A stretch of DNA of 62,450 nt, taken from IMG/VR virus record IMGVR_UViG_3300042892_000658, positions 1-62,450 of that record; one strand, given 5' to 3'. This DNA comes from a virus. Numbering within the stretch: position 1 is the stretch's first letter; every line of letters begins with the position of its first letter. This document shows positions 1 to 62,450 of this stretch, one piece after another. The position numbers were made by a program, and so were the translations under genes. The notes under the pieces were generated by a model. That model saw only the letters and a program-made list of their open reading frames with translations, had not been told where the DNA came from and did no database searches.

Positions 1-2048
1 ACGTTGCCGTAGTTACTAGCACCGCCCACGATACCAGTTAGTAGAGCACCGTTACCTACAAAGTAAGTAGCGGTTACATTACCTGCCACTGAGACGTTGG
101 CGATATTGCCTGACTGTAAGTATGTGGCCACTTGGACGTTGCTGTAACTGCTACCACCGTAGATTGAATCGTCACTGTTAAGGATATATCCACCGCTTGG
201 TAATTTTAGATTGCCATCTACACTCCAATACCACGATTTGAATTGTGGGCTACTATTACCGTCAAGATAGCCAATGTCCAAGGTAGCATTGTTTTGTGCT
301 ACATAGAAGTTTGAGTTAACGGCCATATTTGGGGCCACGGTTACATTAGCATTTTGCCACATCAACTGTGAATATTGATCACTCTGCATAGTGATACTTT
401 GACTAACTGGTGCTAGTATCAAGCTATTAGGGAATTGTGTAGTTCCGGTTTTGCCAAATGTCCACTGGGCAGTATTTCCGGCGCCATCATTGCTGTTGAT
501 TACCACACCGCCAGTATTGGCCAATTTAACATAGTGATTATCGTCGCCTAGGAACAGTTCAGTACCGCTGCCAGCCATCAGATGAACATGGTTACCATCT
601 ACCGCAGTAGGTGCTATTTCTAGATACTGTGTGCTGGTACCACCATTGGGTTTTAATCTTATAGCGCCTGCACTTCCATACCCGCTTTCTAAAATAGTTG
701 CGCCCGAAGGTAAAGTTAGGACAGCATCTGTGCCAAAGGTCCAGGTGTAGCCTGCTTTGCTAATGTTAGCCGCAATATTGCCATCATATGTTGGTAGGTA
801 TGTCTCTACCTTAACGTTACTGTAGAATGATTGACTATCAACATAGCCCTTCATGCCTACGTTGGCAGTAGTAATGGCCAAATTGGCTGCAGTTACCTGT
901 GCTGATTGTATAGTATTAGCAAATGCCCAGGCCGCGTTAGCCGCCGCTATGTTATTATTAATTGCTGTGATAGTTGGGCTGGTGATGTTACCTAGCTGTA
1001 GGTCATCATAGATAGCATCGGTGAAGTCAACTGTGGTACCTGGATTTTGCACGACATTACTAAACAAACGCCATTGATTAGCACTGGCGTCACGGATTAG
1101 ACCAGTGTGTTGTAATAGCCCATTTACAGTGCGATGTGCAGTGAGACCGAGATCCAAGCTGTCTGCTGGATTTAGATCAGCAAGGTTGATAATGTTATCG
1201 CCAATGGCTATATTATTAACGCTGATGTAGTTTACATTACCATTAACAAACAAGTTGCCTTCAATGGTTAAATTACCAGCGAATGTTTTAGATGCTCCGT
1301 TTAAGAAATATGATGTAACATTTACGTTGGTATATGTCTGTGCGTCAACGTAGCCTTTTAATCCAACGTTGGCAGCAGTAATGGCTAAGTTAGCCGCATT
1401 TACCTGTGCTGATTGTATAGTGTTAGCTTGATCAACGTAACCCCTCATGCCTACATTGGCAGCCGTAATCTGTGCTGATTGTATAGTATTGCCTTGGTTA
1501 ATATATCCAATAATACCAACGTTAGCACTAGTAAGTTGAGCACTTTGAATTGTGTTGGCTTGATCAACGTAACCTTTTAATCCAACGTTGGCTGCTGTTA
1601 CATTAGCGTTTAAGGCATATGAACTTAGATCAACTGTAACGTTAGCTACAACGGTATTAACATACCCAATCGTAGGAATAACGTTACCGTTAATTCTAAG
1701 ATTACCAGTATTGTCAATTGTTAATGGAACACCGCCGACGAATATGGTGTTATTGCTGACAAATAAGTCATTCCATTGATGTGTGATATTACCTAAACTA
1801 TATGTAACGTTAGCACTAGGGATCAAATTGCCAAATACCGCAGTTCCATTTAAAATAGAATTGATATTACCAGTGATACTAGCTGTATTTACTGTAGCCG
1901 CATATCCACCAACGGTTACACCATCGTGAACATACAATGTCCAATTGGTAGTGTCGACAACTAGTTCCCCTGCGGTACCTAGATAACTAGCAACTGCAGC
2001 CGCGTTGCCTCGTCGTAGTTGTAGTCTGCGTGGTGAAGGATATGCCAT
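1..2048 (-). CDS. Tail fibre / tropism-type structural protein (partial, 3' end beyond the window)
   Basis: The frame opens at an ATG one base after the TAG of the upstream gene and stays open to the left edge, about 680 codons, so the C-terminus is missing. The N-terminus (MAYPSPRRLQLRRGN, then a GELVVD...LYVHDG segment) is the short head domain seen at the start of many phage tail-fibre and tropism proteins. Residues about 140-240 hold repeats of the type AANVGLKGYVDQANTIQSAQ, with one more diverged copy near residue 390. The remainder is Asn/Thr/Gly/Val-rich beta-type sequence with TWTFGTDAVLTLPSG-like segments, typical of fibre shafts. Likely role is host recognition. Confident on class, not on the receptor. 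Confidence 0.8.
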   Translation of the reverse strand, partial: MAYPSPRRLQLRRGNAAAVASYLGTAGELVVDTTNWTLYVHDGVTVGGYAATVNTASITGNINSILNGTAVFGNLIPSANVTYSLGNITHQWNDLFVSNNTIFVGGVPLTIDNTGNLRINGNVIPTIGYVNTVVANVTVDLSSYALNANVTAANVGLKGYVDQANTIQSAQLTSANVGIIGYINQGNTIQSAQITAANVGMRGYVDQANTIQSAQVNAANLAITAANVGLKGYVDAQTYTNVNVTSYFLNGASKTFAGNLTIEGNLFVNGNVNYISVNNIAIGDNIINLADLNPADSLDLGLTAHRTVNGLLQHTGLIRDASANQWRLFSNVVQNPGTTVDFTDAIYDDLQLGNITSPTITAINNNIAAANAAWAFANTIQSAQVTAANLAITTANVGMKGYVDSQSFYSNVKVETYLPTYDGNIAANISKAGYTWTFGTDAVLTLPSGATILESGYGSAGAIRLKPNGGTSTQYLEIAPTAVDGNHVHLMAGSGTELFLGDDNHYVKLANTGGVVINSNDGAGNTAQWTFGKTGTTQFPNSLILAPVSQSITMQSDQYSQLMWQNANVTVAPNMAVNSNFYVAQNNATLDIGYLDGNSSPQFKSWYWSVDGNLKLPSGGYILNSDDSIYGGSSYSNVQVATYLQSGNIANVSVAGNVTATYFVGNGALLTGIVGGASNYGN

Positions 2049-2049
2049 T

Positions 2050-2550
2050 CTATAGTGTACCTAAATCAACATCACCACTGTAGTCTGTGGTGCTGGTAGT
2101 AAACATGTCTGTATTGTATGCTGGATTAATATTAACCTCAGCGTAGACTTTAAAATTATCATCTGAGTAAACAGGAGTATTATAGGTTCCGTTACTAGAT
2201 AGGAATGCTAGTTTATATTTGTTCTGCGGTAGCGTGTTTAAGAAACTGTCAGTAAGCATAACATTGGCAGTAGCAGTAGAGACATTACTCACAGTAACCG
2301 CTACGTTAGCAACCACATTGCCTTTTAAATAATCAACGAGAAAACCATAAAACGTTAGGCCTGCAATATTAGCAGACTTTTGGTCTTGGTTTTTAAACTT
2401 GATAGTTATGGGATTATCTGCCCCGCGATAGATTTCAATTGGTCTTTGATACACGACACGGTTCCTTATATTTTGTATGTCAGGGTTTTCGTAGTCCAGA
2501 AGTTGAACGGTGAAAATATTTTGGTATAAATAACTTGTGATTAGTGGCAC
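2050..2550 (-). CDS. Virion/baseplate-associated protein, BppU-like N-terminal fold suspected
   Basis: A 166-residue protein just upstream of the fibre gene (1-nt gap), starting at a GTG behind AAGGG. The segment RPIEIYRGADNPITIKFKNQ resembles the beta-sandwich start of baseplate upper-protein (BppU-type) domains found next to fibres. No catalytic motif or signal peptide is visible. A late-type octamer (GATAAATA) lies about 20 bp before the start, consistent with late virion expression of this gene and the fibre. The exact role is unknown; adaptor or fibre-attachment protein is inferred from position. Confidence 0.6.
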   Translation of the reverse strand: MPLITSYLYQNIFTVQLLDYENPDIQNIRNRVVYQRPIEIYRGADNPITIKFKNQDQKSANIAGLTFYGFLVDYLKGNVVANVAVTVSNVSTATANVMLTDSFLNTLPQNKYKLAFLSSNGTYNTPVYSDDNFKVYAEVNINPAYNTDMFTTSTTDYSGDVDLGTL

Positions 2551-2571
2551 TTTGTGTTAATCCCTTTAGTA

Positions 2572-2579
2572 TATTTATC
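2572..2579 (-). promoter_or_regulatory. T4-like late promoter octamer GATAAATA
   Basis: GATAAATA on the minus strand, 21 bp upstream of the GTG of the baseplate-like gene. It matches the T4 late consensus TATAAATA except at the first base, and recurs before other late genes here. It sits just 5' of the divergent plus-strand gene at 2589, so the two promoter regions overlap. Confidence 0.6.
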
Positions 2580-2588
2580 GCGAGTCGT

Positions 2589-2963
2589 ATGGAAGACAGT
2601 TTCAAGAATCTATTAGATCAATACCCATTTTTAAGCTACGTCACCTACGGCGGTAACGACTACATTGGCATCGTTCAAAATTCAGACGAGTTGATCACAA
2701 CGATTTACGACTATGCTCTGCTTAAGGGTATAGAACAGAAGACACGCTATTTAGAACTAGCTGATCAGTGGTGGTGGGAAAGTAATAGACTGTTGCCTAT
2801 TAATGTGTTTTTAAAGCAGGATTGGGTAGAGTTTAGAATCTGCTTAAAAACATTCAACAGTAAAGATGTGCTTATACAGCACGGACCATCTGTAAGTTTA
2901 AAAGAAATTGCTAATAAAAGATCAAAGCGTAGAAGTATTACGCTTGTTCGTCGAGTAGGTTAA
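2589..2963 (+). CDS. Conserved T4-like phage protein of unknown function (only plus-strand gene)
   Basis: About 124 residues from the second Met of the open frame (MEDSFKNLLDQYPFLSYV). I prefer this start because it begins a globular sequence that looks like a conserved family in T4-like phages; the preceding 15 codons are unconvincing. It is rich in aromatics (DQWWWESNR) and ends in a basic tail (KRSKRRSITLVRR). Its 3' end overlaps the convergent mini-DnaE-like gene by 26 bp, and its 5' end faces the late promoter of the tail genes. No known domain recognised. Being the only gene on this strand, it needs its own promoter or antisense read-through. Confidence 0.65.
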   Translation: MEDSFKNLLDQYPFLSYVTYGGNDYIGIVQNSDELITTIYDYALLKGIEQKTRYLELADQWWWESNRLLPINVFLKQDWVEFRICLKTFNSKDVLIQHGPSVSLKEIANKRSKRRSITLVRRVG

Positions 2964-3510
2964 GATTAACTACTACTAATTGAGAATAAGCAATTGCATG
3001 TGCTTTTTTGAAACTATATTCACCTTCAACTTTATCCCAAACAGTAAGACCGACATCTTTCCAAGTCTTTCCAACTAAGTGTCGTTTGCCCGGACGTATA
3101 ACTGCTAGGAACATAGCCAAGCGTGGAATTGTATCCACAGGTTCTGGCATTTTAAGTAGAGTATCGTAGTGATTGTTGATATGAATTAACTGCGCACATA
3201 TTGTGGGGTCATATAGTTTAGCCCAATCAGGTTCCTGCATTAACTTAATCAAATGACTTTCATCTTTAACTTGTTTGTATAGGTTAACGTTTAATAGATC
3301 TAACTTCATATAACCACGCTCTTCGGCATCATTATAGTCTAGACTAGCAAATCCTGTAAACGGGTCCACAGGAATATCTGTTACATATACACCAGTATTG
3401 TGTTTAACCAATTTACCATCACGTATAATACCAGCCGATGTGGCTTCAATGACTGCCAGTGCCTGTTCACGATCTGCAAAATCAATATCAATGTCACTGC
3501 GGAATTTCAT
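2938..3510 (-). CDS. Mini DnaE-like protein (DNA polymerase III alpha fragment homologue)
   Basis: At 190 residues it is far shorter than DnaE (over 1000). The N-terminus holds D6-I-D8-I-D10-F, matching the palm motif with catalytic aspartates of C-family polymerases, and residues 167-175 (FKKAHAIAY) match the FNKSHA-type motif of the DnaE palm/finger region. The middle shows no polymerase domain that I recognise. Its start overlaps the zinc-finger gene stop (ATGA). Similar short proteins are annotated as polymerase III alpha-like in some T4-like cyanophages. Whether it has catalytic, DNA-binding or host-polymerase-mimicking activity is unknown. Confidence 0.6.
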   Translation of the reverse strand: MKFRSDIDIDFADREQALAVIEATSAGIIRDGKLVKHNTGVYVTDIPVDPFTGFASLDYNDAEERGYMKLDLLNVNLYKQVKDESHLIKLMQEPDWAKLYDPTICAQLIHINNHYDTLLKMPEPVDTIPRLAMFLAVIRPGKRHLVGKTWKDVGLTVWDKVEGEYSFKKAHAIAYSQLVVVNLNLLDEQA

Positions 3511-4205
3511 AGGCCAGATTCCTTAAGTATCATTTTAACCCATTCTGTATCTGCTACATAATCACCAAACTTGCGTTGCCAAAAGTCTGGATCTATCCAA
3601 GGCAGGATCATAGCAATTTGTTCTTCACTGAGTGCTTCAAGAAATGCCACACCACTGCTACAATTAAAAATAATCCAAGGACTAATCCTACCATTGACAA
3701 TATGATGGCAGATACGATTCGAATTACCGTATCTAAAGTAGTCATTGAAGTTGGCAAGCATTTTAATCTCATCTGCGTATTCCTGCATTTCCATAAGCGC
3801 ACGTTCTATTGCGTCAGACACTGCTTCTTTTTTCATATAAGCGTGTAGGTATTCTAAATAAACTTTTTCATGTGTCCAATGATCGAGTTTTTTGTTTTCT
3901 TTAATTACATATTCAATGAATGCTCTAGGATTAACCGCACGTATAGCAATCATATGGCGGCCAAACTTGACAAAAGCACTGTAATAAGGACTATCTACAA
4001 AGTCTGCATAGCTCTTAAGTTTAGCACTACCTTGTGTTAACTCAAAAAATCGTAGGTATGCTTGTAGACCAAACTGTACACCTACTTCTTTTTCCTGTTG
4101 CCAGCGTCGTTTATTTTCGCAAAGATGCGCCGCAAGGGTTGATTCCTTACGATACTCTTTACTACAATACTTACACTTAAAGGTCGGACTTGATGCGCTT
4201 GTCAT
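3507..4205 (-). CDS. C2H2/C2HC zinc-finger phage protein
   Basis: From the ATG of MTSASSPTFKCKYC the product is about 232 residues; a longer open frame to 4250 exists but lies inside the preceding gene. The N-terminus carries a finger of the form C-x2-C-x12-H-x-C followed by basic KRRW, and the rest is helical (QGSAKLKSYADFV; WVKMILKESGL at the end). The pattern resembles a conserved zinc-finger protein of T4-like cyanophages with no assigned role. It overlaps the upstream gene by 29 bp and touches the mini-DnaE-like gene by ATGA, so the three are probably co-translated. A nucleic-acid-binding role is inferred from the finger. Confidence 0.65.
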   Translation of the reverse strand: MTSASSPTFKCKYCSKEYRKESTLAAHLCENKRRWQQEKEVGVQFGLQAYLRFFELTQGSAKLKSYADFVDSPYYSAFVKFGRHMIAIRAVNPRAFIEYVIKENKKLDHWTHEKVYLEYLHAYMKKEAVSDAIERALMEMQEYADEIKMLANFNDYFRYGNSNRICHHIVNGRISPWIIFNCSSGVAFLEALSEEQIAMILPWIDPDFWQRKFGDYVADTEWVKMILKESGL

Positions 4206-4641
4206 CCCAGCCGAGTTTTCGTGCCATGTCTGTAAGATCTCTTTTATCATTGATAGCCGCTAGTAGTTTGATTTCATCGTCTTTGAGTTCTGGATATAGA
4301 GCTGTTAAAAACTTAACAGCCTTGTTATTCGTTTCTTTCTTCTTGCTACCCTGCCAATAGTGATGTTGCTTGCCCATACCAGGACTAACAGTAGTACACA
4401 TTAACCACTGTAGTTTAGGATGCTTGTTTAAGTCAAAGAAGTATTTGTTAATGTTTTCGTTAGTGGCTAGCAGGTAATATGCCTGCAGGTCTGTGCCTCC
4501 TGCAACACTAGCACCATAACGCAACATTAGATATGTGCTAAATTTTTTACGTTCTTCATCAGTGAACTTATCGTAGTAAGCACGGTCTTTACGATCAAAT
4601 GCTGCCATTTCATTGCCGATGTATAATGGGTCATTACTCAT
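4177..4641 (-). CDS. Conserved T4-like phage protein, possible clamp-loader small subunit (gp62-like)
   Basis: About 154 residues from ATG (MSNDPLYIGNEM). Conserved-looking blocks are FDRKDRAYYDKFTDEERKKF, a central HPKLQWLMCTTVSPGMGKQ, and a helical C-terminus. I recall this family from T4-like phages, sometimes annotated as clamp-loader small subunit gp62, but the similarity to T4 gp62 is faint, so the assignment is weak. The ATG lies six bases after a near-perfect sigma70 -10 box with no Shine-Dalgarno sequence, predicting a leaderless transcript. A TTG-started longer frame to 4677 would overlap the radical SAM gene and the promoter. Confidence 0.6.
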   Translation of the reverse strand: MSNDPLYIGNEMAAFDRKDRAYYDKFTDEERKKFSTYLMLRYGASVAGGTDLQAYYLLATNENINKYFFDLNKHPKLQWLMCTTVSPGMGKQHHYWQGSKKKETNNKAVKFLTALYPELKDDEIKLLAAINDKRDLTDMARKLGWDDKRIKSDL

Positions 4642-4647
4642 AGTTTT

Positions 4648-4677
4648 ATTATAACACAAGTTTCCTAAATTGGTCAA
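4648..4677 (-). promoter_or_regulatory. Sigma70-type promoter TTGACC-18-TATAAT
   Basis: The -35 TTGACC (4672-4677) and a perfect -10 TATAAT (4648-4653) are separated by 18 bp. The promoter lies in the 3' end of the radical SAM gene and fires toward the gene starting at 4641. Counting six bases after the -10 box puts +1 on the A of that ATG. Confidence 0.7.
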
Positions 4678-6154
4678 GCTCGGGGATATAATCTTTTAAT
4701 TGAATATTTCTAGATTCATCTAATCGATCGTTGAATTCAAAAAACAATTTTAATTTTTCTAATTTAATTGATTGAGGCGTTTCAAAGTAACAAACAATCC
4801 CATCAATAAAACTTTGTAACAATTTATCATTTTTATAACAATTTAACTTTTTAATTTTACGTATGCGGTTTAATACCAAGTCCCCGTCGGGAAAAATATA
4901 AGGATTTAATATATCATTTTCAAACTCTGCAAATGAACAGTGTACTAATACATTAGGAAAGTTATCATCGATAAACGTAAGTAACTGATCAAGTTGGCTG
5001 ATGGTATATATTGATACCACTACATTAAATGAAACTTTATGATTTAAACTTAATTTTTTAGTATTTTCTATAGTATTTTCCCAAGAACTAAGCCATCTAA
5101 CATAATCATTAACTTTTTGATATCCGTCAATGCTTACAATAAATTGCAAATTAGAAAAATGACTACATAAACTTAAAAATCGATCGCTAATTTTATTTAC
5201 ATTTGTATTAATAAGGAACTCAAAATTTGTATTTTGATTATCAATACATTTTTGCATAAACTCATATAATTCAATCATTGCTGTAGGTTCGCCACCAGCT
5301 ACATACAATTTTTTTAGATTATCAAATTTAACAAAATCAAAATTAGTATATTCAATAGTTGCGGTTGGATCACGCCACCCTATCTGGATATATTCTTTTT
5401 CTATTAGATTACTATTTTCCGGACCGCATGATCTACACTGCAAATTGCATACATTACTAGGTCGAACTTCATAGTAAACAGGTGTTGTGATATGCTTAAG
5501 ATCTTCTATAGATGTCAACCCGAGTCGATTAGCCCATTCAACTGTTTCTTGTTGTCTTGCACTTTTTATGCCGCGGGCTTCATAATTATAGCAAACAGAA
5601 CAATGATCGGATACTAACTCGCCGGCGAGCATCTTATTTCGTATTGTTACATAATTTGGATCGTCTTGCCACGACGTGATGTTATTTATTTTAGTGATTG
5701 GGTTGGAAGATCTACAACAAACTGTAGTCGATCCATTGTTTGCGAGCATTTCAATGAATGGAAATATACAAAAACTTTTATTTGTATCTACTATATCTTC
5801 AAATAATTTTATATTAGTTGATGTACCCAGTTTTGTTACGTTTACTAAATTTTGAATATCATCTATTATTTTTATTGTTAGATAAAATGCGTCAGGGTGA
5901 TTCCAGGTATTGCTCGGTTGATCAAGTAGTACTACTTCGTCAAATTGAGTTACTAACTCTTTAATCTGTCCAACTGATAGATCAAATACTGAGGTATGAT
6001 AGTATCCATCTTGGATACTCGTATCAGACGATGATATTAGCCCGTTATTAATAGAATAGTTTAATTTAGCTAATTTAGATGTTTCACCGTCGGTATCCGT
6101 TGAATTATTACCCAAACAGAGTACTTTCACTTTATCTGCCTCTGCGCAATACAT
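4649..6154 (-). CDS. Radical SAM protein, twitch/SPASM-like
   Basis: About 501 residues. The cluster motif C236-N-L-Q-C240-R-S-C243 is the CX3CX2C of radical SAM enzymes and is followed by GGEPT, the SAM-binding segment. A Cys-rich stretch upstream (FCIFPFIEM, CCRSS, CSVC) resembles the auxiliary-cluster or twitch region of phage-borne radical SAM proteins. The annotated ATG overlaps the previous gene by 23 bp without a clear ribosome site; a GTG at 6130, one base after that gene's TAA and behind AGAGG, is a good alternative start. The substrate is unknown. An internal promoter at its 3' end serves the next gene. Confidence 0.75.
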   Translation of the reverse strand: MYCAEADKVKVLCLGNNSTDTDGETSKLAKLNYSINNGLISSSDTSIQDGYYHTSVFDLSVGQIKELVTQFDEVVLLDQPSNTWNHPDAFYLTIKIIDDIQNLVNVTKLGTSTNIKLFEDIVDTNKSFCIFPFIEMLANNGSTTVCCRSSNPITKINNITSWQDDPNYVTIRNKMLAGELVSDHCSVCYNYEARGIKSARQQETVEWANRLGLTSIEDLKHITTPVYYEVRPSNVCNLQCRSCGPENSNLIEKEYIQIGWRDPTATIEYTNFDFVKFDNLKKLYVAGGEPTAMIELYEFMQKCIDNQNTNFEFLINTNVNKISDRFLSLCSHFSNLQFIVSIDGYQKVNDYVRWLSSWENTIENTKKLSLNHKVSFNVVVSIYTISQLDQLLTFIDDNFPNVLVHCSFAEFENDILNPYIFPDGDLVLNRIRKIKKLNCYKNDKLLQSFIDGIVCYFETPQSIKLEKLKLFFEFNDRLDESRNIQLKDYIPELDQFRKLVL

Positions 6155-6368
6155 TAATAATTTGATTCACACTCTGTTGCATGTTAAGATAGTTTGATTT
6201 TAATGCGGCAATCTCTTCTGTTTGCCTGCGTAGTTGTATTTGTAAATCCTCAATGATAGTCTGACTTTCTTTTAATTTCTTTTCGTGACTAAGCAAGTTT
6301 GGACGCGGAATGTCCGGATTTACTACACGTTTCTTTTTCTGTTTAAATTGTAGTGGGTTAAATGCCAT
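6132..6368 (-). CDS. Small coiled-coil phage protein, unknown
   Basis: A 78-residue protein with a basic N-terminus (FKQKKKRVVNP) and a long heptad-rich helix (residues about 28-75). It overlaps the preceding gene by 11 bp and runs up to the radical SAM start, so it belongs to the uvsW-downstream operon. The small size and coiled coil suggest a scaffold or partner protein; no family recognised. Confidence 0.55.
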   Translation of the reverse strand: MAFNPLQFKQKKKRVVNPDIPRPNLLSHEKKLKESQTIIEDLQIQLRRQTEEIAALKSNYLNMQQSVNQIINVLRRGR

Positions 6369-6606
6369 TTTCGTAATCCTTAGATAGCTTATATATAATT
6401 ATGCATTTTTCTAGGGCAGATTGTAAAGTACTATTTGTTTTGGCCGCACGTCGAATTTCGCCCCAAAGACGGTCTTCTCGTATTTGAGCAATCCGGTCCG
6501 CAAGCTCGGCATCAATTTCAGCAGTTGGAACGAATGAGGCTGATAAGTCTATACCTTCGTACATCATGTCGTCAGTGATTACACTTGGATTTAGTTTAGT
6601 TACCAT
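6358..6606 (-). CDS. Small phage protein, unknown
   Basis: 82 residues, mostly helical, with a central acidic-to-basic stretch (AELADRIAQIREDRLW). It overlaps both neighbours by a few bases, indicating translational coupling in the run from uvsW to the radical SAM gene. No motif recognised. Confidence 0.55.
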   Translation of the reverse strand: MVTKLNPSVITDDMMYEGIDLSASFVPTAEIDAELADRIAQIREDRLWGEIRRAAKTNSTLQSALEKCIIIYKLSKDYENGI

Positions 6607-7100
6607 ATTTTACCGTAGTCTACTACTTCACTTTGACGACTGATATCTTTAACAAAGTAAGCACACAGTGGACGCTCACCATCTACAATTGGTACAGCTA
6701 ACATTTGTCCAGGTTTTAATTTAGGGAAATACCATTTAACATCTTGATAGATGTCTACAATCTCTACTGGTTTAAACTCTGGTTTAAAACTATCTAACGG
6801 ATTAAATGTATAAGCACTAAACCCCCGGTCGTTAATACTAGTTAGTGGTATTACTTCTAAGTCACCAAAGTCTTGCTCACCAATTAAGATTTGCCAATCA
6901 GCAGGCATCTTAACTATATTGCCGCCTATGCTTAATACCAATGCCGGACTGTTAAATGACTCTAAAAAGATAAGTGGAATAAAGAAATAGTCGGGATTCT
7001 TTGGGTCGCTGTTATCTAATATTGCAAAACGTAAATCCTCAACTTCATCGGGGATTTCGTTCATTTCATACGCTGTGTTTTCTAATGTTAAAATATACAT
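6600..7100 (-). CDS. Conserved T4-like phage protein of unknown function
   Basis: 166 residues with a pattern I recognise from T4-like phages of aquatic bacteria: FIPLIFLESFNSPALVLSIGG, LEVIPLTSINDRGF, FNPLDSF, WYFPKLKPGQ and ending PLCAYFVKDISR. No catalytic motif is evident; likely a compact beta-rich protein. It starts three bases after uvsW stops, so it is co-transcribed with the recombination helicase. Function unknown; expression with replication genes is suggested by position only. Confidence 0.65.
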   Translation of the reverse strand: MYILTLENTAYEMNEIPDEVEDLRFAILDNSDPKNPDYFFIPLIFLESFNSPALVLSIGGNIVKMPADWQILIGEQDFGDLEVIPLTSINDRGFSAYTFNPLDSFKPEFKPVEIVDIYQDVKWYFPKLKPGQMLAVPIVDGERPLCAYFVKDISRQSEVVDYGKIW

Positions 7101-7103
7101 AGG

Positions 7104-8564
7104 TTACTTTTGCCACTCCACTTTTTCGACAACAAACGGATAGTTTGCATCTTTATAAAATTTCTTGCGTGTTGTAATGTGCCGTTTGGCAAACTTACAA
7201 GTTGATGTTACGTCCCATATCTGGACAAAATCTTTGTCTTCTGCTTTACGTATACCTCGACCAATACTTTGTATGACCCGAACAAATGATTTGCCAGGCT
7301 CAATGAGTATAAGATTAAAAATACGAGGAATATTAATACCAACTGCCGCAACACCATAAGTGGCAATAGCAACCACATCATTGTTTGATGCAAACTCATC
7401 GTAACTTTCTTTACGATCATCTGCTTTGGTCCCGCCACTGACAAATACTGCTCCTGCGATCTTTTCTAGCAAGGCTTTGCCCGGAGCAATACGATCTATT
7501 AGGATTAAAGTATTACCCGAACTTCGGATTGATTCTACAAGCTGTGCAATATAATCTAAACGTGCTTCTGTTTCTAATAGATAACGTAGTTCACTTTGAT
7601 AGTCTTTGTATTCTACATAGTCTACAAGTTGTAAGATATTTACATGACATTGTGCTAAGACACCTTGGTCTTGAAGTTCACTAGCACTTAGTTTACCAAC
7701 AACAGGGCCTAGACTACAAAGTAAACTAACCTGCTCATAGGCTTCTTTGGGTATTGTACCAGTTAACCCCCAACGAATAGGTATATGTGCCATTACCCCA
7801 GTGAGCAATGTTTTAAGTGCATCTGCTTTGGCCATGTGTACTTCGTCAACCATAACGCAAACCACACCTTCAATAAATTCACCAATGGTGACATCAACAT
7901 CACCACCCTTGGTATTCTTAAGTAAGATGTTTAGACTTTGCCAAGTACAGATAGTATGTGTACGTCCAAACTCTTTACGATCACCAAAGTATACACCAAC
8001 ATCTAAACCTAAGTTGATATAGTCTGCTTCTGTTTGTGTAACTAATGATTTGTTTGGAACAATAACAATAGTACGTCCATAAGGTTCACAGCTATAACTT
8101 AGTGCCGCTGTGATAAGTGTTTTACCTGCACCTGTGGCAATCTCCTGCAGGCATTGCGGATTCTCAAGGAACTTGTTAATAATCTCAACTTGGTAATCAC
8201 GAAGTACTACTGGTTGACCAGCAATTGGGTGTTTATCTGGCCAAGTCTTGTGTGCAAATGTCTGTTCAGTAACCTGTGAAAATTCAAATTGTGTCCGATA
8301 GTCACGTAGGTCTTCTAGCTGTATGTCGTAGCCACGTTCATCTAAATATGGAATAATTTCTGGAAGTAAGTTAGTATACGTACTGCCGCCCATTTGGAAA
8401 TAAGCTACCTTACCATCCCACCGCCCTAACCTAACTGCGGGCAAGTAACGTGCGCCCGGGATTTCATATTTGAATTTATTGCTGAGAAATTTACGCTCAG
8501 TAAGATCTAGGCCTTCAATCTTTACGTTCACTTCATCTTTAATTAGTAATCTTGCTACGGCCAT
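7104..8564 (-). CDS. uvsW: UvsW-like DNA/RNA helicase (superfamily 2)
   Basis: 486 residues, close to the 503 of T4 UvsW. SF2 motifs are in order: motif I ATGAGKT (143-149), motif II DEVH within CVMVDEVHMA, motif III LTGTIP, and motif VI QSIGRGIRK. The first 115 residues form the small N-terminal domain typical of UvsW. The family unwinds branched DNA and R-loops and drives the switch from origin- to recombination-dependent replication; UvsX, UvsY and gp32 are also in this window. Its start shares bases with the upstream stop (TAATG). Confidence 0.9.
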   Translation of the reverse strand: MAVARLLIKDEVNVKIEGLDLTERKFLSNKFKYEIPGARYLPAVRLGRWDGKVAYFQMGGSTYTNLLPEIIPYLDERGYDIQLEDLRDYRTQFEFSQVTEQTFAHKTWPDKHPIAGQPVVLRDYQVEIINKFLENPQCLQEIATGAGKTLITAALSYSCEPYGRTIVIVPNKSLVTQTEADYINLGLDVGVYFGDRKEFGRTHTICTWQSLNILLKNTKGGDVDVTIGEFIEGVVCVMVDEVHMAKADALKTLLTGVMAHIPIRWGLTGTIPKEAYEQVSLLCSLGPVVGKLSASELQDQGVLAQCHVNILQLVDYVEYKDYQSELRYLLETEARLDYIAQLVESIRSSGNTLILIDRIAPGKALLEKIAGAVFVSGGTKADDRKESYDEFASNNDVVAIATYGVAAVGINIPRIFNLILIEPGKSFVRVIQSIGRGIRKAEDKDFVQIWDVTSTCKFAKRHITTRKKFYKDANYPFVVEKVEWQK

Positions 8565-9694
8565 TAATTGTCTCTTAGGTTAGTGTTGCAGAAGTAGACT
8601 ACTTTTTCTGCACGGTTAATCCAATCCAGCTTGCGCCCACCATACATCATCTGTTGGGTACTAACTAATAAAGGAATTGGAAACTCCCAAGTTTTAGGAA
8701 GTTTCTTAGCATATACTACTTTAACATGATACGGGTCATAATCGCTAGTCTTAGTCTTGCCGTTTTGATCAAAGCGCACTATGTCTGCTTCATCAAACCG
8801 TGACAGGTCTATTTCGCCAATCATACTAGGATCCCATATACAAACTGGATAACGATTGGTCAATTCGGCATAGTCAAACAACCATTCTAATAATTCTGCT
8901 CTAGGTTCTAACTGTACAGTATGTTTGGTACCAATATACTCTAGTGCTTGCCCGTATTTGACGCTGGCTTCTTCTAATAGATCAGCATCAACACTATAAC
9001 CTAATATGCCAGCATGATCGATTAACTTAACAAAGTCATCGCCTATATGTTCAGCAACATATTCTTTAAGGCTATTGGCAGCATTAGTAATAGCATAGCC
9101 ATCTGCTGTTCTAACTAGTTTGATTTCGTACGGTTGACTTTCGCAGGCTAAGATTTGATTGAATAGATCTGTGACCAGCGAGTCTACTTCAAAGTCATTT
9201 GAGTTGCCCCAGGTAACAATAAAGTTTACATTGTATTCCGTAATACCCAACTGCCAAACTTTAGCTTCACGATCAAACACTGCACGACCTTGCCCTGTAT
9301 CTTTTAGCTGGCGCATTTCTTCAATGCGTTGTTGACTGTAGGGAAACTTAACCAGGAGGTTACCGTCTGCTAGCCAAATACGCTGTTGACGATCTATAAC
9401 TCGCAGAGCATATCTCCACTTAGGTGCAGTTTCTACAGGGCTAATATCAATACCATTATTAGCAAACTGTTTGCGATATTTAGTGACTAACTTAAGTGCT
9501 AGTTCACCTTGCTTGTCTGTTAATGCAGTATTATTCCATAAGGTACTATTAGCCATGCTGTCTACAATTTGTATGTCATAGCGAGCCAGACTAAAGTTAT
9601 ACTTAGACATTGGTTGTACAAACAAAGCAGTATTGCCGGGCTCGTATCCTGCTAGCAGTTCTAGATAATCTTCGACGTGTTGATAGCTTAACAT
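8564..9694 (-). CDS. HARP-like domain protein coupled to uvsW, unknown role
   Basis: 376 residues. Around residues 110-165 is WLADGNLLVKFPYSQQRIEE followed by GRAVFDREAKVWQL, which resembles the HARP module (FPY... then a W-D/K-x-W element) of annealing helicases such as SMARCAL1. No helicase motifs are present; the helicase is the next gene, joined by a TAATG overlap. A split architecture, with a HARP-like DNA-binding subunit acting beside UvsW, is inferred. The C-terminal half is unrecognised. It is the first gene of its transcript, after a terminator and a modest sigma70 promoter. Confidence 0.6.
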   Translation of the reverse strand: MLSYQHVEDYLELLAGYEPGNTALFVQPMSKYNFSLARYDIQIVDSMANSTLWNNTALTDKQGELALKLVTKYRKQFANNGIDISPVETAPKWRYALRVIDRQQRIWLADGNLLVKFPYSQQRIEEMRQLKDTGQGRAVFDREAKVWQLGITEYNVNFIVTWGNSNDFEVDSLVTDLFNQILACESQPYEIKLVRTADGYAITNAANSLKEYVAEHIGDDFVKLIDHAGILGYSVDADLLEEASVKYGQALEYIGTKHTVQLEPRAELLEWLFDYAELTNRYPVCIWDPSMIGEIDLSRFDEADIVRFDQNGKTKTSDYDPYHVKVVYAKKLPKTWEFPIPLLVSTQQMMYGGRKLDWINRAEKVVYFCNTNLRDN

Positions 9695-9700
9695 ACTATT

Positions 9701-9729
9701 AGTATACCTTATTTAATTGTGAAAAGCAA
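9701..9729 (-). promoter_or_regulatory. Sigma70-like promoter TTGCTT-17-TATACT
   Basis: The -10 box TATACT (9701-9706) lies just before the ATG at 9694, with a weak -35 TTGCTT 17 bp upstream that overlaps the tail of the upstream terminator. The -10 is convincing, the -35 poor. As placed, +1 falls within a few bases of the ATG, so the leader would be very short. Confidence 0.4.
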
Positions 9730-9732
9730 GAG

Positions 9733-9764
9733 AAAAAGAAGCCCAAATGTTTCCACTTGGGCTT
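9733..9764 (-). terminator. Rho-independent terminator after formate-THF ligase
   Basis: On the minus strand an 11-bp stem (AAGCCCAAGTG with CATTTGGGCTT, one G-U pair) closed by a GAAA tetraloop is followed by CTTTTTCT. It lies about 60 bases after the ligase stop codon and ends the long AAA-ATPase/fhs operon. Confidence 0.85.
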
Positions 9765-9821
9765 AAAGACCATCACACTAGGAGCTAGACAATAGCGTAT
9801 GATGGGGTACTACAAAAATAT

Positions 9822-11441
9822 TTAATCTAATCCTGTAATCTCACCCTTAGAATTGATATCAATCTTTTCTGCGTTTGGTTGTGCTGGTAATCCTGGCATG
9901 GTCATGATGTTGCCGCAGACTGCTACAATAAACTCTGCGCCTGTGCATAGTCTTAATTCACGCACTGTTAGAGTATGTGATTGTGTAGCGGCGTGTTTAT
10001 TAGAGGGATCGTCACTGAAACTGCTCTGCGTTTTAGCAATACAAATTGGATAATTGCCGTATTGTTCTTGCAGTTCATTTAATCGTGCTGTTACTTTAGC
10101 ATCCATATCAATGCCATTGGCGCCATAGATACGTGTGGCTACTTTGTTTAGTTTAGACAATAACGTGTCGCCATCTTCGTAGGTCAACTCCATTTGTTTG
10201 CTAGAACGATCAATAGCAATAATAACTTCGTGTGCTAGTTCTTCTGCGCCAGATCCACCGTTGGCAAAGTGCGTACACTCTACTGCTTCAATGTCAAACG
10301 TTTCGTTAACGTGCGTGATTAACGCATTAATATCTTGGTCTGTATCATCTTTAAAACGATTAACTGCAACAACACAAGGCAAGTTATACCAGTTTTTAAT
10401 GTTGGCTATATGCTTGTCTAAGTTATCGTAGTTGCCTTGATGTTTAACAGCCCTTACAGTTGCTACAAGCACCACTACGTCAGGTTTAAGACCGCTTTTA
10501 CGGCACTTAATGTTGATAAACTTCTCAGCACCTAGATCAGCACCAAAGCCTGCTTCTGTTACTACGTAGTCAGCCAACTTCATAGCTAGTTTAGTAGCAA
10601 TAACACTATTACAGCCGTGTGCTATATTAGCAAATGGGCCACCGTGTACTAGTGCAGGAGTACCTTCTAAGGTCTGCACAAGGTTAGGTTTAACAGCTTC
10701 TTTTAACAAGGCAGCCATAGCACCATGTGCCTTTAATTGCTTGGCTGTAACAGGATTTTTATCCTTGGTATATCCTACAGTAATACGCCCTAGGCGCTTT
10801 TTAAGATCTTTAAAGTCTTCTGCCAGGCACAGTATAGCCATTACTTCCGACGCCACAACAATGTCAAATCCTTCCTCACGGGTAACGCTGTTATGCGCAC
10901 CTAAACCTACTACGGTTGAACGTAGACTACGATCATTCATTTCACTTACACGACGCCAAGTGATACGGTTAGTGTCTAGGTTTAATTCATTACCCCAATG
11001 CAGGTGATTGTCAATCATCGAACTTAGTAAGTTATGCGCACAGGCAATAGCGTGGAAGTCACCTGTAAAGTGTAGGTTAATATCTTCCATCGGTGCTACT
11101 TGCGCATAGCCGCCGCCAGTTGCTCCGCCCTTCATACCAAATACTGGACCTAGCGCAGGCTCACGTAAACACACAATTGACTTGTATGCTAGTTTACGCA
11201 GTCCGTCGGCTAGGCCAATGGTTGTTGTAGTTTTGCCTTCGCCAGCAGGTGTTGGAGTTACAGCAGTAACTAAGATCAACTTGCTATCACGACCGGGACG
11301 TTTTGCAAGTTGATCTATGTTTAGTTTGGCTTTCCTACTACCGTATACTTCTAACTGTTCATCTCGTACATTAATAGAACTAGCAATTGCTGTAATAGGT
11401 AGTAGTTTGGCCGCTTGGTTGATTTGGATATCTGTTTTCAT
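9822..11441 (-). CDS. fhs: Formate-tetrahydrofolate ligase
   Basis: 539 residues, near full length for the family (about 555). The nucleotide-binding loop [16 protein letters not shown], the downstream [18 protein letters not shown] and the METGDFHAI-type segment ([11 protein letters not shown]) are intact, so it looks active. The enzyme joins formate to tetrahydrofolate using ATP, making 10-formyl-THF for purines and formyl-Met-tRNA and feeding one-carbon flow. It is the last gene of an operon that begins with an AAA+ ATPase and five tiny membrane or secreted proteins. A full-length fhs is unusual in a T4-like phage; an auxiliary metabolic gene from a host-like source is inferred. Confidence 0.95.
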
Positions 11442-11459
11442 TGATACTACTATTTAAGA

Positions 11460-11630
11460 TCAACGAGGACGATAGGTGTAATTTATGGCTATAATGATTA
11501 GGTCTAACAGTGCGCCAAAGTAGTTTTGTTTACCGATGTCCATAATAAAGCACATGGCAAACACACCAATGATGAACCACGTTAACGGTTGCTCATTAGT
11601 CCTAAACCAACGATGAATAGTTGTCCACAT
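11460..11630 (-). CDS. Small membrane protein, unknown
   Basis: 56 residues read directly from the sequence (MWTTIHRWFRTNEQPL...). One or two hydrophobic segments (around residues 17-32 and 41-50) and basic ends suggest an inner-membrane peptide. It sits one base after the previous small gene's stop and 18 bp before fhs, with AAGGAAACAAATAAT as ribosome site. One of five consecutive tiny membrane or exported genes; no family recognised. Confidence 0.55.
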   Translation of the reverse strand: MWTTIHRWFRTNEQPLTWFIIGVFAMCFIMDIGKQNYFGALLDLIIIAINYTYRPR

Positions 11631-11631
11631 A

Positions 11632-11820
11632 TTATTTGTTTCCTTTGTTTAAATTGTCAAGAGTTTTATTGATGCTACTGGTTAATCTACCCAATTGAAT
11701 CCAAACAGCATGAGCACGACCTAGGCAGTAGCCAAATATAGCACCCCAAAACCACATCATTAGAACCACTTCACCGGTGGTAAGTGGACGACCTAATTTA
11801 AAATATTCTAACCATTCCAT
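11632..11820 (-). CDS. Small membrane protein, unknown
   Basis: 62 residues with one clear transmembrane segment (about 17-38, VVLMMWFWGAIFGYCLG) followed by an amphipathic C-terminus (LTSSINKTLDNLNKGNK). It lies between two other tiny membrane genes at 1-bp spacing. Holin-like or superinfection roles are possible but nothing in the sequence decides. Confidence 0.55.
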   Translation of the reverse strand: MEWLEYFKLGRPLTTGEVVLMMWFWGAIFGYCLGRAHAVWIQLGRLTSSINKTLDNLNKGNK

Positions 11821-11821
11821 A

Positions 11822-11983
11822 TTATTTTACCTCCGGAAATACATCACTGGCAATATCCATCATCATCCAACCAATGGCAAACATACCTAAGAAGCGTTGT
11901 ACTTCTGGTGCCCAAACACCAACTGCTCCCAACACTACCAAACTTACCAACGCAAATAAAATTCTTTTTGTATAAACTGACAT
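11822..11983 (-). CDS. Small membrane protein, unknown
   Basis: 53 residues beginning MSVYTKRILFALVSLVVLG, with a strong ribosome site (GGAG six bases before ATG). An N-terminal hydrophobic helix (residues 8-24) and a second weaker one (FLGMFAIGWMMM) suggest two membrane passes. Same operon as its tiny neighbours; unknown function. Confidence 0.6.
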   Translation of the reverse strand: MSVYTKRILFALVSLVVLGAVGVWAPEVQRFLGMFAIGWMMMDIASDVFPEVK

Positions 11984-11996
11984 TTACTTCTCCTTC

Positions 11997-12128
11997 TTAG
12001 TCTTTACCGCTAGCTAAAAGTATTACGGTAAGTAGGAACCACCAAGCACTCCAATCTTGCCAACCTACTAGGTAAACGGTACCTCCTAGTAGGATTAAAT
12101 TATACATCATTGCCAACAGCAACTTCAT
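11997..12128 (-). CDS. Tiny membrane protein, unknown
   Basis: 43 residues, almost wholly hydrophobic (MKLLLAMMYNLILLGG... WWFLLTVILLASGKD), probably two short transmembrane helices. Its ATG overlaps the stop of the preceding gene (TAATG), which supports it being translated despite its length. Unknown function. Confidence 0.5.
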   Translation of the reverse strand: MKLLLAMMYNLILLGGTVYLVGWQDWSAWWFLLTVILLASGKD

Positions 12129-12325
12129 TATTCGTACCCCAATAAACATTGATCACTTTCTATTTTACAGTGCAGAATACTATCATTTTCATTGTGACAT
12201 GGGGCATAATAAGCCCTGCCCCATTCAACATAACTAATAGGACAGTCTTCTCCTGCCACAGTTACCGGTAACTGTGTTGCCACAGTTACCCCAACTACTA
12301 TTAAAATTGCTACAATGTATTTCAA
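12128..12325 (-). CDS. Small secreted Cys-containing protein, unknown
   Basis: 65 residues with a signal peptide (hydrophobic residues 4-18, likely cut after residue 24, TVA) and a short mature part with four cysteines (C28, C43, C53 and C59) that could form two disulfides in the periplasm. It starts directly after the AAA ATPase stop. No family recognised. Confidence 0.55.
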   Translation of the reverse strand: MKYIVAILIVVGVTVATQLPVTVAGEDCPISYVEWGRAYYAPCHNENDSILHCKIESDQCLLGYE

Positions 12326-13348
12326 TTATGCCGCTTTCATACAAGTTGTCTTAGCCATAGCTTGCCAATTTAGCGGAAAGCTCTTGTATAGCTGTGCTAC
12401 CTTAATTGCCATACGCAAACTCATTTCACGGAACTTGTTTTTGTTAGCATCTAAAAAGTCGATAATTTCATCTTGACCAATATCACTAATACCCAAGTCT
12501 GAAAACATTTCACCTTGTTTAGCAATCTGCTTAATACGCAATACTTTATCACGCATTGTGTCTAATGTTAAATCTAAATAGTGACAGCGTGATTGTAGTG
12601 CTTCTAAGTGATCTTTTAAGCGTGTTGACTTAACAGCGTCAAATTTCAAGTTAGTAATAAAAATTACACTGCCTTTAAAGATAAAACTGTTTGGGATGTC
12701 TTCTTGTTTAAGCACACGTGACTCTGATAACCAACTAATTTTACGCGACTTACCACTGTCCAACGCACCTTTAAGCAAGTTCAAACTAACGTCATCAAAC
12801 AAAATGCTGTCACAGTCATCAAACACAATAACTGAATTCTCATCGCTGTATTCATACAATTTTTTGTACAAACCAATAGCACTAGCACTACCTTTAACTA
12901 CTTCGTGTTTAGGTTTTGCATTAGCAATATTTTGGAATAAGTTAGCACGTTCAATTTGACCTTCTACTGTATAACTCTTACCAACACCAGGAGGGCCACT
13001 TACAATCAGCGCACGAATGTCGCCATTTAGCACTGCTTTAGTCATGTTGTCTAAGATTTCAAAACGTTCGCCAATTTCAGCAATACGCTCTTCGTCTGTT
13101 TGTTTAGCATGTGTGTCCACGCCCTTAACCGCCACCTCGCCTGTGTATTCTGTTGCGTCTACTAATTCGTACTCTGTAGGACTAGAGATAGTAACACGTA
13201 TTTTATCTTTACCAAAACGACCAGTGCCGTCTACAGTGATAAAACCACCTTTGCTACCTAATTGAAATTGTTTTACTAGAGGAAATACTTCATCTGTAAT
13301 TGCTTGATTACGATAAGTACCATTTTTAATTTTAACAAAACCTGTCAT
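12326..13348 (-). CDS. AAA+ ATPase
   Basis: 340 residues. Walker A GPPGVGKS at 118-125, Walker B VIVFDDCDS at about 170-178, and a sensor-1-like IFITNLKFD near residue 230. The first 90 residues are a separate beta-rich domain (KIKNGTYRNQAITDEVFPL). Related AAA proteins occur in T4-like phages without firm function. It heads an operon with five tiny membrane or secreted genes and fhs, driven by a strong sigma70 promoter containing an inverted repeat. A role as remodelling ATPase is inferred; the target is unknown. Confidence 0.75.
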   Translation of the reverse strand: MTGFVKIKNGTYRNQAITDEVFPLVKQFQLGSKGGFITVDGTGRFGKDKIRVTISSPTEYELVDATEYTGEVAVKGVDTHAKQTDEERIAEIGERFEILDNMTKAVLNGDIRALIVSGPPGVGKSYTVEGQIERANLFQNIANAKPKHEVVKGSASAIGLYKKLYEYSDENSVIVFDDCDSILFDDVSLNLLKGALDSGKSRKISWLSESRVLKQEDIPNSFIFKGSVIFITNLKFDAVKSTRLKDHLEALQSRCHYLDLTLDTMRDKVLRIKQIAKQGEMFSDLGISDIGQDEIIDFLDANKNKFREMSLRMAIKVAQLYKSFPLNWQAMAKTTCMKAA

Positions 13349-13409
13349 TTAATGCTCCTTAGTTTTAGTTTTATAATCGAAGCTTTTGTCGCTTTCTTAT
13401 TATTGTAGT

Positions 13410-13438
13410 ATTATAACACCTCTGCAGGTGTTTGTCAA
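13410..13438 (-). promoter_or_regulatory. Perfect sigma70 promoter with an inverted repeat in its spacer
   Basis: TTGACA (13433-13438), 17 bp, TATAAT (13410-13415). The spacer and -10 edge hold ACACCT-GCAG-AGGTGT, a 6-bp perfect inverted repeat ideally placed for a repressor. It drives the AAA ATPase/fhs operon about 60 bases downstream. Confidence 0.85.
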
Positions 13439-13561
13439 GTACTTTATGGAGGGGATTTAGGATGCTGTTACGACCGGAACAACCCTTAGTAGTAACGTTA
13501 ATAAAATTAAAATGTAACAACACCCTAAAACTGTGAAATCGTTTCCTAACTGTCAAATGCT
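13439..13561 (-). other. Transcribed-looking stretch without a convincing gene
   Basis: About 120 bp between two strong promoters that point the same way. The only open frame across it (13371-13556, 61 codons) has random-looking composition, no ribosome site, and runs through the downstream promoter, so I do not call it. It could be a long leader or a small RNA made from the upstream promoter; no terminator is visible within it. Confidence 0.3.
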
Positions 13562-13590
13562 ATTATACTATCATTTGGTTAGATTGTCAA
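13562..13590 (-). promoter_or_regulatory. Sigma70 promoter TTGACA-17-TATAAT
   Basis: Perfect -35 (13585-13590) and -10 (13562-13567), 17-bp spacer, just after the stop of the 95-residue gene. No ORF begins soon after it; it fires into the 120-bp non-coding stretch and on toward the AAA ATPase promoter. Confidence 0.75.
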
Positions 13591-13595
13591 CCGCT

Positions 13596-13883
13596 TTAGT
13601 AATTAAGTTGGCGGAAGTCTGAGTATGGAATTGTGTAGTTGTTAGCACGAATAATTGCGACTAACTCTTTGGCAGCCGCGTTGTAAAAACGTACAAATTG
13701 ACGAACTTGCCCACCGCTACGTTCGCCGTCGCAGGTTAAGTTCTCTGGGCTTAGGTCATTGTCTAAACTATCATACAAATTTTGACAATCACGTTCTGAT
13801 AAGTTATTAACATCATAGGTTACATTATTGAAAATACGTGCCCAAGCATTTTTCTGTTCAATATACTGTGCTAGATTTTTCAT
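13596..13883 (-). CDS. Small phage early protein, unknown
   Basis: 95 residues, helical, with two cysteines. Its start lies behind GGAGCAACTA and a repeated consensus promoter, indicating early, strong expression independent of its neighbours. No domain recognised. It is flanked by promoters on both sides, making it a single-gene transcription unit. Confidence 0.6.
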   Translation of the reverse strand: MKNLAQYIEQKNAWARIFNNVTYDVNNLSERDCQNLYDSLDNDLSPENLTCDGERSGGQVRQFVRFYNAAAKELVAIIRANNYTIPYSDFRQLNY

Positions 13884-13887
13884 TAGT

Positions 13888-13947
13888 TGCTCCTGTGTTG
13901 TTAGTGTATGTATAGCATTATACAGTCATTTTACCAAAATGTCAACC
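13888..13947 (-). repeat. 60-bp promoter repeat, copy 1
   Basis: This block is identical to 15155-15214 over 60 bp and shares 48 bp with 14493-14540. It carries the -35/-10 pair, the transcribed leader and the ribosome site, so whole promoter-leader cassettes appear to have been duplicated with or without their genes. Confidence 0.85.
13917..13945 (-). promoter_or_regulatory. Perfect sigma70 promoter TTGACA-17-TATAAT
   Basis: -35 at 13940-13945, -10 at 13917-13922. It drives the 95-residue gene, with a leader of about 25 bases ending in GGAGC. Confidence 0.85.
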
Positions 13948-13948
13948 G

Positions 13949-14476
13949 TTATTTTGGATTAACGAATCCTTCTACATCAAACTCATATACCTTATTACCG
14001 GCTTGAAAAAACTCCGGTTCTACCATAACTTTCGATGCTCCTGCAAGTTCTTTGATAAATTGGGTGTTAGACCCATTACACATCCAGATTCTCTCTGAGT
14101 TATAGTTAACATCTGCGCAGAATGTGTATTGTTTAGGCGGACGATTATCAATCTTAATACGAACCTGGCAACCTTCCCAATTGTTGCATATTAGCTGTCC
14201 TTTGTTCACCATAAATTTAACACCGCCAGAATTGAATACCACAATAGTTCCTTGACTGCCACCATTATACGGGAATTCAAAATCTATTAAATTTTTGCTA
14301 TCTGTATAGGTATATTTGGTAATCTTCCCATCCATTTTGTCAGTGTTAGTACCAGAAGTCCAATTTGGTTTAGCTTCCTCTAATTCAACCATTGGGCTTT
14401 CATCTGAAGTATGTTGACTCGGACTATCACAGCCTGTTAGTGCAATTATGCCAAATATTATAAGAAATTTTTTCAT
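13949..14476 (-). CDS. Predicted lipoprotein, unknown
   Basis: 175 residues with a short hydrophobic signal and lipobox LTGC (C16), so the mature protein should be lipid-anchored in the envelope. The mature part has several cysteines (CNNWEGC, FCADVNY, MWCNG-like) that could form disulfides, and is beta-rich. It has its own repeated consensus promoter. Phage-encoded lipoproteins often act in superinfection exclusion, which fits early expression here, but this is inference; no family recognised. Confidence 0.7.
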   Translation of the reverse strand: MKKFLIIFGIIALTGCDSPSQHTSDESPMVELEEAKPNWTSGTNTDKMDGKITKYTYTDSKNLIDFEFPYNGGSQGTIVVFNSGGVKFMVNKGQLICNNWEGCQVRIKIDNRPPKQYTFCADVNYNSERIWMCNGSNTQFIKELAGASKVMVEPEFFQAGNKVYEFDVEGFVNPK

Positions 14477-14492
14477 TTACTTCTCCTAGACC

Positions 14493-14540
14493 GTTAGTGT
14501 ATGTATAGCATTATACAGTCATTTTACCAAAATGTCAACC
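14493..14540 (-). repeat. 48-bp promoter repeat, copy 2
   Basis: Identical to the 48-bp core of the 60-bp repeats at 13900-13947 and 15167-15214; it diverges upstream of the ribosome site. Confidence 0.85.
14510..14538 (-). promoter_or_regulatory. Perfect sigma70 promoter TTGACA-17-TATAAT
   Basis: -35 at 14533-14538, -10 at 14510-14515, overlapping the end of the previous gene. It drives the lipoprotein gene, whose ribosome site is AGGAGAAGTAA. Confidence 0.85.
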
Positions 14541-14746
14541 AAATTAAATGGGCTATCTTTCAATGGGATCTTAACAAACTTGCGTCTACTTTTATTAAGT
14601 TTTTGTTTGTGTGTGTAATAGATGGGAGGACCCTCGCCCCACTTTTGGTAGCCTAAAGTGCGCTCACCGTCCATTAGGTACACGTGGTTGGGCTGTCGGT
14701 AATCAACAGCCCATTCAGTGACTTCTTTGAGGACTTCTATGGCCAT
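14519..14746 (-). CDS. Small conserved phage protein, unknown
   Basis: 75 residues from the ATG of MAIEVLKEVTEWAV; the longer frame to 14767 lies inside the previous gene. The ATG shares a base with the previous stop (TAATG). It has a compact, basic C-terminal half (KLNKSRRKFVKI). I recall similar short proteins in phages of varied hosts, without function. Co-translated with the LPD29-like gene. Confidence 0.6.
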   Translation of the reverse strand: MAIEVLKEVTEWAVDYRQPNHVYLMDGERTLGYQKWGEGPPIYYTHKQKLNKSRRKFVKIPLKDSPFNLVDILVK

Positions 14747-15150
14747 TAAGCATACTCTCTTGTACACTCGTATGGGCTATCCCACTCACCTACATTTAAA
14801 TGAATGTAATAGGCAATATGGAAATAATCTATTTGCGAATCACTTTTATCAAACCAAGCACGACCACCAGCACGAGCTGGAGCACACTTGATAATTTCTA
14901 ATACCTGATCAAAGAACGCTTCGTACTTGCCATAGTTATATAAATGATATTCGTTGATTTGAACATATTTACGTTTAGTAGGCAAATGACCATCATCAAA
15001 CACTTCAGCAAAATCAACTGGACCCTGTTTAATAGTTACATCAACTGAACTGCCCGCATAACCTTTACGTACACCAAACTTGAATTTAGGAAACGCTGCT
15101 TTAAGTTCATCACGTATTGCTTTTACATCTTGTGCGTTAATATAAGCCAT
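14746..15150 (-). CDS. LPD29-like domain protein
   Basis: 134 residues. The N-terminal half (AQDVKAIRDELKAAFPKFKFGVRKG... SVDVTIKQGPVDF) fits the LPD29 family, a small module often carried on large polyvalent proteins of phages and conjugative elements and also found alone. Its role is not established. It lies behind a duplicated consensus promoter and is coupled to a second small gene. Medium confidence in the domain. Confidence 0.6.
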   Translation of the reverse strand: MAYINAQDVKAIRDELKAAFPKFKFGVRKGYAGSSVDVTIKQGPVDFAEVFDDGHLPTKRKYVQINEYHLYNYGKYEAFFDQVLEIIKCAPARAGGRAWFDKSDSQIDYFHIAYYIHLNVGEWDSPYECTREYA

Positions 15151-15154
15151 TTAT

Positions 15155-15214
15155 TGCTCCTGTGTTGTTAGTGTATGTATAGCATTATACAGTCATTTTA
15201 CCAAAATGTCAACC
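15155..15214 (-). repeat. 60-bp promoter repeat, copy 3
   Basis: Identical over 60 bp to 13888-13947, including ribosome site and promoter. Confidence 0.85.
15184..15212 (-). promoter_or_regulatory. Perfect sigma70 promoter TTGACA-17-TATAAT
   Basis: -35 at 15207-15212, -10 at 15184-15189. It drives the LPD29-like gene and its coupled partner, and overlaps the last codon of the preceding gene. Confidence 0.85.
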
Positions 15215-15604
15215 AAAAAGTGCTAATTCCTGCAATACTTCATCAAATTCTTTAGCATAACTGTATGGTAGACCTAACTTGTAGCAGATGTAATCGCCAC
15301 CGTACATTTTATCAGAATCCGTAAGAGCCAACCCTTCAACAATCCATCTAATAGATTGTTTGCGTGAGTTGCTAATTGACTCCAATGAAGCGACATGCTT
15401 TTCAAAACTAGCGATTGCTAATTGTTCACGGGTTTGTTCTTCCTTGACTGCAACATCGAGTTCACCCAATAAACGTTCCCAAATGAACTGTTTGCCTGCC
15501 TCATCAATGTTGGTCCATTCTTCCCAAAAGTATTCATCTGGACGTGAACCACGTGCATCTTTGTGTAGGTCGCTAACTAAGTTTTCATCAAATGTGTATG
15601 CCAT
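15209..15604 (-). CDS. Small phage early protein, unknown
   Basis: 131 residues from the ATG of MAYTFDENLVSDLHKDARG, which has GGAG six bases upstream; the in-frame codons further 5' lie in the leader. The opening FDENLVSDLHKDARGSRPDE and WEEWTN look like a conserved signature of small phage proteins, but no function is known to me. The protein is acidic and helical. Single-gene unit with its own promoter. Confidence 0.6.
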   Translation of the reverse strand: MAYTFDENLVSDLHKDARGSRPDEYFWEEWTNIDEAGKQFIWERLLGELDVAVKEEQTREQLAIASFEKHVASLESISNSRKQSIRWIVEGLALTDSDKMYGGDYICYKLGLPYSYAKEFDEVLQELALFG

Positions 15605-15636
15605 TGTGTGCTCCATTGCTTTAGTGTATAAGTGCT

Positions 15637-15665
15637 ATTATACAGTAAGTCAACCAAAATGTCAA
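15637..15665 (-). promoter_or_regulatory. Sigma70 promoter TTGACA-17-TATAAT
   Basis: -35 at 15660-15665, -10 at 15637-15642. A second TTGACT lies inside the spacer at wrong spacing. It drives the 131-residue gene. Confidence 0.8.
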
Positions 15666-15672
15666 CCAAAAT

Positions 15673-15846
15673 CTAATAGGTTTCTTTGGTGATGTAAAAC
15701 TCTTCTTTGGGATATTTTGCGATAAAATCTTCTGTGGCCACGTACTGATTAAGTCCAGTCATGTTGAAGAATTGTTTATGAAAAGCTGTGGTGTGTGTTG
15801 CCTTAACGCTGACTGTAAGATATACTGAGGTTGCTTTGCCTGCCAT
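15673..15846 (-). CDS. Small protein, unknown
   Basis: 57 residues read from the sequence (MAGKATSVYLTVSVKATHTT...), with AGGAG about ten bases before the ATG. It lies 13 bp after the 66-residue gene and shares its promoter. No motif recognised. Confidence 0.5.
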   Translation of the reverse strand: MAGKATSVYLTVSVKATHTTAFHKQFFNMTGLNQYVATEDFIAKYPKEEFYITKETY

Positions 15847-15859
15847 GATTGTCGTGCTC

Positions 15860-16060
15860 CTATTGGGCTAACTTTGTGAAAATGCTCTGTTGAAGTTCTG
15901 CTACTTCGTCGTTTGGTACATAGTAATCTGTTGTTGGATCATAGTACTCACCAGCAGGTGCATCATAGTATAACACACGACCGTTTGGATAATGGAATGG
16001 ACCTTCTAGGCCTTTACGAGCACCATATTCTTTGCCATTTTGGAAAACTACGTATGCCAT
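15860..16060 (-). CDS. Small Tyr-rich protein, unknown
   Basis: 66 residues, unusually rich in Tyr and Pro/Gly (FHYPNGRVLYYDAPAGEYY). It starts after AAGGAATAGGCAT and is driven by the promoter at 16092. No family recognised. Confidence 0.5.
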   Translation of the reverse strand: MAYVVFQNGKEYGARKGLEGPFHYPNGRVLYYDAPAGEYYDPTTDYYVPNDEVAELQQSIFTKLAQ

Positions 16061-16091
16061 ATGCCTATTCCTTATTAACTAAACAAGCATC

Positions 16092-16120
16092 ATTATACGC
16101 TATTTTGGTTAGTTTGTCAA
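16092..16120 (-). promoter_or_regulatory. Perfect sigma70 promoter TTGACA-17-TATAAT
   Basis: -35 at 16115-16120, -10 at 16092-16097, at the end of the glycan-cluster gene. It starts the early small-gene array. The spacer differs from the three identical promoter repeats. Confidence 0.85.
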
Positions 16121-17220
16121 CCGTTTTGTTGGGATAATAGATGTTTTTGGAACCAGTTTTGAGGATGACATTCATAATTAAACTCATGTCCGTGCGCCTT
16201 CATAGGTATACGTGTCATAGCTAAAAATGCCGCGTCACGTGCTTGTTTTAAGGTATGAATATCTTGGTCAGGATTTAGGTCTAGTTTGCTGATATGGCCT
16301 TTCCAGAATAAAGGAATGTCTTCAACACACCAACGTGCTTCTGCACCATTAGGATCTATACTGTACAGTCGTTCTGCGGCAGCATACAAGTTAGTACATC
16401 CTTCTAGTCGTTCTGGATAACCAATACGTACCTTCATGTCATTATCGAAGAAACCCTGCGGTACATATAAAGGTGGTGCTATTGTACCTAGTAGTTTGCC
16501 CACATGGCTGTAGCCATCATAGTGACGAATTAGCTCTCTAGTAGGTGAATAAACTGTACCTGGTATTTTGTAACCGTACTGCCAACCTAGAGGATCAGTA
16601 CGATACATGTTATCTTCACCACAGTCAGTGTCAAACCAATACTTCTTAAATCTACCAGCTTTCATTAACAGTAGGCTGTCAACTGTGTCCCAAGTGAACT
16701 TGATAAAATTACCATCTGCCGTAAGCTCACCATTATGTAATAAACTCATGCGCATCTGTTCTGGCCAATGGCTGTAGTACATTACAGCTAAGGGATCTGG
16801 GTCTGCATTTAGTGTAGTAATACCAGCACGAATCATATCTAAATTACTGTCTATAAAGATATGGTCATCATTGCCTTCGTACCAAACTAACTGGCTGTCA
16901 TCGGCAAATCTTTCGTTGCATAGTGTGCGCCATTTATGTGTACGATCAATTCTATGCCAGTGTACTTCTAATTTTTCTGGCGGAAATATTGACAACATAT
17001 ATTCGTACATTTCTTCTTGGCGAGAGCTAAATTCTGCTAGGTCAACATAAAATACAAACTTGTCTACCAAGGGTGCCATTACTGCACGACTAGCAAGACA
17101 GTATTTGAATATGTCAAATCTATTGCTTACCGGAAACCAAGGAGCACGATCATAAACCGTGCCAGCATATGGCCAAGACATTTTAACGTCTGTGATTTTA
17201 ACGTTGTAGAATACTATCAT
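16117..17220 (-). CDS. Glycosyltransferase-like protein, glycan cluster
   Basis: 367 residues with a GT-A-like look: an N-terminal strand (MIVFYNVKI), a central LVWYEGNDDHIFIDSN that could supply the DxD metal site, and a downstream Trp/Tyr-rich acceptor-side region. I do not recognise a named family. The adjacent sugar-phosphate genes (aldolase-like, HAD phosphatase, nucleotidyltransferase) support a role in assembling a surface glycan. It begins at the base where the GatZ-like gene ends. Confidence 0.5.
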   Translation of the reverse strand: MIVFYNVKITDVKMSWPYAGTVYDRAPWFPVSNRFDIFKYCLASRAVMAPLVDKFVFYVDLAEFSSRQEEMYEYMLSIFPPEKLEVHWHRIDRTHKWRTLCNERFADDSQLVWYEGNDDHIFIDSNLDMIRAGITTLNADPDPLAVMYYSHWPEQMRMSLLHNGELTADGNFIKFTWDTVDSLLLMKAGRFKKYWFDTDCGEDNMYRTDPLGWQYGYKIPGTVYSPTRELIRHYDGYSHVGKLLGTIAPPLYVPQGFFDNDMKVRIGYPERLEGCTNLYAAAERLYSIDPNGAEARWCVEDIPLFWKGHISKLDLNPDQDIHTLKQARDAAFLAMTRIPMKAHGHEFNYECHPQNWFQKHLLSQQNG

Positions 17221-18212
17221 TAGAACTGTAAATTAGTCGTGTAGTTATCAAACACTTGCCATAAGGCCTGTTGGATTTCTTCATCCCAATTAGTGTGCTG
17301 ACTTAGTGCATCAAGGATAGCACGATACTCTGGTGTGTTAAAACAGTAGTGGCCAGCAACAATAACTTTTTGTGTGTCTTGGTCGCTGTCAGTCCATTTC
17401 TTCCAACGGTTACTTGCTAAGACTACCTTACTAAAGTCATTCCACAATGTTTCGCCAGCTCTGGCTAGGCAAAGTTCTTTTAATAGTTTAGTTTGTACTA
17501 CCCCAAGTTGCGGAGCAATATTCATAGCGTGTACCCCGGCGGCCCTGCGTAGTTGTACTTCCAATGGTGTTAGGTAATCAGCATTGTGTTCTTTTAGTTT
17601 AACACCGTTTTCATTTGCTACACGTACCAGGTCACGAACTGTGTCAATCTCAAACGTACCTGCTTGATGATCTTCATGACATAGGCTACCTGTTTGTGCT
17701 ACAACAAACTCTAGATTAGGCATGTTCTTAGCAAACGCAACATCTTCACGGTATTTGATAGCACCTGCCGCAACTCCTACATTTTCTTCTGTGCCAAACT
17801 CAAAGCGTACATTGGGATTTAAGTTGGTGGCAAACTTAAATAGTTCTTCTGCAATGCCATAGGTATCATCAACACGGCTAGTGTCAATGTGTATTAGATC
17901 AAAGCCTTGTTCGATGTCATAGGCTATAGTTTTCTTAGTTGCTTCTACTGCTTTCTTTAGGTTAAGACCTTTTTCACTGTCTAAGAAATATGGACCGCAA
18001 TGGTCACGACACATCCAAACATAGTCTGTTGGCTGTGTGTCCAACAGTTTACGTAGTTCTGGTGTAGTCATAACATAGCCACTGTCAGCATCAACTTGAT
18101 TGCGGCTAGCAATAATCATCAATGGACGTTTGGTGTCATATGTGTAAGTACAAATTGCCTTAATTGCTTCTGGACTCATTGGTCCAAATCCTAGTCTAAA
18201 ATCCATGTTCAA
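17220..18212 (-). CDS. GatZ/KbaZ-like class II aldolase-family protein
   Basis: 330 residues. Segments RPLMIIASRNQVD, GGYVMTTPE-like (SGYVMTTPELRK), VWMCRDHCGP and FEFGTEENVG match the GatZ/KbaZ family, whose members accompany tagatose-1,6-bisphosphate aldolase or act alone on sugar phosphates. The neighbouring KdsC-like phosphatase and nucleotidyltransferase-kinase fusion suggest a dedicated route to an activated sugar, not galactitol breakdown. Start is either of two ATGs (18212 or 18206), both overlapping the HAD stop. Confidence 0.7.
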   Translation of the reverse strand: MNMDFRLGFGPMSPEAIKAICTYTYDTKRPLMIIASRNQVDADSGYVMTTPELRKLLDTQPTDYVWMCRDHCGPYFLDSEKGLNLKKAVEATKKTIAYDIEQGFDLIHIDTSRVDDTYGIAEELFKFATNLNPNVRFEFGTEENVGVAAGAIKYREDVAFAKNMPNLEFVVAQTGSLCHEDHQAGTFEIDTVRDLVRVANENGVKLKEHNADYLTPLEVQLRRAAGVHAMNIAPQLGVVQTKLLKELCLARAGETLWNDFSKVVLASNRWKKWTDSDQDTQKVIVAGHYCFNTPEYRAILDALSQHTNWDEEIQQALWQVFDNYTTNLQF

Positions 18213-18666
18213 TTCCCATTAAATCCATAATAATAATGCAAGCATCCATGACAGCACCTCGGCCGCCTTCGCGTTCTGTTACATGCGTTGCCTTTTCACA
18301 GGCAGTTCTCCATGCTTGCGCTGGAGCAAAACTTAATCCTACGTAGGGCATAATCTTAGCATCATACGGACCGTCACCCATAAAGATTGTTTCCTTAGGA
18401 TCGCCCTTGCTTAATACAAAGTTTAAGCGATCTTTTTCTTTAACCATAGTCAAAGGAAAATTCATGTGTTCTGTGATACGATTATATGTAATACCGTAGC
18501 CATTTTCGTCAGCTGATACAAACTCAATATCTAAATGACTACGTAATAATTTAAGGCCATCATGATCGTAGTTACCGAATGCCTTAAATGGTTTGCCGTC
18601 TACACCCCAGTAGAGCATACCGTCATTAAGTACACCATCTACATCTAATATAAATCTTTTATACAT
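18196..18666 (-). CDS. HAD phosphatase, KdsC-like
   Basis: 156 residues. The motif I LDVDGVLNDG (D8, D10) and later MGDGPYDAKIMPYVGLSFAP match the short capless HAD phosphatases that dephosphorylate KDO-8-phosphate and related sugar acids. It sits immediately after the nucleotidyltransferase-kinase fusion and before the aldolase-like gene. A sugar-phosphate substrate is likely; KDO itself is not shown. Confidence 0.75.
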   Translation of the reverse strand: MYKRFILDVDGVLNDGMLYWGVDGKPFKAFGNYDHDGLKLLRSHLDIEFVSADENGYGITYNRITEHMNFPLTMVKEKDRLNFVLSKGDPKETIFMGDGPYDAKIMPYVGLSFAPAQAWRTACEKATHVTEREGGRGAVMDACIIIMDLMGIEHGF

Positions 18667-20270
18667 TAATATAATACCTTACTGAAATGTAGTTGTGCTA
18701 GTGCTACTAAGAACTTGTCAAACGGTGCTTCGTGTAAGGGACTCATGTTCAAGTAAATGATTGGCACGAGTGTCTTAACTTTCTTCCAATCGAGCCCTTT
18801 TGATTCAACATAGCCTTTGAGTACAGCTTCGTATGATGCTGCATCGTTGACGCTAGGTACTTTTATTCTGGCATATCCATCAAGTTCATCATATGAGTAT
18901 AGCTCTGATTTAATATCTTTATAACTTAAGTGTAGGCCGCCTAGCATTTTTGCTAGATCGTAGTATTGATCACCGTAGAGTGCACCGCCAAAGTCAGTAC
19001 GCCAATCAATGGCAGTAAACTTATCTGCATATTTGTCTTTGTCTTGCTGGTATAAGTCTAATGAACCTAGATATTGTCCATGTTGATAAATTGTATTATC
19101 AAAGTGCAAGTCACCGTGAATAAACTTCCAATTAGTTTCAGTAGTTAACCAAGTAAAGTCAATCTTACTAAGATATGCGTCAATGGTATCTACTTCTTGG
19201 CCATTAACCACGCAAGGCTCTGACCAGTTGGTATATTTGGCACGGAACATTTCAACACGTTCTATAGTCTTTTCATAATAAAACTTATTACAGATAGTAA
19301 GATGATTAATATCGGCATCGTTCTCAGACGGGGCATCTTTCCATAACACAGTATCACACCAAGCTAACATATTCTTAAATACATCTAGACTAGCTTGATT
19401 GTAGACAATGTCACCTTTGGCAAAGTCGTGTACTAGGAAGTTGCCAGAAACTTCTACATTATCAGGCATGGCTTCTGGATTACACTGTGCTCTACGAACA
19501 CGCATTTCTGCTTGTTTAGGATTAGTCCAAAACTTAACAATTTTTTTGTTATCGTTGTAGAATAGTTCATCTGGCTTAGGGAAACTTACGTCAGTAAACT
19601 CACTTGATAGCTCTTCCCATTTTTCATATGTACCAAAGTCTTTCCAACCACGTACTGTATGTGCTTTTAAATCTAATCCAGCAAAGCCTTCTGGAGTTTC
19701 TTTGGCCTTACGATTGATTAGGTTGTTTAGATAGTTGTCATCTTTGGCGTACATTAGGCCAATGAACGCATCAACTGCGGTCTTACTTGGCTCTTTGTTC
19801 TTTACGCTGATGATTGCATCACCTTCACGTTCAATCCAGCAGTAGTCTTGTGCAATATTACTGTCAACAGGGTGTACGCCAATCCAATCGTGATCTAATT
19901 TATCACGATACTCAAAGTCAAACAAGGTATCGCAGGCCAACCACATGAATCCACCATGTAGGTATTTGGCACAGGCCTGTATACTAGTAGCAGGTCCTGT
20001 GTCACCTTCTGCGTAGTTAGGAATGTCAACAAACACTACATCTTTATCTGTATGTACAGCATTTACATAATCTTTAATGTGTTGCCCCATGTGTCCACAG
20101 GCAACAACAAATCGTGTGCCTACATCAAACTTGCTCATAATATGACTGATTAAAGGTTTGTTGTCATAGGGTATAAGTGCCTTAGGTATCATACGGCTAA
20201 ATGGTCCCATACGGCGACCATATCCTGCGGCTAAAATTAGTACGGTTAGTTTATTGTTGGTGTTCGGCAT
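18666..20270 (-). CDS. Fusion: sugar nucleotidyltransferase + aminoglycoside-phosphotransferase-like kinase
   Basis: About 534 residues from MPNTNNKLTVLILAAG, chosen because GGAAG precedes this ATG; the frame to 20321 overlaps the cupin gene. Residues 9-30 (LILAAGYGRRMG...PKAL) are the NTP-binding loop of sugar nucleotidyltransferases. The C-terminal half carries HGDLHFDN (385-392) and a downstream AIDWRTD, the catalytic and metal-binding motifs of APH/choline-kinase folds. The layout echoes LicC/LicA-type chemistry, or kinase plus NDP-sugar pyrophosphorylase in one chain. Substrate unknown. Confidence 0.75.
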   Translation of the reverse strand: MPNTNNKLTVLILAAGYGRRMGPFSRMIPKALIPYDNKPLISHIMSKFDVGTRFVVACGHMGQHIKDYVNAVHTDKDVVFVDIPNYAEGDTGPATSIQACAKYLHGGFMWLACDTLFDFEYRDKLDHDWIGVHPVDSNIAQDYCWIEREGDAIISVKNKEPSKTAVDAFIGLMYAKDDNYLNNLINRKAKETPEGFAGLDLKAHTVRGWKDFGTYEKWEELSSEFTDVSFPKPDELFYNDNKKIVKFWTNPKQAEMRVRRAQCNPEAMPDNVEVSGNFLVHDFAKGDIVYNQASLDVFKNMLAWCDTVLWKDAPSENDADINHLTICNKFYYEKTIERVEMFRAKYTNWSEPCVVNGQEVDTIDAYLSKIDFTWLTTETNWKFIHGDLHFDNTIYQHGQYLGSLDLYQQDKDKYADKFTAIDWRTDFGGALYGDQYYDLAKMLGGLHLSYKDIKSELYSYDELDGYARIKVPSVNDAASYEAVLKGYVESKGLDWKKVKTLVPIIYLNMSPLHEAPFDKFLVALAQLHFSKVLY

Positions 20271-20724
20271 CGATTCTTCCATGTCCTCTGTTGGCAGAGT
20301 CTTCAAGACGTATAACGTCATCTAATTGAGTAGTGCTGGCTTCTGTATAGTGCAGATCATCGTAGGCAATCATACGATGTATAGTACAAGGCGGAGTATG
20401 AAATACTGCACCTGGCTCTAATGGTTGTATAATCAATCCATCTTTAATATGGGCAATATCTTCCGGTGTATATCCGCCAGCTAGGTAACGCTCACAATCA
20501 AAGTAATGGGGGAAATAGGCTAGGGCACCCTTGCCTTGATGTAAATGGATTGATTCTGATTTGTATTGGTGTACTTGTAGGCTAGTAACAAAACCTGCTC
20601 GGAGGATTAGTTCTTTTAGTGCAAATGGGTAAACATCACTACCCCCTTGTAGCCAGGTTTCTTGACCCCAAGGTTTATGAACTACATGGCATTTTTCAAT
20701 GCGTTGAAAATCGACTGTCATCAT
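20251..20724 (-). CDS. Cupin, mannose-6-phosphate-isomerase-type (sugar-modifying)
   Basis: 157 residues. HKPWGQE, SLQVHQYKSESIHLHQGKG and FHTPPCTIHRM trace the metal-binding cupin of type II phosphomannose isomerase-like proteins. It is first in the glycan sub-operon, behind a late-type octamer, and overlaps the next gene. It may isomerise or epimerise a sugar. The second ATG (20721) is better spaced from AGGGG than the first. Confidence 0.65.
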   Translation of the reverse strand: MMTVDFQRIEKCHVVHKPWGQETWLQGGSDVYPFALKELILRAGFVTSLQVHQYKSESIHLHQGKGALAYFPHYFDCERYLAGGYTPEDIAHIKDGLIIQPLEPGAVFHTPPCTIHRMIAYDDLHYTEASTTQLDDVIRLEDSANRGHGRIDAEHQQ

Positions 20725-20753
20725 TGACCCCTAATTGATAATACATTTTACAA

Positions 20754-20761
20754 TATTTATC
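20754..20761 (-). promoter_or_regulatory. T4-like late promoter octamer GATAAATA
   Basis: GATAAATA, 29 bp before the cupin start, in the gap after the 48-residue gene. This would make the 16-20.7 kb sugar genes late. Confidence 0.55.
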
Positions 20762-20786
20762 GGGGTGTGTCAACAGCTATTTAATT

Positions 20787-20933
20787 TTAATCACAGTCTG
20801 AAAATGCTTGTACCAAACGTGCTATACATTCTTTATCGCCGGGTTGGCAAATATTTGGAATATGTGTAGTAGTTGGTAGGTGTTGTTCTGCTAGAGTTTC
20901 TTTTGATGTATCTAATACTTTAGTGTCTGACAT
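20787..20933 (-). CDS. Tiny protein, unknown
   Basis: 48 residues (MSDTKVLDTSKETLAEQHLP...). Ribosome site AAAGGGACATACA. It contains C-x5-C and ends in an acidic CD. It has a clear sigma70 promoter, with a terminator-like hairpin between promoter and gene. No family recognised. Confidence 0.55.
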   Translation of the reverse strand: MSDTKVLDTSKETLAEQHLPTTTHIPNICQPGDKECIARLVQAFSDCD

Positions 20934-20945
20934 TGTATGTCCCTT

Positions 20946-20978
20946 TAAAAAGTAACAGCACTTTTGGCGCCGTTACTT
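20946..20978 (-). terminator. Hairpin with U-tract: terminator or attenuator
   Basis: A 10-bp stem (AAGTAACGGC with GCTGTTACTT, one G-U) with a 9-base loop is followed by a run of T. It can terminate the SleB transcript, but the promoter at 20997 lies upstream of it, so transcripts for the 48-residue gene must read through. Confidence 0.65.
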
Positions 20979-20996
20979 CTATTTATTAAAACACTT

Positions 20997-21025
20997 AGTA
21001 TAGACTATTTTTGAGCAGTTGTCAA
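20997..21025 (-). promoter_or_regulatory. Sigma70 promoter TTGACA-17-TATACT
   Basis: -35 at 21020-21025, -10 at 20997-21002, overlapping the stop codon of the SleB-like gene. It fires toward the hairpin and the 48-residue gene. Confidence 0.75.
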
Positions 21026-21583
21026 GTTCTTTCTACGTGGAGCTGGGTCATCGCTGTAAAAGATGTGTCCGCCAATACGTGTAATACGTTCTAATCCCCA
21101 ATTTGGGCGAACGTGTGTATTATGAAAGTATAGTGCTTCTGCCATGGCTTCATTTTCTAAACGTAGTCCAGAATACATAACTTCTCGAGCTACATCTAAA
21201 CTAGCCTGCCATCGATCGCTGACAAACTTAACTGGTGCTGGTGGATTGCATACCCACGAAAATTGACACACAGTTTTAACCGCAGGTTTGTTTTCACGTA
21301 CTACTGTTACCTGTGTCTTTTGATTAACTACACCGCAGACTGTTTTAGGAAACTTGCCATCTTCGGCACGATTAAGCGTAACCTGTGCTACTGCTACCAT
21401 ACCATCACGACTTTCTAATCCTGCTTCATAGTATACGTTTTTTGCAAGGCACATTAGTTGAGTATCAACTTTTGGCTTTGCGGGTACTTCTTTTGCTTGA
21501 ACATTAAATGTTGATAGTGCTATAACCATTATGGACATATTTGTCCAGGTCAGTATTTTTTTGAGTGGCGTGAACGCTCTCAT
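21005..21583 (-). CDS. SleB-type cell wall hydrolase (candidate endolysin)
   Basis: 192 residues. From residue 43, MCLAKNVYYEAGLESRDG...VAQVTLNRAEDGKFPKTVC and ALYFHNTHVRP match the Hydrolase_2 (SleB/CwlJ) family of lytic peptidoglycan enzymes; E53 is the likely catalytic acid. The N-terminus (residues 13-30, hydrophobic, ending VQA) is a signal peptide or signal-anchor, so export through Sec is likely. It may be the endolysin or an entry/exit lysozyme. Strong GGGGGG-type ribosome site. Confidence 0.8.
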   Translation of the reverse strand: MRAFTPLKKILTWTNMSIMVIALSTFNVQAKEVPAKPKVDTQLMCLAKNVYYEAGLESRDGMVAVAQVTLNRAEDGKFPKTVCGVVNQKTQVTVVRENKPAVKTVCQFSWVCNPPAPVKFVSDRWQASLDVAREVMYSGLRLENEAMAEALYFHNTHVRPNWGLERITRIGGHIFYSDDPAPRRKNLTTAQK

Positions 21584-21624
21584 ATCTTTCCCCCCTGTTA
21601 GTATTTTTGTCTTACTTGGATTAC

Positions 21625-21852
21625 CTATTTTGACCTTACGCCAGTCGCTTCATCGCGATCAACGTAAAATTTACACGACTTTGGTAAAGCTCTTACCATT
21701 GCCAAATCATAATCTTCAAACGGTGCTTGATTAACTGCATAACTTGAAGTGTGTCTATGACATGATTCTCTTGTACTACAATTTCTACCAGCACAGTAAT
21801 AACTACTACCGCTGCTGGGTCCTACTATTTCAGTTTCTTTAGACTTAACCAT
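21625..21852 (-). CDS. Small Cys/His-rich protein, unknown
   Basis: 75 residues with C19, C25, C31, H32 and H34 clustered (YYCAGRNCSTRESCHRHT) and one further Cys at C60 (SCKFYVDRDE). A metal-binding fold is plausible. Ribosome site GGAGGG. It precedes the SleB-like gene with a short gap; no family recognised. Confidence 0.55.
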   Translation of the reverse strand: MVKSKETEIVGPSSGSSYYCAGRNCSTRESCHRHTSSYAVNQAPFEDYDLAMVRALPKSCKFYVDRDEATGVRSK

Positions 21853-21936
21853 CTATTGAACCCTCCGAACGTAGTATTAGTTAGTCTAATTAAATTGACT
21901 TTCTATACGCACTTTTGCCGGAGAAAAAAGAGATAA

Positions 21937-22773
21937 CTATTCCAATCCAAGTATATTGGGATTTCTCTTTAAGAACTGCTGTCTACTGTAATTCCAGATG
22001 TTAAATAATTCGTCACTTTCATAGCGATTTACCAGCTTTTTTAGGTCACTTAACACCAATAAATCGTTAATAAATGGCTGATATTTAGGCAAAATTACCT
22101 CCATTTGATTATACGTGTATCCTAGACTATCAAACCCTTCTAACTCTAAAAATGTAGGTATTAAACGTTCAATTAAGAATGTAAAATTAGGCAATGATTT
22201 ATCGTGTGCATAATTACTGCGGCCTGCACCAAACACTTCATCCTTAAATATACTATCTTTTTCCGCTTCTGTAAACAGCTTACGGCTAAACTCCATAAAC
22301 TTAGCCCAAAACTTCCGATTGCCCACGACGTAGTTAGCAAACACAGTTTTATCACGATCTAATAGCATACCTCTAACATCAACATCTTCATAGCCAAGTT
22401 TGGTTAAAAACTTATTACCAATGGCACTGATATTAGGATGGTGCATGTCACCTTGTTCCCAGCTGTTAGCGAATACTGCTTCGTTGACTATACAAGGATT
22501 GAATAGATACACATCATAGCCCGGATTATCGTTAATGAAATCCATAACCTGTTGGCCCGTTAAGTTTGTTTTCTCTTTGAACTTCCAGCTTACGTAACCC
22601 CAGTAGTCCAATCCCTGTGCTGCAATGTTCGCATGCTCGCGGTCCCATACGTCCCACTCACGTAGTTCTGGTCGTGGGTTGCTGGTATTGTCTAACGGAG
22701 TAAACGCAGAGTCGCAGTGCGCAACTAGTTCTGGCTTAAAGTATATTTGAAAAATTTTCGTGTTTGTTGACAT
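21937..22773 (-). CDS. Glycan-cluster protein, unknown
   Basis: 278 residues. The opening IFQIYFKPELVAHCDSAF and GYDVYLFNPCIVNEAVFANSWEQG resemble proteins found among polysaccharide genes, with no assigned chemistry. It overlaps the second GT2-like gene by 38 bp. A glycosyltransferase or acceptor-modifying role is inferred from context. Confidence 0.5.
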   Translation of the reverse strand: MSTNTKIFQIYFKPELVAHCDSAFTPLDNTSNPRPELREWDVWDREHANIAAQGLDYWGYVSWKFKEKTNLTGQQVMDFINDNPGYDVYLFNPCIVNEAVFANSWEQGDMHHPNISAIGNKFLTKLGYEDVDVRGMLLDRDKTVFANYVVGNRKFWAKFMEFSRKLFTEAEKDSIFKDEVFGAGRSNYAHDKSLPNFTFLIERLIPTFLELEGFDSLGYTYNQMEVILPKYQPFINDLLVLSDLKKLVNRYESDELFNIWNYSRQQFLKRNPNILGLE

Positions 22774-23515
22774 AATATTCAGTATCTTCCTTCATGTTTC
22801 TTGAACGTGGAATAAATTCATGTTCCAATCTATATTCAAGTGTTTCTTTATTTGTTATATGGTGGAAACCCCAATTGCGTTGACGATCAACCCAAGGGAT
22901 TTGTGTTTGTATCTGTAGCTTACGTGCTAGGGCGCCTTCATTAAATGGGCACCAACCGTAGTAGAATATAACCAACTCTTTAGTTGTGTATTCTTCATAG
23001 TGTCGACCTGGTACAGGATATTGCACCTGCATGTTATGTAGACTGCGAGCACGACGTTCACGAAAGTTACTAGTAGGTCTGCGTGTCATGTATTCACTCC
23101 AAAAATCAAAGCCATCTGTTTTTTGTTTGTATAACGGAATACTAGTGTCAATTTGGCGCTCACGGTCACAGTCAACGTAGAACATACTAGGTAACAATAA
23201 CTGTTGATTTGGCTGATCATTCATTAGACTATAATCGCCAATCATTAATTCAGTTACGTTGAGGCAAATCTTCCAACCTTCGATCGACTTCTCAATATCC
23301 ATAACTTCATAGTCAATTGTATCTGCTTGGAAGTTTGGGTTACGACTTGTTACTATATCCCAAGTTGGGCATAGCTCTCGAATAATTTCTACACTGCGGT
23401 CAGTGCTATGATAATCAATCATTACACCATGATCAAAAATCTGCTTGTGGTGATTAAGAAACCACGGTAGCATATATTCTTCATTGTAAAAATGACAAAG
23501 TATTGTTTTCTTCAT
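22736..23515 (-). CDS. Family 2-like glycosyltransferase, paralogue B
   Basis: 259 residues from MKKTILCHFYNEEYMLPWFL; the ATG shares a base with the previous stop (TAATG), so the seven codons upstream are not used. CHFYNEEYMLP and DHGVMIDYHSTDRS give the GT-A nucleotide-binding start; the DYHSTD segment occupies the place of the usual D-x-S-T-D. It is a close paralogue of the next gene upstream, evidently a tandem duplication. Confidence 0.7.
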   Translation of the reverse strand: MKKTILCHFYNEEYMLPWFLNHHKQIFDHGVMIDYHSTDRSVEIIRELCPTWDIVTSRNPNFQADTIDYEVMDIEKSIEGWKICLNVTELMIGDYSLMNDQPNQQLLLPSMFYVDCDRERQIDTSIPLYKQKTDGFDFWSEYMTRRPTSNFRERRARSLHNMQVQYPVPGRHYEEYTTKELVIFYYGWCPFNEGALARKLQIQTQIPWVDRQRNWGFHHITNKETLEYRLEHEFIPRSRNMKEDTEYYVNKHENFSNIL

Positions 23516-24303
23516 TACCAGTGTTGTCCTGTGCATCTAATATTGTGATCTAAAATAGGAATAATTTCACTACGTAGATCTCGAGCAAATCGTTGTTGGC
23601 TTTCAAATCTAGTCAAGTAATCCTCGTAGGTACCTACATGATTACCTGCATTTAATTGTTTGTCGTTTTCTGACATCTTAGTCTGTATCTGCATCTTTCT
23701 ATCTATGCCCCGCTTACTAGCATCAGCCCACCCATAATAAAATATTACTAGGTCGCCAAATGACTTTGGGCGTCCAGCGCCAAAGTGCCTACCTGGGGTA
23801 TAGTCTACAGGATAGTTATGAATACTTCTATTCATTCTAGCCATGTTGCCTGCTCTAGAAATACCTTTGTTTTGAAATTCATCATAACCCCAAACACGTT
23901 GATCATGCAAGGGCCGATCGTGTATTATATGTGGAAATTCTTTTTCTGGGTCCTGCATATCTACAAATACATAGTTGCCTATAAAGTATTGTGCAAAGCC
24001 CGAATCAGTTGGCAGATGGTCTGTATTACCATACAGAAATTCAGTGACATTAAGAGCCATGCGCCAGCCGTCGACAGACTTTTCCCACTTCATTACTTCT
24101 TCATCACAGGTGGCGCTGTCGAATTGCCAGTTCTGACTCATATGTATGTCCCATGTAGGACATATTTCTTTAATTATATCACGACTACGATCATCGCTGT
24201 TATAGTCAATCATTATGCCGTGATCAAATATATGCTTGTGGTGTTTTAGCCACCACGGTAACATGTACTCCTCATTATAGAAGTGGCATATTACTGTTTT
24301 CAT
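23515..24303 (-). CDS. Family 2-like glycosyltransferase, paralogue A
   Basis: 262 residues sharing CHFYNEEYMLPW, DHGIMIDYNSDDRS, PTWDI and NVTEFLYG with its neighbour over the whole N-terminal half; the C-terminal acceptor regions differ more. The start touches the stop of the methyltransferase. Two diverged copies suggest two sequential sugar additions or two acceptors. Confidence 0.7.
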   Translation of the reverse strand: MKTVICHFYNEEYMLPWWLKHHKHIFDHGIMIDYNSDDRSRDIIKEICPTWDIHMSQNWQFDSATCDEEVMKWEKSVDGWRMALNVTEFLYGNTDHLPTDSGFAQYFIGNYVFVDMQDPEKEFPHIIHDRPLHDQRVWGYDEFQNKGISRAGNMARMNRSIHNYPVDYTPGRHFGAGRPKSFGDLVIFYYGWADASKRGIDRKMQIQTKMSENDKQLNAGNHVGTYEDYLTRFESQQRFARDLRSEIIPILDHNIRCTGQHW

Positions 24304-25517
24304 TATTCTACTTTGATTGTTGGGAAGTAACGAACAAACACATCTTCAGGATTATCACGTTTAGTTTTAATCTTGCGTTTAATTTCGTCAAAGAAGTTCC
24401 AGGCTAACGGAACAAATGCAACATTAAGGTCACTACATTCATCTAACATATCAATGGCTACTACAGGAATATGCATGCCCGGACTAAAGAGTCCTTGTTT
24501 CATCGGATTATCATCAATGATAAAGTCCAAAGTAATATTACCAAAGTTGAGTAATGTCATACCTTTAGCGGCTGCACCGTAGCCAGCAATAACAAATCCT
24601 TCAGCACGGTAAGCAACAATAGTATCTTTAAGATCCTGCACCACTTGCTGTGCCTTAAGAGCATACTCCACATAAGTCTGTGGATCTTGTAAGCCTGCTT
24701 GACGTTCTTCTGCTAGCACAGCTTCTACCTTACCATCTGTGGCAGGATGTTTGCTGAATACAAACACATAACTGTTACCATGGATAGGTGTTTTAGTAAT
24801 GTCAATTAAGTTTAGACCAGCACGTTTTGCCAGTTCGTTCATGCTGTTAGCACAGAAGAAACTTAGGTGCTCGTGATAGATAGTATCAAACTCATTGTTC
24901 TTAACCATGTCAGCTTGACTAGTTTGAATAAACAATACACTACTGTCGTGCATGATTTCTTTACACTGCTTTAAGAAGTCCAAAGGATAGCTATTGTGTG
25001 CGAATACATTCTGCGCATTGATGATATCAATATTCTTGGCTTTTAATCCGTTGACGTGTTCTGCTGTGAAATAATCTAAAATTACTTCGTGGTTAGCACT
25101 GCTAATCGGGTGTAGATTAGTAGCCGGATCAACACCATATGTTGTCAACCCAAACTTCTTAAATGAATCTAACTGTGTGCCGTCATTGCAGGCAATGTCT
25201 AAGACTGATTTAGGTTGCTCTGCAAAGAATCCAAATGAATAGTTAGCAAACCAATCGAAGTAATCTTTAAGTGTTTGACTAGTGCCACTCACATACAAGT
25301 AGTTACGGAATAACAAATCTGGATCCACAGCATGACTTAATTGTAGGTGACTACACTCTGTACAACGATTAAGCACTAATGGGAAAGTTAGCTCACTTTC
25401 ATCGGGCGATTCAATAAAACTATTAGCCATTGGCTGTGTGCCCAAATCTAATGTTAATGCTAAATGCTGGCTACCACAGCATAGGCATTCGTTTAATTCT
25501 TTTGCGTTATCGATCAT
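24303..25517 (-). CDS. Sugar C-methyltransferase (zinc-binding N-domain, SAM-dependent)
   Basis: 404 residues with the three-part layout of TylC3/NovU-type enzymes: an N-terminal zinc-binding domain (CLCCGS, later CTECSHLQLSH), a Rossmann SAM domain (SVLDIACNDGTQL), and a C-terminal domain with VIAGYGAAAKG. These enzymes methylate a carbon of an NDP-4-keto-6-deoxy sugar. That substrate could be made by the 4,6-dehydratase in the same cluster. It overlaps the epimerase by 11 bp. Confidence 0.8.
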   Translation of the reverse strand: MIDNAKELNECLCCGSQHLALTLDLGTQPMANSFIESPDESELTFPLVLNRCTECSHLQLSHAVDPDLLFRNYLYVSGTSQTLKDYFDWFANYSFGFFAEQPKSVLDIACNDGTQLDSFKKFGLTTYGVDPATNLHPISSANHEVILDYFTAEHVNGLKAKNIDIINAQNVFAHNSYPLDFLKQCKEIMHDSSVLFIQTSQADMVKNNEFDTIYHEHLSFFCANSMNELAKRAGLNLIDITKTPIHGNSYVFVFSKHPATDGKVEAVLAEERQAGLQDPQTYVEYALKAQQVVQDLKDTIVAYRAEGFVIAGYGAAAKGMTLLNFGNITLDFIIDDNPMKQGLFSPGMHIPVVAIDMLDECSDLNVAFVPLAWNFFDEIKRKIKTKRDNPEDVFVRYFPTIKVE

Positions 25518-26433
25518 ATTCTTTTTCCCATTGATATGTCATGTAATTATCGCGGCGTTCAATGTGTGACTCCGCATATCTTTCTTTTAAACTAGTAACT
25601 ATTGTACTAGGTGTTTCTGTGAATGTAAAGCCAAATGTTTGTTCAAATAATGTAGTGTCTAGCCCAAAGTCGTATGCGTTAGCAGTTTTACCTCGATCAA
25701 CTACCTGCACCGCCAGTTCTTTGGCCACAGTAGTAGCAATATAGTCAACTGTAGCATTGAAACTGGCCATGTTGTAAATGCCACTTACTGGCTGTTCAAT
25801 ACACTGCGCAATACCACGACACAGATCTTCAATGCCTAATAAGGCACGATTGATGTGCTTGTTGGTCACTGAGATCTTACCCTGTGTTCTAGCCGCATCA
25901 TACATAGCATTGATCATAACATCAGCACGTAGATTAGGTGCCCAACCATTCACTGTACCAAAGCGTAGCCCAATAACTGGGTATCCTTTAGCAATAGCTA
26001 CGTTAGCTTCTAAGTCTAAGGTGTATTTGGTAATGTCATAGTTGTTCACAGGAATAAACTGTTTATTGTCTTCTGTAAACAATTGCCCGGGTTCGCTGTT
26101 ACCATATACACTTGCCGAACTAGCATAAATTAGTGGAATACCTTTCCACGATAGTTTAGCTACTAGATCAGTAAAGTTAGTAACGTTGTTTAACCAAGGG
26201 CTTTGGATAGCACCCACGCAACTTGCCACACTACTATGACCCGCTAATAAGACCACAGCATCATATTGACTAAGGTCTTCTGCTGTAAGTTTATGATAAT
26301 CTACTCTGCGTGATTGTTCATCGTAGTTATACCAGCAGCAATCTACACTGGCCACATTGTGGATCTGTGCTAATACCTGTCTAAGTCTAGAACCAACGTA
26401 ACCGTTGCCGCCAATAACTAAGACATTTTTCAT
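25507..26433 (-). CDS. NAD-dependent epimerase/dehydratase
   Basis: 308 residues, short-chain dehydrogenase fold: GGNGYVGSR at residues 8-16, LLAGHSS, and the catalytic YASSASVYGNS... with YDITKYTLD (Y-x3-K). It would reduce or epimerise a keto sugar; family level only. It shares a base with its upstream neighbour and overlaps the methyltransferase. Confidence 0.75.
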   Translation of the reverse strand: MKNVLVIGGNGYVGSRLRQVLAQIHNVASVDCCWYNYDEQSRRVDYHKLTAEDLSQYDAVVLLAGHSSVASCVGAIQSPWLNNVTNFTDLVAKLSWKGIPLIYASSASVYGNSEPGQLFTEDNKQFIPVNNYDITKYTLDLEANVAIAKGYPVIGLRFGTVNGWAPNLRADVMINAMYDAARTQGKISVTNKHINRALLGIEDLCRGIAQCIEQPVSGIYNMASFNATVDYIATTVAKELAVQVVDRGKTANAYDFGLDTTLFEQTFGFTFTETPSTIVTSLKERYAESHIERRDNYMTYQWEKEYDR

Positions 26434-27176
26434 TAGTCGATGACCATCATTCCATTAGGCGCAATATTACCCATCAATCCCACAATATCAAGTTCAACAA
26501 GTAGATCTTTTGGAATGAACTTGCTCATACTATGTTCATTGTCAATATACTTTTGCTTGTTAAACGTTTCCATCATGTTGCCAATGATTTGTTGGTACAG
26601 TTCTATTGTTGCATCAAGCAAATCTGGACTAAATGACCATAAGCGTGTTTGTAGTAACGTAGTTACTCCGGTATCTTCAGGACTAATCCAAGCAGGTTGT
26701 GCTTTCTTAAACACGTACTTGCCTTTGGTAGTGTCGTTATGGAAGTTTTCAATATTAAACTTATCAGTTACTTGATAACGACCACTTAGTTTAAACACCC
26801 TATCGGCTGATTCTATTTCTGCTTTTAGTTCTGGGGTACCATTGATATAAACAAGTGCTTTGAACAATCCCATAGCTTCCATAGCGTTTTTACCAATGTC
26901 ATAGTTTTGAACATTAGCATGGAAGAATTGAATATCACTGTCTTCACTGTTATCAATGTACCAATCCACAGTGTCTAACAATTCGTTAAATTCTGCGCTG
27001 TCTTCGTTTTGCACATCGATCTTACTGTTATCAACTAGAATAACCACAGCACCAGGAATATATTTCTTAGCACTCTTAGCAGTTTCTAAAGTTTGTTTAA
27101 TACGTTCTACAGGATTGTAGATACCGTAGTTAGTATACAATGCGCTGGTTAGTAATACAACATTTTTACTCATCAT
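26433..27176 (-). CDS. Glycan-cluster protein, possible glycosyltransferase
   Basis: 247 residues. VVLLTSALYTNYGIYNPVERIKQTLETAKS and AVVILVDNSK look like a GT-A-type fold, and RVFKLSGRYQVTDKF recalls a conserved segment of surface-glycan proteins. No DxD can be firmly assigned. Placed between the dehydratase and the epimerase genes. Confidence 0.45.
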   Translation of the reverse strand: MMSKNVVLLTSALYTNYGIYNPVERIKQTLETAKSAKKYIPGAVVILVDNSKIDVQNEDSAEFNELLDTVDWYIDNSEDSDIQFFHANVQNYDIGKNAMEAMGLFKALVYINGTPELKAEIESADRVFKLSGRYQVTDKFNIENFHNDTTKGKYVFKKAQPAWISPEDTGVTTLLQTRLWSFSPDLLDATIELYQQIIGNMMETFNKQKYIDNEHSMSKFIPKDLLVELDIVGLMGNIAPNGMMVID

Positions 27177-27182
27177 TTATCC

Positions 27183-28214
27183 TTATTCGCAACGTAACCA
27201 ACGATCGTTTTTCAGTGTCCATTCAACTACTTCACCGATACGTTCTGTTAAACTAACCTTAGGTTCCCAACCTAAACTGCGCATGTAGTCACCGCTTAGA
27301 GCATAACGTAGGTCATGTCCCGGGCGTGAGCTATGGAAGTCAACCATTTCGTACTTCAATTCTTTTCCTTGCGCATCAGCAATGATCTGAGCTAGTTGTA
27401 AGTTATTAATTTCTTGCTTGCCTACTAAGTTGAACTTAGGACATTTAGCATCACCGTAGTCTGCTTCAAGTTTAGTTGAGTCTAACTCTAACAAGAAGAA
27501 CATAGCATCAGCTACGTCTGCCGCATGGATATAGAAACGACTGCCCGGAATAGTACGTGTTGCATCACTGTGAATAGTAATAGGATCGCCATCGTTTACC
27601 TTACGAATACACATTGGAATAAACTTCTCTGGGTGTTGGCGTTGACCAAACACGTTCATAGTATGTGTAATATAGATAGGCATCTTGTAGGTATTTTCAA
27701 ACGCTACAGCTAATTCTTCGCCACCAGCTTTAGTAGCTGAATATGGATTTGAACTGTTATAGCGATCACGTTCAGCATAGTTAACACCATTAGGTGCCGG
27801 ACCAAATACTTCATCAGTTGAGAAGTAGATAAAGCGTTCTAGGTTAGGTAGTTTACGTGCAAACTCTAAGATGTGCCCTGTGCCAACTACGTTGTCCCAA
27901 ACAAATTCCATTGGGAACTCGATTGAACGATCAACGTGTGATCCTGCGGCCAAGTGTAAGACATAGTTTACATCACCAATGTCACGAGCAACCATTGGAT
28001 TTAATTCTGCACGTAGGTCATGGAATACAACTTTAACACGCTTACGTGTTTCTACGTCGAAGTCTGCCATCATATCACTCAAGCGGTTTAGGTTACCACT
28101 AAAGTCTAAACGATCTAAACTTACAATATTCCAATCGGTATTTCTTAATAGGTTTTCAATAACGTGATGCGCAATGAAGCCTGCGCCACCAGTTACTAGA
28201 ACGGTCTTTGACAT
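27183..28214 (-). CDS. dTDP-glucose 4,6-dehydratase-like
   Basis: 343 residues from the ATG of MSKTVLVTGGAGFIAHHV, with GGAGAAATCA upstream; the four codons before it begin at a GTG inside the ribosome site. GGAGFI binds NAD; YFSTDEVFG and YSATKAGGEELA supply the dehydratase catalytic residues (T-D-E and Y-x3-K). It makes the 4-keto-6-deoxy sugar that the cluster's methyltransferase and epimerase could process. Confidence is high for family, moderate for the nucleotide. Confidence 0.85.
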   Translation of the reverse strand: MSKTVLVTGGAGFIAHHVIENLLRNTDWNIVSLDRLDFSGNLNRLSDMMADFDVETRKRVKVVFHDLRAELNPMVARDIGDVNYVLHLAAGSHVDRSIEFPMEFVWDNVVGTGHILEFARKLPNLERFIYFSTDEVFGPAPNGVNYAERDRYNSSNPYSATKAGGEELAVAFENTYKMPIYITHTMNVFGQRQHPEKFIPMCIRKVNDGDPITIHSDATRTIPGSRFYIHAADVADAMFFLLELDSTKLEADYGDAKCPKFNLVGKQEINNLQLAQIIADAQGKELKYEMVDFHSSRPGHDLRYALSGDYMRSLGWEPKVSLTERIGEVVEWTLKNDRWLRCE

Positions 28215-28252
28215 TGATTTCTCCACTTTTTGTTGAATTTACTGCTTTAATG

Positions 28253-28260
28253 TATTTATT
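28253..28260 (-). promoter_or_regulatory. Late-promoter-like octamer AATAAATA
   Basis: A variant of the late octamer 38 bp before the dehydratase start. It is the only promoter-like element I see for the 28.2-22 kb sugar operon. Confidence 0.4.
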
Positions 28261-28282
28261 TTAGCACGATTCGGTGGCAAAA

Positions 28283-28438
28283 TTATGCTGTTTGTGCTAC
28301 CTTAGCATCTACATATTCTTTAATGAACTTAATAGCTTTGCGGCTAGTGTCAAATACATATTCACTTGCTTCATCTTCTGTGTTTAGAATAACGATAAAA
28401 CCGTTAGTTACTTTACGAATTTCAATTGAATCAAACAT
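28283..28438 (-). CDS. Small protein, unknown
   Basis: 51 residues (MFDSIEIRKVTNGFIVILN...), beta-beta-alpha-like and charged, ending in a helix (RKAIKFIKEYV). AAGGAAACACAAACA precedes the ATG. It has its own sigma70 promoter. This opening is seen in several small phage proteins, but no function is known. Confidence 0.6.
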   Translation of the reverse strand: MFDSIEIRKVTNGFIVILNTEDEASEYVFDTSRKAIKFIKEYVDAKVAQTA

Positions 28439-28485
28439 TGTTTGTGTTTCCTTATATAAGTTGTAGTACGAGTGTTAACTCTACA

Positions 28486-28514
28486 ATAGTAACACAAAAA
28501 GACTTAATAGTCAA
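28486..28514 (-). promoter_or_regulatory. Sigma70-like promoter TTGACT-17-TACTAT
   Basis: -35 at 28509-28514, -10 at 28486-28491. It abuts the terminator of the upstream operon and drives the 51-residue gene. Confidence 0.6.
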
Positions 28515-28516
28515 GA

Positions 28517-28542
28517 AAAAAGGCACCAAAAGATGCCTTTTT
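28517..28542 (-). terminator. Rho-independent terminator after the phosphate/LpxH operon
   Basis: A 9-bp stem (AAAAAGGCA with TGCCTTTTT), 8-base loop, then further T. It ends the pstS-oprP-lpxH-like transcript. Confidence 0.85.
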
Positions 28543-28557
28543 GGATAGATATACCTG

Positions 28558-28731
28558 TTATTTTTTTAAACATTGTACTTGGACTTTAAATGTATCAAAT
28601 TTTAACCAATAGGTCAATGATTGTTTAGCATCTTCGCATTGCGTTTCGTTGGCAAATTCAAGTGTAACCTTGCCCGGTATATCTTTTGGGTCAGTCATGT
28701 TTACTACTAGTATTAGTAGTATCCAATTCAT
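28558..28731 (-). CDS. Small membrane or secreted protein, unknown
   Basis: 57 residues from the ATG of MNWILLILVV, which overlaps the LpxH-like stop as ATGA; codons further upstream are inside that gene. An N-terminal hydrophobic stretch and two later cysteines (C33 and the one near the C-terminus, QCLKK) suggest an exported or anchored peptide. Translationally coupled to the LpxH-like gene. Confidence 0.55.
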   Translation of the reverse strand: MNWILLILVVNMTDPKDIPGKVTLEFANETQCEDAKQSLTYWLKFDTFKVQVQCLKK

Positions 28732-29495
28732 TGGATTATGTGGGCCCAGTAGACAATTGCCCAACGCCCGTCATCATATTCAACTAAGGCACTACAGCTT
28801 TCAACCCAGTCACCATCATTCATATAAATCATACCGTTGGGCATGCGTTTAATTTCCGGAGTGTGTATGTGGCCGCAGATTACACCATCGTAACCTCGTT
28901 TAGCCGCATAGTCGGTTAGATTAGTTTCAAATTTAAATACAAAGTCTATAGCTTTCTTTACTTTATGTTTGAGATACTTGCTTAGGCTCCAATAGCCAAA
29001 TCCCATCTTATGTCTGGCATAGTTGAAGTAGTTGTTAAACCATAGAGCAAAGTCATAGGCTTTGTCACCTAAGAAACCAATCCATGGTGCTAGTCTAGTA
29101 ATTCCATCAAACATGTCGCCATGAGTAACTAAGAACAGTTCGCCATCTACACTGCGATATTCTGCTTGATTCACAATACGTATACGGCCTAGACTAAAAT
29201 GATGTTGTACCAGAGGACGGAGGAATTCGTCATGGTTTCCAGTCACATAGGTTACATTACATCCTCGTTTACTGTAGCCTAGTATTCGTCGAATAACATT
29301 AGTGTGCGATTGTTTCCATGCCCACTTGTTCTGTTGTATTTTCCACCCGTCGATAATATCTCCTATTAGGAATAGATTATCACAGGTATGATGTTTGAGA
29401 AAATTATTCAGCAATTCAGCCTTAGCATCTTTAGTCCCAAGATGAAAGTCCGATATACAGATGGTTTTGTATCTAATTAAGGGAATAGTGACCAT
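28728..29495 (-). CDS. LpxH-like metallophosphoesterase
   Basis: 255 residues with all calcineurin-like blocks: SDFHLG (D16, H18), GDIIDGW, GNHDE, THGDMFDG and GHIHTPE. This order and the WxxW-rich middle fit UDP-2,3-diacylglucosamine diphosphatases of lipid A synthesis and related proteins. Lying next to two outer-membrane porin genes, it may alter lipid A or another surface lipid. The exact substrate is not proven by sequence. Confidence 0.75.
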   Translation of the reverse strand: MVTIPLIRYKTICISDFHLGTKDAKAELLNNFLKHHTCDNLFLIGDIIDGWKIQQNKWAWKQSHTNVIRRILGYSKRGCNVTYVTGNHDEFLRPLVQHHFSLGRIRIVNQAEYRSVDGELFLVTHGDMFDGITRLAPWIGFLGDKAYDFALWFNNYFNYARHKMGFGYWSLSKYLKHKVKKAIDFVFKFETNLTDYAAKRGYDGVICGHIHTPEIKRMPNGMIYMNDGDWVESCSALVEYDDGRWAIVYWAHIIQ

Positions 29496-29566
29496 ACACC
29501 AATGGCCGCCAATACCAGTAACACACTACTAATATCTGTTATTGCTTCTATAAAAATCTCAAACAT
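29477..29566 (-). CDS. Possible 29-residue membrane peptide
   Basis: A single hydrophobic helix (MFEIFIEAITDISSVLLVLA...) with AGGAAAAACT before the ATG, filling the gap between the OprP-like gene and the LpxH-like gene and overlapping the latter's start. The ribosome site and fit favour translation, but it may only be a coupling leader. Confidence 0.4.
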   Translation of the reverse strand: MFEIFIEAITDISSVLLVLAAIGVWSLFP

Positions 29567-29577
29567 AGTTTTTCCTA

Positions 29578-30987
29578 TTAGAAGTTGTACTGCAATTGCA
29601 CACGCAATGCATCTGCTTTAAAGTTAGCATAGTCTTGTTTTGCTATTGTAGTAGCAGTTGCTCCTGTTACTAAATTGCTACGGTTCATATGATGATAGTA
29701 AGCTACTAATTCAACTTCCGGAGCAATTTGCCATTCAGCACCTGCCTCCCAGTCGTTAACCTTATTCATTGGTGAGTTAGTTTCTGCTTTCGACGCACCA
29801 TCAAAGTATTGCCATCTAACAAATGGAATTAAAGTACCATTAGTATCTAACACTTTGAAATTGTCAATCTTATACATAGTTTGAATGTAGCCACCGTTTA
29901 AGTTGGTTTCTTTAATAATGCCGTCAGTGCTAGCAGCGGTATCTAAGCCAGGAGTTTTACCCCAGTTCCACTCACCTTGTAGACCAATTGGCTGTGGGTA
30001 CATCATAAAACTTACACCTACACGCTCATCTTTAAATCCAGTTGTGTTGCCTGCTTCTAATGTTGGTGTTTTAGTTGCGTAAACGTTGTTGCCCATATTT
30101 TTTCTATAAGCACTGCCTGTTCTTACATACTTGCCTGAGTACCCTTGTACGCCAGCTTCGTAGATTTGACCGCTTTCAGTTTTCCATGGGTAAGTAGCAC
30201 GTGCTACCACATGGTAGTTGTCGTTACGATCTTGTTGGTTAGCACCTTGACCGTTATATATACCTACACCAAACATACCGTAGTTACCCGAATGTTTTAA
30301 ACCGCCGTCTTGAATTTCTTTAAATAGCTTTTGGATATTGTCCGGTGTGTAGTAATAAAACGCACCCAAATCACGCTCGTCACGTACTGCACTATTAAAT
30401 GCGTCAGCGCGATCAAGTGCTAGACGATTTTGTGAAGACTGTAAGTTTTCAAAGCCATACGGTACTTTACTTTGCCCAACACGAACGCGGTGCACTTTGT
30501 CTTTAGTCAAGTTAACATCGCCATAAGCATCGCGTAATTGCGCAACGTTACCTGTAGTACCTGCTGTACTAGCAAAGTCAGGTTGTATGTAATAATCTAA
30601 ACGGTCACCTGCTGAACCAGAAATGATCACACGTGCTCGACGAATAAGAAAGTTTTTGTCTTGATCAGCAAGAGAGTTTTTATCACCTACAGATCGATCT
30701 GACCAAAGGTTAACTCCTTTATCATCACTGAGCATAGTAGTATTACGCATTTGTAAATAACCACGAATGTTCATTTTACTTGCCGCATGTACAGTAGTAT
30801 CTTTTTCTTTTTTAGCAGCGCCTGTTTCTCCACTGTGTCCTTTGTTTAATAATGCGCCTTCTTCTTCTGTAAGTACACCTTTCATAACTAGTGCGTTAAC
30901 AATGTCAGTGGTGCTGTCTGCGTATGCCGGTGCAGCAATTAATGTTAGTGCTACAAATAACCCTGTGAAAATATTTTTTAATGTCAT
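29578..30987 (-). CDS. Phosphate-selective porin (OprP/OprO-like)
   Basis: 469 residues. Signal peptide cut near residue 23 (AYA), a short helical linker (DIVNALVMKGVLTEEEGALL), then a 16-strand-type barrel with ARVIISGSAGDRLDYYIQPDF, RVRVGQSKVPYGFENLQSS and a terminal aromatic (LQYNF), as in OprP/OprO porins that admit phosphate or polyphosphate. It follows pstS by 9 bp and shares its Pho-box-like control. Confidence 0.85.
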   Translation of the reverse strand: MTLKNIFTGLFVALTLIAAPAYADSTTDIVNALVMKGVLTEEEGALLNKGHSGETGAAKKEKDTTVHAASKMNIRGYLQMRNTTMLSDDKGVNLWSDRSVGDKNSLADQDKNFLIRRARVIISGSAGDRLDYYIQPDFASTAGTTGNVAQLRDAYGDVNLTKDKVHRVRVGQSKVPYGFENLQSSQNRLALDRADAFNSAVRDERDLGAFYYYTPDNIQKLFKEIQDGGLKHSGNYGMFGVGIYNGQGANQQDRNDNYHVVARATYPWKTESGQIYEAGVQGYSGKYVRTGSAYRKNMGNNVYATKTPTLEAGNTTGFKDERVGVSFMMYPQPIGLQGEWNWGKTPGLDTAASTDGIIKETNLNGGYIQTMYKIDNFKVLDTNGTLIPFVRWQYFDGASKAETNSPMNKVNDWEAGAEWQIAPEVELVAYYHHMNRSNLVTGATATTIAKQDYANFKADALRVQLQYNF

Positions 30988-30996
30988 AATGTTTCC

Positions 30997-31998
30997 TTAT
31001 TTGATTCGTTTAATTAAGTCTTTAATTTTAATGCCTACTTCTGGAGTACCGTTAAATCCTGTACCTGGTTTTAGTGCTTTGAAATGTTCTGTTACTGCCG
31101 CATAGTCATCATTTGGTAGCGGAACATACTGTACTTCTTTTACTAACTTGGGCGCATTTTCTAAATAGAAATTTACAAATGCTTTTACTTCTGGTCTGAA
31201 CGCAGCCGCTGTTGCGTTTACATAGATAAACAATGGACGACTTAATGGTTGATATGTACCGTTCATAACTGCTTCCGGACTTGGTATTACCGGTGTTGCT
31301 GTTCCTTTAGCGATAATAGGAATAGCACGCAATTTGTCTTGGTTAGATTCGTAATAAGCATAACCAAAGTAACCCAAACTACCCGGATTGCCTGCTACCC
31401 CTGTTACTAGAACATTGTCATCTTCACTTGGGGTATAGTCACTGCGACTTGATTTAGCTTTACCGTTGACCGCTTCAGTGAAGTAGTCGAATGTACCAGA
31501 AGCCGTACCTGGGCCGTATAAAGCTAAGGCTTTGTCTGGGTAAGCTGAATTAACTTGTTTCCAGTTTTTAACTGAGCTGCCCGGTGCCCAAATTTTGTTT
31601 AGTTCTGCTACTGTTAAACTTTTCACCCAGTCATTTTTACTGTTTACTACTACAGTAAGCGCATCGTAGGCAATTGGTAATTCAATGTACTGTACACCTG
31701 CTTCTTTACAAGCATCCATTTCTTTTTGTGAAATAGGACGGCTAGCATCACTGATGTCAGTTTCGCCACGGCAGAATTTTTTGAAACCGCCACCTGTGCC
31801 ACTTTCACCTACAGTTACTTTGACACCTGTTTTCTTTTGGAATTCTTCTGCTACTGCTTCTGATATTGGATAGACAGTTGAACTGCCATCTATTTTGATC
31901 ATTTTGTCTGCGGCTTGAACTTGTTTTAATCCGGCCATTGTTACAGCAAATGCTATTACTACATAATACATTATTGATTTAACCTGTTGTATGGTCAT
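30997..31998 (-). CDS. pstS: Phosphate-binding protein PstS
   Basis: 333 residues. Signal peptide cut near residue 29 (VQA), then IDGSSTVYPI, GESGTGGGFKKFCRGETDISDASRPI and GPGTASGTFDYF, which form the phosphate-binding loops of PstS. It works in the periplasm with the host PstCAB transporter, which is absent here. The 7-4-7 direct repeat upstream resembles a Pho box, so host PhoB could switch it on when phosphate is scarce, as shown for pstS in cyanophages. Ribosome site AAGGGGA. Confidence 0.92.
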   Translation of the reverse strand: MTIQQVKSIMYYVVIAFAVTMAGLKQVQAADKMIKIDGSSTVYPISEAVAEEFQKKTGVKVTVGESGTGGGFKKFCRGETDISDASRPISQKEMDACKEAGVQYIELPIAYDALTVVVNSKNDWVKSLTVAELNKIWAPGSSVKNWKQVNSAYPDKALALYGPGTASGTFDYFTEAVNGKAKSSRSDYTPSEDDNVLVTGVAGNPGSLGYFGYAYYESNQDKLRAIPIIAKGTATPVIPSPEAVMNGTYQPLSRPLFIYVNATAAAFRPEVKAFVNFYLENAPKLVKEVQYVPLPNDDYAAVTEHFKALKPGTGFNGTPEVGIKIKDLIKRIK

Positions 31999-32036
31999 TA
32001 ATATTCCCCTTATATGTATTATTTAAACACACAAAG

Positions 32037-32054
32037 ATTACAGTAATGTTACAA
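32037..32054 (-). promoter_or_regulatory. Candidate Pho box upstream of pstS
   Basis: TTGTAAC-ATTA-CTGTAAT on the minus strand: two 7-bp units with a 4-bp gap, as in PhoB sites (CTGTCAT-n4-CTGTCAY). The second unit matches in six of seven positions, the first in four. An AT-rich -10-like stretch follows about 11 bp later, in the spacing used by Pho promoters. Confidence 0.6.
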
Positions 32055-32082
32055 ATAGATTAAATTTTTAATACACTTAATC

Positions 32083-32112
32083 AAAAAAAAGCCCGCCGAA
32101 GCGAGCTTTTTT
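32083..32112 (-). terminator. Rho-independent terminator after the porin gene
   Basis: A 12-bp stem (AAAAAAGCTCGC with GCGGGCTTTTTT, one G-U pair) around a TTCG tetraloop, with a run of T. It separates the porin from the Pho-controlled operon. Confidence 0.9.
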
Positions 32113-32136
32113 AATTATTAAACTAAGAAGTTAATC

Positions 32137-33345
32137 TTAGAAGAATAAGATAGCACCTGCTGATACCGAACGTGATTTACCTTCTGCACCGTTTTGTGCT
32201 TCTGATTTAACGTCTGAGTATTCAGCTACTAAGTTTACGTGTTTTGTAAGTGGGTGATAAGCACCAACAGTCCACATTTCGTTTTTCGAAACTAAAGCTG
32301 TAGCTGTTTCGCTACTGTTACGATCTAATTTACTTTGACCATAACTTACACCAAGTTTAGTTGCTGTAGGCAATGTGTATGTACCTTGCACGTAACCGCC
32401 GTTTGAATCACGACGTTTACCTGTAGCATCAAAGCCGTCTAGCAATTGAATTGTACGACCAATACCTTTACCATCATAGTAGTAAGCAGTCAAGCCATAC
32501 GGACCAGCAGCTAAGTTTGTACCAACGTCCCAAGCATAAGCGCGATCATCTGCACTAGCACCAGTTACGCCTTCAACTTTTTGTGTGATAGCTGATGACC
32601 AAACTTTGGCAGCGATAGGGCCTTCTAATGAGTATGATACTTTACCTTCAAATGCTGGCTGAGCACCGCCACGTCCTGTTGAAGTGGCTGAAGCGTTAGT
32701 TACTGCGCTAGTAGCATTTAAGTCAGCTGATTGAGCATTCCATGCTTGCGTTACGCCAGCTGTGAAGCTAAAGCCATTGAAGTTTGGTGACGTGTAAGCA
32801 ATTTGTGATTTCCAGTCAGCGTACATATAGCCTGTACCAATACGACCTAGTGTAGTTGTATTACCTGCTAAGGCACCAGCACCTGCACCAACGCCTAATA
32901 ATGTCATGTCGTTTAAGATAGCATCGCTAGCAAAAATACCTAAGTCTTTACCTAGTTTTACACTGCCCCATGATTTGTCACCGATGGTTAAGAATGCTTG
33001 ACGATTTTCTTGATTAGCGCCTTGATCGCCGCCCTGTGTTGTAGAAGCACCAGGATTGATAGCGATCGTAAAACCAATGTCTAGATCATTTTGACGTGAT
33101 TTACCGGAAATTGATAATACGTTTGGTAATAAACCAGTTGTAATATTTGATTCGTTACGTTGACCATTGGCATTAGGACCGCCAAGGCCACCAACCACTG
33201 CACTGCCTGTGCCACGTGTGTTTGTGTAGTAAGCGTTAACTACGCCACCGATGTCTAGAGTCCAATCACCTGCTGGAATTACGATGCCAGCGTGGGCAGT
33301 TGAATACATACTTGCTAATAATGTTGCTAATAATAATTTCTTCAT
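32137..33345 (-). CDS. General porin (betaproteobacterial type)
   Basis: 402 residues. Signal peptide cut near residue 19 (AHA), then a 16-strand-type barrel with short Gly/Asn loops (RQNDLDIGFTIAINPG, LGKDLGIFASDA, KLGVSYGQSKLD) and a C-terminal Phe (AGAILFF) as the assembly signal. The style is that of Gram-negative porins of Betaproteobacteria. It has its own strong promoter and terminator. Nutrient entry or replacement of the phage receptor are both possible roles. Confidence 0.85.
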   Translation of the reverse strand: MKKLLLATLLASMYSTAHAGIVIPAGDWTLDIGGVVNAYYTNTRGTGSAVVGGLGGPNANGQRNESNITTGLLPNVLSISGKSRQNDLDIGFTIAINPGASTTQGGDQGANQENRQAFLTIGDKSWGSVKLGKDLGIFASDAILNDMTLLGVGAGAGALAGNTTTLGRIGTGYMYADWKSQIAYTSPNFNGFSFTAGVTQAWNAQSADLNATSAVTNASATSTGRGGAQPAFEGKVSYSLEGPIAAKVWSSAITQKVEGVTGASADDRAYAWDVGTNLAAGPYGLTAYYYDGKGIGRTIQLLDGFDATGKRRDSNGGYVQGTYTLPTATKLGVSYGQSKLDRNSSETATALVSKNEMWTVGAYHPLTKHVNLVAEYSDVKSEAQNGAEGKSRSVSAGAILFF

Positions 33346-33397
33346 TACTTTACTTCTCCTTAAATTGGATTAACACAGTTGTAGTGTTATACTACTC

Positions 33398-33426
33398 AGT
33401 GTAATTTATTTATAACAAGAAGTCAA
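33398..33426 (-). promoter_or_regulatory. Porin promoter: TTGACT-17-TACACT with an embedded late octamer
   Basis: -35 at 33421-33426 and -10 at 33398-33403. The spacer contains TATAAATA (33407-33414), a perfect T4 late octamer on the same strand, so the porin gene may be read both early and late. Confidence 0.65.
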
Positions 33427-33427
33427 G

Positions 33428-33453
33428 AAAATGTTGCCTTTTGACAACATTTT
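33428..33453 (-). terminator. Second hairpin after the SAH hydrolase gene
   Basis: A 9-bp stem AAAATGTTG/CAACATTTT with an 8-base loop and CTT after it, directly upstream of the porin -35 box. Probably the back-up terminator of the accessory operon. Confidence 0.55.
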
Positions 33454-33472
33454 TGGTAAAATTGATAAGAAA

Positions 33473-33492
33473 GTGTGGCAGAAATGCCACAC
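33473..33492 (-). terminator. Hairpin after the SAH hydrolase gene
   Basis: An 8-bp perfect stem GTGTGGCA/TGCCACAC around TTTC, followed by TTTCTT. It begins 7 bases after the stop codon. Confidence 0.6.
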
Positions 33493-33498
33493 ATTTGC

Positions 33499-34785
33499 TT
33501 AGTAACGATAAGTATCTGACTTATATGGGCCTTCAACTCTAACACCAATATACTTGGCTTGATCAGCTGACAACTCTGTTAGTTGCGCACCAATCTGTGC
33601 CAGGTGTAACTTGGCTACTTTTTCATCTAGATGTTTTGGCAACAAATGAATACTACCTGTATTGTAATCTTCCCAATTTTGGAACATTTCAATTTGTGCT
33701 AACACTTGATTAGTAAAACTGTTTGACATAACAAAACTAGGATGTCCTGTGCCGCACCCTAAGTTTACTAGACGACCTTTGGCTAAAATAATAAGTTTAT
33801 TACCGCTAGGCATGGTAACGTGATCAACTTGTGGTTTAATTTCATCCCACTCGTAGTTAGCTAAACTAGCAATGTCAATCTCACTGTCGAAATGTCCAAT
33901 ATTACACACAATAGCATTGTGCTTCATCGTATTCATATGGTCATGTGTGATAACATTGATATTACCTGTAGCTGTTACAAAAATGTCTGCTTTATCTGCG
34001 GCATAGTCCATAGTAACCACACGATAGCCTTCCATGGCCGCTTGTAAGGCACAAATTGGATCTACTTCAGTTACCCAGACCTGCGCACTTAGAGCACGCA
34101 ATGCGGCGGCACTACCTTTACCCACATCACCAAAACCTGCTACTACTGTTACTTTACCAGCAATCATCACGTCAGTGGCACGTTTGATTCCGTCCACTAA
34201 ACTTTCACGGCAACCATATAGATTATCAAACTTAGTTTTAGTTACGCTATCGTTTACATTAATAGCACGTAAGTGGAATTCTCCATTGGCGATCGCTTCA
34301 TTGATTTTATGAATGCCAGTGGTTGTTTCTTCAGTAACACCACGGATTTCATTTATCAAATCTGGACGGTTATGGTGCACCCAATATGTTAGATCATGCC
34401 CGTCATCTAGCAGCATGTTGGGACGCCAATTATCAGGGCCACTAAGTGTTTTCTCAATACACCACCAGTATTCTTCTTCTGTTTCGCCCTTCCACGCAAA
34501 CACAGGAATGCCCAAGTCTGCTAACGCGGCCGCGGCGTGGTCTTGTGTACTAAAAATGTTACAGCTAGACCAGCGCACTTCTGCGCCCAAGGCAACTAGT
34601 GTCTGCACTAATACCGCAGTTTGAATAGTCATATGTAGACTACCTGCAATACGAGCGCCTTTGAGTGGTTGTGTTAGTTTGTACTCTTCTCTGACTGCAA
34701 TTAATCCGGGCATTTCCGTTTCTGCAATGGCTATTTCTTTGTGCCCCCAGGCTGCTAGACTGATATCTTTTACTTTGAAATCCAT
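33499..34785 (-). CDS. ahcY: S-adenosylhomocysteine hydrolase
   Basis: 428 residues. The NAD-binding [13 protein letters not shown], the substrate-side segment [11 protein letters not shown], the conserved HFDSEIDIA and the C-terminal KSDTYRY are intact, so it looks active. The enzyme removes SAH, the product inhibitor of methyltransferases, giving adenosine and homocysteine. It is last in a coupled accessory operon with two methyltransferases upstream and a B12-type radical SAM protein, all potential SAH producers. Full-length and rare in T4-like phages. Confidence 0.95.
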
Positions 34786-34818
34786 GTTTTATCCTATAAT
34801 TAATATAATATATACTTA

Positions 34819-35505
34819 TTAAACTACCTGTTCTAGTAAATGTTTTTCTAAATTATCTATTAGATAGTTTGAATTTTTTTCTTTTTTTGCATTTAATACT
34901 GTATGGGCACCGACTGACCAGGTGAAATATGGGTTCATAAATTCGTACCCAACTAACCCAAATTGCACTTTCATATGTCGGGTTAAATTCTCTTCGTTAT
35001 CAAAGTAACTTTCCATAAATTCTCGACTACCGCCCGTGGTCATTGACATCATTACCCGACGGCCTGTTAAAAATTTATTATGCTCTTGCTTGCCGCCTTT
35101 GGTTTCTACGTTGTTTAATGTAAATAATGCATCGTACGCAAATACATTTTCAATGTATGCTTTAAGCAACGATGGGTACGTCCACCACCACAAGGGGCAC
35201 TGTATATAAAGTAAGTCTGCCTCTTTTAATTTTTCTATTTCTTGCAGTGCAAACTTAGGCAATAATCCGGCTTTATTTGCTAGTAACCATTTGTCAGTAA
35301 AACTGCGTATCTTGCTAGTAATACCCGGTAAACAAAAGTCACGTTTAAAATTATTCTCCAATCCTCTTGGATCAAAATTTGACCTATACAAGTCTAGTAT
35401 ATTAACTTCGTGCCCGTTGGATTTAAAACAGCCAACTGCACGTTCAAATAGTGCATGATTTAGGCTTGTTTTTGCTGGGTGCACCAGCATGGCATAAATT
35501 TTCAT
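34819..35505 (-). CDS. NAD(P)H dehydrogenase, flavodoxin-like fold (MdaB/KefF type)
   Basis: 228 residues. KIYAMLVHPAKTSLNHAL, the central PLWWWTYPSLLKAYIENVF and MMSMTTGGSREF follow the FMN/FAD-binding quinone-reductase fold. It starts in an ATGA overlap with the radical SAM gene, so the two are translationally coupled. It could hand electrons to the radical SAM enzyme or the desaturase of the same operon, which is inference. Confidence 0.8.
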   Translation of the reverse strand: MKIYAMLVHPAKTSLNHALFERAVGCFKSNGHEVNILDLYRSNFDPRGLENNFKRDFCLPGITSKIRSFTDKWLLANKAGLLPKFALQEIEKLKEADLLYIQCPLWWWTYPSLLKAYIENVFAYDALFTLNNVETKGGKQEHNKFLTGRRVMMSMTTGGSREFMESYFDNEENLTRHMKVQFGLVGYEFMNPYFTWSVGAHTVLNAKKEKNSNYLIDNLEKHLLEQVV

Positions 35506-37388
35506 TTTACAAATACCCCTAATAGTTGTTTTTTACCTCGCATGATATTTCCTGTATCTAAAAATAATTTATACATTGATATCACCGAATTTATATTATA
35601 TCTTTTAGTTTTTTTAAAACTTATCTTATTCATCCCTTGCCATAGTGTTTTTCCTATGTTATTTTTATTAACATAAAGTTTTTGTTCACCAGTGATGATT
35701 TCATAAGGTATGTTGTATTTTTCCTTTATGTATTCTAAAATATCCGATCGAAATCTATTATCAAGAAATACCAAGGCAACAAAATAATATCCACCATAGA
35801 TATTATTATTGTCAATATCAAACGTACAGTCTAATTTAGGATCATTAAGAATTTCCTGCCATCTGTTGTATATCGTTTGATAGTAGTTGCTAGATTTGAA
35901 GAAATTATTAAAAATATCTCGTATAATCACGCCGTGACGACGGCCCGCATGCTTCTGTCTTATCCAATCTAATGTATTACTAAAATAGCCGCCTTGCACA
36001 AATAGATTATATAGACTAGTAGACAACAACATTTCTAAATATTCGTCGGTGGTATAAGTATCACAGCCCACAACTATCTCATGTTGTGCATGAGTCTCCG
36101 GATAACTCCACCCGTTGGTCTTGGCTACTGTTTTTATACCCCATGTTTTCCTATATTCTATTCCATAACTAGGGGCTTCGGGCAGCAAGATCCATTCAAA
36201 CCACTGGACAGATAATCTATAATTGCCAAATACATCTAGCTCATGATAGAATTTATCTAAGGTCATGCCAGGTAATCCCATAATGATTTCTACATACAAA
36301 GGTAATTTAGTATTTTTAGCAATAGGTTCAAATACAGATAATTGCTTTTCAAAGGGAATATTTTTTCGATCGATATTTTTTAATATATCGTTGTCTAACG
36401 TCTGCAGACTTAGTTTGATTTCTTTATTGTGGCTAAGATTATTATGTATGTCTGTTTCTAATATCGATTTAATAGCATCAAGTCTATTTTCAGTTTTAGC
36501 AAATCCACCATAGCCCATCCTAAACGTAGCACGTGATTCTTTTTTGCGTTTAACAATATAGTTGATAATATCTATGTCTCGATCACCAAATATACCAAAA
36601 TTAGCATCGGCTAGATATAGATAGGTAAGATCAAATGTAACCAATGCATCTATATCTTTTTTAACTGAGTCAGGGCTCTTTTGTATCACAGTTGTTCCAA
36701 TGCCGCCACCCCAATCACAGTATGTGCAGCCGTACGGGCAACCGCGGGTAGTTTCAACAATACTTAACAACATAGAGTCGTTGAAGTTGATTTTTTTAAA
36801 CGTTTCAAATTCTTTAAGGGCCGATTGCTGTGCCAAAAATGCACTGTAGTCATAGTGAAATTCTTTACGCTGACTTCGAGTCATAGACTGGTTGCTGGAC
36901 AACATAGCTCTAGATTTACTTGGATATCTGGTATCTGTTAATAATTTCCAATCAACAACACCGCTGTCATAATTGTCTAGTAGTTCTTTGAAAAATACTT
37001 CGCCGTAACAGTCCCCTAGGTGACTAGCATCTAAATAAGGATGTTTCTTAAACCAATCAATATCATGCTTAAGATATTGATGCGGGCCGCCACTAACTAC
37101 TAGGCATTTAGGAAATGTTTCTTTAACCCATGTGGCTATTTCATGTGCCAGGCCAAAATTCCACACATACAAACTAACAGCAAACACATCTGGTTTAGTG
37201 CGTAGTAGTTCGTGTTTAATTTTATTAATATCAGTAGCATCATAGCAGTCAAGATAACACGGATGCCAGATCCATTCATCTTTATGTTTGCCATGCATCT
37301 CATAATAGGTTTTGGCACTGGCCCACAATGCTGGCAACCATATCTCACTGCTAAATCTAGGAAAGTTTGCTATGACAATGGTTTTCAT
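35502..37388 (-). CDS. B12-binding-domain radical SAM protein
   Basis: 628 residues. The N-terminal Rossmann-like region (KPDVFAVSLYVWNFGLA, VVSGGPHQ) resembles a cobalamin-binding domain, followed by C217-P-Y-G-C221-T-Y-C224 in TRGCPYGCTYC, the [4Fe-4S] site, and then SLQTLDNDIL and EIIMGLPGMT typical of B12-radical SAM enzymes. This class methylates unactivated carbons or rearranges rings. It overlaps both neighbours by 4 bp (ATGA). Substrate unknown. Confidence 0.8.
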   Translation of the reverse strand: MKTIVIANFPRFSSEIWLPALWASAKTYYEMHGKHKDEWIWHPCYLDCYDATDINKIKHELLRTKPDVFAVSLYVWNFGLAHEIATWVKETFPKCLVVSGGPHQYLKHDIDWFKKHPYLDASHLGDCYGEVFFKELLDNYDSGVVDWKLLTDTRYPSKSRAMLSSNQSMTRSQRKEFHYDYSAFLAQQSALKEFETFKKINFNDSMLLSIVETTRGCPYGCTYCDWGGGIGTTVIQKSPDSVKKDIDALVTFDLTYLYLADANFGIFGDRDIDIINYIVKRKKESRATFRMGYGGFAKTENRLDAIKSILETDIHNNLSHNKEIKLSLQTLDNDILKNIDRKNIPFEKQLSVFEPIAKNTKLPLYVEIIMGLPGMTLDKFYHELDVFGNYRLSVQWFEWILLPEAPSYGIEYRKTWGIKTVAKTNGWSYPETHAQHEIVVGCDTYTTDEYLEMLLSTSLYNLFVQGGYFSNTLDWIRQKHAGRRHGVIIRDIFNNFFKSSNYYQTIYNRWQEILNDPKLDCTFDIDNNNIYGGYYFVALVFLDNRFRSDILEYIKEKYNIPYEIITGEQKLYVNKNNIGKTLWQGMNKISFKKTKRYNINSVISMYKLFLDTGNIMRGKKQLLGVFVK

Positions 37389-38227
37389 TTAGCCATTCCT
37401 AATTTTAGCAATTTAATTATATAACCACCAAGATCTATTTCAAACCAACGATAACTATGGCTTTGTTGCTGTATCCAACGATGTGTGTGATGATTGTTGT
37501 GCAACAACGAACTAAAAAGGCCGCATCCTAACAAATAATGCGTTATCAATCTATTGTTGCTGTTATTGGGGACATCTTCATTTCTATACCCTAACAATTT
37601 ACTGTGCCCTAAACTAGTAGTAAGGAACGTAATTATACTAATGATGATACGGCCCATAAACACAATTTTAAACAATACCACCGGCATTACTAACCATAAC
37701 ACAAGCCAATATAATAATGTTAACGGTATTTTAAATTCTTCACAGAAAAACGTCCAGTTGTCTTCTAATATATCTTTATGTATAATAGATTGTCTTGTCA
37801 CATAAGTGTCTCTATTAGAATAGTCTGTTAGAGTTTGATATAAAAACATAATAGGACTCAGACTACAAACCGTATACCAATGTAGAGGAAAGTACAAATT
37901 ATCTCTGCCGGATTGATCTGTTTGACTGTGATGATTTCCGTGATTAATACAGATATTGGTTAACGGTCCGTTGGCATGATCAACTGTGATTAGGAATGTT
38001 AATATTTTGTAGGTTAAACTTTTTGTATTAATCTTAAATAAGTAGTGTGAACAAATAAGATGACCGAATAACTCATTGATTGTAACGGTATAAAATGTCG
38101 CAAGGACATACCAATACCATTCAGTATTAATATGTTTCAAAGTTACTGCTAGTTCGTTAACACCAGCGACCCAAGCCACTGATGTTAAGACAAACAGTAT
38201 AACATTGCTAGGATTAAGCGTGAACAT
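37385..38227 (-). CDS. Membrane fatty-acid desaturase
   Basis: 280 residues from the ATG of MFTLNPSNV; the codons before it start at a TTG inside the TauD-like gene. Three histidine boxes are complete: HLICSH (56-61), HGNHH (96-100) and HNNHH (243-247), the di-iron ligands of acyl-CoA/acyl-lipid desaturases. Four hydrophobic segments surround them. The family puts double bonds into membrane fatty acyl chains using O2 and an electron donor; a hydroxylase or related activity cannot be excluded. Coupled to the radical SAM gene by ATGA. Confidence 0.8.
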   Translation of the reverse strand: MFTLNPSNVILFVLTSVAWVAGVNELAVTLKHINTEWYWYVLATFYTVTINELFGHLICSHYLFKINTKSLTYKILTFLITVDHANGPLTNICINHGNHHSQTDQSGRDNLYFPLHWYTVCSLSPIMFLYQTLTDYSNRDTYVTRQSIIHKDILEDNWTFFCEEFKIPLTLLYWLVLWLVMPVVLFKIVFMGRIIISIITFLTTSLGHSKLLGYRNEDVPNNSNNRLITHYLLGCGLFSSLLHNNHHTHRWIQQQSHSYRWFEIDLGGYIIKLLKLGMAK

Positions 38228-39329
38228 ACTTTTTAGCAAATGCTTTAAAATACCCTAATAAATCACGAGGGGGGAGTTTAAAGTTTTTAATGCCAGCAAT
38301 CTTAACGATATGGCGTATTTCGTTAGCGTACTCGTTGGCATAGGGTTGCTGTAGGTATGGCTGGTATGCACCATCTTGAAGATTGGTATAATCATGAGCA
38401 ATACGATAACATAGTCGACCTTCAATATTGCCCAATCTGCGATGTAGGGTGATTGAATTGTCAAACAACATTAAATCATTATTGTTCTTATACCAATGGT
38501 CATACATATATTTTTCAACAAATAGTTCTTTATTGATACGTTTAAATACCTTATCGCTTTCTTTCTTAGTAAGGCCTTTGATACTGTAAGCAGTATTGAT
38601 ACTATAATGCAATCCTGTAATACCGCCTGGGCTACGGATAACCATTGGGATTTCTCTGTCCTCTTCTGGACACATGTTGGCGTGCATGATAGCATCTTGT
38701 TCTTTATTCAATCCGGGATTAATTTTACCAGGAGTAAAGCGATGCAAGATAATCATGTCATCTAGCTCTCTACGGAAACTATCATTTACATTTTCATAAT
38801 AGTCTGGTGTTGTGACAAATCCCGTAGCACTACCAACAACATTTTGTTGTGCAAACAATGCAACACCCGGAGTCCAAGTTAAGGTACCGCTTTCGTTGCT
38901 GTGCCACAATAGTTCGCCTTCGGCGAACAGTCCTTTAGGATTACCGTCTTCATCATAGCCGCCAGTCACACGACTAACATCATAACCGCTGGCTGTGCGT
39001 TCTTGTGTTTTAAACAATGATCGAATCGCCACTGCATCTTCTGCATCTAAATAGTCAGCACTTTCTTGTGCATCATTGACAATGATAGGCCAAGGTCTAT
39101 CATATTTTTTAACTAGATAGTTTTTAAGACCGTACCGTGTTTCGCCAAATTTAAGAACACGATCTACAAAGTGGTCTTTAGTTAAATTGGTATTACGAAT
39201 AACAGTAACAAGTCCCTGCATATGAATCTTGCCTATTTCTAACCATTCATCATCTGACAAATGATTAAAATCTACATCATCGACGTAAGTGCCAAATCGG
39301 CCAAGACCAGGAATCTTTGATAATTTCAT
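38214..39329 (-). CDS. TauD/TfdA-like Fe(II)/2-oxoglutarate oxygenase homologue, altered metal site
   Basis: 371 residues. LLWHSNESGTLTWTPGVALFA and DLMLFDNSITLHRR...RIAHDY align with the HxD and distal H/Arg motifs of TauD enzymes. H143 and H296 are kept, but the position of the metal-binding Asp is N145 (H-S-N). That is unusual; in halogenases the residue is Ala or Gly. It heads the coupled run to the desaturase. Oxygenase, halogenase-like or inactive binding role remains open. Confidence 0.7.
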   Translation of the reverse strand: MKLSKIPGLGRFGTYVDDVDFNHLSDDEWLEIGKIHMQGLVTVIRNTNLTKDHFVDRVLKFGETRYGLKNYLVKKYDRPWPIIVNDAQESADYLDAEDAVAIRSLFKTQERTASGYDVSRVTGGYDEDGNPKGLFAEGELLWHSNESGTLTWTPGVALFAQQNVVGSATGFVTTPDYYENVNDSFRRELDDMIILHRFTPGKINPGLNKEQDAIMHANMCPEEDREIPMVIRSPGGITGLHYSINTAYSIKGLTKKESDKVFKRINKELFVEKYMYDHWYKNNNDLMLFDNSITLHRRLGNIEGRLCYRIAHDYTNLQDGAYQPYLQQPYANEYANEIRHIVKIAGIKNFKLPPRDLLGYFKAFAKKYVHA

Positions 39330-39477
39330 AGAAAATTCTCCTCAATATTTTAATAGTATAACAGATTTATTTTAATATTGCTAGTGAAGAATTTCACATA
39401 CGACATAGAGGGCCCATTTCGAAGGTCATCTACTCGACGTCAACACTGAAGGTTGGCGTTGCATTAATATTTATACG
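39330..39477 (-). other. 148-bp intergenic region before the TauD-like gene
   Basis: It contains a perfect late octamer TATAAATA (39468-39475) at the far end, no open frame of interest, and an extended -10-like TGTTATACT about 25 bp before the gene. The middle is unusually GC-rich for this genome. No terminator recognised. Confidence 0.4.
39468..39475 (-). promoter_or_regulatory. Perfect T4 late octamer TATAAATA
   Basis: Matches the T4 late consensus exactly. It lies 138 bp before the TauD-like start, so it would give a long leader for the accessory operon. Confidence 0.5.
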
Positions 39478-40173
39478 TTAGCGTTGTTTAGTGAAAATAT
39501 ATAGAACCAACCCACCATTTTCACTATTAAACCAAGCTAAAAAGTCTACAAATTTGTTAGAAATGCTAGGGTTCGCTGATTGAAATTCTAAGTCACTACA
39601 CATGTTGCGTACTTGCTTATTACTAAAACTTAACTCAAATGGATTATTCTCTTGATCTTGATACAACGTATCACAATTGTAGTTAATGTTAAAGAACCTT
39701 TTGAGTATTTTACCGTTTGGGTTATACAGTGCCAACAGTAACTTTCCACCAGGTTTAAGTAACTGTTTAATTTTAGCCAAGGCTTTTTCATATTGTGGAA
39801 TATGGTGTAACACTCCGCAACAGATAATTACATCATATTTCTTGCTAGTTTTAAAATTTAAAAAATCTGTTTTAACCCATTTAACATTATTGATTCCGTT
39901 AGTTGTAGCAAAGTTACTAGCATAATCAATGCTATCACTAAAGTCAACTGCGGTGAATCTACTATTCTTGTATTTGTCAGCGAACAGATTCGATACTAAT
40001 CCTGTCCCACAACCAACATCTAATACATCCATATTATCATTTAACATTAGATCGATCTCACGTAAATAGATATTGTGTATGCCTTGTTCTTCATAGAACT
40101 TCAAATCTTCCAAACTATAGCGGCCGGGAAAATGTAGATTACTATAAAATTGTTTAATTTGTTCAGTGATCAT
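39478..40173 (-). CDS. Class I SAM-dependent methyltransferase
   Basis: 231 residues, with VLDVGCGTGL (motif I, about 50-59), FTAVDFSD, DVIICCGVLHHIPQ and LKPGGKLLLALYNP, a UbiE/small-molecule-type methyltransferase. It overlaps the SGNH-like gene by ATGA. Substrate unknown; a metabolite is more likely than DNA because no DPPY-like motif is present. Confidence 0.8.
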   Translation of the reverse strand: MITEQIKQFYSNLHFPGRYSLEDLKFYEEQGIHNIYLREIDLMLNDNMDVLDVGCGTGLVSNLFADKYKNSRFTAVDFSDSIDYASNFATTNGINNVKWVKTDFLNFKTSKKYDVIICCGVLHHIPQYEKALAKIKQLLKPGGKLLLALYNPNGKILKRFFNINYNCDTLYQDQENNPFELSFSNKQVRNMCSDLEFQSANPSISNKFVDFLAWFNSENGGLVLYIFTKQR

Positions 40174-41084
40174 CTAAGACTTTCTAGTAATTCTTTATAT
40201 TTTGCTGATAACAGATCTTCTGTTGAATCAATAATAAAATCGTTAGGTGAAAATTCTGGTATTGGCATATTAATGGTTTCTTGGGATATCTTTTTAGCAA
40301 GTTCTCTATGCTTACCTAATTTAGGATTTTGATTTAAAATTAGTTCTAAGGCATAGTCATGATGTGCTAGACTGTTAGGATGATGATCTGTTTCATGCTT
40401 TAATACAACATATTCTTTATTGTTAATAAAGTATTCCCAAATACCAGAAAACTCCTTGGGATTAAATGGATTTTTTGGCGGATTAATAAATTTTGTCCAG
40501 TCTATTAAATTTATTAGATTTTTTATAGGCGACAACTCTGTTATTTGTTTAATTGTTTGTATTTCACCAGCAGAGATATCATCTTTTTCTTGATAGACAG
40601 TTTTATATCTAGGATAAAATTTAGGTCTCCCATCTGCCCATATATTTTTAGAAGAATGCATAGTATATGAGCATCCTATTTTTTCTAACAACAACTGAGT
40701 CTGATAAATGATCTGCAACTGATCAACTATCATGTTTGTAAAACTCGAGTACAGGTCTGGGTGTGTTCTGTATAATCCCATGTATGGATTATCCTTGCTA
40801 AACCAAATTTTTCCCTCTGTGGCAGGGAAAAATCCTGCTACTTGTTTGTTTTTGACCCATTCTTCGTCGTACCATAAACCAATTCGATGATTCTCGGCCC
40901 ACATAATATTAATATGATCTTTTTCTGTAAATGAATTTATTTTATCAAGCAAGATCCAATAGATATTTTGATTACCGTATCCTTTATTAGCCAAATTTGT
41001 CACAGGTTGATCGTAGACTTGTAGCCAATCAGCCCACGTAGGCCAATACCATTTAGTCATACTACACCCAAGTGTATAAATCAT
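40170..41084 (-). CDS. SGNH-hydrolase-like protein
   Basis: 304 residues. The opening YTLGCSMTKWYWPTWADWL has the Ser of block I (G-C-S), NLANKGYGNQNI fits block II, and DHHPNSLAHHDYA the Asp/His block V of SGNH/GDSL esterases. The middle lacks a clear block III Asn. Phage relatives occur among surface-glycan and accessory genes; deacetylase or acyl-transfer activity is inferred. Coupled to the methyltransferase. Confidence 0.6.
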   Translation of the reverse strand: MIYTLGCSMTKWYWPTWADWLQVYDQPVTNLANKGYGNQNIYWILLDKINSFTEKDHINIMWAENHRIGLWYDEEWVKNKQVAGFFPATEGKIWFSKDNPYMGLYRTHPDLYSSFTNMIVDQLQIIYQTQLLLEKIGCSYTMHSSKNIWADGRPKFYPRYKTVYQEKDDISAGEIQTIKQITELSPIKNLINLIDWTKFINPPKNPFNPKEFSGIWEYFINNKEYVVLKHETDHHPNSLAHHDYALELILNQNPKLGKHRELAKKISQETINMPIPEFSPNDFIIDSTEDLLSAKYKELLESLR

Positions 41085-41087
41085 TGA

Positions 41088-41285
41088 TTAGTCCTTGGGG
41101 GCTTCTCTATTAGGTTTTTGTGCCATTGCTGGATCACTAAATTTGCGACCTTTGTTGGCTACATACGTTGATTGAGCATCAATCATTGCTCGTTTAAAAA
41201 TGCCACGTGCTACAGGATCAATGATATTAGCAAGTTTAATCTTATTCATCTTGCCAAATTTAAATGTTGAGTTTGTTTTTGCCAT
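41088..41285 (-). CDS. Small basic conserved phage protein, unknown
   Basis: 65 residues, basic (KFGKMNKIKLANIIDPVARGIFKRAMIDAQ). I recall this IIDP...FK+AMIDA pattern from T4-like phages of aquatic bacteria, with no function. It directly follows the omega-like gene (9-bp gap), perhaps as a partner. Confidence 0.6.
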   Translation of the reverse strand: MAKTNSTFKFGKMNKIKLANIIDPVARGIFKRAMIDAQSTYVANKGRKFSDPAMAQKPNREAPKD

Positions 41286-41294
41286 GCTGTTCTC

Positions 41295-41540
41295 CTATCG
41301 AATTTTATCTAAATATTCTTTACCAATTGTACCAGTAGCGATCTCATACAATGCTGTTACGTTGGATTTATTTTCATATGTTATTTTAACTCCGTTGCGT
41401 TCTTGGAATGTGCGTTGAGTAGCAATTTCTCTAGAACGTGTTGCTGCCGCTAAAATTAATTTAAATTGATTATTGTCAAATACTGCTAACGCATCATCAA
41501 TGTTATAAACTTCTATGGAACTTTTTACTCGTGCTTTCAT
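41295..41540 (-). CDS. RNA polymerase omega subunit-like protein
   Basis: 81 residues. IDDALAVFDNNQFKLILAAATRSREIAT followed by NVTALYEIATGTIG matches the RpoZ family core (N-x-F-x-L-V-x-x-A-x-x-R-A-R-Q-L then V-x-A-L-x-E-I). Omega stabilises the beta-prime subunit of bacterial RNA polymerase. A phage copy could replace or modify host omega. It has its own sigma70 promoter and is the first gene of the accessory operon. Confidence 0.75.
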   Translation of the reverse strand: MKARVKSSIEVYNIDDALAVFDNNQFKLILAAATRSREIATQRTFQERNGVKITYENKSNVTALYEIATGTIGKEYLDKIR

Positions 41541-41571
41541 AATAAATCCTATATAGGTGGGTAGTTGTTTT

Positions 41572-41600
41572 AGTATACACTAACTGTTAGATTTAGTCAA
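41572..41600 (-). promoter_or_regulatory. Sigma70 promoter TTGACT-17-TATACT
   Basis: -35 at 41595-41600, -10 at 41572-41577, overlapping the stop of the upstream gene. It drives the omega-like gene and the accessory genes behind it. Confidence 0.75.
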
Positions 41601-42395
41601 GTCTTTTATGTGTTTAATTACAGTATTGGCGCTTTTAATATTCATGTATTTTAACGGCTGTGTCAGAAACTTCATTGATTGATTCTGTGTCCAATCGTAT
41701 GCATAGAATTCCTGCCAAGTGTCTATATGTGGTTGTAGATGCATTTGACTTAATGCCCAATTATCTGTTTTTGCTGTTATATACATACCGAGCAATTCGT
41801 ACTCACTTAGCCACTTGTTATGATCGAACGGTCTGGCTCGTTCTATAGCCTGCAGCCAAGTACATTGATTACGTTCTTCTAATAGTTGTTTTAAATCTTT
41901 CCAGTAAGCTCGAGTAAATGGCATCAGCTCATTTACCAAACTATATTTGACTGTTTGAGCTAATCCGGTTATTTGTGTGATCATTTCTACATATATTTTT
42001 TGATAAGGATTCCACAAGTTCTCAGCTCGCAATATTAGTTTATTGTCTTCGAGCCAAGTAAATGGTTTTAGCAGTACTTGGTCGCAGTCTTGTATTAGAT
42101 AATAGTCGCTGTCAAAGTGATCTATAGCACAAAGTTTTAAGGCCTGTTGATAAAACCAATGATCGTGCTTCCACGCAGATAAATCATAGTAATCTTCAAA
42201 ATAAAGATCGTCGAGTAATGTGTAAGTAGAAGTGTTCAATCCGTATTCTGCAAACACACTGTCTATTTTATGTTGGGGATAGGGACTGATGATATAAGTT
42301 ACATCGGGTTTAGGATTTATATAGTTGTCAAACGTCAGAGTAACAGCAGCTTCATTAATCCTACTAGGACCAATAAGTAAAATGCGTGTTATCAT
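41580..42395 (-). CDS. Glycosyltransferase-like protein (DUF6492-type)
   Basis: 271 residues. ITRILLIGPSRINEAAV, KHDHWFYQQALKL and YYLIQDCDQVLLKPF (with DCD as the likely DxD) follow the DUF6492 glycosyltransferase-like family seen among surface-glycan genes. It lies between an unknown beta-rich gene and the omega-like gene. Confidence 0.65.
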   Translation of the reverse strand: MITRILLIGPSRINEAAVTLTFDNYINPKPDVTYIISPYPQHKIDSVFAEYGLNTSTYTLLDDLYFEDYYDLSAWKHDHWFYQQALKLCAIDHFDSDYYLIQDCDQVLLKPFTWLEDNKLILRAENLWNPYQKIYVEMITQITGLAQTVKYSLVNELMPFTRAYWKDLKQLLEERNQCTWLQAIERARPFDHNKWLSEYELLGMYITAKTDNWALSQMHLQPHIDTWQEFYAYDWTQNQSMKFLTQPLKYMNIKSANTVIKHIKDLTKSNS

Positions 42396-42396
42396 C

Positions 42397-42867
42397 TTAT
42401 TCCGTTGGATGTGCTGGTACTAAATCTGCCAGGCCCCAAGTAATACTCATGCCAGGGCTTATGTCGGGTACTGAGCACCATCCATTGAATTTAGGATCAT
42501 CTATGTGCGGATTGGTGATAGTTACGTTCGGCTGTCCGCCAAATCGTAACGGTTTGACTTTAGCAGCCTGTTGCCAATTTAGATTAATCTGCTGACCATC
42601 TAAATAGAATTCAACAGTATATGTTTGGATTGGGCCAATTGATTCCGGGTGGTTAAGCACTGTTAATGTTAGATGGGTTGTACCGTCCCAAGTATCTGTC
42701 ACTACTTCAATTTTGTTTGGATCTACCAGATTAGGATCGCTATTAAACGGTGCTGTTACTTCTGCTCGCTCAACTATTTTATCTGCGCCTAATGATATGT
42801 CCACCCAGGCATTACCTGTTAGCGGACTACCTTTACTTACATTAACTACTACTTTGAGTTCTGACAT
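42397..42867 (-). CDS. Beta-rich protein, unknown
   Basis: 156 residues, beta-sandwich-like and without a signal peptide (LKVVVNVSKGSPLTGNAWVDI; YTVEFYLDGQQINLNW). Carbohydrate-binding or virion-decoration roles are possible. It precedes the glycosyltransferase-like gene by one base. Confidence 0.5.
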   Translation of the reverse strand: MSELKVVVNVSKGSPLTGNAWVDISLGADKIVERAEVTAPFNSDPNLVDPNKIEVVTDTWDGTTHLTLTVLNHPESIGPIQTYTVEFYLDGQQINLNWQQAAKVKPLRFGGQPNVTITNPHIDDPKFNGWCSVPDISPGMSITWGLADLVPAHPTE

Positions 42868-42880
42868 AATTGAATACCTT

Positions 42881-44242
42881 TTATTTAAAGAAAAATGCTA
42901 GTTTACCACCAATACGCGAGCTATAGTAATTCTTGCCGCCATCCATCATAATATGACCTTCAAAATTTGGAGGATACACTGCGGTAAATCCTTGCAAGAC
43001 TGCATCTTCACCTTTCTTGGCCATCTTAGTATATATCTGTACAATACTAGATTGGTTTAATAATGCAAGTGCGCCTTGACTAAATTCTTCGTTCATATTT
43101 ACTGCATTGGCTACAGTTTTGGCGGCGGCAGCCATAATTGCATAACCTGTATTAAATCCTACTACGTTAGGTTTAACTGTGTATGGTTCCAATATTGTGC
43201 GAGCATTTTTAGTTATACCATCAAACGTTGTTTTTCCTGTTTTAATATATAACGTTACTTCGTCAAATAACTCATTAGTAATACCAGGAACACCCAATGC
43301 TATACCTAATTCAAATGGTCCTGTTAATGCTGAATTTTCTGCAATAATAGTTACTACGTCAATGGCGAATTTAGCTGTGTTTATTAACTCAGTATTACCT
43401 TCACGTTCTGCTTTTTTGTAAGCATCGTGTAGATTTTTAGCACTAGCTTTGGCCCCGCTACCACCTTTACTACTAATGCCAATTTGTTGTCCATTTGGAG
43501 CAGTTAAGAAACTGTCGCATAAGGCGGCATTCATTGCCATTGGAAATTGTACTTTACATTTGCTCCACGGTGCACCATCAGCTAGTGCCAGGCGTGCCTC
43601 GTCTGCTTGTCCGCCCACTACACCACCAGCAAGTGCTACAGGTTGCATAATCTCGCCAAAGTAATCACGGATAGCTTCCATTTGTGGTGCCATACCTGGG
43701 AATATAATGGCGCCTTGGCCTTGTGCTAGTGCAGTAAGATTTTGTGTGAATATTTCTTTAACAGGATCAGGACTGTTTGCTGTTACTGTTTGAATAAGCT
43801 GTCCCACGTCATTAAATACGTTTTCCGTTTTAATAAGATTTTGTGGGTCATAACCTGCTTGTAATTTTTTGGCACCTTTAGTTGCTAATTTCCAACCGGG
43901 GGGAATTTGATTGTTATTCCAAATTCCTAACATATTATGTTTAGTTTGTTGTAGATACCTGCCCCAATACACGCGACCGCCATCTTCGTCGTCGAGCTCT
44001 GCTACAGCAAATGCGCCGCCGCCTGGATTATTAGTCCACTCAATCTTAGCGTTGGCTTCTTGCTCAAATTGTGCAATTGCTTGATCTCGTTCTTGTGGGG
44101 TGGCAAACTTTGCTTGCTCTGGGTCGGGATATGATATAGCTGTTACAAAATTAAATGTTTTACCATCCTGATTTGCAAAGGAATCGCCAGGAAGGCGACC
44201 AAATATACCCTTAGCTTCTGTTACTAAATCATAAAATCTCAT
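42881..44242 (-). CDS. Large virion-associated-looking protein, unknown
   Basis: 453 residues. The start MRFYDLVTEAKG resembles the capsid-targeting peptide of T4 internal head proteins. The central NGQQIGISSKGGSGAKASAKNL with an upstream DSFL may recall a degenerate PD-(D/E)xK-like active site, which is speculative. A late octamer lies 21 bp before the start with a good ribosome site (AAGGTG), supporting late expression. Confidence 0.5.
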   Translation of the reverse strand: MRFYDLVTEAKGIFGRLPGDSFANQDGKTFNFVTAISYPDPEQAKFATPQERDQAIAQFEQEANAKIEWTNNPGGGAFAVAELDDEDGGRVYWGRYLQQTKHNMLGIWNNNQIPPGWKLATKGAKKLQAGYDPQNLIKTENVFNDVGQLIQTVTANSPDPVKEIFTQNLTALAQGQGAIIFPGMAPQMEAIRDYFGEIMQPVALAGGVVGGQADEARLALADGAPWSKCKVQFPMAMNAALCDSFLTAPNGQQIGISSKGGSGAKASAKNLHDAYKKAEREGNTELINTAKFAIDVVTIIAENSALTGPFELGIALGVPGITNELFDEVTLYIKTGKTTFDGITKNARTILEPYTVKPNVVGFNTGYAIMAAAAKTVANAVNMNEEFSQGALALLNQSSIVQIYTKMAKKGEDAVLQGFTAVYPPNFEGHIMMDGGKNYYSSRIGGKLAFFFK

Positions 44243-44244
44243 AT

Positions 44245-45027
44245 CTACACCTTATTATTAGTGTATTTATCCTGACGTTCAATGTCATCCTCCGAACAAC
44301 GTGCGCCGTATTGTATTTCCACAATGCGACATGGTTGATCGTATGGATTGTGTAGTTGGTGCCACGATTCTAAACACACATGTAATCGTTGATGTCTAAC
44401 TAATCGTTGTTCAATTAATTGGCCAGAGACCCGCTCAAATTGGCGCACTGCACACTTGCCCTCTGTAATTAACCAATCTTCAGTACGATACAAGTGCCGT
44501 TGCATTGATAAGCTCTGACCAGGGTCAATGGTTAATTCCTTTACTTTTGTGCCAGAAACGTCATGTAATACACGATAATATCCCCAAGGACGAACGATTT
44601 TAGGCGCTTTCCACTCCTCTAATATCCAACTGCTACTGTTGAGTTTATTTTGGCCACCTACACCAAACACGAACTCTACATCTTTGACTTTCATTTCTGG
44701 AATATTTTTAGCAGTGCGGTCGCCGCCGTTGGCAAATACTATTTGACTATTAGGGTACATCATTCTAACGTTGTTGATTGCTTCAATCGCAGTATCGTCG
44801 TTGTCGTCAAAGAGGATACAATGATCTATCATCTTTAGGTTCTGTATAATATTGATACGTTCTGTGCTGGGCATAAACGCACGGCCTTTCTTGCGTTCTA
44901 ACCAACTATCACTGTTAACCCCAACAACAAGTATATTACCTAATGCTTCAGCGGCTTTAAAGTATTCTATATGGCCGCTGTGTAACGGGTCAAATCCGCC
45001 CGTTACTAATACAACACGATTAATCAT
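44245..45027 (-). CDS. Fusion: cytidylyltransferase-like + mannose-6-phosphate-isomerase-type cupin
   Basis: 260 residues. The N-terminal 150 residues are a nucleotidyltransferase with GGFDPLHSGH (HxGH at 16-19) and RINIIQNL, like RfaE/TagD enzymes. From about residue 150, RPWGYYRVLHD, LSMQRHLYRTEDWLI and WHQLHNP form a type II PMI cupin. One chain thus combines sugar isomerisation and nucleotide activation. Start overlaps the methyltransferase stop. Confidence 0.75.
   Translation of the reverse strand: MINRVVLVTGGFDPLHSGHIEYFKAAEALGNILVVGVNSDSWLERKKGRAFMPSTERINIIQNLKMIDHCILFDDNDDTAIEAINNVRMMYPNSQIVFANGGDRTAKNIPEMKVKDVEFVFGVGGQNKLNSSSWILEEWKAPKIVRPWGYYRVLHDVSGTKVKELTIDPGQSLSMQRHLYRTEDWLITEGKCAVRQFERVSGQLIEQRLVRHQRLHVCLESWHQLHNPYDQPCRIVEIQYGARCSEDDIERQDKYTNNKV
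44264..44271 (-). promoter_or_regulatory. T4-like late promoter octamer GATAAATA
   Basis: It lies 21 bp before the ATG of the 453-residue gene, inside the end of the nucleotidyltransferase-cupin gene. Confidence 0.65.
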
Positions 45028-45937
45028 TTTTATAACTTTTTCTAGTAGGTGGTTTGCTTTTTAGTGGCATCGGTTTAAACGTTTTTGTTTTGACTTCAGT
45101 AGCGGCCGGCTGTTCTATAGTATGGTCAGACGATTGAACTACTTCACCTGGTATCACCCCCGCATCTGCTGTAGCCGAAGGTATTTCTGTCTGCTGACTA
45201 ACGTAGTCAATAAAGTATAGTTCTTTATCTAACCATGGCATGACAATTTCTTCTTGTTTGAGGAATCCGTTTGCATTAATGCTATTAACAATACTAGGAT
45301 GTAACAAGTTTTTATCTATTAGATCAAACCACGTAGTGGTCTTAGGATTCATTGGCTCTACATCTGTTTTATATACCGCCATGTTAATCCACGGGTCTTG
45401 AAACTGTTTTAACAAATACGCATCACGACAGTCAAATCCGTTAACGGCTAACATGTAAATTAGCATAATAGGGTTGTAATGGAAAATACAACCGTTATAG
45501 CCCCTGCTGTATTGTCTGCCGTATTCTATGCCTGTATGTTGCGGCACACTTAATGCTAGCATACCGTTTACATTAAGATATCCGTTCCATTTACGCAAGG
45601 TATATAATGGATCAGTGCTATATTGCAGACTATCATGCGCCCAGATAAAGTCAACTGGTACTGGAAACAAGTAGTCGGCATCAAAACTATTATTAACTTT
45701 ATGAATATTCTTAAGATTGGGCAGTTGTGCTAGTTTACTAGAATCAGTATCCACAGCATGGCAGGCAAAGTTATAGGGTTGTGGCGGATCTTCGTTGTTC
45801 ATTAAAGTAGCCCACCAAGTAGTATCTTCACCGGCACCACAACCCATGTCAGCTACATGATGAATACTTTCTAAAAATATATCGTATTGCTGTATTAGGT
45901 CAAGGATACGTAAACTATGTCTAGCCAATTGAAGCAT
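45020..45937 (-). CDS. SAM-dependent methyltransferase with long disordered tail
   Basis: 305 residues. VADMGCGAGEDTTWWA is a class I motif I, and FIWAHDSLQYSTDPLYTLRKW follows the post-motif pattern of UbiE-like enzymes. The last 60 residues are Pro/Thr/Lys-rich and likely disordered. It overlaps uvsY by 17 bp and the next gene by 8 bp, so it is tied to the recombination operon by position. Confidence 0.7.
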   Translation of the reverse strand: MLQLARHSLRILDLIQQYDIFLESIHHVADMGCGAGEDTTWWATLMNNEDPPQPYNFACHAVDTDSSKLAQLPNLKNIHKVNNSFDADYLFPVPVDFIWAHDSLQYSTDPLYTLRKWNGYLNVNGMLALSVPQHTGIEYGRQYSRGYNGCIFHYNPIMLIYMLAVNGFDCRDAYLLKQFQDPWINMAVYKTDVEPMNPKTTTWFDLIDKNLLHPSIVNSINANGFLKQEEIVMPWLDKELYFIDYVSQQTEIPSATADAGVIPGEVVQSSDHTIEQPAATEVKTKTFKPMPLKSKPPTRKSYKND

Positions 45938-46376
45938 CCTCCATACCTGCTGTACGCAAGCGGGTAATATGCCCTAGCATAAAGTTTTTACTTTCTAAGC
46001 CTTTCATAATACCTAGCCATTTGTTACGCAATAGGGCAACTTCGTTAATAATAGTTTCCATATCAATAACGTCATCCTCTGCTTCTGCATACTTTTCAGC
46101 ATCGCGACTAGTTAGCGCACGTGCATAGGCTTCGAGATATTTCTTATAATGAGTTTGTCGAATTTTTCGTAGCTGTATGTTAAGATAATTGAGCACTGCT
46201 TCAATCTCTTGTAGTTGATTAAAGCGTTGCTCTGTAATACCTGGTAAATTTGCCAGATTTTTTTCAATATTACCATAGGTTCCAACTTCTTTTTTAGCCT
46301 GTAATAGTTCGTTTTCATAATGGGTTATGAAATCTGGAATATTTCCTAGACTAGAAACTACTCGACTATACCACAT
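45921..46376 (-). CDS. uvsY: UvsY-like recombination mediator
   Basis: 151 residues, mostly helical, with the C-terminal pattern MKGLESKNFMLGHITRLRTAG corresponding to the conserved UvsY ending (A-I-K-H-I-x-D-M-R in T4). UvsY loads UvsX onto gp32-covered DNA. It follows uvsX after one small gene, with a TAATG overlap. Family confidence is good although the sequence is diverged. Confidence 0.75.
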   Translation of the reverse strand: MWYSRVVSSLGNIPDFITHYENELLQAKKEVGTYGNIEKNLANLPGITEQRFNQLQEIEAVLNYLNIQLRKIRQTHYKKYLEAYARALTSRDAEKYAEAEDDVIDMETIINEVALLRNKWLGIMKGLESKNFMLGHITRLRTAGMEDASIG

Positions 46377-46621
46377 TAGTAGTCATCGCTTCCGTCGAGA
46401 TCTTCTTCTTCGTCGGCATCGACTTCTTCACCTAGATATTCTTCAACTGCACGTTTCAGATAGCTATCAGTGCCACCAAATGTTTTAAGATCTGCTTCGG
46501 TGATATTGTGATCAGCTACTACGCTAATTACATGGTCAGCAGCTGCTTGTTTATCTTTAGGGTTGATGTATTCCCTGCAGGTTAACCATATTTCACCTAA
46601 TACATCCAATTCTACATTCAT
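46376..46621 (-). CDS. Small acidic protein between uvsX and uvsY, unknown
   Basis: 81 residues, ending in a very acidic tail (EEVDADEEEDLDGSDDY). The body (LGEIWLTCREYINPKDKQAAADHVISV) looks like a conserved protein next to uvsX in T4-like phages of aquatic bacteria. It overlaps uvsX by ATGA and uvsY by TAATG, suggesting tight co-expression. It does not show the hydrophobic clamp-binding end expected of gp33. Confidence 0.6.
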   Translation of the reverse strand: MNVELDVLGEIWLTCREYINPKDKQAAADHVISVVADHNITEADLKTFGGTDSYLKRAVEEYLGEEVDADEEEDLDGSDDY

Positions 46622-47724
46622 TCTTCTTGTCCTTGTTCTAATACTTGATTTTCACTTAAGTCTTCATCTGCAACTTCAGCAGTTTCAGTACTTAGCAAAG
46701 GGTTAACATTAGATGAAATTTCTTTCATTACTTTGTCTAATGATCCGTCTTCGTTTCGTTCCCATGCTTTGCGGAATTGTTTAATAGTTTTTCCGTCTGC
46801 TAGTGTATAAACTAAACTGTTACCTTCTTTCTTAAGCAAGTTCTTAGCTTCTAACATGTCTGTTAATCCTGAGTAAGGACTCATACCAGTTTCATATGGA
46901 ATCTCTACTTGTACTGACTCAAACGGTTTAGCATAACGAGTTTTCATAATCTTACAAGCAGCACGGATACCGTTAACTGTTGTAGTCTTGTTACCGTCTG
47001 CATCTGTTTTAAGTTTAAGTTTACGCATGGCTACAACAATACTCGAAGCGTAGATAAAGCCCTGACCACCTGAAATCTTGTCATCTGGATCAAACATATC
47101 TTGGCTTGCGTATGTATGATTAGTTGCCACTAGACCTAAGTTTAATGTACCAAACATGTTTACACAGTTACGTACAAGTGCTGTAAGTGCTTTAGGTTTA
47201 CGACCCATATCACCCTTCATTTCACCTGCTTCAAACTGGTTAACGTCTGTTGGAGTAAGCATCATACCCAAGCTGTCTAGAACAAACAATACTTTTGGAC
47301 GGTCTTCTTCTGGAAGTGTACGATACTCTTTAACAAAGTCACTGATAACTTTAGCCACATCATCAATCATAGCCATGTTAAGTTTAAGTAACTTGCTTTC
47401 GTCTGTGTCTACACCTAATGCGTGTAACCATGCTTCGTCAAGTGCGTTTTCTGTATCAATTAAGATTACATAGATACCTTGCTCTTGCGCATGACGTACA
47501 ATGTTGCCTGAACAGATAAATGATTTACCTGCGCCGGATTCACCAGCAAACACAGTTACCTTACCCATTGGGATACCTTTGTTAAAGTCTCCGCTTAATA
47601 GATAGTTTAATGTGTAGTTGCCTGTTGAGATCCAATCAGTTGGATCGTTAAAGCCAATACCTAAGCCTTCAATGCTTTTAGTAATTGACTTTCTAAATTT
47701 ACTAATGTCGAATGGTTTCGCCAT
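46618..47724 (-). CDS. uvsX: UvsX RecA-like recombinase
   Basis: 368 residues, near the 391 of T4 UvsX. Walker A GESGAGKSF at 61-69, Walker B VLFVLDSLGMM, and SGGQGFIYASSIVVAM on the DNA-binding loop side fit UvsX. It assembles on ssDNA for strand invasion with gp32 and UvsY. It lies after the gp32 terminator, so it needs read-through or its own promoter; ribosome site AAGGATAAATC. Confidence 0.93.
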   Translation of the reverse strand: MAKPFDISKFRKSITKSIEGLGIGFNDPTDWISTGNYTLNYLLSGDFNKGIPMGKVTVFAGESGAGKSFICSGNIVRHAQEQGIYVILIDTENALDEAWLHALGVDTDESKLLKLNMAMIDDVAKVISDFVKEYRTLPEEDRPKVLFVLDSLGMMLTPTDVNQFEAGEMKGDMGRKPKALTALVRNCVNMFGTLNLGLVATNHTYASQDMFDPDDKISGGQGFIYASSIVVAMRKLKLKTDADGNKTTTVNGIRAACKIMKTRYAKPFESVQVEIPYETGMSPYSGLTDMLEAKNLLKKEGNSLVYTLADGKTIKQFRKAWERNEDGSLDKVMKEISSNVNPLLSTETAEVADEDLSENQVLEQGQEE

Positions 47725-47739
47725 GATTTATCCTTATTG

Positions 47740-47768
47740 AAAAAAGGGTAGAGCATTAGACTCTACCC
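47740..47768 (-). terminator. Rho-independent terminator after gp32
   Basis: An 8-bp stem GGGTAGAG/CTCTACCC with a 7-base loop and a run of six T. It ends the gp32 transcript just before uvsX. Confidence 0.9.
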
Positions 47769-47783
47769 CAATCTTATACTAAA

Positions 47784-48809
47784 TTAAGATGTTTTTTGAC
47801 GATTGCGAATCATTGCAAGGATGTCTTCAGCACGTTGGCCGCCACCTGCTGGTGCCGTTACTGGTGCTGTAGGTGCAACGTCGTCTGTTTCAAACGGTAC
47901 ATCTACTGATTCAACATGCTCACTAACTGGCGCACTAGCCGCCGGAGTTGATGCCGCAGGTGCTGATTGTGCTACAGCTTGTGCCGCAGGAGCCGCTGTT
48001 GCGCCGCCTGCTGGTGCACTAACACCACGTGGACGGTAGTAGCTACCCCAACGCTCTGTGTCATACGCCTGACCATCAACTGATGCTTCAAACATCTCTT
48101 TGATAACTTTAAGCTCAACATCACTTGGTTTCTTAGGAAGGAATTCGCTAAGATTGTACAAGCCATGTTTCTCAATGGCTTCTGCTTCGTCTGCTGTTAA
48201 TGCAGATTCTTTACGTGACCATTTTGAAGTTGAGTAGTCAGCATAACCACCTTTTGATGTTTTGCTAACTGTAAAGTCCAAACCACCTTGGTAGTCTGTT
48301 GGTAAGTTTTCTAACTCAGGATCAAGCAAGGCTGCTTTAATTAAGTTGAAAATTTGTGGGCTGATGATGAAACGACGAATTGGATTCGCTGGTGTTGTAT
48401 CATCTGCAATTGGGTTTTCATGTACAAAGCCTTGGAACAAGTATGATTTCTTTTTCCAATATTTACGACCCATCTCTTCTAATGATGCGTCTTTAAACCA
48501 TGTACGTACTTCTGCAAGCACTGGACAAGCTTCGCCATACATTTCTACGCATGGTACTTGAACTGTAACTGGTTTACTATCTGCTTGGCCTTTTACACCA
48601 GCAAATGTTAAGTTGATCATTAAACGCTCTGCCCAGAAGAAGTCATTCTTTGGATTTGCGTCTGGTAAAAAACGGATTCTTGCGTTTGTGCCTTCTGGAA
48701 TGTTCCAGTGGGCGTAGATAGCGTTATCGCCTTGTTGTTGACTACCGCCTGAACTGCGGTTTTCTTGTGCTTGTAATTTTGCACGAATTTCTGCTAATGA
48801 TGTTGCCAT
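47784..48809 (-). CDS. 32: Single-stranded DNA-binding protein, gp32-like
   Basis: 341 residues. The N-terminal assembly region (SLAEIRAKLQAQENR), a core with YWKKKSYLFQGFVHENP, a metal-like VPCVEMYGEACPV, and an Ala/Pro/Thr-rich linker leading to an acidic-to-basic C-terminal tail match T4-like gp32. It covers ssDNA in replication and recombination. Its leader has an inverted repeat that could be a gp32 operator. Confidence 0.9.
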   Translation of the reverse strand: MATSLAEIRAKLQAQENRSSGGSQQQGDNAIYAHWNIPEGTNARIRFLPDANPKNDFFWAERLMINLTFAGVKGQADSKPVTVQVPCVEMYGEACPVLAEVRTWFKDASLEEMGRKYWKKKSYLFQGFVHENPIADDTTPANPIRRFIISPQIFNLIKAALLDPELENLPTDYQGGLDFTVSKTSKGGYADYSTSKWSRKESALTADEAEAIEKHGLYNLSEFLPKKPSDVELKVIKEMFEASVDGQAYDTERWGSYYRPRGVSAPAGGATAAPAAQAVAQSAPAASTPAASAPVSEHVESVDVPFETDDVAPTAPVTAPAGGGQRAEDILAMIRNRQKTS

Positions 48810-48851
48810 GGTATAACTCCTTGTGTTTTAAGTTGGTCTTTTAAATGCCTA

Positions 48852-48882
48852 ATAACGTAAGCATATATATACTATACGTTAT
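48852..48882 (-). promoter_or_regulatory. Inverted repeat in the gp32 leader
   Basis: Perfect 8-bp arms ATAACGTA and TACGTTAT with a 15-base AT-rich loop, 43 bp upstream of the gp32 start. T4 gp32 represses its own mRNA through a folded leader; this could be the counterpart. Inference from position. Confidence 0.45.
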
Positions 48883-48885
48883 AAT

Positions 48886-48893
48886 TATTTATC
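48886..48893 (-). promoter_or_regulatory. T4-like late promoter octamer GATAAATA
   Basis: It lies 76 bp before the gp32 ATG and directly upstream of the inverted repeat, so the hairpin would be near the 5' end of a late gp32 transcript. Confidence 0.55.
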
Positions 48894-48996
48894 TTACAAG
48901 AGAAATATTTAAATATTTTAACCAAACTTGTTAAAGTTATTTTAATTGAGTTTAATAGTTTATAAGTTTGAAATTGTATAATATTTGTTAATTAGC

Positions 48997-50355
48997 TTAT
49001 GCTCGTTGTTTTTCTATTAGATTAATTAAGTTAATATTAGACGTATACGCACGGTTTGAATCTAATAATGATTCGTGATTGTCAAATCCCAATTGGTAAC
49101 CAAGTTCTATCAATTTATCTGCTAGCAGTTGACGTCTTGCAATACGTTCAGCAAATGTCAAGGTTGGATTTTTTTTATTAAACCAAATTGTAGGATCCTT
49201 AGTTAATACTATGTCTGTATTCTTTTTACTTTGGTCGTATATCGGAGTACCCAGGGCTATGCTCATACTATAACCCAATGTAACTTCTTTGATAATTTTA
49301 TTAGCCAAAGATGCATACTTTTCAAACATCAATACTGTATCATTGATATCGTCTGTTGTTTCTGTTGGATAACCCACAAATAATAAAAATATACATGATA
49401 TATTAAATTTTTCCATAAACTCAAGTGAGTGGGTTAAATCTGCATTGTAAAAATTCTTCTTCATTTCGAGACGGAGTTTGTCGCTACCGGTTTCGACTCC
49501 AATTTCCAATCTTGCGGCTCCTGAATCAGCGATCTTTTTCCAATATTTCTCGCCTGATTGTTTTAGATTTCTAATAATAAACTGGCCGCCCCAGGTAAAT
49601 GTTGGATATTGTTTGCGTATTCTAATTAAATAATCTAATAATTCATCAAACGCTAGCAGTGATCCGTTAACCAAACTATCAGTGAAGTGTATGTGTGCAT
49701 TGGGTAACATTTCTAAAATTTTTAATATTTCGCTTGCAATATGCGAAGGAGATCTTTGTACAAAATCCCATCGTTTAGGCACTTCGCAAAATGTACAACG
49801 TCGCACACATCCTCTTGACCCTGTTATCGGAACGTATGGTCTTAGATTGTTTGCACTAGCTTGTTGTTGATAAAATACAACATCGTAGCGTGAGTAATCA
49901 GGTGCGTATGGTATATCTAGTCCAGCAATTTTTATATCACGCTGTATATTAAAATATTTAATAAGAAATTCAGGCCATTGAGCTTCACCATCGCCAACAA
50001 TATAATAATCAATTATATCTGACTGCATCAACGACCCGTTTATACTATCTTTTATACCACTGCCGCCGGCCACTATCTTAATTGTTGGGTTTATTTTTTT
50101 CAACTCTTGACTCAGACTGACTGCCAATTTTTGACTTTTATAAGAGAATACACTTAACGCTACTAGCTTAGGATTTTTTTGATTTATTATAGATGCCCAC
50201 TCTACTATATCAGAACACGACTTAAAGTCTAATATATTTAGATCTATAAAATCAGATTCTAAATCGAGCCATTTACAAGCACCCATTAATATTGCTGGTG
50301 CAGCTGGTAAATACCAAGTTGGCATTGGAGGGAAATTACAGATTAGTACATCCAT
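48997..50355 (-). CDS. B12-binding-domain radical SAM protein
   Basis: 452 residues. N-terminal B12-like domain (MDVLICNFPPMPTWYL... LVALSVFSYKSQ), then C183-V-R-R-C187-T-F-C190 (CX3CX2C), ARLEIGVETGS and FLLFVGYPTET. It belongs to the same broad class as the 628-residue protein at 35.5 kb but is not a close copy. It sits alone between the capsid-related 742-residue gene and gp32. Its ATG is five bases after a late octamer and has no ribosome site. Confidence 0.8.
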   Translation of the reverse strand: MDVLICNFPPMPTWYLPAAPAILMGACKWLDLESDFIDLNILDFKSCSDIVEWASIINQKNPKLVALSVFSYKSQKLAVSLSQELKKINPTIKIVAGGSGIKDSINGSLMQSDIIDYYIVGDGEAQWPEFLIKYFNIQRDIKIAGLDIPYAPDYSRYDVVFYQQQASANNLRPYVPITGSRGCVRRCTFCEVPKRWDFVQRSPSHIASEILKILEMLPNAHIHFTDSLVNGSLLAFDELLDYLIRIRKQYPTFTWGGQFIIRNLKQSGEKYWKKIADSGAARLEIGVETGSDKLRLEMKKNFYNADLTHSLEFMEKFNISCIFLLFVGYPTETTDDINDTVLMFEKYASLANKIIKEVTLGYSMSIALGTPIYDQSKKNTDIVLTKDPTIWFNKKNPTLTFAERIARRQLLADKLIELGYQLGFDNHESLLDSNRAYTSNINLINLIEKQRA

Positions 50356-50360
50356 AGCTC

Positions 50361-50368
50361 TATTTATC
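50361..50368 (-). promoter_or_regulatory. Late octamer GATAAATA with predicted leaderless start
   Basis: Exactly five bases separate it from the ATG of the radical SAM gene, which places the T4-type +1 on the A of ATG. Confidence 0.6.
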
Positions 50369-50374
50369 GGCCAA

Positions 50375-50402
50375 TAAAAAAGGCACTAAAAAAGTGCCTT
50401 TT
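50375..50402 (-). terminator. Rho-independent terminator after the 742-residue gene
   Basis: A 10-bp stem AAAAGGCACT/AGTGCCTTTT with a 5-base loop and T run, about 20 bases after the stop. Confidence 0.88.
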
Positions 50403-50423
50403 AATTGATTTATTATTGTTATT

Positions 50424-52652
50424 TTACTTGAGTCCTGCTATTCTGCGCATTTGTTCAATGTCTTCATCAAACTGTTTGTTATATAACGACACATCGTCTT
50501 CTGGTTCATCTTTAGCTATTGCCTTGATACCCCGAGGAATAGTTTTTAGTTTGTCTAAGAAGTTTAATGGTTTTGCTCCCATACGCTTTAGTTTTTCATC
50601 TTTGTTAACGTGATCGTCACCTGCAACTGATTCACCCAGTGCTGCTTTGATTTCTTCTTTGGTTTTGTTGTATTTTGCTACGAACTCTGCGTCTGATAAT
50701 TCTTCTAAATCAATAGCAACGTCTTTCATACGACCTTCTTCTAATTCATCACAATACTCTTCTTGAGCGTGTGATAATGGACTAGCACTGTCTGCCGGTG
50801 CCATTGCTTCTAATGCTTCGCCCAGTGTTCTTGCTAGGTAGTCATAGTATTTTGCATTCTGGCGTTTTTTACTTGGTGCTTCTTTTTTATATGTTAAAGG
50901 TTTTTCTTCGCGTGGCTTATATTCTTCTGCAACTTCATTACTGCCTTCTAACTGATTAACAACTTGTTGAACATAAGCACTAATGTCACTAGAGCCAATT
51001 TCTTCAACTTCGCCAACCCATTCAGCAACATCTCTAGCCGCGTCCATAATTGCTTGTGGACCGTGTTTAACTAATAAGTCTTTGTGTTGGTTGATGATAC
51101 GACGAATAATTGCTGACTGTATAGCTTCACAGCAATCGCTTTCATCTTCTTCATACACAGTACCGTCCATACCGCCATCGCCCGAACCGTATGTATCACC
51201 TTCTGTCATATCTTGTGATTTTTCTTCAGCTTTAGCACGTAGTTTTTCATTTGGAATATGTTGTGCTATCAGTGGGTCTAAATGTAAGTAGTCTAATAAT
51301 TCACTTCTAGACATTTTGTTGTGCGGGGTATCACCTGTATCAGACTCTTCTAATCCTTGATCAGCAGATTCTACGTCGCCAATCTCGTTCATTAGTTCTT
51401 GGTATACTTCGGGTACATTGTTGTACACCCAATCCATAATAATATCACGTGCATCTGCTTCTGAATTTTCTTTTGAAGCATGTAACAATATTTCTTCTAA
51501 TTTATTACTGTTAATAATACCGCTAATTGCGTTAATAGCATTAACAGCATCAATACCTAACGGCAATTCTTCAGCAAATACGTCAGCTAGGTCATCAACA
51601 TTAATAGGTTCTTCGTCCCAGCTTTCTGCTACAGTGTTAGCCCAGCTTTCGAAGCTCTCGGCAAATTTATTAGTTTTCTTCATATTATAGGCCTTATAAA
51701 CTATTGGTAACGCATCGCTCATGCGTTCATTAAATGTACGTTTAACAAATCTTTCTTTAAGAGCGTCAACGTCAAAATCTTCTTCTGGGATAAAACTTGT
51801 ACTAGTTGCAGCAAATTGTTCTTTGCACTGTTGGTAACCTTTACGGCCACTCATTTTACCTAGAGTATTTTTTAGCAAGCTGTGATATTCAAATGCAGCT
51901 TCAACCATGCTTTTTGTTTCTTCATCTTCAAAAACACGGCGTACCATTGCGGCTTTAAATGGGCGCAATTTGCCACACTCTTGCGCAACTTCGGTAATAT
52001 GTTGCCCAAACTCATCATTGATTTGACCGCCTTCGCTGACATGGCGTGCCATAGCACGTGCATAGCGTAGATTGTTTTCTGATAGTTTGAAGCGTTCACC
52101 ATCTGCGGTTTCAAGATACATAGCACGAATTTTACGGCTACGACTACCACGTTGTTCTGGATCTATATGATCACTGTGGCGGATGATGATCTTTACAGGA
52201 CCGTCATTTTCGTAACTGCTACGACTGGTGCCGTACATACGGCTTTCGCCGATAACGTCATCTTTGTCGTAGGTATCATCTGACCTGCTTACCTGTTTAA
52301 CATCACGATGTTTAAGTGTTGAACGTGTAATATCACGAGGCTCAAAACTTAGTAGGTTGCGTTTGGCAAATTCACGTAGCTCTTTTAAGAATGCATACCA
52401 TTCTTTACGTTGCTCGTCATCTAGATCATGGCTGATGTTCTTGCTAAAATATACCTTTAGGCTAGTTTCGTCAATGATACTAAGTGTAATGTTGCCGTAA
52501 TTTTTACCGTCAACTACGTAGTCAAAGTTGAAAAAACGTGCATCTTCGGGATTCTGTGTAGCGTTGGCTTTATCATCGCCCAAGCTAACATCTTCGTAAC
52601 GATCACGAATTTTTTCAAATAGACCTTCTGCAATTTTGTTAATTTCTCTCAT
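50424..52652 (-). CDS. Large virion/capsid-associated protein, unknown
   Basis: 742 residues. It begins MREINKIAEGLFEKI, has a folded N-domain (FNFDYVVDGKNYGNITLSI), a long helical and acidic middle, and ends with MRRIAGLK. The position beside the terminase gene and a late octamer support a structural or internal head role, but no fold is recognised. The ATG is five bases after the octamer, without a ribosome site. Confidence 0.55.
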   Translation of the reverse strand: MREINKIAEGLFEKIRDRYEDVSLGDDKANATQNPEDARFFNFDYVVDGKNYGNITLSIIDETSLKVYFSKNISHDLDDEQRKEWYAFLKELREFAKRNLLSFEPRDITRSTLKHRDVKQVSRSDDTYDKDDVIGESRMYGTSRSSYENDGPVKIIIRHSDHIDPEQRGSRSRKIRAMYLETADGERFKLSENNLRYARAMARHVSEGGQINDEFGQHITEVAQECGKLRPFKAAMVRRVFEDEETKSMVEAAFEYHSLLKNTLGKMSGRKGYQQCKEQFAATSTSFIPEEDFDVDALKERFVKRTFNERMSDALPIVYKAYNMKKTNKFAESFESWANTVAESWDEEPINVDDLADVFAEELPLGIDAVNAINAISGIINSNKLEEILLHASKENSEADARDIIMDWVYNNVPEVYQELMNEIGDVESADQGLEESDTGDTPHNKMSRSELLDYLHLDPLIAQHIPNEKLRAKAEEKSQDMTEGDTYGSGDGGMDGTVYEEDESDCCEAIQSAIIRRIINQHKDLLVKHGPQAIMDAARDVAEWVGEVEEIGSSDISAYVQQVVNQLEGSNEVAEEYKPREEKPLTYKKEAPSKKRQNAKYYDYLARTLGEALEAMAPADSASPLSHAQEEYCDELEEGRMKDVAIDLEELSDAEFVAKYNKTKEEIKAALGESVAGDDHVNKDEKLKRMGAKPLNFLDKLKTIPRGIKAIAKDEPEDDVSLYNKQFDEDIEQMRRIAGLK

Positions 52653-52657
52653 AACAA

Positions 52658-52665
52658 TATTTATC
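52658..52665 (-). promoter_or_regulatory. Late octamer GATAAATA with predicted leaderless start
   Basis: It lies five bases from the ATG at 52652, with the same spacing as at 50361, and overlaps the terminase stop codon. Confidence 0.6.
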
Positions 52666-54233
52666 TAGAATATAAAGAATGGCATGGGCTCGACTATGTC
52701 TTCCAAGCTATCTTTCATATTATAATCAATTTGACTGTCGAAACTCTGTAGTAACATAGCCATGCGCACTACTAGGATAAGTGCCATAACTAAATCATCT
52801 GTTTCACCTGGTTTAGCAGCATAGCTAGGACCATTGGCTACAAACGTTTTAAGTTCTGATATAAGTGGTTTACTTACAATGGTCATACGCTTGCTTTCAA
52901 TTAAGTTCTTTAATTTAGCGCATGCGGAGATTTTGGTTGAGTTAGTTGTGTTAAAGCCCTTGCGATATCTACGACCACTACCCGGACGTTTAGGTTCACT
53001 TAGGAATATACCTTTAAGATTTTCCTCGCCAATTTCACTAATGGATATAAGTGCAGCTTCACCTAAGGTGTTGTTTTCAACGCTGTAGTAGATATTGTTT
53101 TGGTTAACTGTTTCGTTTAGGTAGCGTAGGATTTCAGCTAGGATACCTACTTGTTGCTGTACAGGTGTACGATTGTGTTGCCATTCACCTACTTGTTTAA
53201 ACGTGGGTAACTCAAAGATCTGTATACCAGCGGGGTCGCCGCCAGTACCCAGGCTTGGGTCTAAACTGACTACATAGGTATACTGCGGTTCTGGCTTTTT
53301 ATACCAGCGTACCTGTCCTTGACGTTCTATAGGGTCTAGACCTGCAAGCTCAACTAGCATACTAGGATTAATTAGAGTTTCATCCCAGATGATAAATTCA
53401 CAATCCATTTCACGTCGGAAACGTTCATCACCTAGCTGTGCCCGTTGTTGGCTAGCCCACTTTTCATCGCGGTCTGGATGTTCTGCCCAATAGCTACGGA
53501 ATGATTTAAACCCGTTAACACCAACTTCTGTTGGATTACCAAACTCATCAAAGCACTTGTTAGCACCTTTCCATAGGGTAGCAAACTGGTCTTCATCGCT
53601 GTTAGGCGTTGAAGTAATAATACACTTACCACCAGTTGCTAGTGTGGGACTTATAGCAGTCCAAAATTCTCGTCCTATGGTAGGGCGAACGAATGCAAAC
53701 TCATCTGCATATAGTAATGATATAGACATACCACGACCAGTGTTTTCAGTTGTTGTGGCTGAAACTATTCGACTACCATTATCAAAATCAATACTACCTT
53801 TGTTGTAACTCACAGCACCTGCACGTATAAAGTCGGGTACGCTTTCGTAAGCGTAGCGAATACGTTGCATGATTTCTTGTGAGCCTGTGTATTTGTGTGC
53901 GGCAATTAGGATAGTACTATCCGGTACGAACATAGCGTACCATAACAAGTAACCAGCGGCACTTGTTGACTTACCTGTTTGTCGGGGCATTAGCGATATG
54001 CTAAAGCGATAGTTATGATATGTATGGATTAAGCGTTTTTGATAGTCAAACGGGGCATATAGCATACGTCCTTGGGTAGGATGTTGTATATAGAAGTAGT
54101 TACTCATAAAGTATTCCGGTCCGTCTATAGGATCTGAGCATTTTACGAATTCTTGTAGCTGTTCATGTGTAAAAGACGTTTGTTGATGCGGCTTTTTTAC
54201 TAGAACGTTATCTGTACCTTTTGCTGTTGCCAT
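52665..54233 (-). CDS. 17: Terminase large subunit, gp17-like
   Basis: 522 residues. Walker A-type MPRQTGKST (82-90), Walker B ISLLYADEFAF, coupling motif STPNSDEDQ, and the RNase H-like nuclease start VVSLDPSLGTGGD. This is the packaging motor ATPase and headful nuclease. The ATG has a late-like octamer TATAAGTA five bases before it (54239-54246), suggesting the same leaderless layout as two neighbours. Confidence 0.93.
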   Translation of the reverse strand: MATAKGTDNVLVKKPHQQTSFTHEQLQEFVKCSDPIDGPEYFMSNYFYIQHPTQGRMLYAPFDYQKRLIHTYHNYRFSISLMPRQTGKSTSAAGYLLWYAMFVPDSTILIAAHKYTGSQEIMQRIRYAYESVPDFIRAGAVSYNKGSIDFDNGSRIVSATTTENTGRGMSISLLYADEFAFVRPTIGREFWTAISPTLATGGKCIITSTPNSDEDQFATLWKGANKCFDEFGNPTEVGVNGFKSFRSYWAEHPDRDEKWASQQRAQLGDERFRREMDCEFIIWDETLINPSMLVELAGLDPIERQGQVRWYKKPEPQYTYVVSLDPSLGTGGDPAGIQIFELPTFKQVGEWQHNRTPVQQQVGILAEILRYLNETVNQNNIYYSVENNTLGEAALISISEIGEENLKGIFLSEPKRPGSGRRYRKGFNTTNSTKISACAKLKNLIESKRMTIVSKPLISELKTFVANGPSYAAKPGETDDLVMALILVVRMAMLLQSFDSQIDYNMKDSLEDIVEPMPFFIF

Positions 54234-54238
54234 ACTAT

Positions 54239-54246
54239 TACTTATA
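54239..54246 (-). promoter_or_regulatory. Late-like octamer TATAAGTA before terminase
   Basis: One mismatch from TATAAATA; five bases before the terminase ATG. Confidence 0.45.
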
Positions 54247-54268
54247 CTAGTATGCTAGTGTAGGTTAA

Positions 54269-54499
54269 TTACCAAGGCTTTTCGCCTGTTAGATATGGTT
54301 TACTAAACCATAATTGAAACCATTCCGGAGTTCCGGGTTGAACGTTGTTGTTGTTTTGATAGTTGATTTTTTCTACTGCGGTGATGCTAGGATTACTGCC
54401 TTCTATTCTAGTAGGAGTATCGTATCCTTTGTATTCAGCTAGTTTACCTGCATTACCAGATATACCTGCTAATCGTTTGATTTGATCTAGATCATCCAT
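54269..54499 (-). CDS. Small head-region protein, unknown
   Basis: 76 residues. The N-terminus MDDLDQIKRLAGISG carries the RLAG-type helix found in other proteins of this block, and the C-terminus is aromatic (PEWFQLWFSKPYLTG). It shares a base with the upstream gene's stop and lies before terminase. A packaging or capsid partner by position. Confidence 0.55.
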   Translation of the reverse strand: MDDLDQIKRLAGISGNAGKLAEYKGYDTPTRIEGSNPSITAVEKINYQNNNNVQPGTPEWFQLWFSKPYLTGEKPW

Positions 54500-54882
54500 T
54501 ATTTTGATTTTCTTTTAATGGGGCCACGATCACGCATAGGACTTACTTTATGCACATCATCCGCTTCGCAACTTTTATGATCGTGTTCTGTTTCTGCGTA
54601 TTCGCTGTCTACAGTTTTAAATGCACTTTTCATCATTTTATGTTCAGCTTCACTGTAAGGACGAGCAACATTATATTTCTCAACCCAACTACTCTGCGGC
54701 ATATCAACAGCACCGTCACTCTTGCCGTCAGCCATAGCAGTTGCCATCATAATACGATTTAAGTTGTAGGCACGGTCGTAACCGCCTTGATCACGGAATT
54801 TCCACTCGCCGGTGTCAGCCTGTGTTTGATCTTTGGGCTTAGTGCCGTCGTATCCTTCAATGATGATTTCGTTAATTTTCAT
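54499..54882 (-). CDS. Conserved head-region protein, unknown
   Basis: 127 residues. MKINEIIIEGYDG at the start looks like a capsid-targeting peptide; the remainder (GGYDRAYNLNRIMMATAMADGKS, WVEKYNVARPYSEAEH) is a pattern I associate with T4-like phages. The C-terminus is basic (RGPIKRKSK). Function unknown. Confidence 0.55.
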   Translation of the reverse strand: MKINEIIIEGYDGTKPKDQTQADTGEWKFRDQGGYDRAYNLNRIMMATAMADGKSDGAVDMPQSSWVEKYNVARPYSEAEHKMMKSAFKTVDSEYAETEHDHKSCEADDVHKVSPMRDRGPIKRKSK

Positions 54883-54926
54883 ATTTTGATAATTTTCTAA
54901 TGATGCAACGTGTGCTTTTGACTACA

Positions 54927-54965
54927 GCTACGCATAGGCATACTAATTTGTATTCTATACGTAGC
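54927..54965 (-). repeat. Large imperfect hairpin between head genes
   Basis: Arms of 11 bases (GCTACGTATAG with CTATGCGTAGC, one G-U) enclose an inner AATAC/GTAT stem. No T run follows, so it is not a standard terminator. It lies in the 95-bp gap after the 786-residue gene. Confidence 0.5.
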
Positions 54966-54977
54966 CTAAGACTCATA

Positions 54978-57338
54978 CTACCCTTTTACATCATTGATCA
55001 AACTTTCGTATGATTTCCAAAGCTGTTCTTCTTTAACAGCCATTGGGTTATCACCACGATATGGTTTATCACTGTATGAACGTTTAGCACGGTGCATATC
55101 ATTACCACTTGGAATAGCAGTATCAAGCCCACCAATTTTTTCATTTGGTGTATTTGTATATTCAATATCACGTTCTTCAGCAACTTCTAATTCAACAGGC
55201 TCAACCATACCTTGTGCAATAGCCGATGCTGCATCTTGTGGTAATTCAACTGCTTGTACTGTTGGGGCAACTTCGTCCATGCCGGCTAATTTACGGAACA
55301 AGTTAAGTGCATCTTCTTGGCCGTTAGCTGTAATGTTTACATTGATATCTTCTTTAACAGTATATTTCTTACCGTCAACTTCAAACTCTTTACTACCACT
55401 TGCTTTAGCTGCCGCTAGTGCGCCCGAGAATTCGTTGCCTTCTTCCATTTCTTCTTCTTCAATGGCACTGGTATCTTTGTATGATTTATCACCTAATTTA
55501 AATGTATCACCAGCGGGTGTATCTGCTAGTTTGCCAGTGAATGCATTACCTTCAACAACACCTGCAGCAGCATAGAATTTATCATGGCTAAAACGTGGAT
55601 TTTGTTGTTTAAATATATCAGCGTGATGTTGTGCTAACTCTTTACGTTTAGCTTCATCTGGAATATTTTTAATTAGGTTTGCTACCATTCTAAAGTCTTT
55701 ACGACTGGCAGCTTCGTTGATCGAACTTTCATCTAATGCGTCTTCGTGTTGGCAAGCGCATGATGACTCTAACATGCCACAGCTTTCACATGATGCTTGT
55801 TTAGTCGGCAAGCCTGCTAGTTTAGCAATTTCATCCAATTCTTGGCCTACCGGTGATGTTACTGGATTGGCATTTGTTGGAGAAGGAATATTTGATTGAT
55901 TAATATCTTCAGCTACTTCTTTACAGTAGTGACCATATGATGTAGCTACATCACTTAAAAAGTCTTCATCCATTAAAAGAATATTTCTAGCTTTATTTGG
56001 TGTAATACCTTGTGCTACCATTTCTTGGCGCACTGCGGTAACAAATTCGTTGCCAGCTGTGTCTAGATTAGGATTCTTATCACATAATGCTTTGGCAATT
56101 GACTCATAGAAATAGTCGCCTTCTTGTAGCATACGACTTTCTTTTAGTTTCATTGGCGTAACGTTGGTCAGTTTCGGAGTAGAGTTTTTAACTGTATCAC
56201 CAAATGCAATACCTTCTTCAACTTGACCTTTGTTATGTGCTTTCCATGCTGTAGCATAAGCAATACCTTTTTCTTTCTTAGATAGTTTGCCGTCTTTAGC
56301 ATAACCTTTCTTAATATGTTTAACCATACGTTCGGCTTTCTTACCCGGAGGTGCTACTTCATCTAAATCACTAACATCATCTTTTTGTGCTGCACCGCCG
56401 TAGGCTTTACCAGCAACTTTACGGATTGGTGTATTAGCATTGTTGCTGCCACGTTCTGCACGTTCATCTTCTTGACGATCTTTTAATGCTTGTAAACGTT
56501 TACGTTTAGCAATAGCATCTGCGTTAGGTGCTTCTGGCTCATCGTATTTGCCTTCATGTAGACTATTGTGTATAGCTGTGTGTACTTCAGCACCGTATTT
56601 GCTTTCTAATTGATTAAGTTCGACTTCTGACAGTGGAGTGCCGTCAACAAACGTTGCCGCAACACAATAAGCATCTGAGTAATCAGGTGCGTCCCATTGG
56701 TGTACGTCTTCAAAGTCCAAACTATTCATGTTAACTTCTTTGCCACCAATAACAACTGCTTGACTTTCATTTAGGCTGTGTTCACGTTTCTTCATAGCTT
56801 CAATAAAGTCTGCTAGTTTACAATCAGGATGTTTAGCTTTGTATTTGTCATAGTTAGCTTTGAATTTAGGATGTTTAGGGTTATATAGCTCGTACGGACC
56901 TTGGCCTTCTTTAATTTTTAATTTGCTTGTTAGATCTTTTGCGTCACCACCAAACATATCTTTAAACGCACCTTTGGCATTGTTTTTATCTTTAACTGCT
57001 TTCTTAGGTGGTTGATTAAAAGATGAGGAGTGACGTACACCGTATTCATCGTAGTCGTCGCTACTAAACGGTTTAGCTTTTTTTTCCTTAGCAGCTTTCT
57101 TCATTGGCTCTTTTTTATCGCCATCTTTATCTAGGTCTAAGAAGTCCGGTTTGGCAGATTCGTTAAATTTAGCAAATTTACCTGCTAGGCTTTTAACAGC
57201 ATTCATAATAGAACCTTTAGGCTCTACATTTTCATATACTGTTGGTTGGTTAACGCTTTCGTTTAACTGTTCTGATTTTGCGTTGTCATTCAGGCCTTTC
57301 ATTACACCTAAAATATTATACATTCTCATGTCGCTCAT
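54978..57338 (-). CDS. Large virion/head-associated protein, unknown
   Basis: 786 residues, hydrophilic and Lys/Glu/Asp-rich, with low-complexity linkers. It has KPDFLDLDKDGDKKE near residue 65, two RLAG-like helices (ELDEIAKLAGL near 500 and FRKLAGMDE near 680), and a Cys cluster CESCGMLESSCAC near 510. It looks like a modular internal head or scaffold-associated protein. The start overlaps nothing; it follows the 212-residue gene by one base. Confidence 0.5.
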   Translation of the reverse strand: MSDMRMYNILGVMKGLNDNAKSEQLNESVNQPTVYENVEPKGSIMNAVKSLAGKFAKFNESAKPDFLDLDKDGDKKEPMKKAAKEKKAKPFSSDDYDEYGVRHSSSFNQPPKKAVKDKNNAKGAFKDMFGGDAKDLTSKLKIKEGQGPYELYNPKHPKFKANYDKYKAKHPDCKLADFIEAMKKREHSLNESQAVVIGGKEVNMNSLDFEDVHQWDAPDYSDAYCVAATFVDGTPLSEVELNQLESKYGAEVHTAIHNSLHEGKYDEPEAPNADAIAKRKRLQALKDRQEDERAERGSNNANTPIRKVAGKAYGGAAQKDDVSDLDEVAPPGKKAERMVKHIKKGYAKDGKLSKKEKGIAYATAWKAHNKGQVEEGIAFGDTVKNSTPKLTNVTPMKLKESRMLQEGDYFYESIAKALCDKNPNLDTAGNEFVTAVRQEMVAQGITPNKARNILLMDEDFLSDVATSYGHYCKEVAEDINQSNIPSPTNANPVTSPVGQELDEIAKLAGLPTKQASCESCGMLESSCACQHEDALDESSINEAASRKDFRMVANLIKNIPDEAKRKELAQHHADIFKQQNPRFSHDKFYAAAGVVEGNAFTGKLADTPAGDTFKLGDKSYKDTSAIEEEEMEEGNEFSGALAAAKASGSKEFEVDGKKYTVKEDINVNITANGQEDALNLFRKLAGMDEVAPTVQAVELPQDAASAIAQGMVEPVELEVAEERDIEYTNTPNEKIGGLDTAIPSGNDMHRAKRSYSDKPYRGDNPMAVKEEQLWKSYESLINDVKG

Positions 57339-57339
57339 T

Positions 57340-57978
57340 TTATGCTCGTCCTTTATTTGTAGTTGGGATCTTATTTTGTTTGCTACCTACTGGACTTACT
57401 TGTCCTTGAGCAACATCATTGGTTGTTTTACCGTATGCTGGATCTTTCGCCCCACCTACAGTTTTGTCAGTGCCGTCAATTTCAAACTTAGCTGGTTTTT
57501 CTAATTCTTTAAGAATTGTACCAGCTTCACTATAGAACTTGCTAGCAGCTTTTTGGTCTTCTGACGCTTCTGGCAAAGGTTGTGTTAACACATCTTCACC
57601 TTTCTTAAATTCACGTAATTCACTTTGGCCATCAATGTTCCAGCGCCAAATTTCTTCTGGATTGTTTTTAGCTACAACCACAACCTGTGATTGCGGGCAA
57701 CCTAAACGTTCAGCAACGATAGCACGTAATTGAGCATCGTTTACTGGATATTTAAGACTAGCATCCATTAAAAAGATTTCGCAGTTTTGAATACTTGGGA
57801 AATCAATGTCGTTAGCTTTGATTGGTAGATGTTTGATTGCACCCAAGCTCTCAACTTCATAACTAGCTAATCCTATTTTTAGTCCGTCTAGCTTGTCTGC
57901 GGGATCGCAGTTGGCTACTTTGATACGGAATTCATAAATTTTTTGGTTTTCACCAAGATATTGTAAAAAGTTTTTCAT
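57340..57978 (-). CDS. Head-region protein with capsid-targeting-like N-terminus, unknown
   Basis: 212 residues. MKNFLQYLGENQ closely follows the T4 capsid-targeting pattern (MKTYQEFIAE in internal proteins). The body (FRIKVANCDPADKLDGLKIGL, RLGCPQSQVVVVAKNNPEE) is alpha/beta and the tail is disordered. A late octamer precedes it by 25 bp. Likely a virion component. Confidence 0.55.
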   Translation of the reverse strand: MKNFLQYLGENQKIYEFRIKVANCDPADKLDGLKIGLASYEVESLGAIKHLPIKANDIDFPSIQNCEIFLMDASLKYPVNDAQLRAIVAERLGCPQSQVVVVAKNNPEEIWRWNIDGQSELREFKKGEDVLTQPLPEASEDQKAASKFYSEAGTILKELEKPAKFEIDGTDKTVGGAKDPAYGKTTNDVAQGQVSPVGSKQNKIPTTNKGRA

Positions 57979-58003
57979 AATTGTAAAAGATCCACTATAG
58001 TGT

Positions 58004-58011
58004 TATTTATC
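58004..58011 (-). promoter_or_regulatory. T4-like late promoter octamer GATAAATA
   Basis: It lies 25 bp upstream of the 212-residue gene, in the gap after the terminase-small-like gene. Confidence 0.6.
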
Positions 58012-58018
58012 AAGAACA

Positions 58019-58516
58019 CTATGTTTTTTTGTTAAGTAGTTGCTTAAGTAGTTCGTTACGGTCAATAACTACACCTTGCCCGTCTTCTGCATCGATGAGC
58101 TTATCACCGTCTGTTTTCTTGCTTGCTTGGTCAATTTGCCAGTCTAAACGAGCTTTTTTCAGCTGTAAATCAATCGTTCTGAGCTTTTTATCTAACTTGG
58201 CTTGTTTGGCTGTAATAGCATGCCCTAGGAGTGTACCTGCGGTTGCAAGTATATGCCCACTGAAGCGTGCTTCTACGTTCATGCCCAGATCGATCAAGTC
58301 GTTAAACTTATCTTTGGCTAGGTCGCTTAGTTCATCTAGCTCTTTATCGCTAGTGTCTAGGTCATTGACCATTGGTAGGGCAGCATCAATCTTGTCAATG
58401 GCAAGATCAACCGCGGTAATCATTTCACGATTTTCTTCAATGGTGTGCTCTGCTTCTTCAGCAGTAACATCATCTGTTGGGGGTAGATTAAATAATTCTG
58501 ATAATTTTTGTGTCAT
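58019..58516 (-). CDS. Terminase small subunit-like protein (gp16-like)
   Basis: 165 residues, almost all helical with a central coiled coil (KQAKLDKKLRTIDLQLKKARLDW). Length matches T4 gp16 (164) and the pattern GHILATAGTLLGHAITAKQAKL is one I associate with small terminase subunits of T4-like phages. It lies four genes from gp17, not adjacent. Moderate confidence. Confidence 0.55.
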   Translation of the reverse strand: MTQKLSELFNLPPTDDVTAEEAEHTIEENREMITAVDLAIDKIDAALPMVNDLDTSDKELDELSDLAKDKFNDLIDLGMNVEARFSGHILATAGTLLGHAITAKQAKLDKKLRTIDLQLKKARLDWQIDQASKKTDGDKLIDAEDGQGVVIDRNELLKQLLNKKT

Positions 58517-58539
58517 AGTAATACTATTTACACTAGAGA

Positions 58540-58971
58540 TTATCGTTTAAGATTTTTAAATATGTCGTGTTCTGTTACCACACGGAAACGCATGTTATTA
58601 GCTTTACACCAAGCATCTGCAGCGGCCCACTTGGCCATGTTAATTGCCACGCTGTATTTGTCTTTAACTGACCTAGCACTTTCCATAGTAGTCTGCGCTA
58701 GAGGTTTAATTTCTACTACTTCTACGTGTCGTTTTTTACCTGCATCTTGATATACTATAACAAAATCTGGTACATAGATAGTTTGTTTGCCTAGTACGGG
58801 ATTGTAATAAGGTATTTGTATACTTTCGCTGGCCCACTGTGTAACTGCTGGATTATTATCACAAAAGTTCATAAATGCAAATTCCCAACTGCTACGGTAT
58901 GTAGGAACTTTCTTTCCTATATACTTTTCTGCATTCTTAATTGTAAATTTACCGTTAGCGTACTTGGCCAT
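58540..58971 (-). CDS. 4: Head completion nuclease, gp4-like (TnsA-type PD-(D/E)xK)
   Basis: 143 residues, close to T4 gp4 (150). RSSWEFAFMNFCDNN, then P68-D69 and E87-I-K89 form the PD...ExK core shared by TnsA-like endonucleases and gp4/gp50. The family completes heads after packaging. It starts at the last base of the previous gene. Confidence 0.75.
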   Translation of the reverse strand: MAKYANGKFTIKNAEKYIGKKVPTYRSSWEFAFMNFCDNNPAVTQWASESIQIPYYNPVLGKQTIYVPDFVIVYQDAGKKRHVEVVEIKPLAQTTMESARSVKDKYSVAINMAKWAAADAWCKANNMRFRVVTEHDIFKNLKR

Positions 58972-59492
58972 TATGCTAAAATCATTCGTTCTACATATGG
59001 GCTAGTTCTAGGACTGTTACTAATACCCAATAGGCTAGTGCCAACTCTGTTTAAATTAAGCAACATTATTAGATACGCATCTAATTCTGTTACATAGGCA
59101 TAGGCAGTACTGGGACCTGGTTTAGCATACTGTTTAGTTCCAGTAGTCCAGGTACCTGTTTGGCTGTCAAACACATAATCATCTTGTGCTTGATCATTAG
59201 TTTCATGTGAGTAATATGTTTCTGGAGAGTTTAATCTATTTTTATCGTTTAAGGCTTTTAATTGATCAACTATACTCATTGGATCAATGCCTTGTTGTAG
59301 TGCTGTATAGATCACTGCCGCGGCTAGATTTTTACCTGTGTCTGCATTGCCTGTGATTTTTTGAAAGAACGCAACCACAGCATCGTTAATCATCGGACTT
59401 GTGGTTTGTGGTAAGTCGTAAAAATTATTAAAATATGCACTAGTACTTGCACTGTTGTTTGTTTGATTGGGTAAATTTCCGTTGATTGCCAT
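58971..59492 (-). CDS. Virion-block protein, unknown
   Basis: 173 residues. Ends LLNLNRVGTSLLGISNSPRTSPYVERMILA, a signature I associate with conserved structural proteins of T4-like phages of aquatic bacteria. The front is Asn/Ser-rich and helical. Position between tail-tube-like and gp4-like genes supports a virion role. Confidence 0.55.
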   Translation of the reverse strand: MAINGNLPNQTNNSASTSAYFNNFYDLPQTTSPMINDAVVAFFQKITGNADTGKNLAAAVIYTALQQGIDPMSIVDQLKALNDKNRLNSPETYYSHETNDQAQDDYVFDSQTGTWTTGTKQYAKPGPSTAYAYVTELDAYLIMLLNLNRVGTSLLGISNSPRTSPYVERMILA

Positions 59493-59502
59493 AGTGTTAT
59501 TC

Positions 59503-60513
59503 CTATCTGTTAATCAGGCCACCGCCGCCGGTAGCACGTTTAATACCTTGTTGCACTGACGAACTAGTGGGTGCAAACACGGTACTAAATGGATTTTGCC
59601 CTTTAAGTATGCTGTTGCCAATTTTACTCAAATCAAGTGCAGGTGCTTGTTTAAGTTGAATATTAGTACCTGTGAGAATATTAACTGAATTTATACCGCC
59701 TTGAATTATTGATCCCAAGTCGCCGTTTTCGATCCCTTTAATGACTCCCTTGACTGCACCGATTGCTGCGCCAGCGTTACGTAGTGGACTTGGGGTATTA
59801 TCATAATGTATTTGATCAAAGCCCATTACAGTGCCTGCTTCAACTGGTCCTGATTCATATAATACTGACTCAAATGCCACAGTCATCTGATGCTCTAACG
59901 GAGTATATTCGCCTGCAGAGTGCTGACCGTGTGCAAACGATGTAATCATTGGTTTAACTAGATAGTATGCACTAAAACGCTTTTGATGTAGGCTATAAAT
60001 TCTAATTGCATTTATATAAGGTTGATTTTTATCGTCTACTGTAGGGCTATATCCCCACATTTGTTGCTGACGTTGTTTATACTTGCTGTCATAGGTATAT
60101 GTTGACTCATTACCTAAGTAGTCACTATCTCTATAGTAGTATGAGAAATAGTTTTGCCAAAACATACTTACAATATCAGCACTGTCATCGTGGAATGTTA
60201 TGTTAACAGGATCGTAGTTAACTCGTTCTTGCTGTACCATTTTACGATTATATGCATTATAAACTTTGTTTTGTACGTTAAATTTAGGTAGGTTAACAGA
60301 CTTGGCCATTAAGCCCATTTCTATTAGACTGTTTTGATCTGTTCCTGCTATATTTTGATTTAGGTCGATGAATACATGGTACAGGTTGCTAAGTTTGGGA
60401 CTTAGTCTGTATAAGCCGTCAACAAATGTACGGGCGGCGTGTTGATAGTCGCGTATGTTTTGTTCTGGTGCTATGGATTGGAGCAGGTCGCCCCAAATAT
60501 TATTCTGACTCAT
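59503..60513 (-). CDS. Tail tube-like protein, possible baseplate tube initiator (gp54/gp48-like)
   Basis: 336 residues. SPKLSNLYHVFIDLN, LMAKSVNLPKF and VNITFHDDSADIV resemble the gp19 tube fold (the N-terminal half), with an added C-terminal half of Gly/Ala helices and GTNIQLKQ. T4 gp54 (320) has a similar build. It follows the gp19 gene with its own late octamer and terminator. Role as tube initiator is inferred. Confidence 0.55.
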   Translation of the reverse strand: MSQNNIWGDLLQSIAPEQNIRDYQHAARTFVDGLYRLSPKLSNLYHVFIDLNQNIAGTDQNSLIEMGLMAKSVNLPKFNVQNKVYNAYNRKMVQQERVNYDPVNITFHDDSADIVSMFWQNYFSYYYRDSDYLGNESTYTYDSKYKQRQQQMWGYSPTVDDKNQPYINAIRIYSLHQKRFSAYYLVKPMITSFAHGQHSAGEYTPLEHQMTVAFESVLYESGPVEAGTVMGFDQIHYDNTPSPLRNAGAAIGAVKGVIKGIENGDLGSIIQGGINSVNILTGTNIQLKQAPALDLSKIGNSILKGQNPFSTVFAPTSSSVQQGIKRATGGGGLINR

Positions 60514-60531
60514 AACTTATCCTATATACAT

Positions 60532-60539
60532 TATTTATC
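60532..60539 (-). promoter_or_regulatory. T4-like late promoter octamer GATAAATA
   Basis: It lies 18 bp before the tail-tube-like gene, with AGGATAA as ribosome site. Confidence 0.65.
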
Positions 60540-60544
60540 GAGAT

Positions 60545-60571
60545 AAAAAAGCCCGGATTTTAACCGGGCTT
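60545..60571 (-). terminator. Rho-independent terminator after tail tube
   Basis: An 8-bp stem AAGCCCGG/CCGGGCTT with a 7-base loop, followed by TTTTTT. Confidence 0.9.
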
Positions 60572-60595
60572 GTATTAGTTTAATTTTCGTCTGGA

Positions 60596-61213
60596 TTAAC
60601 CAGTAATTACGGTACCAAATGTTCTTGTTACAGAAGCACCAATACCTGAACCTGTAGGTGTTTGTAATGCATTATCATAACGAATTGTTAGAGCAATTGT
60701 CATTGGTTCATTAGTTGCATAGTTATTATCGGCATAATCTGCTGCAGATAAGTAACAACCTTGCAGTTCCCAAGTTTCTAAGATGTTTGGAGTACTTGCA
60801 CCATTACCACCATCAAGAATTTCTAGAATAGTTTGGAATTTATAATCAATGCCAGAACTTGCACTAGCCTGTTCAAAGAAATCAAACTGTTTCTGCATCT
60901 GTTCACCGACACGTTTAGTAACTTCGCCACTGGCGTCATCACGCAGGTTGCATGAGCATTCTGCCCAGGTTGGTTTACCAGCTAGATAAACCTTACTGTT
61001 GTAGATTGGGATTTCAATTGGGTCAAAAGTTACCTGCGGACGTTTAAAATCAATAACCTGTTTAGTTAACTCAGTTGACGGTTGTGTAACACCAAAATTT
61101 AAGAACGTTACGCGAAAGCGGAACTTTAATTTTGGCATTAACAAACCCTGTGAGCTGGCACTTTGGTTTGTTGATAACGGCACTGTAAAATTGCTTAATG
61201 ATGATGTTGCCAT
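60596..61213 (-). CDS. 19: Tail tube protein, gp19-like
   Basis: 205 residues. LKFRFRVTFLNFGV, VIDFKRPQVTFDPIEIPIYNSKVYLAGKPTW and the ending IRYDNALQTPTG follow the gp19 family. It builds the inner tube on which DNA is ejected. It follows the sheath gene, as in T4. Confidence 0.9.
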   Translation of the reverse strand: MATSSLSNFTVPLSTNQSASSQGLLMPKLKFRFRVTFLNFGVTQPSTELTKQVIDFKRPQVTFDPIEIPIYNSKVYLAGKPTWAECSCNLRDDASGEVTKRVGEQMQKQFDFFEQASASSGIDYKFQTILEILDGGNGASTPNILETWELQGCYLSAADYADNNYATNEPMTIALTIRYDNALQTPTGSGIGASVTRTFGTVITG

Positions 61214-61266
61214 CTTATTTTCCTTTTAATACTTTATAGTATTTACCATTTTTTCTATTGCAAACT

Positions 61267-61284
61267 GGGAGAGTTACCTCTCCC
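61267..61284 (-). terminator. Stem-loop between sheath and tube genes
   Basis: A perfect 7-bp stem GGGAGAG/CTCTCCC with GTAA loop, and only a weak AGTTT tail. It could be a processing or weak termination site that sets the sheath-to-tube ratio. Confidence 0.5.
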
Positions 61285-61298
61285 ATTATATGCGTATA

Positions 61299-62450
61299 TT
61301 AATTAATTGTTAACGCTGCGCCAGTGTTTTGTAAACGTACTGGAATATAAATGAACTCAATTGCTTTAACTGGTTGAATTGCAATATCAATCCACAACTC
61401 GTTAGAATCAATACGTAACGGAGTGTTGTTGGTTGTATCGCAAACTACCAAGAAATCATAGATACCACGTTTAGCAACTAAGTCATTAAACACTGAATCA
61501 AATGCCGCTTTAACTTGGCTACGTGTAATAGTATCATTTGGTTCAAATATAAACGGTGCAGCTAGTTTTGCTAATACTGTACGTAAGTACACCACTAAAC
61601 GAGCTACGTTAATACGATCCATTGCACTTGCTGATGCTGAACGTGTTTTTTGACCGTATGCAACTAAGCCTACGCCCGGAAGTACTGTTAATGGGTTAAT
61701 GCTGTTTCTGTAAAGAACATCACGTAGACCATTTGTAACTCCGATACTTACATATACGTTGTCATTGTTACGATCAACATAACCAATGCTTGATACGTTA
61801 TCAATTAAGCCACGACGTACACCAGCTGGTGCAAACCACGGATAGCTAACTGCATCACTACGGATTATTGTACGCAACATCATATGACTTGGCGGAACAA
61901 CTACTGAGTTACCATCTAAGTTAGTTGCTAAACCACTTGGATAGTAAACACCTAGATATTCACTACGGCTTACTAGGCCAGTTTCGCCATTGTCTGCAGC
62001 AAGGTTAACATTACGTGCCCAATTGTCAATCGATGTACTGTCTGATGGTAAATCAATTGGACTATCACCAATAATGAACGCTGTGTTTACACGATCGTTA
62101 TTTAAAGTGATCATGTCTTGGATTAATTCTGTGTAACCCGGGCAGCAAATTAAGTTAAACTGTGTTTGGTCTTCACGTAATGTTGTGCTTGATGCAATAG
62201 CAGCTTTCAATGCTTCTGTAACTACGCTACGTTGTGCTTTGTAACCAAAATATGGAATACCTGTAGTCGGATCTTCACCGCTAGCACTTACCCATGCATC
62301 AGCTTCTGTACTACCGACTGCGACTAATTCTGCACTTGTAAAGTAATCTGTCTTAAATGATTTTACATTATAACCACTGCGACGTGTATTAAACAATAAT
62401 GTACCACGTGCATATAGTTGATAATCAGGAGCATCTGGATCTAAATGATC
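61299..62450 (-). CDS. 18: Tail sheath protein, gp18-like (partial, 5' end beyond the window)
   Basis: The frame stays open to the right edge (the first 18 visible codons are upstream of a TTG), so the N-terminus is missing. GLVAYGQKTRSASASAMDRINVARLVVYLRTVLAKLAAPFIFEPND and a C-terminal domain with VVCDTTNN and PVKAIEFIYIPVRLQ are the conserved sheath core. It contracts to drive the tube. No window evidence on its promoter. Confidence 0.92.
   Translation of the reverse strand, partial: DHLDPDAPDYQLYARGTLLFNTRRSGYNVKSFKTDYFTSAELVAVGSTEADAWVSASGEDPTTGIPYFGYKAQRSVVTEALKAAIASSTTLREDQTQFNLICCPGYTELIQDMITLNNDRVNTAFIIGDSPIDLPSDSTSIDNWARNVNLAADNGETGLVSRSEYLGVYYPSGLATNLDGNSVVVPPSHMMLRTIIRSDAVSYPWFAPAGVRRGLIDNVSSIGYVDRNNDNVYVSIGVTNGLRDVLYRNSINPLTVLPGVGLVAYGQKTRSASASAMDRINVARLVVYLRTVLAKLAAPFIFEPNDTITRSQVKAAFDSVFNDLVAKRGIYDFLVVCDTTNNTPLRIDSNELWIDIAIQPVKAIEFIYIPVRLQNTGAALTIN

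Follow-up and report, generated by a model that had tools for sequence, protein, structure and literature searches.

What does a gene for formate-tetrahydrofolate ligase (FTHFS, fhs) do in the genome of a phage? The gene lies in a stretch of 62,450 nucleotides (positions 1 to 62,450 of IMG/VR record IMGVR_UViG_3300042892_000658), which was analyzed whole and is referred to here as the window. The phage genes of the window include a terminase, a tail tube gene, UvsW, and a RecA-like gene. Because its terminase is 55% identical to those of PA5oct-type phages (about 287 kb) and its UvsW is 56% identical to that of Sinorhizobium phage Phosso (469 kb), the window is, by homology, a fragment of a jumbo-phage genome with PA5oct, Phosso, and Atu_ph07 as its kin. 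At 29578-33345 a phosphate-selective porin, a PstS-like binding protein, and a Gram-negative porin adjoin, the last of which is 93% identical in a 177-kb relative (record G001); these genes suggest phosphate-uptake cargo and a Gram-negative host. Radical-SAM proteins are encoded at 4649-6154 and 35502-37388, one of them with a B12-binding match, and the 177-kb relative has at least five twitch-domain radical SAM family matches (L292-L300).

The fhs gene of the window is real and intact. Its reading frame runs uninterrupted from an ATG, and the product matches the NCBIfam equivalog PRK13505 over residues 1-538 (788.9 bits, cut-off 652) and Pfam FTHFS (PF01268) over model positions 1-555 of 556 (778.9 bits, cut-off 27). 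An AlphaFold model built from a 46-row alignment, used in place of one from 15 near-identical rows (pLDDT 41), has a pLDDT of 84 and a pTM of 0.88. A structure comparison against the PDB gave a TM of 0.93 with 7xzn and 7c11, placed 27 solved FTHFS chains at a TM of about 0.9, and returned no non-FTHFS fold close to the model. The product is an ordinary member of the FTHFS family. The term full-length, used in a preliminary description of the locus, is apt for the reading frame and for coverage of the Pfam model, but not for one loop, where about 17 residues that follow VRAVK-G in nearly all cellular enzymes are missing.

About 30 IMG/VR contigs carry fhs of the window's clade. A peptide-pattern scan of IMG/VR recovered 27 fhs loci, and two further members of this clade came from a second scan; a separate scan of 2.9 million contigs for the motif PTPAGEGKT, which misses PSGEGKT copies, gave 27 contigs, 18 of them of the window's clade. 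Some records labeled as phages of Staphylococcus, Listeria, or Enterococcus have an fhs at about 50%; as host DNA may be present in them, they were not counted as phage evidence. The phage-only clade is fully supported (UFB 100, SH-aLRT 100), and its sister consists of four other IMG/VR sequences (98/95), in one of which a T4-type RNase H gene adjoins fhs. In the tree, both viral clades lie on the gammaproteobacterial side, which includes Methylococcaceae among many others. Phylogeny, proposed as a route to the donor lineage, leads as far as this side of the tree but not to a close donor, as searches by bacterial class found no cellular fhs closer than about 60% identity. In one further contig (IMGVR_UViG_3300035498_000744, 114 kb) the FTHFS gene has one in-frame TAG, and this is possibly a stop-recoded phage.

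The surroundings of the gene are conserved in kin, with the AAA gene, the 376-aa gene, and UvsW as flanks of a variable slot. Nearly all fhs-bearing kin have fhs in this slot, and phage genes flank it in dozens of contigs, yet it is altogether absent from 12 of 15 further records examined. In contig L143 the small membrane genes run directly into the 376-aa gene, and in contig L086, which shares 90% identity with the window in the AAA gene, two other genes take the place of fhs. A 259-kb record has fhs elsewhere, 79% identical, whereas most other shared proteins are 30-75% identical. An ORF with an HNH-like motif (HHIIPKSLGG) lies between the 376-aa gene and UvsW of L086 (4098-4802) and is likely a homing endonuclease.

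Within the window, an AAA ATPase gene opens a run that continues through five small ORFs, most of whose ends touch or overlap, and closes with fhs, after which comes a strong terminator-like hairpin (Table 1). The proposed place of fhs at the end of an operon is therefore confirmed. The perfect sigma70 promoter said to precede it is present as well, but the nearest such site lies some 2 kb upstream of fhs, in front of the AAA gene, and not at fhs itself. This site is one of seven perfect TTGACA-N17-TATAAT sites on the minus strand within 13410-16120 (2.7 kb), against 0.06 expected per strand; the others start at 13590, 13945, 14538, 15212, 15665, and 16120. Three of the seven form a dispersed promoter element, with an identical spacer and identical downstream bases (TTTTGGTAAAATGACTG ... 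GCTATACATACACTAAC). Since kin, those without fhs included, have one to five perfect sites upstream of the slot, and the 259-kb record has none within 10 kb upstream of its fhs, the array goes with the AAA operon and either predates fhs or does not depend on it. An 11/12 site closer to fhs was rejected as its promoter; it overlaps a gene junction and the ribosome-binding region and was judged a coincidence. No THF, ZTP, or SAM riboswitch was found in the window. The fhs operon may be expressed early, as the promoter type named in the preliminary description implies.

Table 1 Features of the fhs locus and its phage context (window coordinates unless a record is named)
Feature	Position	Strand	Basis or remark
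UvsW-type helicase	7104..8564	-	conserved flank
Predicted protein, 376 aa	8564..9694	-	conserved downstream flank, slot marker
Intrinsic terminator-like hairpin, 11 pairs then CTTTTTCTCT (T-run)	9739..9764	-	directly after fhs
fhs, formate-tetrahydrofolate ligase (FTHFS), 539 aa	9822..11441	-	ORF, NCBIfam, Pfam, AlphaFold model
Small membrane-type ORF, 56 aa	11460..11630	-	immediately upstream of fhs; sequence reading
11/12 promoter-like site	11631..11660	-	nearest fhs, doubtful
Small membrane-type ORF, 62 aa	11632..11820	-	ORF list, sequence reading
Small membrane-type ORF, 53 aa	11822..11983	-	sequence reading
Small membrane-type ORF, 43 aa	11997..12128	-	start overlaps previous stop; sequence reading
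Small ORF, 65 aa	12128..12325	-	ORF list
AAA ATPase (PHROG 1250)	12326..13348	-	first gene of fhs operon
Perfect TTGACA-N17-TATAAT promoter-like site	13410..13438	-	heads fhs operon
S-adenosylhomocysteine hydrolase (ahcY)	33499..34785	-	present in lineage with or without fhs
Terminase large subunit	52665..54233	-	marks window as phage
GTP cyclohydrolase I	G001 176711-177424; G010 66524-67195		

We propose that this jumbo-phage lineage probably carries a functional FTHFS that raises 10-formyl-THF for thymidylate and purine synthesis completed by the host. The gene, as cargo at the end of the AAA-ATPase operon, would have strong sigma70 promoters of the host type driving its transcription. In the infected cell the enzyme would join formate to tetrahydrofolate using ATP, leading to more 10-formyl-THF, which host PurN and PurH would take directly for purine rings. 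Host FolD would convert 10-formyl-THF to 5,10-methylene-THF for use by phage ThyA in making thymidylate, and phage DHFR would regenerate THF. In this scheme we infer when fhs is expressed, that the enzyme is active, which way the flux runs, and which nucleotides it serves.

The partner genes of 13 fhs-bearing records bear on this proposal. Searches for FolD, Formyl_trans_N, and ThyX gave nothing above cut-off in any of them, so that the flux would depend wholly on the host; matches to FolD at E ~1e-4 were discarded, as they fall on the NAD domain of SAH hydrolase. Thymidylate synthase (ThyA) and DHFR occur together in exactly the two largest records (177 kb and 259 kb), and the window, itself a genome fragment, shows neither thyA nor folA. 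GTP cyclohydrolase I (folE) is found in the same two records, 81% identical between them, but is weaker evidence because it also serves deazaguanine synthesis. It is among the most conserved proteins shared by these two distantly related phages. A 202-kb record without fhs also lacks thyA, folA, and folE; as its major capsid gene is missing too, it is a fragment and uninformative on co-occurrence. A broader version, which we put forward tentatively, is that jumbo phages keep a formate-entry folate branch of their own, consisting of FTHFS and, in the fullest genomes, ThyA, DHFR, and GTP cyclohydrolase I. A streamlined, phage-specific enzyme might then let formate replace serine as the C1 source for viral DNA.

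Alternatively, FTHFS could mainly feed the methyl cycle, with host FolD and MetF carrying its product to methyl-THF and on to methionine and SAM, and with phage SAH hydrolase recycling SAH. The SAM would serve phage methyltransferases and radical-SAM enzymes, several genes for which lie in the window. SAH hydrolase is encoded in 10 of the 13 fhs-bearing records, and T4-like methylotroph phages of Lake Baikal have SAM-cycle genes and methanol dehydrogenase (PMC7678222). We nevertheless consider this alternative unlikely. All four fhs-minus kin with at least 25 kb of sequence upstream of the slot also have ahcY, 11-25 kb away by their coordinates, so ahcY goes with the lineage and does not depend on fhs. 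The two genes are some 22 kb apart, and in the 177-kb fhs-bearing record ahcY appears interrupted (G001 20935-21612, L293:935-1612), with 232 codons open and the middle of the protein missing. The pairing of fhs with SAH hydrolase in the preliminary description is weakened by these findings. Its wider suggestion, that the phage steers one-carbon flow, is plausible for nucleotide synthesis, given the low dN/dS, the catalytic residues, and thyA, folA, and folE, and loses ground where it leans on SAH hydrolase.

We assign a still lower probability to a reversed reaction, or a role in formate and ATP balance, in a C1-oxidizing host (methylotrophic or formate-producing), where ATP would be gained from 10-formyl-THF. 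The FTHFS reaction is reversible, and the phage clade sits on the side of the tree that includes Methylococcaceae, albeit among many others. However, the scanned parts of the window and of the 177-kb record showed neither methanol nor formate dehydrogenase. A methylotrophic or formate-rich host, said in the preliminary description to suit such gene content, is possible, but FTHFS is not diagnostic of methylotrophy because it is common among the genomes sampled, being present in 178 of 385 Alphaproteobacteria (46%) and 74 of 369 Gammaproteobacteria (20%).

Returning to a catalytic FTHFS that supplies nucleotide synthesis, the residues of the active site are largely those of cellular enzymes. 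The catalytic loops had been called intact, and this is borne out by K70 and T71 of the P-loop, R93 and E94 of the REP motif, and N361 and F363 of the folate pocket, which are all kept and are invariant in 15 phage homologues. The GG of the FANGG motif is also present, and the P-loop reads PTPSGEGKT in some phage copies. In the Peptostreptococcus anaerobius enzyme the folate pocket comprises N381, F383, and the folate-stacking W411 (PMC10696740). By the phmmer alignment from which residue equivalences were taken, W411 corresponds to F392 in the window protein; 13 of 15 phage copies have F at this position, as do 5 of 36 cellular rows. All full copies of the phage clade are 535-539 aa long and lack the same loop of about 17 residues. 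This shared deletion, together with the few sites that are invariant in cells and differ in phage copies, could indicate that fhs is retained for a non-catalytic role, such as binding folate or a host protein, with the deletion marking an altered function. We find this very unlikely, since the phage enzymes retain every ATP-site residue tested and most of those of the folate site. The loop itself is dispensable because two termite-gut alphaproteobacteria lack it too and other viral copies have a shortened version.

Selection on the gene points the same way as its catalytic residues. The median dN/dS of phage fhs is 0.11 (86 pairs), and most pairs that include the window copy have a synonymous divergence close to 1 or higher; by these estimates, phage fhs is under strong purifying selection and is selectively maintained. 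A grouping with widely spread phage copies of no metabolic effect had been named as the outcome that would count against a role for the gene. The window copy indeed falls among phage copies, yet these are few in number and strongly constrained. Because the gene is patchy in kin yet under purifying selection, it is best described as optional cargo that, by this evidence, is functional. Neutral cargo picked up recently by chance, or bacterial contamination of the contig, might account for the patchy presence but is scarcely credible for a phage-specific clade with this divergence and a dN/dS of about 0.11 whose members lie between phage genes in dozens of contigs.

Phage-borne FTHFS is a rarely recorded kind of virus metabolic gene, whereas phage genes for nucleotide supply are already established. 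We found no paper on a phage FTHFS in open-access full text, and the window protein has no match in PHROGs v4 or BFVD, so that phage annotation built on these resources would miss it. A phage FTHFS would add a formate entry point to the folate reactions that phages are known to carry, beside thymidylate synthase and dihydrofolate reductase, and the use of formate in infection would become testable by isotope labeling.

The phage enzyme is homologous over its whole length to the cellular enzymes of solved structure (Moorella, Methylobacterium, Peptostreptococcus, and Tepidanaerobacter) and shares their fold, P-loop, and folate-site residues. It differs in being phage-borne, in its identity of about 60% at best, in the missing loop of about 17 residues, and in having mostly F at the W411 position. 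The Lak megaphages of Prevotella are likewise jumbo phages with a full FTHFS gene, which is unannotated in GenBank. They are different phages, however, and their FTHFS is 43% identical to that of the window, has a nearly full loop, and lies on a long branch. The Lake Baikal phages, for which methanol dehydrogenase, purM, and SAM-cycle genes are described, similarly have genes for which a role in directing C1 and nucleotide metabolism has been proposed, but the sections concerned do not mention FTHFS as phage-encoded (PMC7678222). Finally, phage thyA, folA, thyX, and folE have the same inferred purpose as fhs, namely deoxynucleotide supply, and FTHFS is set apart from them in that it would provide the C1 unit itself.

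Follow-up and report, generated by a model that had tools for sequence, protein, structure and literature searches.

Nine open reading frames occupy the minus strand between positions 41540 and 33499 of the window (the whole 62,450-nucleotide stretch of viral DNA that was analyzed). They encode, 5′ to 3′, an omega-like protein, a 65-aa product, an SGNH-like protein, a methyltransferase, a TauD-like protein, a desaturase, a B12-radical SAM enzyme, a Flavodoxin_2 protein and SAH hydrolase. Which of these genes belong together, and what might they do jointly? A sequence-only reading had grouped eight of them, the 65-aa ORF apart, as one operon encoding a phage pathway that makes or edits a lipid or small molecule. 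That general description is still the best one, given the recurrence of the families and the acyl-type alternative gene sets found in relatives, but the membership of the unit has changed. The more specific proposal made here, for which we regard the case as evenly balanced, is that SGNH-MT-TauD-desaturase-RSAM-Flavodoxin_2 forms a cassette for acyl tailoring whose genes are translationally coupled and which can be exchanged as cargo of a hypervariable slot between omega/S65 and AHCY.

Layout of the locus and its borders

The genes run in one direction with the overlaps originally described: 4 nt (ATGA) for SGNH/MT, 14 nt for TauD/desaturase, and 4 nt each for desaturase/RSAM and RSAM/Flavodoxin_2. 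The features are as follows.

41295..41540, minus: RNA polymerase omega-like, backbone gene (TIGR00690, 25.1 bits, cut-off 23.6)
41088..41285, minus: S65, conserved 65-aa ORF, 5′ border of the slot, backbone gene; adjoins omega or immediately precedes the slot in most relatives
40170..41084, minus: SGNH/GDSL-like protein, 304 aa, possible acyl-esterase or acyltransferase (predicted fold)
39478..40173, minus: class I SAM-dependent methyltransferase (MT), 231 aa (PF13847 E 4.9e-22; PF13649 E 1e-20)
39330..39477, minus: MT-TauD intergenic gap, 148 nt, conserved, with the TATAAATA octamer at 39468-39475
38214..39329, minus: TauD/TfdA-fold 2OG-Fe(II) oxygenase homologue (PF02668 E 1.8e-17; phrog_24590 E 2.6e-103)
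37385..38227, minus: predicted membrane fatty-acyl desaturase, stearoyl-CoA-desaturase-like (histidine boxes, fold), 280 aa counted from ATG; an alternative TTG start lies upstream
35502..37388, minus: cobalamin-dependent radical SAM methyltransferase (RSAM), TokK/CysS-like, 628 aa
34819..35505, minus: Flavodoxin_2, NAD(P)H:acceptor oxidoreductase, KefF/NQO-like (PF02525 E 2.2e-29; NF007280 E 1.3e-17)
33499..34785, minus: SAH hydrolase (AHCY), 3′ border of the slot, backbone gene (TIGR00936, 601 bits, equivalog cut-off 498)
33431..33492, minus: two terminator-like hairpins 3′ of AHCY (folding energy against shuffles)
32137..33345, minus: Gram-negative porin (Porin_4) adjoining the slot (PF13609 E 2.8e-22)

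The regulatory signals fared unevenly. A TTGACT-17-TATACT promoter-like site (10/12 positions) does lie 32 nt upstream of omega, where a sigma70 promoter had been proposed, but the region holds 58 such sites where 44 are expected. The MT-TauD gap, described as carrying a late octamer, is present and has a mean column identity of 86% across three aligned phages; of two relatives, one keeps the octamer unchanged, in a gap otherwise well conserved. Only three copies of the octamer occur in the whole window against 9.2 expected by chance, and its reading as a late promoter was rejected on that ground. Because promoter-like sites are abundant and the octamer falls below its chance count, promoters are not established at this locus. 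The two hairpins at the operon end are real, with a minimum free energy of -26.6 kcal/mol against -11.3 +/- 2.7 in shuffles (z = -5.6), and at least one of the two is largely retained in two relatives.

The phage is a large freshwater phage whose backbone is shared with a freshwater jumbo-phage group. Omega and AHCY share 25 viral loci, most of which lack the cassette, and omega, S65 and AHCY are found without the remaining genes in many relatives from that group. SAH hydrolase and omega, previously counted as pathway members, are thus backbone genes, and AHCY was rejected as a dedicated pathway gene; it belongs to the phages' general gene set, and the cassette may make use of it. The true unit is SGNH-MT-TauD-desaturase-RSAM-Flavodoxin_2, placed in a hypervariable slot between omega/S65 and AHCY.

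Beyond AHCY, the porin is a variable outer-membrane gene that alternates with other genes at this position. Its homologues are found in a gammaproteobacterial MAG (best 44%) and on alphaproteobacterial plasmids (35%), so they do not single out a host, and we only infer a functional tie of the porin to the slot.

Enzymes of the cassette

Profile and fold matches uphold the gene identities proposed earlier, with refinements for three of them. RSAM matches TokK (7kdx, E 3e-60; aligned to TokK 63-479) and CysS (9n1b, E 1.5e-46), and Pfam Radical_SAM at E 1.8e-10, the Pfam B12-binding match being below cut-off. Its CxxxCxxC motif (C217/C221/C224) and W76 are invariant in 15 viral homologues, and W76 aligns with TokK Trp76, the tryptophan under the cobalt (PMC13331322). 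Domain order, cysteine motif and this tryptophan are common to TokK and CysS, the latter of which contacts the pantetheine tail of its own substrate (PMC12846815); the present enzyme differs in being phage-encoded, in a lipid-type cassette, with the cellular relatives found at most 32% identical. It scores far below the KedN5 subfamily cut-off (NF033712; 134 vs 700 bits). Cellular relatives lie near polysaccharide-like genes in Prochlorococcus (L063) and near KAS III and acyl-ligase-like genes in Bdellovibrionaceae (L032), neighborhoods that give hints only, as the relatives are so distant and their contexts diverse by eye.

The TauD-like protein passes PF02668 (64.5 bits, cut-off 27) and is 45% identical to proteins of cyanophages P-HM1 and P-HM2, classed in phrog_24590 as 'taurine catabolism dioxygenase'. 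Fold and distal histidine are those of TauD/TfdA oxygenases, but H143-x-N145...H296 stands in place of HxD...H and the iron-binding carboxylate is absent. Of 62 viral homologues, 60 have HxN and 2 have HxH; HxN is also present in P-HM2, MED4-213 and Mosig. Because the metal-binding Asp is replaced by Asn, the protein cannot count as a standard 2OG dioxygenase. Taurine catabolism was rejected because of the metal-ligand motif and the context, and the active site gives no support for the 'taurine dioxygenase' label borne by this family in marine phages. No cellular homologue was found at E 1e-10 among 399 genomes, in a search run without a positive control. The cultured cyanophages P-HM1 and P-HM2, which hold the TauD relative, uniquely share an ACP and an ACP synthase (PMC3037559).

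Relatives of the TauD gene often lie near Asp_Arg_Hydrox genes and tail-fibre-like genes, the latter judged from sequence alone and unnamed by Pfam, and such neighbors would also suit protein modification. That TauD, RSAM and MT act on a protein of the virion, for example a tail fibre, is nevertheless improbable: no tail-fibre gene was found adjoining the cassette in this phage, and the membrane desaturases, ACPs and NeuD enzymes of the slot would be left unexplained.

The desaturase carries histidine boxes HxxxxH (57/62), HxxHH (97/100/101), H209 and NNHH (245-248), which read HLICSH, HGNHH and HNNHH in the window; in most relatives a Gln replaces the first histidine of the third box. Its model matches human SCD (4zyo, prob 1.00, TM 0.55, E 0.038), the C-terminal part being poorly modelled. 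It has no direct match to Pfam FA_desaturase, aligns with PF00487-positive desaturases from the same slot in relatives, and has only weak cellular matches (best E 4e-9, 399 genomes). Boxes and fold thus predict a membrane fatty-acyl desaturase of SCD/DesA type acting on an acyl substrate, differing from the known enzymes in belonging to a phage-specific clade. The SGNH-like protein has no Pfam or PHROG match, and its assignment is a prediction from an AlphaFold model (pLDDT 61) whose best matches are SGNH hydrolases, all at E >= 0.01 (1deo rhamnogalacturonan acetylesterase, prob 0.99; 3c1u, 0.96; 2o14, 0.96). An N-terminal GCS and a C-terminal DxH are invariant in eight viral homologues, the spacing being one residue under the usual DxxH.

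Recurrence and exchange of the cargo

Independent viral contigs again bring the families of RSAM, MT, desaturase, SGNH and TauD together, with their order shuffled. Homologues adjoin each other in relatives; had they never been adjacent, that would have counted against the earlier reading. At L241/L242, RSAM-TauD-MT are joined by 4-nt overlaps in unrelated contexts. Ratios of dN/dS lie between 0.03 and 0.11 wherever computable, indicating purifying selection on every such cassette gene; this is evidence against inactive genes, inactivity of the desaturase and TauD-like protein having been named as something that would refute the earlier reading. Exchange has been mosaic, with dS to contig A at 0.3-0.8 in most flanking genes but about 1-2, or saturated, in most genes of the cassette.

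Omega or S65 precedes AHCY in 29 viral loci, from contigs that are not independent samples, and the slot holds acyl-type cassettes in 14, a lone QueF-like ORF in 7, nothing in 6 and other genes in 2. Desaturases occur in 11 slots, NeuD-family acyltransferases (TIGR03570 E 9e-35, with LpxA/LpxD-like matches too) in 7 and ACPs (PF00550 E 2.6e-16) in just 3 of the 14 filled slots; the window itself encodes no ACP. At L006/L214 an ACP lies immediately upstream of MT-RSAM-Flavodoxin_2, and at L301/L307 the same site holds two desaturases and an unrelated B12-rSAM whose nearest models are PhpK, ladderane-lipid and HpnJ. Canonical TauD is also among the alternative sets. SGNH (5) and NeuD (7) are mutually exclusive across the 14 filled slots. 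Such alternative cargo suggests that an acyl group linked to a carrier or a lipid is being tailored, perhaps for a surface glycan or lipid.

As the QueF-like cargo shows, the slot also accepts genes that are not acyl-related, and separately useful genes might simply pile up between omega and AHCY, which are clearly unrelated neighbors, and be co-transcribed by position alone. Empty and other fillings, and a solitary RSAM between Toprim-domain and DnaB-like genes (L015/L016), agree with such a hot-spot. We consider it unlikely, since MT adjoins RSAM in all seven slots carrying either and the same families join in other contexts, in other orders (L125, L218, L241, L179).

Slightly less unlikely, though still doubtful, is that the cassette yields a diffusible small molecule (antibiotic-like, signal or cofactor mimic) instead of editing the envelope. 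TokK, CysS and KedN5 are natural-product enzymes; the TauD neighborhood at L188/L189 has a tryptophan halogenase (PF04820 E 4.7e-90), a class III aminotransferase and further radical SAM enzymes; and the cultured Pelagibacter phage Mosig EXVC030M groups TauD, FA_desaturase, FMN reductase, methylase and aminotransferase genes. Against this, the cassette has no chain-building enzyme (KAS, NRPS, PKS) or exporter, and the alternative cargo consists mainly of desaturases together with NeuD sugar acyltransferases, a combination typical where lipids or glycans are decorated. The Mosig cluster resembles the cassette in its grouped functions, but only its TauD is homologous to the window's, at 23%; its other genes gave no match to the window's desaturase, MT or Flavodoxin_2 families.

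A possible acyl-tailoring pathway

Under the acyl-tailoring proposal, the substrate would be an acyl chain borne by an acyl carrier protein, pantetheine arm or lipid. The SCD-like di-iron enzyme would desaturate the chain, the TokK/CysS-like enzyme would C-methylate an unactivated carbon and the HxN TauD-like enzyme would oxidise or halogenate it. The class I MT would methylate the product, and the SGNH protein, holding the place of the NeuD-type acyltransferases of other phages, would release or transfer the acyl group. Electrons may come from the flavoprotein, and SAH would be cleared by the phage's own AHCY. The likeliest use might be decoration of a host envelope lipid or glycan during infection, and receptor masking or superinfection exclusion could conceivably be the benefit.

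The LPS gene clusters of large cyanophages (PMC3037559) are likewise phage cargo that may alter the host surface, but they hold different enzymes, for sugar synthesis, whereas this cassette suggests acyl tailoring. The RSAM, desaturase, MT and SGNH families were found in no cultured phage, and a search of one literature collection returned no paper on phage desaturase/ACP or B12-rSAM cassettes.

A bolder and more speculative extension, which we advance tentatively, is that freshwater jumbo phages swap whole acyl-tailoring pathways (desaturase, B12-radical methylase, 2-His-1-Asn oxygenase and acyl transfer) through a modular 'cartridge' slot, each phage writing its own acyl mark on the host envelope, with the HxN TauD family representing new phage-specific non-haem iron chemistry. 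If the acyl-tailoring reading is true, phages hold complete, exchangeable pathways of this kind and use B12-radical methylation at unactivated carbon, otherwise known from antibiotic biosynthesis. A new testable enzyme set would become available, among them a conserved family of oxygenases that lack the carboxylate normally serving as iron ligand, and lipid or acyl-sugar editing would join the list of phage effects on their hosts.

Setting of the cassette in the window

The UvsX encoded in the window is 66% identical to the UvsX of the jumbo myophages CBB and GAP32, and the terminase, ssDNA-binding protein, and UvsX genes keep the order found in CBB (the ssDNA-binding gene being assigned by position only). 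On the basis of this identity and gene order, the window, a complete IMG/VR viral contig of 62,450 bases, probably represents part of the genome of an uncultured jumbo phage. Its minus strand carries a cassette encoding, in order, an SGNH protein, a class I SAM-dependent methyltransferase (MT), a TauD-like protein, a desaturase, a cobalamin-dependent radical SAM protein (RSAM), and a Flavodoxin_2 protein. The cassette lies between the genes for an omega-like protein and a conserved 65-aa ORF (S65) on one side and the SAH hydrolase gene (AHCY) on the other. The sequence-only reading had described an operon at 33499-41600 with overlapping genes, an internal gap, and hairpins, every one of which was found in the window; the promoter and late octamer that it also proposed are weak. 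No match to RSAM, desaturase, MT, or SGNH was obtained in 50,697 cultured phage records.

The omega-like protein (41295-41540) is phage-encoded; its score is barely above the family cut-off, and it has no match among cultured phage records. On its 5' side, as in several relatives, is a gene for a DUF6492-like protein (41580-42395). Directly downstream of AHCY the phage encodes a Gram-negative porin (32137-33345) and a PstS phosphate-binding protein (30997-31998). In relatives, other genes can take the place of the porin gene; the porin likewise lacks a match in cultured phage records.

The slot between omega/S65 and AHCY

When RSAM, desaturase, TauD, MT, and AHCY were used to scan viral contigs, 177 non-redundant loci were obtained, the window included, from contigs that are not independent of one another. 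AHCY and the omega gene occur together in 25 of these, mostly in the absence of RSAM, and their alignment revealed a backbone of conserved genes, interrupted by a variable slot that separates omega/S65 from AHCY. Among 29 such slots, 14 hold acyl-type cassettes, seven a QueF-like ORF only, and two other ORFs, while six are empty. The QueF-like ORF (134-135 aa; PF14489, E 1.7e-17; for example L310:6534-6938, and in loci L300 and L311) is found alongside other cargo in three further relatives.

Within the slot cassettes MT and RSAM are inseparable (7/7), and desaturases are present in 11 of the 14. SGNH proteins (five cassettes) and NeuD-family acyltransferases (seven) are mutually exclusive, a pattern with a chance probability of ~0.01 if loci are assumed to be independent, which they are not. 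Acyl carrier proteins are encoded in three slot cassettes, in one case (L006/L214) directly 5' of MT-RSAM-Flavodoxin_2; few loci have one, and none was found in the window. The loci L301 and L307 combine a different B12-radical SAM protein with two desaturases and one NeuD, and by their predicted products represent an independent route to similar cassette content.

Outside the slot, RSAM, TauD, and MT genes form a trio with 4-nt overlaps in L241/L242, and a desaturase-TauD-TauD-RSAM arrangement is present in L179. In L015 and L016 a relative of RSAM (~50%) is flanked by a Toprim-domain gene and a gene for a DnaB-like helicase, and its usual partners are absent. Separately, a phage cluster at L188:1737-11253 encodes a tryptophan halogenase, two radical SAM enzymes, a TauD protein, a class III aminotransferase, and an amidinotransferase-like ORF (called by sequence only), and looks like a natural-product gene cluster.

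Cassette products and the TauD-like metal site

The identities of MT, Flavodoxin_2, and SAH hydrolase are clear. RSAM has TokK (E 3e-60) and CysS (E 1.5e-46) as its nearest solved structures, and retains the 4Fe-4S cysteines together with a Trp equivalent to that placed under the cobalt in TokK (PMC13331322). The desaturase lacks a Pfam match of its own; its histidine boxes are conserved, it can be aligned with PF00487-positive desaturases encoded in the slot between omega/S65 and AHCY, and the sole meaningful PDB match of its model is human stearoyl-CoA desaturase (prob 1.00, TM 0.55). For SGNH, the top three PDB matches of a predicted model of low confidence are all SGNH enzymes.

The TauD-like protein clearly has a predicted TauD fold, with an altered metal site. 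Among 62 distinct viral homologues (phrog_24590), the metal-binding Asp is replaced by Asn in 60 (WHSNE), which gives HxN in place of the iron-binding HxD, and by His in two (WHMHS). HxN is also present in cyanophage and Mosig relatives, and a different TauD protein at the same slot in L315 retains HxD. Loss of the carboxylate need not abolish activity in 2OG enzymes, as AspH relies on only two histidines and halogenases function without the acid (PMC10947486). The family name "taurine catabolism dioxygenase" is open to doubt.

Maintenance, exchange, and a possible acyl-tailoring role

In comparisons with two related viral contigs, A and B, all cassette genes gave dN/dS values of 0.03-0.11 where computable, which indicates that they are maintained. 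Relative to contig A, most flanking genes have a synonymous divergence of 0.3-0.8; it is 0.39 for the porin, 0.59 for TauD, 0.87 for the desaturase, and 1.1-1.8 for MT, RSAM, Flavodoxin_2, and AHCY, and is saturated for SGNH. Such unevenness is the mosaic that would be expected if phages swap parts of the cassette.

Judged by predicted function, the theme shared by the alternative slot cargos is acyl chemistry, comprising carrier protein, desaturase, C-methylation, oxidation, and acyl transfer. Among the parts of its substrate that CysS contacts is the pantetheine tail (PMC12846815), and by analogy an acyl group on a carrier protein or pantetheine would be a natural substrate for RSAM. The cyanophages P-HM1 and P-HM2 share an ACP and an ACP synthase (PMC3037559). 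Both also encode a relative of the TauD-like protein. Given the acyl-chemistry cargos, the CysS contact, and the cyanophage ACP genes, we favour an acyl-tailoring pathway for the cassette, a reading that we consider to have about an even chance of being correct. Known bacterial surface glycans include amino sugars with exotic acyl groups that are made on carrier proteins before being transferred. With less certainty than the pathway itself, the NeuD acyltransferases and the neighbouring porin gene suggest that its end use would be on a lipid or glycan of the host envelope.
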